A DNA stretch of 21,297 nucleotides, taken from positions 1-21,297 of the forward strand of contig OMSY01000075.1 of assembly GCA_900313875.1 (NCBI GenBank), in the 5' to 3' direction. The stretch is from an uncultured Actinomycetes bacterium (GTDB lineage Bacteria; Actinomycetota; Coriobacteriia; Coriobacteriales; RUG844). A program made the translations under genes and the position numbers. This document shows positions 1 through 21,297 of the stretch, one piece after another. Positions within the stretch are counted from its first letter, which is position 1; each line of letters opens with the position of its first letter. Below the pieces are notes generated by a model. It searched no databases. It had not been told where the DNA came from and saw nothing but the letters and a program-made list of their open reading frames with translations.

Positions 1-1
1 C

Positions 2-271
2 AACGGCCATGCCATGAGCATGGCGGCGATCCTCGACGAGGTCTTGGGCATAGCCGCTTCGGATGCGCGCTCCGTGCGTGATGCAGAGGCCCGTGCCAAG
101 CTGAAGGCGCAGCGTGCAGCGGAGCAGGCGCGGCGCGAGCAGGCCCAGAAGGTCCGTGATGCCAAGATGGATGCGATGCGCAAGGGGGCGACCGGTCGTC
201 TCTCCCGTGTCGAGGAGCCGAAGCGCCAGGACGATGACAAGCCGAAGGGCGAATCATTTCCGGGCAACTGA
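2..271 (+). CDS. 3' end of a hypothetical, charged coiled-coil-like protein (5' partial)
   Basis: The reading frame is open from base 2 to the TGA at 269-271. The first ATG is at base 14, but no ribosome binding site is visible in front of it, so the gene probably begins outside the window. What can be seen is an Ala/Arg/Lys/Glu/Gln-rich stretch (residues about 20-55 counted from the ATG) that would form a long charged helix or coiled coil, followed by a hydrophilic, Lys/Asp/Pro-rich tail ending in FPGN. There is no membrane segment and no recognisable motif. It lies 92 bases upstream of the first EF-hand protein gene on the same strand, so it may belong to the same signalling cluster. I do not recognise the family and assign no function. 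That the ORF is a real gene rests on its codon use and its position. Confidence 0.6.
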   Translation, partial: NGHAMSMAAILDEVLGIAASDARSVRDAEARAKLKAQRAAEQARREQAQKVRDAKMDAMRKGATGRLSRVEEPKRQDDDKPKGESFPGN

Positions 272-303
272 CCTGATGGAACGGACTCCCACCCGAACCT
301 GTG

Positions 304-309
304 TATAAT
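304..309 (+). promoter_or_regulatory. Putative -10 element (TATAAT) upstream of the first EF-hand gene
   Basis: A perfect TATAAT lies 54 bases before the preferred TTG start at 364, giving a predicted leader of about 48 bases. No convincing -35 hexamer is seen at 16-18 bases spacing. Its presence argues that the in-frame GTG at 301, which would put this element inside the coding sequence, is not the true start. Confidence 0.4.
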
Positions 310-363
310 CGAGATATCGACCCGACACCTTTCGGGCAGGCGGGGGCAGGGGGAGGCGTTCCG

Positions 364-936
364 TTGGCAACCAACAGCAATGACCTGAGGACATGGCAGC
401 TCGGTGCTGCGCTTGCGTCCATGGTCGTGTTCTGTCTCCTTGTCTTCTTCTTGCTCATACTTCCCTATTTCGCCCCGAGTCTCCAGCTCAACGCCCCGGC
501 ATCCATGGTGACCATCGATGCGACATCGTTTCCAGATGTGCAGTTGCGCAACTACGTCTCCGCCAATTTCGACAAGGATGGCGACGGCAAGCTGTCCGAG
601 CGCGAGTGCGCCGCGGTCAAGTCCATCGGCACCTATGATCACCGCACGTATCAGGTGACGGACATGGGTATCGCGGCATCCAACGTCAGATCGCTCGAAG
701 GTATCGGGAACTTTCCCAACCTCGAGTCCCTTGTCGCTTCCGGCAACTCGTTGACCATGGTCGATATCACCGGGAATCCCAAGCTCCGCTATCTGGACCT
801 CAGGTCCATGTCCAGTTTCGACTTGTCATATGGTGCGGACAATCTGACCGTGCAGGTGCTCGTCGACGAGAGCTTTGCCGCTTCAAGCGCCGCGGGCAAC
901 CTGAACATCGTGCGTCTGTCCTCACGTGGATATTAG
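364..936 (+). CDS. Membrane-anchored EF-hand / leucine-rich repeat protein (short paralogue)
   Basis: The protein has 190 residues. The TTG at 364 is preferred because GGGAGG (351-356) sits 7 bases before it; the alternative in-frame GTG at 301 has no such site and overlaps a TATAAT. Residues 15-36 form one hydrophobic segment after a short hydrophilic N-terminus, so the rest is probably outside the cell. Residues 48-65 carry the IDATSFPD..LRNYV motif that precedes repeats in many surface LRR proteins. Residues 70-81 (DKDGDGKLSERE) match a canonical EF-hand calcium loop, with acidic or oxygen ligands at 1, 3, 5, 9 and 12. Degenerate leucine-rich repeats follow at residues 105-150. It is a short paralogue of the product at 5920-7611, and its EF loop has the same residue numbers. 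A zinc-ribbon membrane protein gene follows 14 bases downstream. Calcium binding is inferred from the motif; the ligand and partner are unknown. Confidence 0.82.
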   Translation: MATNSNDLRTWQLGAALASMVVFCLLVFFLLILPYFAPSLQLNAPASMVTIDATSFPDVQLRNYVSANFDKDGDGKLSERECAAVKSIGTYDHRTYQVTDMGIAASNVRSLEGIGNFPNLESLVASGNSLTMVDITGNPKLRYLDLRSMSSFDLSYGADNLTVQVLVDESFAASSAAGNLNIVRLSSRGY

Positions 937-950
937 GAGAAGGTGGCGAC

Positions 951-2861
951 ATGCGTTGTCCGGAATGCAACACCGTCAACGACGAGAGCGCCGTGTTCTG
1001 CAGCAACTGCGGAACCGACCTCGAATGGTACCGCATCGAGGGACATGGGAAGTCTGGAGCCGAGGACAGGCTTCGTTCCATGGCGCTTCGCGTCCCCCGG
1101 GTCTTCGAGGAGGACGGTCTGGACGACACAGGCGGGGGGCATGGGTCTCATTTCGCGAGCGAGGTGCTGGGCGACGACCCGACCTATGTGATGGATGAGC
1201 GGTGGCCCGAGGACGATGCCGGCTATGATGATGGTTTCGACTATCAGGACGATGCCGGTTATGATGATGCGAACGCTTTCGAGGATGACAGGTTCGCTGC
1301 AGTTGCGGACATCCCCCATCAGGTCGATGCATCGGGACTCGATGTCTTCGTCACCATGCCTTCGGCTCCCGTCGATGGTACCGAGGTCATGCCCGAGCTG
1401 TCGGGGGATACCGGGCCTCTCCCCCGGGTGGAGACGCCCACTGCGGAACCGTATCGCCTGCTGGAGCCGGAATGGGCGGATGAGTTCGTCGTGGGTGCGA
1501 CGGATTCGGATGACCTGGCCGAGGACTCCGCAGCCGAGACCCCGCGCCCCATTTCCCTGGCCGAGGCTGTCGAGGATTCCAAGCAGAGGACGAGGAGCCG
1601 CAGGAGGAAGGGCATCATCATCTCCTGCACGGCGGCGCTTGTCGTCGCTATCGCATTGGCGGTCCTCATGCACAACCGGATCCGTCCCCTCGACGCTGAG
1701 CGGGTCACAAGCGACCTCAACCAGATAGGTTTTGCAAACGAGACCTATGGCGACCCCACCTACACCCCGGTTACCGGCTATGCGGTGACCGCTTCGAAGA
1801 TCGGCTCGGAAGAGGATGCTGCAAGTGTCGGTCGTTCGCTCTTCCGGAGAATCGTGCACAGGGAGAGCAGCAAGGAGCTCAAGGCGGATGTGAAGCTTTC
1901 CAACGGGTTCTATGATGTGGTGCTGCCGGTCGACCTCATGTATCACTACCAGGACGGACGTTGGGTGCTGGACCAGACCATCAAGGGCGATCCCATGATC
2001 AGCCCGTCCCGTGGCATCGATTTCCAGTCGATGTCGAGCTCCACGCTCCTCTCCATCCTCGAGGATGACGTGCCGAGCGTTGCTGATAGGTTCTCGGACC
2101 CCACGGTCGCCGTGGAGGATTCGCAGTCCGCATCAGGCGGGCAGGCCATCATCCATCTTGCAGAGGCTCCCGCCTCGCGCCCTCTGTTCGACTACAGGGC
2201 AGATGTCACGCTCTTCACCTCGTTCGCGGATGGCAGATGGCATGTCCGGGTCGCGGATGCGGATGACGTCGTCGTGAGCCTGAACACCGACAAGCTGACC
2301 GGTACCTGGGAGGGCAGCCTTGTCGAGAGCCGGGTGTCCTCAGGCGTCAGGAACACCCCCTGTTCTGCAGCGGGTTCGACGACCCCGCTGCTCACCATCT
2401 CCTCGTCCGAGGATGGCACCTCCTTTGCCGCTGCCATCTCGTTCGAGCAGCATCAGCACGGTATGTTCCTACAGGCGGAGGCGGTTCCAAGCCCCACCCT
2501 CCAGCCCTCGCCTTCCCCGAGCATCACTCCCAGCCCCCAGCCTACCCCGGTCGCTCCTGCGACCATCAAGGTCATCGATGCCGACCGGTGGGTGGATGGC
2601 CTGTCCCTTTCCAACTTCCAGATCAACGATGACGGCACCACCTTCCAGGCTTCATACGGCCCCTTCAGCGGGGAGAGCGACACGGTGAGCATAGAGGGGG
2701 CCTTCAGCTCCGATGGAAGCATCTCCATGACCATCGTCTGTAGATACCCCTTTGATGATGAGGGCAACCGATACGACGGCATCTACGACCAGGAGACCGG
2801 TACGTATCTGGGTCCTGCATCCATCTATACGGATACCTACTCCATGCAGAAGAGGGAGTAG
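951..2861 (+). CDS. Zinc-ribbon, single-TM protein with large extracellular region
   Basis: The protein has 636 residues; AGGAGAAGG (935-943) precedes the ATG. The N-terminus is a zinc ribbon with Cys 3, 6, 17 and 20 (CPEC...CSNC). A long acidic, low-complexity cytoplasmic segment follows (residues about 50-200), with the internal repeat DDAGYDD near residues 88-105. A basic RSRRRK stretch precedes one membrane helix at about 221-240, giving an N-in orientation. The exterior part contains two related modules, each carrying an aDGRWxV-type motif (about residues 334 and 426), then a GTWEG module, a Pro/Ser/Thr linker (about 511-540) and a C-terminal beta-rich domain. The zinc ribbon - TM - extracellular layout resembles TcaA-type envelope proteins of Firmicutes, but I see no close family match. 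It sits between the short EF-hand protein and the kinase, and its acidic cytoplasmic tail with several Thr and Ser residues is a plausible kinase target (inference). Confidence 0.85.
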   Translation: MRCPECNTVNDESAVFCSNCGTDLEWYRIEGHGKSGAEDRLRSMALRVPRVFEEDGLDDTGGGHGSHFASEVLGDDPTYVMDERWPEDDAGYDDGFDYQDDAGYDDANAFEDDRFAAVADIPHQVDASGLDVFVTMPSAPVDGTEVMPELSGDTGPLPRVETPTAEPYRLLEPEWADEFVVGATDSDDLAEDSAAETPRPISLAEAVEDSKQRTRSRRRKGIIISCTAALVVAIALAVLMHNRIRPLDAERVTSDLNQIGFANETYGDPTYTPVTGYAVTASKIGSEEDAASVGRSLFRRIVHRESSKELKADVKLSNGFYDVVLPVDLMYHYQDGRWVLDQTIKGDPMISPSRGIDFQSMSSSTLLSILEDDVPSVADRFSDPTVAVEDSQSASGGQAIIHLAEAPASRPLFDYRADVTLFTSFADGRWHVRVADADDVVVSLNTDKLTGTWEGSLVESRVSSGVRNTPCSAAGSTTPLLTISSSEDGTSFAAAISFEQHQHGMFLQAEAVPSPTLQPSPSPSITPSPQPTPVAPATIKVIDADRWVDGLSLSNFQINDDGTTFQASYGPFSGESDTVSIEGAFSSDGSISMTIVCRYPFDDEGNRYDGIYDQETGTYLGPASIYTDTYSMQKRE

Positions 2862-2923
2862 CCCACCGAGGATGATGCGAGGACGAAGAGGTTTGGTTCG
2901 GCGATTGTTTGGCGGGAGATGGA

Positions 2924-4822
2924 ATGGGGCGATGGGAGCAGGACCCGGGGGCGATGCATGACATGACCGGTCATGATGGTGAATCCGGACCCACCTTGCT
3001 GCGGCTCGAGCAGCTCGAGGTGTTCGGCATCCACAGCAAGGAGCAGGAGCGGACTGCGAGACGCCGGTTCCTCACCTTGTTCGAGGATACGAACCAGAAG
3101 CAGCATCGGGGCGGCCAGGGTATGGTCACGAAGGTGACCAACGCGAATGGTGAGGTCTTCGCCCTCAAGCGTCTTGTGTATGGCATGCGTCAACCTGGGA
3201 TGAGCGATGAAGCCTATCTGCGCCTCAGGCAGTCTCAGGAAGAGGCATTCAAGCAGGAATACCTCAGCCAGCAGGTTCCCTCCAACATCGAGGGTTTCCC
3301 CACGCTCTACGGCTACGGCTCCCTCGATGGGGTTCCCATCATCCTCATGGAATGGATCGAGGGGGTGACTCTCTCCAAGGCGCGCAAGGAGATGAGCGTC
3401 AACCCCCAGACCCTGCAGTGGCAGCCGGTTCATATCGCCGAGCTCGGTATCGCGATGTTCTCCCTTTTCACGTACATGGAGCATCAGAAGACGAGCTTTG
3501 TGCATCGCGACATCTCCCCGAACAACATCATGTTCCGCACGAATCACCGGAGCATCACGGAGCAGTTCGCACAAGGCGACCTCGATCTCTGCCTCATCGA
3601 TTTCGGCAGCGCGGCCACCATCGCGCAGTTCGCGGCTTCATCGTTCACGCAGTCGACCAATGTCCTGCGTAGGGCGACCCTCGACTACGCTGCACCCGAG
3701 ATGCTCACGGATGACATCCCGAAGCGGCAGCTCGCTCTGTTGAGGAGTTCCCCGAGCATCGATGTCTATGCCACCTGTAGCGTGCTCTACGAGCTGTTCG
3801 GTGGCTATACGCCTTTCAACTTCTATGGTGGCGAGACCATCGCGTCCCCCTATCTCCACAAGCTCGAGGCGAGGATCCCGATGCCGGGGAGCGCGCATGA
3901 GGATGGCAATGGGGCGCAATGGGGTCAATGGGATGGCGAGCTGGCGCGGCTTCAGGGCAGGCTTCATGACAACATGGTCTCCCCGTTCGACCATGACCGG
4001 TTCGCCGCATCCGTCCGTCGCGTGGACCAGCAGCTTGCGCTCATCATCATGGGAGGGATCCGTGCCGAGCAGCAGGAACGGCCGACGGCACGTGAGATGC
4101 TCGGATTCCTGCAGAATTTCAAGACGAACTACTACCGCAACATCGAGCGATGCTACAAGGGGGAGGCGATCATCCCCTTCAGGCAGATGGGGTCTTCGGG
4201 GATGGGGGCTCAGGTGCCGATGCCCCATCTCAAGCGGCCTGCGGCGAGCAACCCCTACGCCGACCCTTGGGTCATCACGCGTCAGGATCCGTCAGTATCC
4301 CGGCAGCCGATGGATTCTGTCGCTGGCGGTGCCTCCAGCATGCCGTCGTCGGAAGGAAGGGGCGCCACGCTTGAGCCGGGGCTGCAGAAGGGCGCCCTGC
4401 GGATGCGACGTGGCCTGCTTGGCGGCCTCATCGGCGGTTCGTCGGCCCTGGTCTTCGTCATCACGCTGGTTCTCGCCTCCATCCCCTCCGACCTCTATTA
4501 TTCCCTGCATCTTCTCTCCACGGGGTTCAGCGGCTCCATACCGACCGGTCTTGCCGCCCTGATCTCCGTGATGCCACCACTCGTGTCGTTTGCCTGCATG
4601 TGGCCCGGGACGACTCCTGACGGGAGGTTGTTCGCCGGGACGATGGCGCAGGTCGTTGCGAGCCTACCCTGGCTCCTCTTCATCTGGCTTGCCAGGTGGG
4701 CGGTGCCATCGGCTCCGGCGCTGCTTGGGCTGGCGTTGATCCTGGGCACGGTCATCGTGTTCGCGACCGAGTTCTACATCCGGTCCGTTTCCATCTCTTC
4801 ATCCAAGGGGGTGCGGTCATGA
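2924..4822 (+). CDS. Eukaryotic-type serine/threonine protein kinase with C-terminal membrane domain
   Basis: The protein has 632 residues. The ATG at 2924 has GGGAG (2913-2917) 6 bases upstream; an upstream TTG (2909) and downstream ATGs (2954, 2963) are alternatives. The kinase core can be followed in order: glycine-rich loop GGQGMVTKV (63-71), Lys82 in ALKRL, probable helix-C Glu112, catalytic loop HRDISPNN (Asp196, Asn201), DFG (226-228) and APE (257-259). The usual Lys two residues after the catalytic Asp is Ser198. A variable linker with Pro and Ser (about 415-490) leads to roughly four hydrophobic helices (about 496-625), so the kinase domain is cytoplasmic and membrane-tethered at its C-terminus. 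There are no PASTA repeats, so it is not a PknB/StkP-type muropeptide sensor. Its stop overlaps the start of the FHA gene (ATGA), implying translational coupling and a shared pathway. Substrates are inferred to be the neighbouring zinc-ribbon proteins. Confidence 0.9.
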   Translation: MGRWEQDPGAMHDMTGHDGESGPTLLRLEQLEVFGIHSKEQERTARRRFLTLFEDTNQKQHRGGQGMVTKVTNANGEVFALKRLVYGMRQPGMSDEAYLRLRQSQEEAFKQEYLSQQVPSNIEGFPTLYGYGSLDGVPIILMEWIEGVTLSKARKEMSVNPQTLQWQPVHIAELGIAMFSLFTYMEHQKTSFVHRDISPNNIMFRTNHRSITEQFAQGDLDLCLIDFGSAATIAQFAASSFTQSTNVLRRATLDYAAPEMLTDDIPKRQLALLRSSPSIDVYATCSVLYELFGGYTPFNFYGGETIASPYLHKLEARIPMPGSAHEDGNGAQWGQWDGELARLQGRLHDNMVSPFDHDRFAASVRRVDQQLALIIMGGIRAEQQERPTAREMLGFLQNFKTNYYRNIERCYKGEAIIPFRQMGSSGMGAQVPMPHLKRPAASNPYADPWVITRQDPSVSRQPMDSVAGGASSMPSSEGRGATLEPGLQKGALRMRRGLLGGLIGGSSALVFVITLVLASIPSDLYYSLHLLSTGFSGSIPTGLAALISVMPPLVSFACMWPGTTPDGRLFAGTMAQVVASLPWLLFIWLARWAVPSAPALLGLALILGTVIVFATEFYIRSVSISSSKGVRS

Positions 4823-5760
4823 CCGCTCAGATGCCCTGCTCGCTCATGTTCAACGTGTTCAAGGATTTCGGACGCCTCAATTACCGGAGTCTTGCCTCCA
4901 TCATCCTGACCGACCGGACGCTCTATGACGGACGCAGCCCCAGGAGCCGTATCGATGAGAAGACCTGGCTTTCGAGAAACGTCGTCCATGCACCTGCTGG
5001 AAGCATCCCCGAAGCATACTTCGAGGATTTCTCGAAAAGCGCCCAGAGCGTGGCAGCGCATCTCAAGAGCGCTCGGGGAGCGGGCCTGTCCAATGAGGAG
5101 ATCATCGGGTATTTCTCCGGCGAGGGCGCTCTGCGCATGGCCCAGACCCTCGAGGCGTGTCATCTCGACCGCACCATCTACGAGAACATCGTCAACAAGG
5201 TCATGAGGCTCCAGCTGCCCTCATCCGCAGGGCTTGTCGAGCTGCTCCTCATCCACTTCATCGCAACCGGCTGCATCGGCAATCCCTACAGATCTGCCGA
5301 GTACACGCTCGGATATGCGCAGAACACGCTCGGAGTGCAGTTCAGGACATCCATGGCGACCTTCGCCGAGGTCGATGGTCCCGATGAGGAAGATGATGTC
5401 CAACTCTGCCTGTTCCGCATGGTGGGCAACAAGCTCAAGGGCAAGCCGTATCGTCTCGACCCCGAGGGGACCGAGATCGGTGCTCTCAGCACCAGTCGGA
5501 GCTCGATCAACGATGTGGATCCCACGGTTTCCGGGCATCACCTGCGTATCTGGCGGGGCCCCGGCGGGCATTGGTATGCCGAGGGGCTCAATTCGAAGAA
5601 CGGTACCGTGCTCATCAGCGGCGAGGATGACAGCATGCGTGTCGTCGAGCCGCCGCGTGACAAGCGCGAGGGGTTCGCATCCGGTGCCGTGCCCATCGCT
5701 CCAGGGGACCAGCTCGTGTTGGGTGGTGCAACCGTCTTCATGGTGATGCAGACCGTGTAG
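4819..5760 (+). CDS. FHA-domain protein with uncharacterised N-terminal domain
   Basis: The protein has 313 residues. The ATG at 4819 overlaps the kinase stop (ATGA) and has AAGGGGG (4805-4811) 7 bases before it; upstream in-frame starts lie inside the kinase gene and are rejected. Residues about 205-313 form a forkhead-associated domain, the phosphothreonine-binding fold. Visible marks are an Arg in the first loop (R227), the S-G-H-H core (Ser238, His241) and NSKNGT (258-263), which correspond to the conserved SxxH and N-G residues of the family. Residues 1-200 are mostly helical, contain no membrane segment and match nothing I recognise. Fused to a cytosolic phosphothreonine reader and coupled to the kinase gene, the N-terminal part is probably the effector or adaptor half of the pathway. 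The FHA assignment is strong; the role of the N-terminal domain is unknown. Confidence 0.88.
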   Translation: MTAQMPCSLMFNVFKDFGRLNYRSLASIILTDRTLYDGRSPRSRIDEKTWLSRNVVHAPAGSIPEAYFEDFSKSAQSVAAHLKSARGAGLSNEEIIGYFSGEGALRMAQTLEACHLDRTIYENIVNKVMRLQLPSSAGLVELLLIHFIATGCIGNPYRSAEYTLGYAQNTLGVQFRTSMATFAEVDGPDEEDDVQLCLFRMVGNKLKGKPYRLDPEGTEIGALSTSRSSINDVDPTVSGHHLRIWRGPGGHWYAEGLNSKNGTVLISGEDDSMRVVEPPRDKREGFASGAVPIAPGDQLVLGGATVFMVMQTV

Positions 5761-5799
5761 CGCGGTCAGGTTGGGCGATAGGGCGGATCGTGCCCCGTT

Positions 5800-5811
5800 G
5801 GTTGCGCAACC
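5800..5811. promoter_or_regulatory. 12-bp perfect palindrome, possible operator
   Basis: GGTTGCGCAACC reads the same on both strands and lies 18 bases upstream of the extended -10 element before the 5920 gene. With wobble pairs it extends to 5797-5814 and could instead be the stem of a weak terminator for the FHA gene, but no T-run follows. Its position just upstream of a promoter-like element favours a regulator site; this is inference. Confidence 0.35.
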
Positions 5812-5828
5812 GGCTCATCTGAATGGCG

Positions 5829-5837
5829 TGATATAGT
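5829..5837 (+). promoter_or_regulatory. Putative extended -10 promoter (TGATATAGT)
   Basis: TG-A-TATAGT matches the extended -10 form (TGnTATAAT with one mismatch). It lies 82 bases before the ATG at 5920, giving a predicted leader of about 75 bases. No good -35 hexamer is evident, which extended -10 promoters tolerate. It would separate the cluster into two transcription units, one ending with the FHA gene and one starting here. Confidence 0.45.
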
Positions 5838-5919
5838 TCAAGAGGCTCGTTGGTGCGGGCAAAGCGGCCTCTGCGTGCGCTTCCCGCGTTCTGCATGGTG
5901 GGTTCTGAGGAGATGAGTG

Positions 5920-7611
5920 ATGGATTGGGTCAGGCAACTTGAGTCGAAGCAGAAGATGGTGCTCAGCCTTCTTGCTGCCCTCGTGATCGTCTTCATGCTG
6001 TATCTCGGATCGTTGATCTGGTTCAAGTTCGGCAACAACGGCCCGATTCGCTGGCTGTACGGTACGCGGATCGACGCGACCGCCTTCCCCGATGAGAACT
6101 TCAGAGGCTATGTCACCGCACATTTCGATGCGGATGGCAACAACGTGCTCTCCCGCAGGGAGGCGGATGCGGTCACGAGCATCGGCGAGGTGGACCCGGT
6201 GACGGGCGTGGTCATCGATCCCGGGCTGTCCGATCTGGGCATCTACTCGTTCAAGGGCATCTCGAACTTCCGCAACATCCGCGTGCTCGTGTGCAGGAAC
6301 AACCCATGCGGCTATATCAACCTCAGCAGATGCCGTTTCGTCCGGTACGTGTACACCGACAGGAAAGTGTACGTGAACAAGCAATACGTGAAGGAAGTCA
6401 CCGTCGTCAAGTACACGGAGGAGGACGGCAACAAGGTCGACCCATCCAAGACCGAGGCCCCCGAGACGACGGAGAAGACGGGCGATGGCGACCCGGCCCC
6501 GACTCCGGCTGCGACGGGCACCCCCGCTGCGACCAACGCGCCGACGAAGGAAGCCAAGGATGATGGCGGTGGGAAGGCCACGTCTGTCTCAGGCGATGGC
6601 AAGATTCACCAGGCAACCTCGGTGCAGAAGGTGGGGGGCACCATCTACGCCTCGGGTCTCGATGGTACCGCTTCCGGTGTCACCTCGGTCAGCTGGGGTC
6701 CCTTCGTGACGGATGGCAGTGGAACTGCCTATTACGTCAAGGGTGGGTCCGTCTACAGGGCGTCGCTCTCGGGGTCGGGGAGCGGCGAGTCGGTCGGCAC
6801 GGTCAGCGGCGGTTCGGCGAGCAGGCTTTTCCTCTCGGGCGGGTATCTCTATTGCGGCCCGCAGCGCATCAGCGCGAAGGGAGGGAAGGCGGAGAGCTTC
6901 GATGGCGAGGTCCTCTGCGCGAGTGACAAGCGGGTCTATTACAAGAAGGACGGCTCCGCCTACTGTTGCGACAGTGACGGGTCGAACGAGCAGAAGCTTC
7001 CCGACATGAAGGCCAGCGGGGACTCGGCGGTCGTCGCCAGCAACGGAACCGTCTGCTTCATAAGCGCTTCGGGCAGCTCGACCTCGTTGACCCGCTACTC
7101 ATCCGACGGGAAGGCCCAGGGTTCCGACAAGGTGGATGGCGGTGCCTGGTACTACGACGGGAACGCGATCTGGGTGCTGGCATCCGATGGCACCGTCACC
7201 AAGTTCGACCCGTCCTCGGGCTCCGAATCCAAGGGTGGAACGGTCGACACCGATGCGTTCAGCACCTCGACGGCCGGCACGGCGGGACCCAGCAGTTCCC
7301 CCTCGCCGACTCCAAGGCCGACTGCTGCGGCATCCGTCTCGCAGCCTGCCTCTTCCGGGGATGTCTCCGGTACCGATGCGAGCAGCACGACCCCGGGCGC
7401 CGATGCCGATGAGCCGACGCCTGCTGTCGACGGGACACCTGGTGCCGGTGATGCGGGTACCGGTTCCGGATCAGGTGCAAGCAGGTCTTCCGTGAGCCTG
7501 GCAGGATGCCACCTGGACTTCTGCGATGGAAGCAAGCTGGTGTTCACGGATGCGGATGGTACGAGCTACAGCTATGACCTGTCTTCAAGGAAGGGGACCA
7601 GGTTCAACTGA
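5920..7611 (+). CDS. Membrane-anchored EF-hand / LRR protein with extracellular propeller-like region
   Basis: The protein has 563 residues. The ATG at 5920 has GAGGAG (5907-5912) 7 bases upstream; the adjacent GTG at 5917 would leave only 4 bases. Residues 14-35 form a single membrane anchor. Residues 50-150 parallel the product at 364-936: IDATAFPDENFRGYV, an EF-type loop at 70-81 (DADGNNVLSRRE, with Asn where Gly6 is expected) and LRR-like residues. After a Thr/Pro/Ala/Lys linker (about 170-225) come repeated short strands with alternating Tyr-Val, Ser-Asp-Gly and Gly-Ser motifs (about 228-440), like DUF5050/WD40-type propeller repeats. A second low-complexity Ser/Thr/Pro/Gly linker (445-525) leads to a small C-terminal beta unit. 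The architecture suggests a surface-exposed binding or sensing protein on flexible stalks. It lies between the FHA gene and the zinc-ribbon genes. Its ligand is unknown; the propeller assignment is by pattern only. Confidence 0.82.
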   Translation: MDWVRQLESKQKMVLSLLAALVIVFMLYLGSLIWFKFGNNGPIRWLYGTRIDATAFPDENFRGYVTAHFDADGNNVLSRREADAVTSIGEVDPVTGVVIDPGLSDLGIYSFKGISNFRNIRVLVCRNNPCGYINLSRCRFVRYVYTDRKVYVNKQYVKEVTVVKYTEEDGNKVDPSKTEAPETTEKTGDGDPAPTPAATGTPAATNAPTKEAKDDGGGKATSVSGDGKIHQATSVQKVGGTIYASGLDGTASGVTSVSWGPFVTDGSGTAYYVKGGSVYRASLSGSGSGESVGTVSGGSASRLFLSGGYLYCGPQRISAKGGKAESFDGEVLCASDKRVYYKKDGSAYCCDSDGSNEQKLPDMKASGDSAVVASNGTVCFISASGSSTSLTRYSSDGKAQGSDKVDGGAWYYDGNAIWVLASDGTVTKFDPSSGSESKGGTVDTDAFSTSTAGTAGPSSSPSPTPRPTAAASVSQPASSGDVSGTDASSTTPGADADEPTPAVDGTPGAGDAGTGSGSGASRSSVSLAGCHLDFCDGSKLVFTDADGTSYSYDLSSRKGTRFN

Positions 7612-7679
7612 TGTGGCGATGCGGGGCATGACCGGGCTTCATGGGCGGTCCATGGAATCTCAGGGAGGGGGGCAGCGGC

Positions 7680-8276
7680 ATGGATGCTGAACGCTTGCGG
7701 TCGATGAGCGGGGAGGAACTAGGCAGCGCCATCGAGGATTGCGGAAGTCATCTCGCGGGTCTCTTGACCAAGCTGGGCGACGAACTCTATGGGGAAACGC
7801 GGGATGATGCACGTTTCCTGCACGGCAGGGAGGACCTGTACAAGGCCATCGGTCAGGGCAAGGCGCATATGGACGAGCTGCTTGCAGAGCAGGGTCGCAG
7901 ACAAGGGGCCGGCTCGTCATCCGGTGCATGCCCATGTTGCGGCAAGCCCCTCGAACCTGGTTTCGGGTTCTGCGCCTGGTGCGGTACGCAGGTTCAGGGG
8001 CCTGCGGGGGTGTCGGGGAACCAGGCATCGGCTTGTCCGTCCTGCGGCGCGCGCGTCCTTGCCGACGATGCGTTCTGCATGTCCTGCGGCACGAAGTTGG
8101 AGATGCTGCCCGTATCGGCGGCTCCTCGGACCGCGGGCGAACAGGTCCAGGACGACTCCTTGAAGGACGACGCGGAGGAGCCTACCGCCCCCCTGCACGT
8201 TGCCTGTCCCGATTGCGGGTTCGAGAATCTTCCGACTGCGCGCTTCTGCCATGGCTGCGGGCGAGCACTGAGATAA
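7680..8276 (+). CDS. Soluble protein with N-terminal helical domain and three zinc ribbons
   Basis: The protein has 198 residues. The ATG at 7680 is chosen because a GGGAGGGGGG run (7663-7672) ends 7 bases before it; the in-frame ATG at 7641 lacks a site. Residues 1-75 are predicted helical and hydrophilic. Three zinc ribbons follow: Cys 84, 87, 98, 101; Cys 119, 122, 133, 136; and Cys 176, 179, 190, 193, each as CxxCG...FCxxCG. There is no membrane segment, unlike the neighbouring zinc-ribbon proteins. The tail-anchored zinc-ribbon gene starts 16 bases after its stop, so the two are very likely cotranscribed and may interact. Repeated zinc ribbons in bacteria usually mediate protein or nucleic-acid contacts; the partner cannot be read from the sequence. 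Confidence 0.85.
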   Translation: MDAERLRSMSGEELGSAIEDCGSHLAGLLTKLGDELYGETRDDARFLHGREDLYKAIGQGKAHMDELLAEQGRRQGAGSSSGACPCCGKPLEPGFGFCAWCGTQVQGPAGVSGNQASACPSCGARVLADDAFCMSCGTKLEMLPVSAAPRTAGEQVQDDSLKDDAEEPTAPLHVACPDCGFENLPTARFCHGCGRALR

Positions 8277-8292
8277 GGCGGGGAGGAACAGG

Positions 8293-9345
8293 ATGTTCTG
8301 CATACATTGCGGCAAGGAGAACCAGGATGGCGCGAGGCACTGTGCGTTCTGCGGTCAACCGCTGAACGACCGGACGATGGCCCTTACCTTGCTTCCTGAT
8401 GAAGATGCTGCTCAGGGGGAGGCGCCTTCTGTGCAGGAGCATGTCCAGGACGCGTCCTTCTGCATCCATTGCGGTACGGAGGTCAACCTCGATGCCCTGT
8501 TCTGCCCCCAATGCGGCCAGCCGGTCAACGACAGGACGATGGCGACGGTCATCCTCGCGGAGGACGAAGCCGAGGGGCCGGTTGCAGGGCCTGATGGTGA
8601 CCGTGAGGGGATTCCTGCCGAGAGTCCTCTTGGGGGGAGCGCGGTGAGGGAGGAGACGAGCTCCTGCCTGGCGTGCGGGGCCGACAACGACCCCGATGCC
8701 GTCGTTTGCGCCGTGTGCGGCACCCCGTTCCCCGGCCATACCATGGATGCCCTGAGTCTCGGACAGCCCCATGACAGCCGGTCTGATGCTTGTGAGAGCG
8801 CCGGAGAGCCGCGGACGATGGACCTGGAGCCCCTGCCTGCGGATGAGACGGTCAGGATGCATCCCGTGTCCGATCCGCATGCGACTGCCGAGATGCCGCC
8901 TATCGGGGACGGCGTTCCGACAGCCGACACGCCTTCCATGGGCGTGCTGGACGCGGCTCATGACGGAGCTGCTGTCGGGGGGAACGCCGTGCCAGGGCCC
9001 GCAGCCGGGTTCCCTGCTGGGGCACAGGTGCCGTCGGCAGGGTCGCAGTCGCAGGTGCCGACTCCTGCATCGACCCTGTTCTGCATGCATTGCGGTGCCC
9101 CCAACAAGTCGACCTCCCAGTTCTGCTCGCGTTGCGGCCAGAGGATGGGGACCACCCCTTCCACACGCATGACGGTCTCGCCTCCTGTCGGCGGGGGCAT
9201 GCGGGCAGAGGGGGCCACGGCGGCCCCGATGCAGTCCCGCGAAGAGGTGGACCGCAGCTACCGCAAGGTCGTCATCCTGCTCGTGGCGATACTCGCGTTG
9301 CTGGTCGTGCTCTCGGTTTTCCTTACGGTCGACCTGTTCATGTGA
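8293..9345 (+). CDS. Tail-anchored protein with four zinc ribbons and repeated Thr-Met motifs
   Basis: The protein has 350 residues; GGAGGAA (8282-8288) precedes the ATG. Four zinc ribbons are clear: Cys 3/6/17/20, 57/60/71/74, 125/128/139/142 and 264/267/278/281. After each of the first three comes a short conserved Thr-Met motif (NDRTM at T28, NDRTM at T82, PGHTM at T150). A further PRTM (T175) stands alone, and STRMT (T291, T294) follows the fourth ribbon. A long Ala/Gly/Pro-rich linker separates ribbons three and four. Residues 326-348 form a single hydrophobic segment at the very C-terminus, so the zinc ribbons should face the cytoplasm on a tail anchor. With a kinase and an FHA reader in the same cluster, the repeated Thr motifs are candidate phosphorylation and docking sites (inference). 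Confidence 0.87.
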   Translation: MFCIHCGKENQDGARHCAFCGQPLNDRTMALTLLPDEDAAQGEAPSVQEHVQDASFCIHCGTEVNLDALFCPQCGQPVNDRTMATVILAEDEAEGPVAGPDGDREGIPAESPLGGSAVREETSSCLACGADNDPDAVVCAVCGTPFPGHTMDALSLGQPHDSRSDACESAGEPRTMDLEPLPADETVRMHPVSDPHATAEMPPIGDGVPTADTPSMGVLDAAHDGAAVGGNAVPGPAAGFPAGAQVPSAGSQSQVPTPASTLFCMHCGAPNKSTSQFCSRCGQRMGTTPSTRMTVSPPVGGGMRAEGATAAPMQSREEVDRSYRKVVILLVAILALLVVLSVFLTVDLFM

Positions 9346-9405
9346 GCTGGGTCCGGCCGGTTCGTCTCGTCCCGATGTCAGGGGCGCCTTGCGGGGAGGG
9401 ATATC

Positions 9406-10623
9406 ATGGAGTTGCTCGCTCCTGCAGGAGGACTCGAACAGCTTGAATACGCCCTGCATTTCGGAGCCGATGCCGTCTATCTCGGTGGCGAGCGGTTCGG
9501 TCTGCGCGCCCGTGCCTGCAATTTCACCGATGATGAGCTCGCGCATGCGGTAGGTTTGGTCCATGATGCGGGGAAGTGCGTCCACGTCACGCTGAACAGC
9601 CTCATGCATGAGGGCGACCTCGAGCCGCTTCGCAGCTTCATCGTCTTCCTTGCCGACCTCGGGGTCGACGCCGTCATCGTGAGCGATATGGCGGCGGTGA
9701 GGCTGGTGCGCGAGCTTGCCCCGACGATCGATATCCATATCTCGACCCAGGCTTCATGTGCCAACCATCTCGCCGCGTTGCAATGGTATGAGCTCGGCGC
9801 GAGACGCATCGTCCTTGCGCGGGAGCTCTCGTTGTCGGAGATCGCCGCCATACGCGCGCGCATCCCACGCGACCTCGAGCTCGAGGTCTTCGTCAACGGG
9901 GCCATGTGCATGGCCTATTCGGGTCGTTGCCTGATCAGCACGTATCTCACCGGGCGCGATGCCAACAGGGGGAACTGCACCCAGCCGTGCAGATGGAACT
10001 ACGTGCTCGAGGAGGAGAAACGCCCCGGCGAGTACTTTCCGGTCGAGGAAGACCGCCATGGCACCTACATCATGAACTCCAAGGACCTCATGATGCTCGA
10101 GCATCTCGACGATCTCGAAGCGGCGGGGGTTGACAGCATCAAGATCGAGGGTCGTGTCAAGGGTGCATATTACATCGCGACGGTCGTGAACGCCTATCGG
10201 CATGTCCTGGATGGCGCGGACCCCCGCGACTACCTGCCCGAGATGGAGGCGGTCAGCCATCGTCCCTATCATACGGGGTTCTTCTATGGTCCTGCGGAGC
10301 AGGAGGTGGGGGAATCGGTCTACACGCAGACCCATGATTGGGTTGCCGTGGTGGATTCCTGTGTGCCTGTGGATTCCCAGGAGGCAGCCTGGTCAGTCGA
10401 CGTCATCCAGCGCAACCGGTTCTTCGACGGTGACGAGCTCGAGGTGCTGTCTCCGGGAAAGCCGGTCCGCAAGGTCATCGTGCATGACCTGCGTACCGAC
10501 CTGGGCCAGACCTGCGAGGTGGCGAACCGTGCGCTTGCGGTCTATGGTTTCACCTGCGAGCACGAGCTCGGCCCCCGTGACATCCTTCGGAGGAAGCGTG
10601 AGGATGCACGCGTGAAGGGCTAG
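9406..10623 (+). CDS. trhP: U32-family tRNA 5-hydroxyuridine synthesis protein TrhP (YegQ)
   Basis: The protein has 405 residues. A GGGGAGGG site (9393-9400) precedes the ATG by about 5 bases. The N-terminus ELLAPAGGLEQLEYALHFGADAVY is typical of peptidase family U32. The family signature is present at 160-178 (E.F..GAMC....G.C.IS), and Cys168, Cys175, Cys191 and Cys195 are the likely Fe-S ligands. The RPGEY...EDRHGTYIMNSKDL block (206-228) is the hallmark of the YegQ/TrhP branch, which uses prephenate to make 5-hydroxyuridine at the tRNA wobble position; despite the name, it is not regarded as a protease. It is somewhat shorter than E. coli YegQ (about 450), mainly because the segment between the last Cys pair and the RPGEY block is short. 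It lies 60 bases after the zinc-ribbon gene and may be read through from it, but its function is unrelated. Confidence 0.9.
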   Translation: MELLAPAGGLEQLEYALHFGADAVYLGGERFGLRARACNFTDDELAHAVGLVHDAGKCVHVTLNSLMHEGDLEPLRSFIVFLADLGVDAVIVSDMAAVRLVRELAPTIDIHISTQASCANHLAALQWYELGARRIVLARELSLSEIAAIRARIPRDLELEVFVNGAMCMAYSGRCLISTYLTGRDANRGNCTQPCRWNYVLEEEKRPGEYFPVEEDRHGTYIMNSKDLMMLEHLDDLEAAGVDSIKIEGRVKGAYYIATVVNAYRHVLDGADPRDYLPEMEAVSHRPYHTGFFYGPAEQEVGESVYTQTHDWVAVVDSCVPVDSQEAAWSVDVIQRNRFFDGDELEVLSPGKPVRKVIVHDLRTDLGQTCEVANRALAVYGFTCEHELGPRDILRRKREDARVKG

Positions 10624-10631
10624 ATGCCCTT
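10615..10631 (+). terminator. Putative hairpin at the end of trhP
   Basis: AAGGGC and GCCCTT flank a 5-base loop that contains the trhP stop codon. It could act as a transcription terminator or an mRNA end-protecting hairpin. No long T-run follows, so the call is tentative. The rest of the 124-base convergent gap (10624-10747) holds a GACCGGTC palindrome (10728-10735) and nothing else I recognise. Confidence 0.35.
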
Positions 10632-10747
10632 GGCCTTACGCCGATATCCCATCTGAAGGGGAATCGGGGGACGGTATGCGGGCAGGCAAAGGACGTCCAC
10701 GGATGTGTGGGTGCTTGATCGGGGGTTGACCGGTCTTCAGCAGATGG

Positions 10748-11677
10748 TCAGATCTTCTTCGTCCTGATGCCCATGAAGTTGAGACCGCGGGTGATCTCCT
10801 CGAATGCCGCATTGTCCTCGGCGAGCCCTATCGCCCCTACCGCCTCGTCGAGCGCTGCATCGAACAGGTCATCGAACGATTCGGTGGAGGTCTCATGGGT
10901 CGAGGGGTTGTTCCAGGGAAGATGCTCGCTGTTCGAGAACGCGCAGTCGTCGTGCACGTCGACGCGGGTGCTCATGGCCTGGACGAGCGAATGGGGGCGG
11001 GTGAGGCGCTCGAGCGTGCCGAACAGGCTGCGCTTGATGCCGCGAGGTGACCACATGGCCCGTCGCACGAAGCGCATGTCGCGGATCGCCCGGCTGAAGG
11101 TGCCCGGCTTGAGGGTCGTCCGGTATGCGCTGATGGCGACATAGCGGATGATCTTGTCGACGGTCTCGAGGAGCTCATCGCTTGCCCAGAGCATCTTCTG
11201 GTGATCCCGGTAATCGCGGATGTCCACGCCCTTCCGACGCCAGAGCATCATCGCGTCGAGGTCGGCCTCGATCTGCCCGTGTACCTCGCTCGAACTGCTG
11301 CCATCGAGTCCGGGGACCCCCGCCGAGGTGAGTGCACGGACCTGGGCGTTGATGAGCGGATGGGTGCGGGAGTCGAGGAAGAAGTGGCAGAGGAACCCGT
11401 GGAAGTAGGCCTGCGCCAAGCTGCGTTCGTGCTCGCCCAAACTGTTCGAGAACGACCGCATGGCCTCGAGCTCGGTGTTGACGCTCTCGCGGTGCATCCG
11501 GGTGCCGAGCAGGTGCATCTCCGAGAGCTTCCTGCCGGTGATCAGGTAATACAGTGGATCGGGGCCTTGGTTGCCGAGCATGAACGCGTTGTGTTCGTCG
11601 AAAGACGTGTAACGTTGGTATCCGAACGATTCGAGTATATGCTCACCGAAGATATGATGGGCTATCGCTGCCGGCAT
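10748..11677 (-). CDS. Zinc-dependent phospholipase C family protein
   Basis: The protein has 309 residues. The ATG at 11677 (read on the - strand) has GGGGAGGGG about 5 bases upstream; an in-frame start 7 codons earlier lacks a site. The sequence fits the Zn_dep_PLPC family: MPAAIAHHIFGE (His7, His8), GNQGPDPLYY (36-44), MHRES (His62) and YFHGFLCHFFLDSRTHP (His93, His98, Asp102, His106), which supply the likely metal ligands. It has no signal peptide, so unlike secreted clostridial phospholipase C it should act in the cytoplasm. Its substrate is uncertain, and many relatives are annotated only by the domain. It is transcribed divergently from lysC and convergently with trhP, with its own extended -10 element. 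Confidence 0.85.
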   Translation of the reverse strand: MPAAIAHHIFGEHILESFGYQRYTSFDEHNAFMLGNQGPDPLYYLITGRKLSEMHLLGTRMHRESVNTELEAMRSFSNSLGEHERSLAQAYFHGFLCHFFLDSRTHPLINAQVRALTSAGVPGLDGSSSSEVHGQIEADLDAMMLWRRKGVDIRDYRDHQKMLWASDELLETVDKIIRYVAISAYRTTLKPGTFSRAIRDMRFVRRAMWSPRGIKRSLFGTLERLTRPHSLVQAMSTRVDVHDDCAFSNSEHLPWNNPSTHETSTESFDDLFDAALDEAVGAIGLAEDNAAFEEITRGLNFMGIRTKKI

Positions 11678-11721
11678 ATGAACCCCTCCCCTGTACAAGA
11701 AGGCCGCCTTACGTAGCTAAT

Positions 11722-11730
11722 GTTATAGCA
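11722..11730 (-). promoter_or_regulatory. Putative extended -10 promoter for the phospholipase C family gene
   Basis: On the - strand this reads TGCTATAAC, an extended -10 element with one mismatch to TATAAT, 44 bases before the ATG at 11677. It gives a leader of about 37 bases. A clear -35 element is not seen. Confidence 0.45.
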
Positions 11731-11799
11731 CACCCCGATACCGTCCGCCCACGTACGAATCTTTTCGAAGCTGGTCTGGTGGATTTTCCGTGCATAGCC

Positions 11800-11805
11800 T
11801 ATAGT
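11800..11805 (+). promoter_or_regulatory. Putative -10 element (TATAGT) for lysC
   Basis: TATAGT lies 43 bases before the GTG start, predicting a leader of about 37 bases. This is too short to hold a lysine riboswitch, so control of lysC is probably at the promoter or through enzyme feedback. The 171-base divergent region (11678-11848) contains this and the opposing promoter and nothing else recognisable. Confidence 0.42.
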
Positions 11806-11848
11806 CGCATAAAGCGGTTTCGGACAAACGAACAGGAGGGGTGGCCAC

Positions 11849-13129
11849 GTGGCTTTGATCGTATCGAAATTCGGAGGCACCTCCATGGGGTCCATCGAGC
11901 GCGTGAAGCAGAACGCTGCACGGCTCGTGAAGATGCATGAGGCGGGGGACCAGGTGGTTGCGGTCGTCTCGGCTATGGGTAGCAGCACCGACGACCTGCT
12001 CGGTATCGCTGCCCAGGTCAATGACAACCCGCCCAAGCGGGAGCTTGACATGCTGGTCTCGACGGGCGAGCAGGTGTCGATGTCCATCCTCGCCATGGCG
12101 ATCGAGGCCCTTGGCGTCAAGGCGGTCTCCTTCACAGGCGGGCAGGCCGGTATCGTCACGGACACGGTCCATTCCAAGGCGAAGATCCGCGAGGTCAAGG
12201 CATCCCGCATCAGGCGGGCCCTGTCGCAGGGCGCGATCGCCATCGTCGCCGGCTTCCAGGGCGTCACGCGTGATGGCGAGATCACCACCCTCGGACGCGG
12301 CGGTTCCGATACGACGGCTGTTGCCGTGGCCGCTGGCCTCGGTGCCGATGTCTGCGAGATCTACACCGATGTGGACGGGGTGTACACGGCCGACCCGCGT
12401 GCCTGTCCCCATGCGAGGAAGCTCGATTCCCTCAGCTATGAGGAGATGCTCGAGCTCTCCGCAGCTGGAAGCGGTGTGCTGCAGATGCGCTCCGTGGAGT
12501 TCGCTCGCAATTACAAGGTTGTCATCCATTGTCGCTCGGCGTTCAGCGATGAGCCGGGCACGCTGATCAAGGAGGTAGACGACGAAATGGAATCTGCCAT
12601 CATCTCCGGCATCGCATACGATTCCTCTGAGGCAAAGGTCACCATCCGCGGTGTCCCCGATACCGTGGGCGTCGCTGCACGGCTGTTCACGGCGCTGGCC
12701 GGGGTCAATGCCAACATCGACATGATCATCCAGAACGTGTCGGAGGACGGTTTCACCGACATCTCGTTCACCTCCCCCAAGAGCGATCTCACACGCGTCC
12801 AGGAGGTCTGCGCCAAGATCGTCGGCGAGGTCGGCGCACGTGAGTTCTTCACCGACGAGGGTATCGCGAAGGTCTCCATCGTCGGCACTGGCATGAAATC
12901 CAATCCCGGCGTGGCCGCGCGCATGTTCGGCGCGCTTGCCGATGCCGATATCAACATCTCACTCATCTCGACCTCGTCCATCAGGACGTCGGTCGTCGTG
13001 AAGGTCGATCAGGCCCAGCAGGCCGTGCGGTGCCTCCACACCGCGTTCGGTCTCGATTCGAATTCGACGTTCGAGGAGACGCAGCTGTCGGGTGAGGAGT
13101 TGGCGAAGAAGGCTGCCAAGGGACGGTAG
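11849..13129 (+). CDS. lysC: Aspartate kinase (aspartokinase)
   Basis: The protein has 426 residues. The GTG start has AGGAGGGG (11834-11841) 7 bases upstream. It phosphorylates aspartate, the first step of the lysine/diaminopimelate, threonine and methionine pathway. The N-terminal kinase domain shows VSKFGGTSMGS (5-15), VVSAMGSSTDDL, the RGGSDTTAVA nucleotide/aspartate motif and DVDGVYTADPR. From residue 247 onward come two ACT domains (AKVTIRGVPDTVGVAARLF and SIVGTGMKSNPGVAARMF), the site of lysine/threonine feedback. The length matches the actinobacterial and Bacillus LysC class (about 400-425). A second translation start inside the gene likely makes the regulatory half separately (see 12569-12589). 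asd follows after 33 bases, the same ask-asd order as in corynebacteria. Confidence 0.96.
   Translation: MALIVSKFGGTSMGSIERVKQNAARLVKMHEAGDQVVAVVSAMGSSTDDLLGIAAQVNDNPPKRELDMLVSTGEQVSMSILAMAIEALGVKAVSFTGGQAGIVTDTVHSKAKIREVKASRIRRALSQGAIAIVAGFQGVTRDGEITTLGRGGSDTTAVAVAAGLGADVCEIYTDVDGVYTADPRACPHARKLDSLSYEEMLELSAAGSGVLQMRSVEFARNYKVVIHCRSAFSDEPGTLIKEVDDEMESAIISGIAYDSSEAKVTIRGVPDTVGVAARLFTALAGVNANIDMIIQNVSEDGFTDISFTSPKSDLTRVQEVCAKIVGEVGAREFFTDEGIAKVSIVGTGMKSNPGVAARMFGALADADINISLISTSSIRTSVVVKVDQAQQAVRCLHTAFGLDSNSTFEETQLSGEELAKKAAKGR
12569..12589 (+). promoter_or_regulatory. Internal ribosome binding site and ATG for aspartokinase beta subunit
   Basis: A full-consensus AAGGAGGT (12569-12576) inside lysC precedes an in-frame ATG at 12587, codon 247, with 10 bases between them. 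The predicted product (12587-13129, 180 residues) begins MESAIISGIAYDSSEAKVT and contains only the two ACT domains. This start aligns with the known beta-subunit start of corynebacterial aspartokinase, where large and small subunits come from one gene. Use of this site is inferred, but the strength of the SD inside a coding region is notable. Confidence 0.65.
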
Positions 13130-13162
13130 CCGACACACAAGCAGAGGGAGAAAGGACACGTC

Positions 13163-14185
13163 ATGAGTTGGTCAAAGGCAATGCCCGCAAATCCCGTCGT
13201 GGCTGTCGCTGGTGCGACAGGTGCGGTTGGTCAGGAGATGCTCAAGGTTCTCGAGCAGCGCAAGTTCCCGGCCAAGGCTATCAAGCCTCTGGCCAGCAAG
13301 CGCAGCGCGGGGAACAGGATTCCCTTCGGTGATGACGAGCTTCTGGTCGAGGAGATGACCCCCGAATCCTTCGAGGGCGTCGATATCGCGCTCTTCTCCG
13401 CTGGCGCAAGCGTCTCGAAGGAGTACCGTGAGGCCGTCGTCAACGCCGGAGCCGTGATGATCGACAACTCGAGCGCGTTCCGTGTCGAGAAGGATGTGCC
13501 CCTGGTGGTGCCCGAGGTGAACGCACACGACCTCGAGTGGCATTCGGGCGTCATCTCCAACCCCAACTGCTCGACCATCCAGATGGTCGTCGCGCTCAAG
13601 CCCCTGAACGACATCGCACACGTGGACCGTGTGGTCGTCTCCACGTATCAGGCGACGAGCGGCGGCGGTATGAAGGCGATGAACGAGCTGTACCATCAGA
13701 CCAGGGACTATCTCGATGGCAACGAACTTACCATCGAGGCATTCCAGCACCAGATCGCATTCAACTGCATCCCGCATATCGATGTCTTCCACGAGGACCT
13801 CTATACCAAGGAGGAGTGGAAGATGGTCGTCGAGACCACGAAGATCTTCGGTGATGACAACATCAAGGTCGCGCCCACCTGCGTCCGCGTACCCGTGCTC
13901 CGTTGCCATGCCGAGTCCCTCAACGTCGAGCTCGCCGCACCGGTGTCCCTCGAGCAGGCACGTGCCGCCTTCGAGGCCGCCGAGGGCGTGACGCTCATGG
14001 ATGACCCCTTCGACAACGTCTATCCGATGCCGGGTCTCCTCGCACACACCGACGACGTGTACGTCGGTCGTCTCCGCGAGGACCCGACGGTCGAGAACGG
14101 TCTGGCATTCTGGATCGTCGCGGACCAGATCCGCAAGGGTGCTGCCCTCAATGCGGTGCAGATCGCCGAGGCGCTGCTTCCGTAG
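13163..14185 (+). CDS. asd: Aspartate-semialdehyde dehydrogenase
   Basis: The protein has 340 residues; GGGAGAAAGG (13145-13154) precedes the ATG. It reduces aspartyl phosphate, the LysC product, to aspartate semialdehyde with NADPH. Visible marks are the N-terminal dinucleotide-binding GATGAVG (17-23), the substrate-contact region NSSAFR (102-107), the nucleophile Cys136 in SNPNCSTIQM, the Gly-rich ATSGGGM (164-170) and the catalytic His249 in RVPVLRCHAES. Length and motifs fit the Gram-positive/actinobacterial class. It is cotranscribed with lysC, so the two committed steps to diaminopimelate, needed for peptidoglycan and lysine, are made together. Confidence 0.96.
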   Translation: MSWSKAMPANPVVAVAGATGAVGQEMLKVLEQRKFPAKAIKPLASKRSAGNRIPFGDDELLVEEMTPESFEGVDIALFSAGASVSKEYREAVVNAGAVMIDNSSAFRVEKDVPLVVPEVNAHDLEWHSGVISNPNCSTIQMVVALKPLNDIAHVDRVVVSTYQATSGGGMKAMNELYHQTRDYLDGNELTIEAFQHQIAFNCIPHIDVFHEDLYTKEEWKMVVETTKIFGDDNIKVAPTCVRVPVLRCHAESLNVELAAPVSLEQARAAFEAAEGVTLMDDPFDNVYPMPGLLAHTDDVYVGRLREDPTVENGLAFWIVADQIRKGAALNAVQIAEALLP

Positions 14186-14231
14186 ACCTGAAGCCGGGGG
14201 AGACAAGGGCACCGGCCCATGAACCGGAACA

Positions 14232-14259
14232 GGAGGGTTGCCGCATGCGGCAACCCTCC
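14232..14259 (+). terminator. 28-bp perfect palindrome, probable terminator of the lysC-asd operon
   Basis: The half-site GGAGGGTTGCCGCA is followed directly by its exact complement, centred between 14245 and 14246, 46 bases after the asd stop. In RNA it would fold into a very stable GC-rich hairpin. Only a C-rich, weakly T-containing stretch (CCCTCTTGC) follows, so it is not a textbook intrinsic terminator, though GC-rich genomes often use such hairpins. A regulator site is the alternative. Confidence 0.6.
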
Positions 14260-14301
14260 CCTCTTGCAGGGAAGCATCGGATGCATGCTCAGGGCAAACG
14301 C

Positions 14302-14307
14302 TATACT
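14302..14307 (+). promoter_or_regulatory. Putative -10 element (TATACT) for the glycosyltransferase gene
   Basis: TATACT lies 33 bases before the GTG start at 14341 and downstream of the palindromic terminator. A promoter here gives a leader of about 27 bases. No clear -35 element is seen. Confidence 0.38.
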
Positions 14308-14340
14308 TGCCTGAGGGAAACAGATTTCGAGGAGCGTTTC

Positions 14341-15762
14341 GTGAACCCTGTACTCATCATCCCCACATACTGGTCGGATGGCACGAGCCAAGGCCCCGGC
14401 ACCGGCATCACGGTCTACGACCATGTCTCCAACCTTTCGAGTGGCGGCGAGCTTGCGCGCTGTCTCAACTCGCTTGGGAACATCACCAACATCTGCCGCA
14501 TCATGCTGCTCGTGGCCGCCACGCCAGGTGCCGAGGAGCAGGCGCGGGAGAAGGTCTGGGATATCGCCGCGCGGTTCGGGGACTTCGACATCCTCGTCAT
14601 CGGACAGCCCGAGATCGATGCGCTCCACAAGCGTCTCGACCAGTTCGGGTTCGGGGACAGGAGGGATGCTGTCGCGCTCACGAGCTACGGTGCCATCCGC
14701 AACGCGGGCCTGCTCATAGCAGCCGCTCTCGGGCACACCGAGGTGCTGTTCATCGACGATGACGAGCTCATCGACGACCGGGACTTCATCGAGAAGGGCC
14801 TGTTCGGACTCGGCAAGCTCACACGCAGGGGCATCCCCGTGCTTGCGAAGACCGGGTTCTACTTCAATCGTCGAAGCCGCTACACCGCAGGTTATCGCAA
14901 GCAGTGGTACAACATCGCCTGGAAACAGGACGAGCTTTTCGATACCTGGATGGAACAGGCGATGGGAGGCGCGCGCATCAAGCCCTCGCAGGTCGCCTGC
15001 GGCGGTTGCCTCGCCATCCATCGGGAAGCATGGCGCAGGGTCGCCTTCGACCCCTGGATCGCCCGGGGCGAGGACCTTGACTTCCTGCTCAACATGCGGA
15101 TGTTCGGGTTCGATGTCTGGCTGGACCGGGAATGGTCGCTACGGCATCATCCACCCCAGTCCGAGAACGAGACCGCGCGGTTCCGGGCGAACATCTACCG
15201 CTGGATCTACGAGCAGCACAAGATCTCCTATGCGCGGACACAGGGCGACCTGTTGCCCATAGACCCCGACAAGCTCATGCCATATCCGGGAGCCATGCTC
15301 AAGATGCAGATATCCCGGAAGCTCCACACCACCGCCCTCGTGCGTTCGATGGGGATGTCCGAGCGGTCTGGGTATCTGCAGGCGATGTCCTCCTGCAAGG
15401 ATGCGGAACGGTATGCTCAGCGCACCTGCGGAAGGTTCTTCCCGTTCCTCTATGCCTGGCCGGAGCTCGTGCAGGCCGTCGAGGGTGACGAACAGCTCGC
15501 CGCATCCTATCTCGAGCGTATCGCGGAGCTGCATGCCGCTTCACAGCAGGTCATCTCTCTCGAGCAGGAGGCCGAGGAGGGGGATGAGGAGGACGTGGAG
15601 TCCTCCGAGGAGATCCTTGCGCGCTGGGTGCAGAGGGCACAGCAGGGCGGGCGTCGCAGGCGTCATTCCGCCGAAGACGGGGATGTGGGGCCAGGTCGGT
15701 CCCCGGTCGGGGAATCCGTGATCGTCCGACCCGGGGGCGATGATGCGCAGGGTCCGGACTAG
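14341..15762 (+). CDS. Glycosyltransferase, GT-A / family 2-like
   Basis: The protein has 473 residues. The GTG at 14341 has GAGGAG (14329-14334) 6 bases upstream; the longer in-frame ORF from 14245 would run through the promoter and palindrome region and is rejected. The N-terminus VLIIPTYWSDG is the nucleotide-sugar-binding start of GT-A enzymes. FIDDDELIDD (137-146) carries the metal-binding DxD-type acidic motif. ACGGCLAIHREAW (219-230) and ARGEDLDFLLNMRMFG (241-256) are typical acceptor and catalytic-side motifs. There is no signal peptide or clear membrane helix, so it is cytoplasmic. The C-terminal 70 residues are very acidic, then basic and Gly-rich. No polysaccharide genes adjoin it, so donor and acceptor cannot be inferred. 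A membrane permease gene follows in the same frame after 30 bases. Confidence 0.82.
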   Translation: MNPVLIIPTYWSDGTSQGPGTGITVYDHVSNLSSGGELARCLNSLGNITNICRIMLLVAATPGAEEQAREKVWDIAARFGDFDILVIGQPEIDALHKRLDQFGFGDRRDAVALTSYGAIRNAGLLIAAALGHTEVLFIDDDELIDDRDFIEKGLFGLGKLTRRGIPVLAKTGFYFNRRSRYTAGYRKQWYNIAWKQDELFDTWMEQAMGGARIKPSQVACGGCLAIHREAWRRVAFDPWIARGEDLDFLLNMRMFGFDVWLDREWSLRHHPPQSENETARFRANIYRWIYEQHKISYARTQGDLLPIDPDKLMPYPGAMLKMQISRKLHTTALVRSMGMSERSGYLQAMSSCKDAERYAQRTCGRFFPFLYAWPELVQAVEGDEQLAASYLERIAELHAASQQVISLEQEAEEGDEEDVESSEEILARWVQRAQQGGRRRRHSAEDGDVGPGRSPVGESVIVRPGGDDAQGPD

Positions 15763-15792
15763 GGTCCGGCCCCGGGCTTTCGGAATGGGTGG

Positions 15793-16710
15793 ATGATGGG
15801 GTTGCTGTGCATCGCGGTCGTCGTCGGGATGGTGATCGGGGTGCTGTCCGGGCTTCTCGGCATCGGCGGTGGGACCATGGTCATACCGGTGCTCCGTCTC
15901 GGGTTCGGGCTGAGCACCATCGAGTCTGCCGCCACCTCCCTGTTCACCATCGTGCTCACCTCGTTGTCGGGCGGGGTCGGCCATATCCGCAACCGTACCG
16001 CACATGTGGGAACAGGTCTCATCATCGGGCTTGCAGGGGCATGCTTCTCCCCCCTCGGGTCGATGGCCTCCACGTACATCGGCAACCTTGCGACGTTGAT
16101 CCTGGAGGCGGTCATCTTCCTCTACATCGCTTTCACGATGTTCAGGAAAGCGCGGCGCATGGCACCCGATACCCGGAAGAAGGCGGGTGGGGACACGCAT
16201 GTCCATCGGGCATCGGATGTGTTCGGGCCTGCGGACAGGTCGGCCGCCCGTGACGCCTCCGGTTCCGCCATCCTTGCCAAGGAGGGCGACATGCCGCCGG
16301 AGGCACGTGAGCAGGAGCACCTCGGTCACATGAACATGCATGATGCCATGCTTGCCGTGTTCATAGGGGCGACGGCGGGGTTCGCGGCGGGTATGCTCGG
16401 TATCGGAGGGGGTTTCATCATCATCCCGCTCTCGATGATGGTGTTCGGCTACAGCATGAACGAGGCCTCGGGTACCTCCCTGATCGCGATCTTCCCCTTG
16501 TCGGTCTCGGGAACCATTGCCCATGCCCTGGTCGGCCAGGTGCATTTCCCCTATGGGCTCGCCATGGCGGTGGGGTCCATCCCCGGCGCCTATCTTGGGG
16601 CTCGTCTGTCAAGCCATGTTCCCGAGAGGCGGTTGCGCTACCTGTTCAGCTTCGTTCTCGTTCTGGTAACAGGCATCCTCGTCCTCAACGAGTTCGGTTT
16701 CCTCGGTTGA
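15793..16710 (+). CDS. TauE/SafE (TSUP) family membrane permease
   Basis: The protein has 305 residues. The ATG at 15793 is immediately followed by a second ATG (15796), and no strong SD is present; the frame is closed upstream by the glycosyltransferase stop, so there is no earlier start. The family consists of membrane carriers for sulfite, sulfoacetate or other organosulfur anions, often of unknown substrate. The two inverted halves are clear from GLLGIGGGTMVIPVL (20-34) and GMLGIGGGFIIIPL (200-213). Hydrophobic segments cover 4-34, 40-60, 72-115, 184-215, 225-250, 255-272 and 283-300. The halves are joined by an unusually long hydrophilic loop (about 118-184) with six His and many charged residues. 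The substrate is not deducible from context. Confidence 0.87.
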   Translation: MMGLLCIAVVVGMVIGVLSGLLGIGGGTMVIPVLRLGFGLSTIESAATSLFTIVLTSLSGGVGHIRNRTAHVGTGLIIGLAGACFSPLGSMASTYIGNLATLILEAVIFLYIAFTMFRKARRMAPDTRKKAGGDTHVHRASDVFGPADRSAARDASGSAILAKEGDMPPEAREQEHLGHMNMHDAMLAVFIGATAGFAAGMLGIGGGFIIIPLSMMVFGYSMNEASGTSLIAIFPLSVSGTIAHALVGQVHFPYGLAMAVGSIPGAYLGARLSSHVPERRLRYLFSFVLVLVTGILVLNEFGFLG

Positions 16711-16720
16711 TTGGACGCGG

Positions 16721-16748
16721 TATGATGGATACCCGGTCCATTGACCGG
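16721..16748 (+). promoter_or_regulatory. Putative promoter and inverted repeat before the histidine kinase gene
   Basis: A TATGAT (-10-like, 16721-16726) lies 47 bases before the TTG start. It is followed at the expected transcription start by the inverted repeat CCGGTC-CATT-GACCGG (16733-16748). A repeat at +1 could be an operator or a 5' mRNA hairpin. The -35 region would lie in the end of the permease gene and is weak. Confidence 0.35.
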
Positions 16749-16772
16749 TTCCGCGACTGATTGGAGGGTGCC

Positions 16773-18047
16773 TTGGAGAACAAGCGCACGGTCATGATAG
16801 AGACCATCCTCACGGCTGTTCTCGTCATGCTCCTCCTGATCGTCGTCTGGTGTCTTGCCGCTCCGGGCCGTCATTATGCGCTGCTCATCATCGTGGTGCT
16901 TGCGCTGATCGGATACGGCTTGCTGGCCCTGCGCTATGCGATCAACCCCGATCAGATCAGGGCGCGTCAGACCGCGCGTACCCTGTACCTTGCACGCAGG
17001 ACCGCCAAACCCATGAGCAACGGACTGTCGCATGAGTCGGCGGGAGCTGTCTGCGACATGCTGTTGCCGCAGACCACCGCGGTGGGCGTCCTCATGACCG
17101 ATACCGAGGGTGTGCTGGGGTATGCGGGAATAGACGATGAGTCGATGCGGATCGGCAAGCCCATCGAGACGCATGCGGTCCAGCGGACGCTGAGCGATGG
17201 TATCACGCGCATCCTCGTGACCCCCGAGGCGGTCGGGATGGTTGGCGATGACCCGTCCTTCAAGGCGGCGATCGTCGTGCCGCTTGTGGTCAACAACAAC
17301 GTCATCGGGTGCCTCGAGCTGCTCTACCATAGCCCGCGCATGATCGATGAGACGCAGCAGGCCATGGGGGAGGGTCTCGGGCAGCTTCTCTCCACCCAGC
17401 TCTCGGTGGCCGAGCTTGAAGCCCAGACCGAGTTGGCGACGCATATGGAGCTCAAGGCACTTCAAGCGCAGATCAACCCGCATTTCCTGTTCAACACGAT
17501 CAACACCATCGCGTCGCTGTGTCGGACGGACGCGGACAAGGCACGTGTGCTGTTACGCGAGTTCGCGGTCTTCTACCGACGCACGTTGGAGAACTCCGAG
17601 GACCTCATCCTCATCGGTGAGGAGATAGAGCAGACGAAACGGTATTTCGGGTTCGAGCTGGCGCGCTTCGGGGAGGAGCGTCTCGAGCTCGAGTGCCGCA
17701 TCGAGGAGGGGCTCGAGGAGCTTGCCGTGCCCTCGTTCATCATCCAGCCCCTCGTGGAGAACTCGGTACAGCATGCGATGAGGCCGGAAGGAAAGTTGCA
17801 TATTCACATCGAAGTGAAACGCGTCAATTCCGATGTGATAGTATCAATCTCAGACGACGGCGTCGGTATTCGGCCGGAAGAGCTTCCGCTCGTGCAGAAG
17901 AGCGGTTATGGTAAGGGTACGGGCGTTGCGTTGAAGAATGTCGAGGACCGCCTCAAGGGATTTTTCGGGGCGGGTTCAGGTATGCGTATCGAGTCCGAGT
18001 TCGGACAGGGGACTACGGTATACTTGACGTTGCACGACGCATGTTGA
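16773..18047 (+). CDS. LytS-like sensor histidine kinase (2 TM - GAF - HisKA_7TM/LytS type)
   Basis: The protein has 424 residues. The TTG at 16773 has GGAGG (16763-16767) 5 bases upstream; an in-frame TTG at 16761 contains this site and is rejected. Two membrane segments (11-29, 36-55) are followed by a GAF-like domain (about 85-205), then the LytS/YpdA-type kinase domain. Its marks are His237 in QINPHFLFNTINTI, the N box PLVENSVQHA (Asn330), DDGVGI (361-366) and GTGVALKNV (382-390). Full-length LytS proteins have a five- or six-helix 5TM-5TMR sensor; here only a hairpin remains, so sensing probably rests on the GAF domain. The end of the gene overlaps or nearly touches the LytTR regulator gene, its cognate partner. 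Such pairs often respond to envelope or pyruvate-type signals, which cannot be distinguished here. Confidence 0.92.
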   Translation: MENKRTVMIETILTAVLVMLLLIVVWCLAAPGRHYALLIIVVLALIGYGLLALRYAINPDQIRARQTARTLYLARRTAKPMSNGLSHESAGAVCDMLLPQTTAVGVLMTDTEGVLGYAGIDDESMRIGKPIETHAVQRTLSDGITRILVTPEAVGMVGDDPSFKAAIVVPLVVNNNVIGCLELLYHSPRMIDETQQAMGEGLGQLLSTQLSVAELEAQTELATHMELKALQAQINPHFLFNTINTIASLCRTDADKARVLLREFAVFYRRTLENSEDLILIGEEIEQTKRYFGFELARFGEERLELECRIEEGLEELAVPSFIIQPLVENSVQHAMRPEGKLHIHIEVKRVNSDVIVSISDDGVGIRPEELPLVQKSGYGKGTGVALKNVEDRLKGFFGAGSGMRIESEFGQGTTVYLTLHDAC

Positions 18048-18064
18048 AAGGTTGGGTGCGACAG

Positions 18065-18778
18065 ATGCTCAAGGCAATCATTGTTGACGACGAGGCTCCT
18101 GCACGTTCGGAGCTGCGTTTCATGCTGGAGGAGACCGGTCAGGTCGATGTTGCGGCCGAGGCCATCAACGTGAGGGAGGCCATCGAGCGTCTCAAGGACA
18201 GCGGTGCCGATGTCATGTTCCTTGACATCAACATGCCGGGGACCAACGGTCTCCAGCTGGCCGAGGCCCTCTCCAAGCTCAAATACCCACCTGCCGTCGT
18301 GTTCGTCACCGCATACAGCGAGCACGCACTGGAGGCGTTCGGGGTCAATGCCGTCGACTACCTGGTCAAGCCAGTGGAGAGCGAGCGCCTGCTCCAGGCC
18401 ATCTCCAAGGTGCGCAAGGCCATCGCCAGCACCTCGAAGAACGCGCAGCGCGAGCGCATCCCCGTGGAGAAGGGCGGCAAGAAGCTCCTCGTCCCGGCGG
18501 ACAAGATCCACTTCATCATGGCAAAGGACGACTACTCGTACCTGCACACCGACACGGACCGGTACCTGTCCACGGTGTCGCTTGCCCAGCTCGAGGCCAA
18601 GCTCGAGTCGTACGGGTTCTTCCGTGTGCACAGACGCTACCTCGTGAACCTGGCCTGCGTCTCCGAGGTGGACCCTGTCTCGGGCGGCACGCTCATGCTG
18701 ACGCTCAACGGCGAGGATGAGCAGATTCCCGTCTCGCGGCGTAGGGTGGCGAGCCTCAAGAAGGCGCTGGGTCTCTGA
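18065..18778 (+). CDS. LytTR-family response regulator
   Basis: The protein has 237 residues from the ATG at 18065, where the receiver domain begins (MLKAIIVDDE). In-frame alternatives are the GTG at 18056, 4 bases after GAAAGG (18046-18051), and the ATG at 18041, which overlaps the kinase stop; the exact start is uncertain. The receiver domain (1-118) has Asp8/Asp9, phospho-acceptor Asp54 in MFLDINMPG, Thr82 and Lys102 in DYLVKPV. The LytTR DNA-binding domain (about 132-235) has the typical FIMAKDDYSYLHT and FFRVHRRYLVNLACVSEV blocks. It would be phosphorylated by the upstream kinase and then bind direct-repeat promoter sites. Targets are not visible, though the adjacent promoter with an inverted repeat may be autoregulated. 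Confidence 0.93.
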   Translation: MLKAIIVDDEAPARSELRFMLEETGQVDVAAEAINVREAIERLKDSGADVMFLDINMPGTNGLQLAEALSKLKYPPAVVFVTAYSEHALEAFGVNAVDYLVKPVESERLLQAISKVRKAIASTSKNAQRERIPVEKGGKKLLVPADKIHFIMAKDDYSYLHTDTDRYLSTVSLAQLEAKLESYGFFRVHRRYLVNLACVSEVDPVSGGTLMLTLNGEDEQIPVSRRRVASLKKALGL

Positions 18779-18792
18779 CGCGCCGGCCTCAG

Positions 18793-19245
18793 ATGAAGGT
18801 TGGCATCATATCCGATACCCATGGAAGGCTGCCGGCGGCAGCCTTCAAGGCGTTGGAGGGCTGTGACGCCATCATCCATGCCGGTGACATCGGGTCTCCC
18901 GAGGTGCTCTACGAGCTGGAGGCCATCGCACCGGTGACGGCGGTTCTCGGCAACTGCGATCAGCCGGAATATGGGCGGTCGGTCCGTGCCGTCGCCGCAC
19001 CGCGCATCGGCGGGGTGCGTTTCAAGGTCGTGCACAGGTTCCGCGACATCGGGAAGCTCCCAGAGGACGTGGGGGTCATCGTGCATGGGCATACGCACCT
19101 GCCCGCAATCGAGCGGTCCTCGCATCTGCTCATCATCAATCCGGGTAGCCCCACGCGTCCGCGTGACGACAACTGGCCTTCCGTCGCCCTGGTGGAGATC
19201 GAGGACGGTGTGGTCACGGATGCGCGTGTCGTCGAGCTGACGTAG
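18793..19245 (+). CDS. YfcE/MJ0936-family metallophosphodiesterase
   Basis: The protein has 150 residues. The ATG is 14 bases after the response regulator stop, with no good SD, so translation is probably coupled. It is a small two-metal phosphodiesterase; the family acts on artificial phosphodiesters and, in some members, cyclic or other nucleotides. Metal ligands can be placed: SDTHG (Asp8, His10), HAGD (Asp32), GNCD (Asn54), His81 and HGHTH (His98-His102). The sequence after His81 is Arg-Phe-Arg, where many relatives have His-Gly-His, a modest departure. The length matches the family (about 150-185). Its end is 8 bases from the convergent pgi gene. Its substrate in the cell is unknown. Confidence 0.88.
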   Translation: MKVGIISDTHGRLPAAAFKALEGCDAIIHAGDIGSPEVLYELEAIAPVTAVLGNCDQPEYGRSVRAVAAPRIGGVRFKVVHRFRDIGKLPEDVGVIVHGHTHLPAIERSSHLLIINPGSPTRPRDDNWPSVALVEIEDGVVTDARVVELT

Positions 19246-19253
19246 CTCCGTAT

Positions 19254-20969
19254 CTACCTCTTGCTTGCCACCGTGCAGATGGCTGCGCAGACCTGTGCCG
19301 AGATGCGCGCAAGCGTCGCCCCGTCATTGTTGGACAGGTGGAGGCGCAGCGCACGGCGCCCCTTCTCGTTGAGGGCGGCCATGTCCCCGCATGCCTGGGC
19401 ATGGGCGAGCGTGCCCAGCGTGAAACGCTCACCGGGTATCTCGATATCGTTGGTCTCATCTGCGGACATGATGAGGAACACCCCGTTGTCCGAACCGCCC
19501 TTGTGCAGCTGTCCGGTCGAATGCAGGTAACGCGGACCGATCTCGAGACATGAGACGACACCGAGGTGTGCAGCCGCGCAATGCCTGATCTCCTCGAGCG
19601 GCACACGTCTGAACTCGCGGTAGAACGGGAGGAAGGCATTGAGGGAGAAGTAGTCCCCGGGTTCGAGCATGGAGAACAGGGCGACGAGGGCCTCGTTGAG
19701 CGAGGTGATGCGCGCTCCATCCGGAACGCAGACCGGGGTGATCTCGGATTCGAGCACAAGTCCTCCATGACGTGGTACCTGGACGCAGTTGCGTGTCTCG
19801 CCAAGGGGGTTGTTGTCAGTGTAGAGCAGGCTCCTGACCTTGTTCTTCGTCAGCTGGACGTTGGGCTGGTCGAAGGGGTTGACCTCCATCAGCACCGCAC
19901 AGGCGGTGACGGCGTATTCCCACATGATGAAATGGCTCGCGATGCTGCTGACGTTGGGAATCGTGAAGTTGATGGTCGGTATGGAGGGGTCGATGCGCGA
20001 GAGGTCGCTCTCGAAGGAGGCGTCGGGCCTGATGGCGTAGGTGACCGCGCAACGGTGGGGACGCGGTATCGCGAGGATGCTCGCATCGATCTCGATGTTG
20101 GGCAGGATGCCCTTGCCGTTCTTGCCGAGCGATTCGGCGACGAGCTGCTCGACCCAGAGCCCGAAGCACCGCCCGGGCTGGGGACTCACGAGCGAGAACA
20201 TGTTGCGTCCCGAGCTGTAGTTGGTGTACAGGAACGAGGCAAGCTGGAGCGCGGGATTGTCCGGTGAGTCGGAGCTGCAGACCTGTTCGAAGGCAGCCGC
20301 CTCCTCGAGCAGCTCGATGATGTCGATACCCACGAGGGCGGCGTTGAGCAGGCCGAAGACCGACAGTGCCGAGAAGCGGCCACCGACGTCCTCGGACCCC
20401 TCGAACACGGCACGCCAATGCTCCTCCTGCGCCCGCTTGGCAAGGTCCGAATCCGGGTCGGTGATGGCGACGAAGCGTCGTGCGGCGCGGTTCCCCAGAC
20501 GCTCGGTGACATAGCGCCATGCGACACGTGAGAGCAGCATGGTCTCGACCGTTCCACCCGACTTGCTCGAGACGATATAGAGGGTGTGGGCGGGGTCGCA
20601 CTCGCGGAGGATCTTGTCGACATAGACCGGGGATACCGAGTCCATGGTCTTGAACGTCACGCGTGGGTTGTTGAGTGCATTGAGACGCGTGATGGTCATG
20701 GATGCCTGGGTCGAGCCACCTTGCCCGATGAGCACCACCGAACGCAATCCCTCGGCGCGTACCATTGCAGCGAACGCTGCGATCTGGCCGGGGTCCACGG
20801 GAGGGTCGGCAGCGAGGTGCGTCCAACCGAAGTACCTGCTCGCATACTCGGCGGTCTCAGGGCTGAAATCGAACAATGAGGTGTCACGTTCGGCTATGCG
20901 CGAGAAGACATGCTCCTCGATCAGGCGCCTGGTGAATGAGTTGTTGATGTCGAAAGCATTTGATTCCAC
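19254..20969 (-). CDS. pgi: Glucose-6-phosphate isomerase
   Basis: The protein has 571 residues. The start is GTG at 20969 on the - strand, with GGGGAGGG 7 bases upstream. It interconverts glucose 6-phosphate and fructose 6-phosphate. Two sugar-phosphate isomerase (SIS) folds are indicated by GQGGSTQAS (82-90), SSKSGGTVET (134-143) and GGRFSALSVFGLLNAAL (about 196-212). WVEQLVAESLGKNGKGILP is the block typical of the PGI half of transaldolase-PGI fusions and of long PGI proteins in actinobacteria. The C-terminal NGVFLIMSADETNDIEIPG region is also shared with that class, although no transaldolase domain is attached here. It is convergent with the metallophosphoesterase gene and has its own extended -10 element. 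Confidence 0.93.
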   Translation of the reverse strand: MESNAFDINNSFTRRLIEEHVFSRIAERDTSLFDFSPETAEYASRYFGWTHLAADPPVDPGQIAAFAAMVRAEGLRSVVLIGQGGSTQASMTITRLNALNNPRVTFKTMDSVSPVYVDKILRECDPAHTLYIVSSKSGGTVETMLLSRVAWRYVTERLGNRAARRFVAITDPDSDLAKRAQEEHWRAVFEGSEDVGGRFSALSVFGLLNAALVGIDIIELLEEAAAFEQVCSSDSPDNPALQLASFLYTNYSSGRNMFSLVSPQPGRCFGLWVEQLVAESLGKNGKGILPNIEIDASILAIPRPHRCAVTYAIRPDASFESDLSRIDPSIPTINFTIPNVSSIASHFIMWEYAVTACAVLMEVNPFDQPNVQLTKNKVRSLLYTDNNPLGETRNCVQVPRHGGLVLESEITPVCVPDGARITSLNEALVALFSMLEPGDYFSLNAFLPFYREFRRVPLEEIRHCAAAHLGVVSCLEIGPRYLHSTGQLHKGGSDNGVFLIMSADETNDIEIPGERFTLGTLAHAQACGDMAALNEKGRRALRLHLSNNDGATLARISAQVCAAICTVASKR

Positions 20970-21001
20970 GGTATCGCCCTCCCCAGTAGATGCACGCCAC
21001 C

Positions 21002-21010
21002 ATTCTACCA
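21002..21010 (-). promoter_or_regulatory. Putative extended -10 promoter for pgi
   Basis: On the - strand this reads TGGTAGAAT, an extended -10 element one base from consensus, 33 bases before the GTG start. The predicted leader is about 26 bases. It lies in the 81-base gap between hypE and pgi, which holds nothing else I can name. Confidence 0.45.
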
Positions 21011-21050
21011 GTAATGTGGGGCAACGACTTTCCGATGGAAACAGCTGGGG

Positions 21051-21297
21051 TCAGCAGATGCGGGGCAGCTGTTCGCCGACGAGCATGTCGAGGATGCGGG
21101 TCGAACCGAATGCGGTGTGGAGGTAAACCTTCCCCGGTCCCTCCCGTACCTCGCCGATGACCGTCGCCTCCTCGCCATAGCGGGATGCACGCATCGCGGC
21201 AAGCGCGTCGTCCGCTTGTTCCGGCGGGACGACGCAGACCATCTTGCCCTCGTTGGCGACTTGGAAGACATCGTATCCGAGCATCTCGCAGGCGCCC
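21051..21297 (-). CDS. hypE: Hydrogenase maturation protein HypE (C-terminal part, 5' outside window)
   Basis: The frame is open from the right edge of the window to a TGA at 21051-21053. The visible 81 residues include GACEMLGYDVFQVANEGKM, then VCVVPPEQADDALAAMR and a C-terminus ending GEQLPRIC. The ANEGK...VP block and the C-terminal Pro-Arg-Ile-Cys are the diagnostic end of HypE: its terminal Cys is carbamoylated by HypF and dehydrated to a thiocyanate, giving a cyanide ligand of the [NiFe]-hydrogenase centre. The terminal Cys is intact. An internal ATG at 21284 is not the real start. The gene implies a hydrogenase and further hyp genes to the right of the window. Confidence 0.93.
   Translation of the reverse strand, partial: GACEMLGYDVFQVANEGKMVCVVPPEQADDALAAMRASRYGEEATVIGEVREGPGKVYLHTAFGSTRILDMLVGEQLPRIC

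Follow-up and report, generated by a model that had tools for sequence, protein, structure and literature searches.

A conserved kinase-FHA gene pair with recurrent zinc-ribbon neighbours suggests a modular signalling system in Coriobacteriia

The conserved heart of the gene cluster described here is a pair of adjacent genes, encoding a membrane Ser/Thr kinase and an FHA-domain protein. The pair is kept across several families of the order, and in some relatives the neighbouring zinc-ribbon proteins carry the ectodomain of the kinase. This points to a modular outside-to-inside signalling system that may not have been described before. No report of such a cluster in Coriobacteriia was found in the open-licence literature. 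The cluster is located in the window, i.e., the whole analysed stretch of 21,297 nucleotides from an uncultured member of the Coriobacteriales, and contains the following genes:

EF1, 364..936, + strand: short N-terminal part, one transmembrane (TM) helix, a single EF-hand loop and a short LRR
ZR1, 951..2861, + strand: N-terminal zinc ribbon, acidic linker, TM helix at residue 222, large ectodomain
KIN, 2909..4822, + strand: Hanks-type kinase with catalytic residues kept and four predicted C-terminal TM helices
FHA, 4819..5760, + strand: N-terminal domain of about 190 residues, C-terminal FHA domain without the GR arginine
EF2, 5917..7611, + strand: TM helix at residue 16, EF-hand-like/LRR unit, long low-complexity part
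ZR2, 7641 (or 7680)..8276, + strand: helical domain and three zinc ribbons, no TM helix
ZR3, 8293..9345, + strand: four zinc ribbons, C-terminal TM helix at residue 326

All seven are real, co-directional ORFs between 364 and 9345 with short gaps (14, 47–92, −4, 156, 29–68 and 16 bp, in gene order), as the preliminary description had it. The TM helices are calls from a simple hydropathy scan; they agree with the earlier assignment of two membrane-anchored zinc-ribbon proteins (ZR1 and ZR3) and a soluble one (ZR2). Several starts have alternatives: EF1 starts at the TTG at 364, preceded by gggggagg, or at a GTG at 301, KIN at TTG 2909, ATG 2924 or ATG 2954 (stop at 4822), and for ZR2 the ATG at 7680 is likelier than 7641. 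No promoter- or terminator-like sites were seen in the gaps of the cluster, in a scan without power (1 and 2 sites in positions 1–10,800, against 2.1 and 4.7 expected), and Rfam gave no match at the gathering threshold.

KIN matches the Pfam Pkinase family with 51 bits (cut-off 31.7), and its best PDB matches by sequence are PknB chains. In an alignment of 40 kinases, K71, E101, H183, D185, N190, D215, G217, P247 and E248 are invariant and R184 is found in at least 90% of the rows (numbering from the CAT codon at 2957, which follows the ATG at 2954). KIN has the VAIK lysine, the helix C glutamate, HRD, the catalytic asparagine, DFG and APE of an active Hanks-type kinase. A membrane-tethered eukaryotic-type kinase had been proposed; the kinase and its membrane location stand, but four predicted C-terminal helices replace the single tether, and the window's own KIN lacks a large ectodomain. 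PknB/PrkC are likewise Hanks-type transmembrane kinases. However, KIN differs from them as it contains no PASTA domain according to Pfam, and scores only 43 bits against the PknB_PASTA model (cut-off 450). The absence of PASTA domains and phosphatases holds within the window but not for the genome, where contig C104 has a separate PASTA kinase with a PP2C gene, and C212 another PP2C.

The FHA gene starts in an ATGA overlap with the KIN stop. PF00498 is recognised in 40 of 40 members of the FHA family, while the N-terminal domain of about 190 residues has no match in Pfam or PDB. GR and SXXH are among the named blocks of FHA domains (PMC4238996). In the family alignment the SxxH and NG blocks are present, with S238, H241 and G262 in all 40 rows and N261 in 37, but not a single row has an arginine after the invariant G221, and only two rows, including that of the window (R227), have any arginine between positions 217 and 237. 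The overlap and the FHA domain of the suggested phosphothreonine reader are thus real, but by this alignment it is not a canonical reader. From the loss of the GR arginine we infer that docking on the kinase, either at the kinase domain or at its activation loop, is the most likely role of the FHA protein. Given that S238, H241 and mostly N261 are kept, and that the window has R227 elsewhere in the loop, it may still bind phosphate.

The two genes are usually found together. A kinase is located within 1.5 kb of the FHA gene in 38 of the 40 retrieved FHA loci, and of 58 kinase clusters, 52 contain an FHA gene within 3.5 kb. These 58 clusters remove most of the redundancy among the 80 kinase loci used (of 177 listed); the loci (40 FHA, 80 kinase) are not independent, since several contigs occur both as named and as unnamed entries. 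Across 396 genomes of the phylum, FHA matches over the full length are found in 12 of the 35 genomes from the same order and in none of the 361 others; the other two genomes of the source organism's family have no match. The kinase tree contains three lineages: clade A, clade B (support 100/100) and a window-type group, in which the window is joined with L034 and L095 (99/86).

The surroundings of the pair are less constant, and the seven-gene order is not kept in relatives. A zinc-ribbon gene is found no more than 6 kb from the kinase in 4/4 window-type, 11/25 clade B and 1/29 clade A clusters. The difference between non-A (15/29) and A clusters is significant (Fisher p=5.8e-5), with the density peaking within 2 kb, although 14 of the 29 non-A clusters have no strict zinc-ribbon gene within that 6 kb. 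The pattern named beforehand as counting against the cluster, i.e., kinase and FHA genes consistently without the zinc-ribbon and EF-hand genes, is therefore seen in part: in the commonest sampled lineage, clade A, a single cluster has a zinc-ribbon gene in this range. With a pair conserved in several families and zinc-ribbon genes recurring in two of three kinase lineages, the general idea of a membrane phospho-signalling module is supported. In clade A another membrane gene, C2, is instead directly upstream of the kinase in 24 of 29 clusters, against 0 of 29 elsewhere; the C2 profile was built from genes at this very position.

Some kinases and zinc-ribbon proteins of relatives also have ectodomains in common. 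The DUF6273 ectodomain is present in 11 clade B kinases (by grouping; one was checked by Pfam) and in two zinc-ribbon proteins, while a 'GTWxG' ectodomain is found in seven zinc-ribbon proteins, in the L121 kinase (E 2e-24) and partly in L126. Only kinases were seen to carry WG ectodomains. The ZR1 ectodomain weakly matches (E 0.002) the 'GTWxG' ectodomain that zinc-ribbon proteins encoded close to the kinase have in other genera. Apart from ZR1 itself, a single homologue of it, at 74% identity, exceeds the threshold among 8000 scored candidates. ZR2 belongs, as a divergent member, to a family that occurs close to kinase-FHA pairs in several genera.

The two EF proteins had been described as EF-hand/LRR surface proteins. 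Both have one TM helix, and the EF-hand-like/LRR unit of EF2 is homologous to EF1. However, the single DxDxDGxLxxxE loop of EF1 scores 15.2 bits as an EF-hand (Pfam cut-off 25.4), its LRR is also below the gathering score, and EF2 has no EF-hand match in Pfam even at E 1. Paired EF hands above the cut-off occur in neither protein, and with one loop each, Ca2+ binding is putative. The loop and LRR part of EF1 probably faces the outside. An EF1 homologue is directly upstream of the kinase in L034 (Slackia heliotrinireducens, assigned by kinase identity), while ZR1 intervenes in the window. In Phoenicibacter an EF-hand/LRR ectodomain is part of a zinc-ribbon-TM protein, encoded by the second gene after kinase-FHA.

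We suggest, with a probability of roughly 0.5, that these loci encode a modular outside-to-inside Ser/Thr kinase/FHA system of Coriobacteriia, with exchangeable surface modules and the FHA protein docked on the kinase. The membrane kinase and its FHA partner would be the fixed core, and the sensing part would be swappable. It could be built into the kinase, as one TM helix with an ectodomain of the WG-repeat, DUF6273 or 'GTWxG' type, or be supplied by an adjoining single-TM surface protein where the kinase has 3–5 TM helices and no large ectodomain. Candidates for such separate sensors would be C2 in most cases, EF1 directly upstream in Slackia heliotrinireducens, and EF1 with ZR1 in between in the window. 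The zinc-ribbon membrane proteins would be frequent partners, i.e., receptors or clients that share the outside ligand of the kinase or bind it via like ectodomains. The FHA protein may be a stable adaptor or inhibitor, docked on the kinase domain or the activation loop, with its N-terminal domain contacting a downstream target. Ligand sensing, docking mode, the phosphorylation of any partner and the output are inferences here, and a shared neighbourhood does not by itself mean interaction.

More tentatively, it can be speculated that the kinase and the zinc-ribbon proteins form an undescribed, Coriobacteriales-specific receptor family with common exchangeable ectodomains, in which one outside ligand would bring kinase and zinc-ribbon receptors together, with the arginine-less FHA protein as a constitutive kinase subunit. 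If true, this would be a bacterial analogue of shared-ectodomain co-receptors. Most PF13240-type zinc-ribbon proteins of Coriobacteriia have, to our knowledge, no known function, and the tie of some of them to the kinase-FHA pair together with the common ectodomains gives a testable handle on it. Such ribbons give 3 to 41 matches per genome (ribbons, not genes) in 55 Coriobacteriia genomes. Genomes lacking the FHA protein have a median count of 5 (20 genomes), against 9 for those taken as clade A (19 genomes; membership of G172 assumed; G160, which carries clade B kinases, left out) and 18 for those with clade B or window-type kinases (15 genomes). We give little weight to this, since most of the 15 were chosen after their loci had been seen, several with zinc-ribbon cassettes, relatedness is uncorrected and ribbons are counted instead of genes.

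Could the kinase-FHA pair and a zinc-ribbon/EF/LRR surface cassette be two independent modules, joined by gene-order chance or shared regulation? The ZR2 family is found in 66 of 296 genomes of the class, of which 39 have no FHA match (one of them, G276, has a kinase at a contig end), kinases are absent within about 9 kb in 19 of 20 retrieved ZR2 loci (the remaining one being the L126 contig), and the clade A pair is nearly free of zinc ribbons. However, the ZR2 family and the FHA protein occur together in 27 genomes against 16.5 expected, a modest excess (p=0.001; the FHA-domain-only matches G216, G247 and G259 left out), and physical linkage is the stronger signal. In 9 of these 27 genomes they are within 10 kb of each other, where about 0.2 is expected (p 1.2e-9 with three congeners counted once; distances read from match coordinates, odds assuming 20 kb out of 2.4 Mb per genome). 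The ectodomains common to both protein types, and the zinc-ribbon genes directly adjoining the kinase in several genera, divergent or co-directional, also argue against independence, which we therefore consider unlikely. Somewhat less likely still is that the kinase phosphorylates threonines of the zinc-ribbon proteins, e.g., in the NDRTMA motif that follows two of the four ribbons in ZR3, and that the FHA protein binds the phosphothreonine, much as the preliminary description had imagined with its phosphorylated scaffolds. Repeated Thr motifs do occur in zinc-ribbon linkers near other kinases (L070, L126, L095), the SxxH block and mostly N261 are kept, and zinc-ribbon genes recur beside the pair. 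Similar motifs are, however, seen by eye in zinc-ribbon proteins used as controls, whose genomes lack the pair (L155, L160, L171), and they were dropped as evidence for kinase or FHA sites. With these unspecific motifs and the GR arginine missing in all 40 aligned members, this step has no specific support, and in clade A 28 of 29 clusters lack a zinc-ribbon gene up to 6 kb from the kinase.

A regulatory role in a secretion or defence system, such as that of TsdD, the T7SSd kinase of Olsenella uli, or of an anti-phage kinase, is already disfavoured and appears very improbable. T7SSd clusters of Olsenella do contain a Ser/Thr kinase and FHA domains (PMC11217815), the kinase domain matches PADLOC mad6 and PD-T4-6 with up to 68 bits, and three kinases (L133, L104, L126) have a very large ORF nearby that may encode a TsdI-like protein. 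However, a pattern scan of the 58 clusters, many of them cut off by the locus end less than 10 kb from the kinase, found neither a WXG100-like gene nor a large TM protein with several Walker sites; five large Walker proteins contain a single site apiece, and TM helices occur in just one of them, an ABC-transporter-like ORF. The linked TsdC ATPase and WXG100 protein that mark a T7SSd are thus not seen, which sets the kinase apart from TsdD by gene content, and the window's own genome has no YukC. The PADLOC matches are confined to the kinase domain, with none in the other six cluster proteins, and the MADS or PD-T4-6 partners expected beside an anti-phage kinase are not among the seven.

Among known systems, the mycobacterial pairs PknB-Rv0019c, PknF-Rv1747, PknH-EmbR and PknQ-MupFHA likewise have a Hanks-type kinase gene beside an FHA gene. 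MupFHA binds PknQ and suppresses its autophosphorylation, but retains the GR arginine, unlike the Coriobacteriia protein; the N-terminal domain, zinc-ribbon partners and swappable ectodomains of the Coriobacteriia system are not mentioned for the mycobacterial pairs in the accessible part of that paper (PMC4238996). An FHA region without a phosphothreonine site is also found in EssC/YukB of type VIIb secretion, where it binds the membrane pseudokinase EssB/YukC, apparently independently of phosphorylation (PMC9600267; PMC11217815). The GR arginine is absent in both cases. However, the partners there are a pseudokinase (EssB) and a secretion ATPase (EssC), while here the catalytic residues are kept, the FHA protein is small and separate, and no EssC-like ATPase is seen near the kinases of the 58 clusters. 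The pair could thus be an active-kinase counterpart to this contact.

The archaeal Arn network (ArnA, ArnB, ArnC, ArnD) also joins Ser/Thr kinases and an FHA protein into a single pathway, and the FHA domain of ArnA is among the PDB matches of our FHA family profile. ArnA combines a zinc finger and an FHA domain in one polypeptide, whereas here these are on separate proteins, the FHA protein having no zinc ribbon and the cluster no vWA domain by Pfam. ArnA has Arg-132 in its site, and its partner ArnB is a vWA protein (PMC6509490). A CX2CX10CX2C zinc site in a membrane protein is likewise present in Llmg_0524/Llmg_0526 of Lactococcus and in TcaA of Staphylococcus. Llmg_0524 contributes to cell wall integrity, and the accessible part of the paper mentions no linked kinase or FHA protein for either Lactococcus protein (PMC4628341), unlike the cluster here. 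ZR3 is not TcaA, scoring 20.1 bits against the NCBIfam equivalog (cut-off 550).

The carriers of the pair include the common gut genera Collinsella, Slackia, Olsenella and Adlercreutzia. In a plasmid collection there was a single match, located on a Collinsella record of 0.9 Mb, and FHA homologues with 46–54% identity, closer than the sampled relatives, are present in public sequence sets without genomic context.

The seven open reading frames between 364 and 9345, all co-directional, are present with the domains ascribed to them in the preliminary description, and its gene list is correct: EF1 (an EF-hand/LRR surface protein), ZR1 (a zinc-ribbon protein), the kinase, the FHA protein, EF2, ZR2 and ZR3, with an ATGA overlap of the kinase and FHA genes at 4819-4822. 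The kinase is a membrane protein as described, with the correction that four C-terminal transmembrane helices are predicted. The EF-hand assignments stand less well, as EF1 scores below the Pfam thresholds for both EF-hand and LRR, and EF2 has no match. The window is contig C26 of a 1.16 Mb genome assembly that is 80% complete, and the cluster is followed by one further gene named from Pfam:

9406, after the seven-ORF cluster: U32-family gene

The proposed phospho-signalling system at the membrane finds partial support. Its firm element is the pair of kinase and FHA protein, order-restricted in the sample studied and a new form among the kinase-FHA gene pairs already described. Zinc-ribbon and EF-hand proteins recur as partners but can be exchanged; what ties them to the pair is linkage, together with the sharing of ectodomains seen in relatives. 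The weakest link is the proposed step in which the FHA protein reads phosphothreonine on the zinc ribbons.

The FHA protein has homologues in 77 of the 296 class genomes and in 27 of 125 genera, with three of the 77 matching the FHA domain only. When 396 genomes across the phylum were scanned, full-length matches were found in 12 of the 35 that belong to the window's order and in none of the other 361, where the best match (E 7.6e-13) covers the FHA-side part. From the 77 genomes, 40 FHA loci were picked for spread and fetched, and in 38 the FHA match has a window-family kinase no more than 1.5 kb away (L066 and L072 have none). A kinase-profile scan of named genomes confirmed 177 places, of which 80 were kept; these are labelled with Coriobacteriia genera or families, or as an uncultured actinobacterium (L147). 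The FHA gene is present in 75 of these 80, and none was found in L103, L107, L122, L126 and L147. Some genomes contribute to both locus sets. Together the sets give 120 kinases (the kinase set being the 80 of 177), which form 58 clusters at 75% identity, and in 52 the FHA gene lies within 3.5 kb of the kinase. Of the six misses, three (L122, L126, L147) sit no more than 1.4 kb from where their contig ends, L117 is an additional kinase in a pair-bearing locus, L134 has its FHA gene at 4.5 kb and L107 has none. In Collinsella aerofaciens (NZ_OY725717, L285:6867-10085), the kinase match is hidden in the annotation, because the gene, which comes after an "FHA domain-containing protein" gene, is labelled only "DUF6273 domain-containing protein".

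The kinase tree, midpoint-rooted for drawing only, has two supported halves. Core clade A (29 clusters, support 100/98), in the half opposite clade B, has 3-5 transmembrane helices in 25 of 29 kinases. Directly upstream of the kinase in 24 of its 29 clusters is the membrane gene C2, whose product has one N-terminal transmembrane helix followed by a long linker and, C-terminally, a small domain that we infer to be outside the cell. Clade B (25 clusters, support 100/100) has one transmembrane helix in 20 kinases and none detected in five, and the gene order FHA-kinase in 15 clusters. The window kinase is not in core A; it groups with those of L034 and L095 (99/86), near L121 and L126. L095 is labelled Phoenicibacter congonensis, and L034 is probably Slackia heliotrinireducens, judging by its kinase (599 of 604 residues identical to a named protein). 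In L034, an EF1 homologue occupies the C2 position of clade A, overlapping the kinase start.

Zinc-ribbon genes were counted within 6 kb of the kinase by a strict pattern, which overlooked at least one gene (L107:8282-9664). They are found in all four window-type relatives (L034, L095, L121, L126), in 11 of the 25 clusters of clade B and in one of the 29 of core A. The difference between non-A (15/29) and core A (1/29) has p=5.8e-5, the clusters being non-independent samples; the remaining 14 non-A clusters have no strict-pattern gene within 6 kb. The density in non-A loci is 0.18-0.23 genes per kb within 2 kb of the kinase and about 0.03 beyond 4.5 kb. Placement varies by locus:

Tractidigestivibacter (L118) and Collinsella tanakaei (L104): divergent, adjoining the kinase or the FHA-kinase pair
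Uncultured Olsenella (L117): both ways
L121: co-directional, upstream
L095: downstream
L034: on both sides

About 4 kb from another FHA-kinase pair, a single 898-residue ORF (L150:3342-6038) combines an N-terminal zinc ribbon with FHA-like stretches and an ABC-transporter-like part, the latter two called by eye.

The ZR2 family, which has a helical domain, has members in L034, L118, L117, L121, L106 and L126. It occurs in 66 of the 296 class genomes; 27 of these also hold the FHA protein, and in nine of the 27 the two genes are within about 10 kb. Twenty ZR2 loci were fetched, for the most part from genomes in which the FHA protein had no match (in G080 it has one elsewhere), and 19 show no kinase within about 9 kb, the exception being L126's own contig. 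The zinc-ribbon cassette is therefore separable from the kinase-FHA pair.

The shared ectodomains are the most telling result. Ectodomains of more than 80 residues are found on 19 of 25 clade B kinases, eight in a WG-repeat group and 11 in a DUF6273 group, as confirmed by Pfam for one kinase of each (PF14903 and PF19789). The DUF6273 ectodomain is also present on the zinc-ribbon proteins L117:14606-15760 and L056:4714-6408; the WG ectodomain is on none of those compared. Another outside domain, "GTWxG", is carried by seven zinc-ribbon proteins, each within 2.3 kb of a kinase. The profile of these seven matches the L121 kinase (E 2e-24), the L126 kinase partially at the contig end (E 4e-5) and, weakly, the window ZR1 (E 0.002). 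An EF1-like EF-hand/LRR unit lies inside a zinc-ribbon transmembrane protein in L095 and L073 (E 2e-5 and 1e-8), the order in L095 being kinase-FHA-ZR-ZR(EF/LRR). Thus, the kinase, zinc-ribbon and EF/LRR parts come from a single domain pool.

In an alignment of 40 FHA proteins, the invariant G221 is followed by A, S, Y, C or I in place of R, so the GR arginine is absent in all 40. An arginine anywhere between 217 and 237 is found in two rows, including the window (R227). All 40 keep SxxH, and 37 keep the Asn of NG. GR and SXXH are among the conserved FHA blocks named in PMC4238996, where mutation of the MupFHA arginine weakens binding to its kinase. YukB/EssC FHA domains lacking the phosphothreonine site bind the YukC/EssB pseudokinase, apparently independently of phosphorylation, according to PMC9600267 and PMC11217815 (section 9). 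Given the missing arginine and this precedent, we prefer that the FHA protein would dock on the kinase, in place of the phosphothreonine-reading step. Thr motifs of zinc-ribbon linkers, judged by eye, are also found in control genomes. Acidic-Thr-hydrophobic motifs occur in linkers of zinc-ribbon membrane proteins from genomes without an FHA match (L155, L160, L171 and others) and are perhaps sites of another kinase.

A secretion or defence system is disfavoured, as no such partners were found in the scans made, though very large ORFs near the kinases of L133, L104 and L126, three in all, may include a TsdI-like protein of T7SSd. The T7SSd of Olsenella includes a kinase, as stated in section 9 of PMC11217815.

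Elsewhere in the window's own genome, contig C104 carries an FHA-PP2C-PASTA kinase locus. There (L243:916-9621), the FhaA-like, FhaB-like, PP2C and PASTA kinase genes are joined by another kinase-like ORF, for which seven transmembrane helices are predicted, and contig C212 (L242) holds a similar FhaA-FhaB-PP2C stretch (names by eye and Pfam). The likeness reflects either duplication or an assembly that mixes strains. The FHA protein on C212 reads IGRSP where the window protein reads IGALS. Finally, at 16761-18778 in the window, the gene of a sensor kinase with transmembrane helices and an HFLFN motif shares an overlap with that of a response regulator; read from the sequence, the two resemble a LytS/LytR-type pair.
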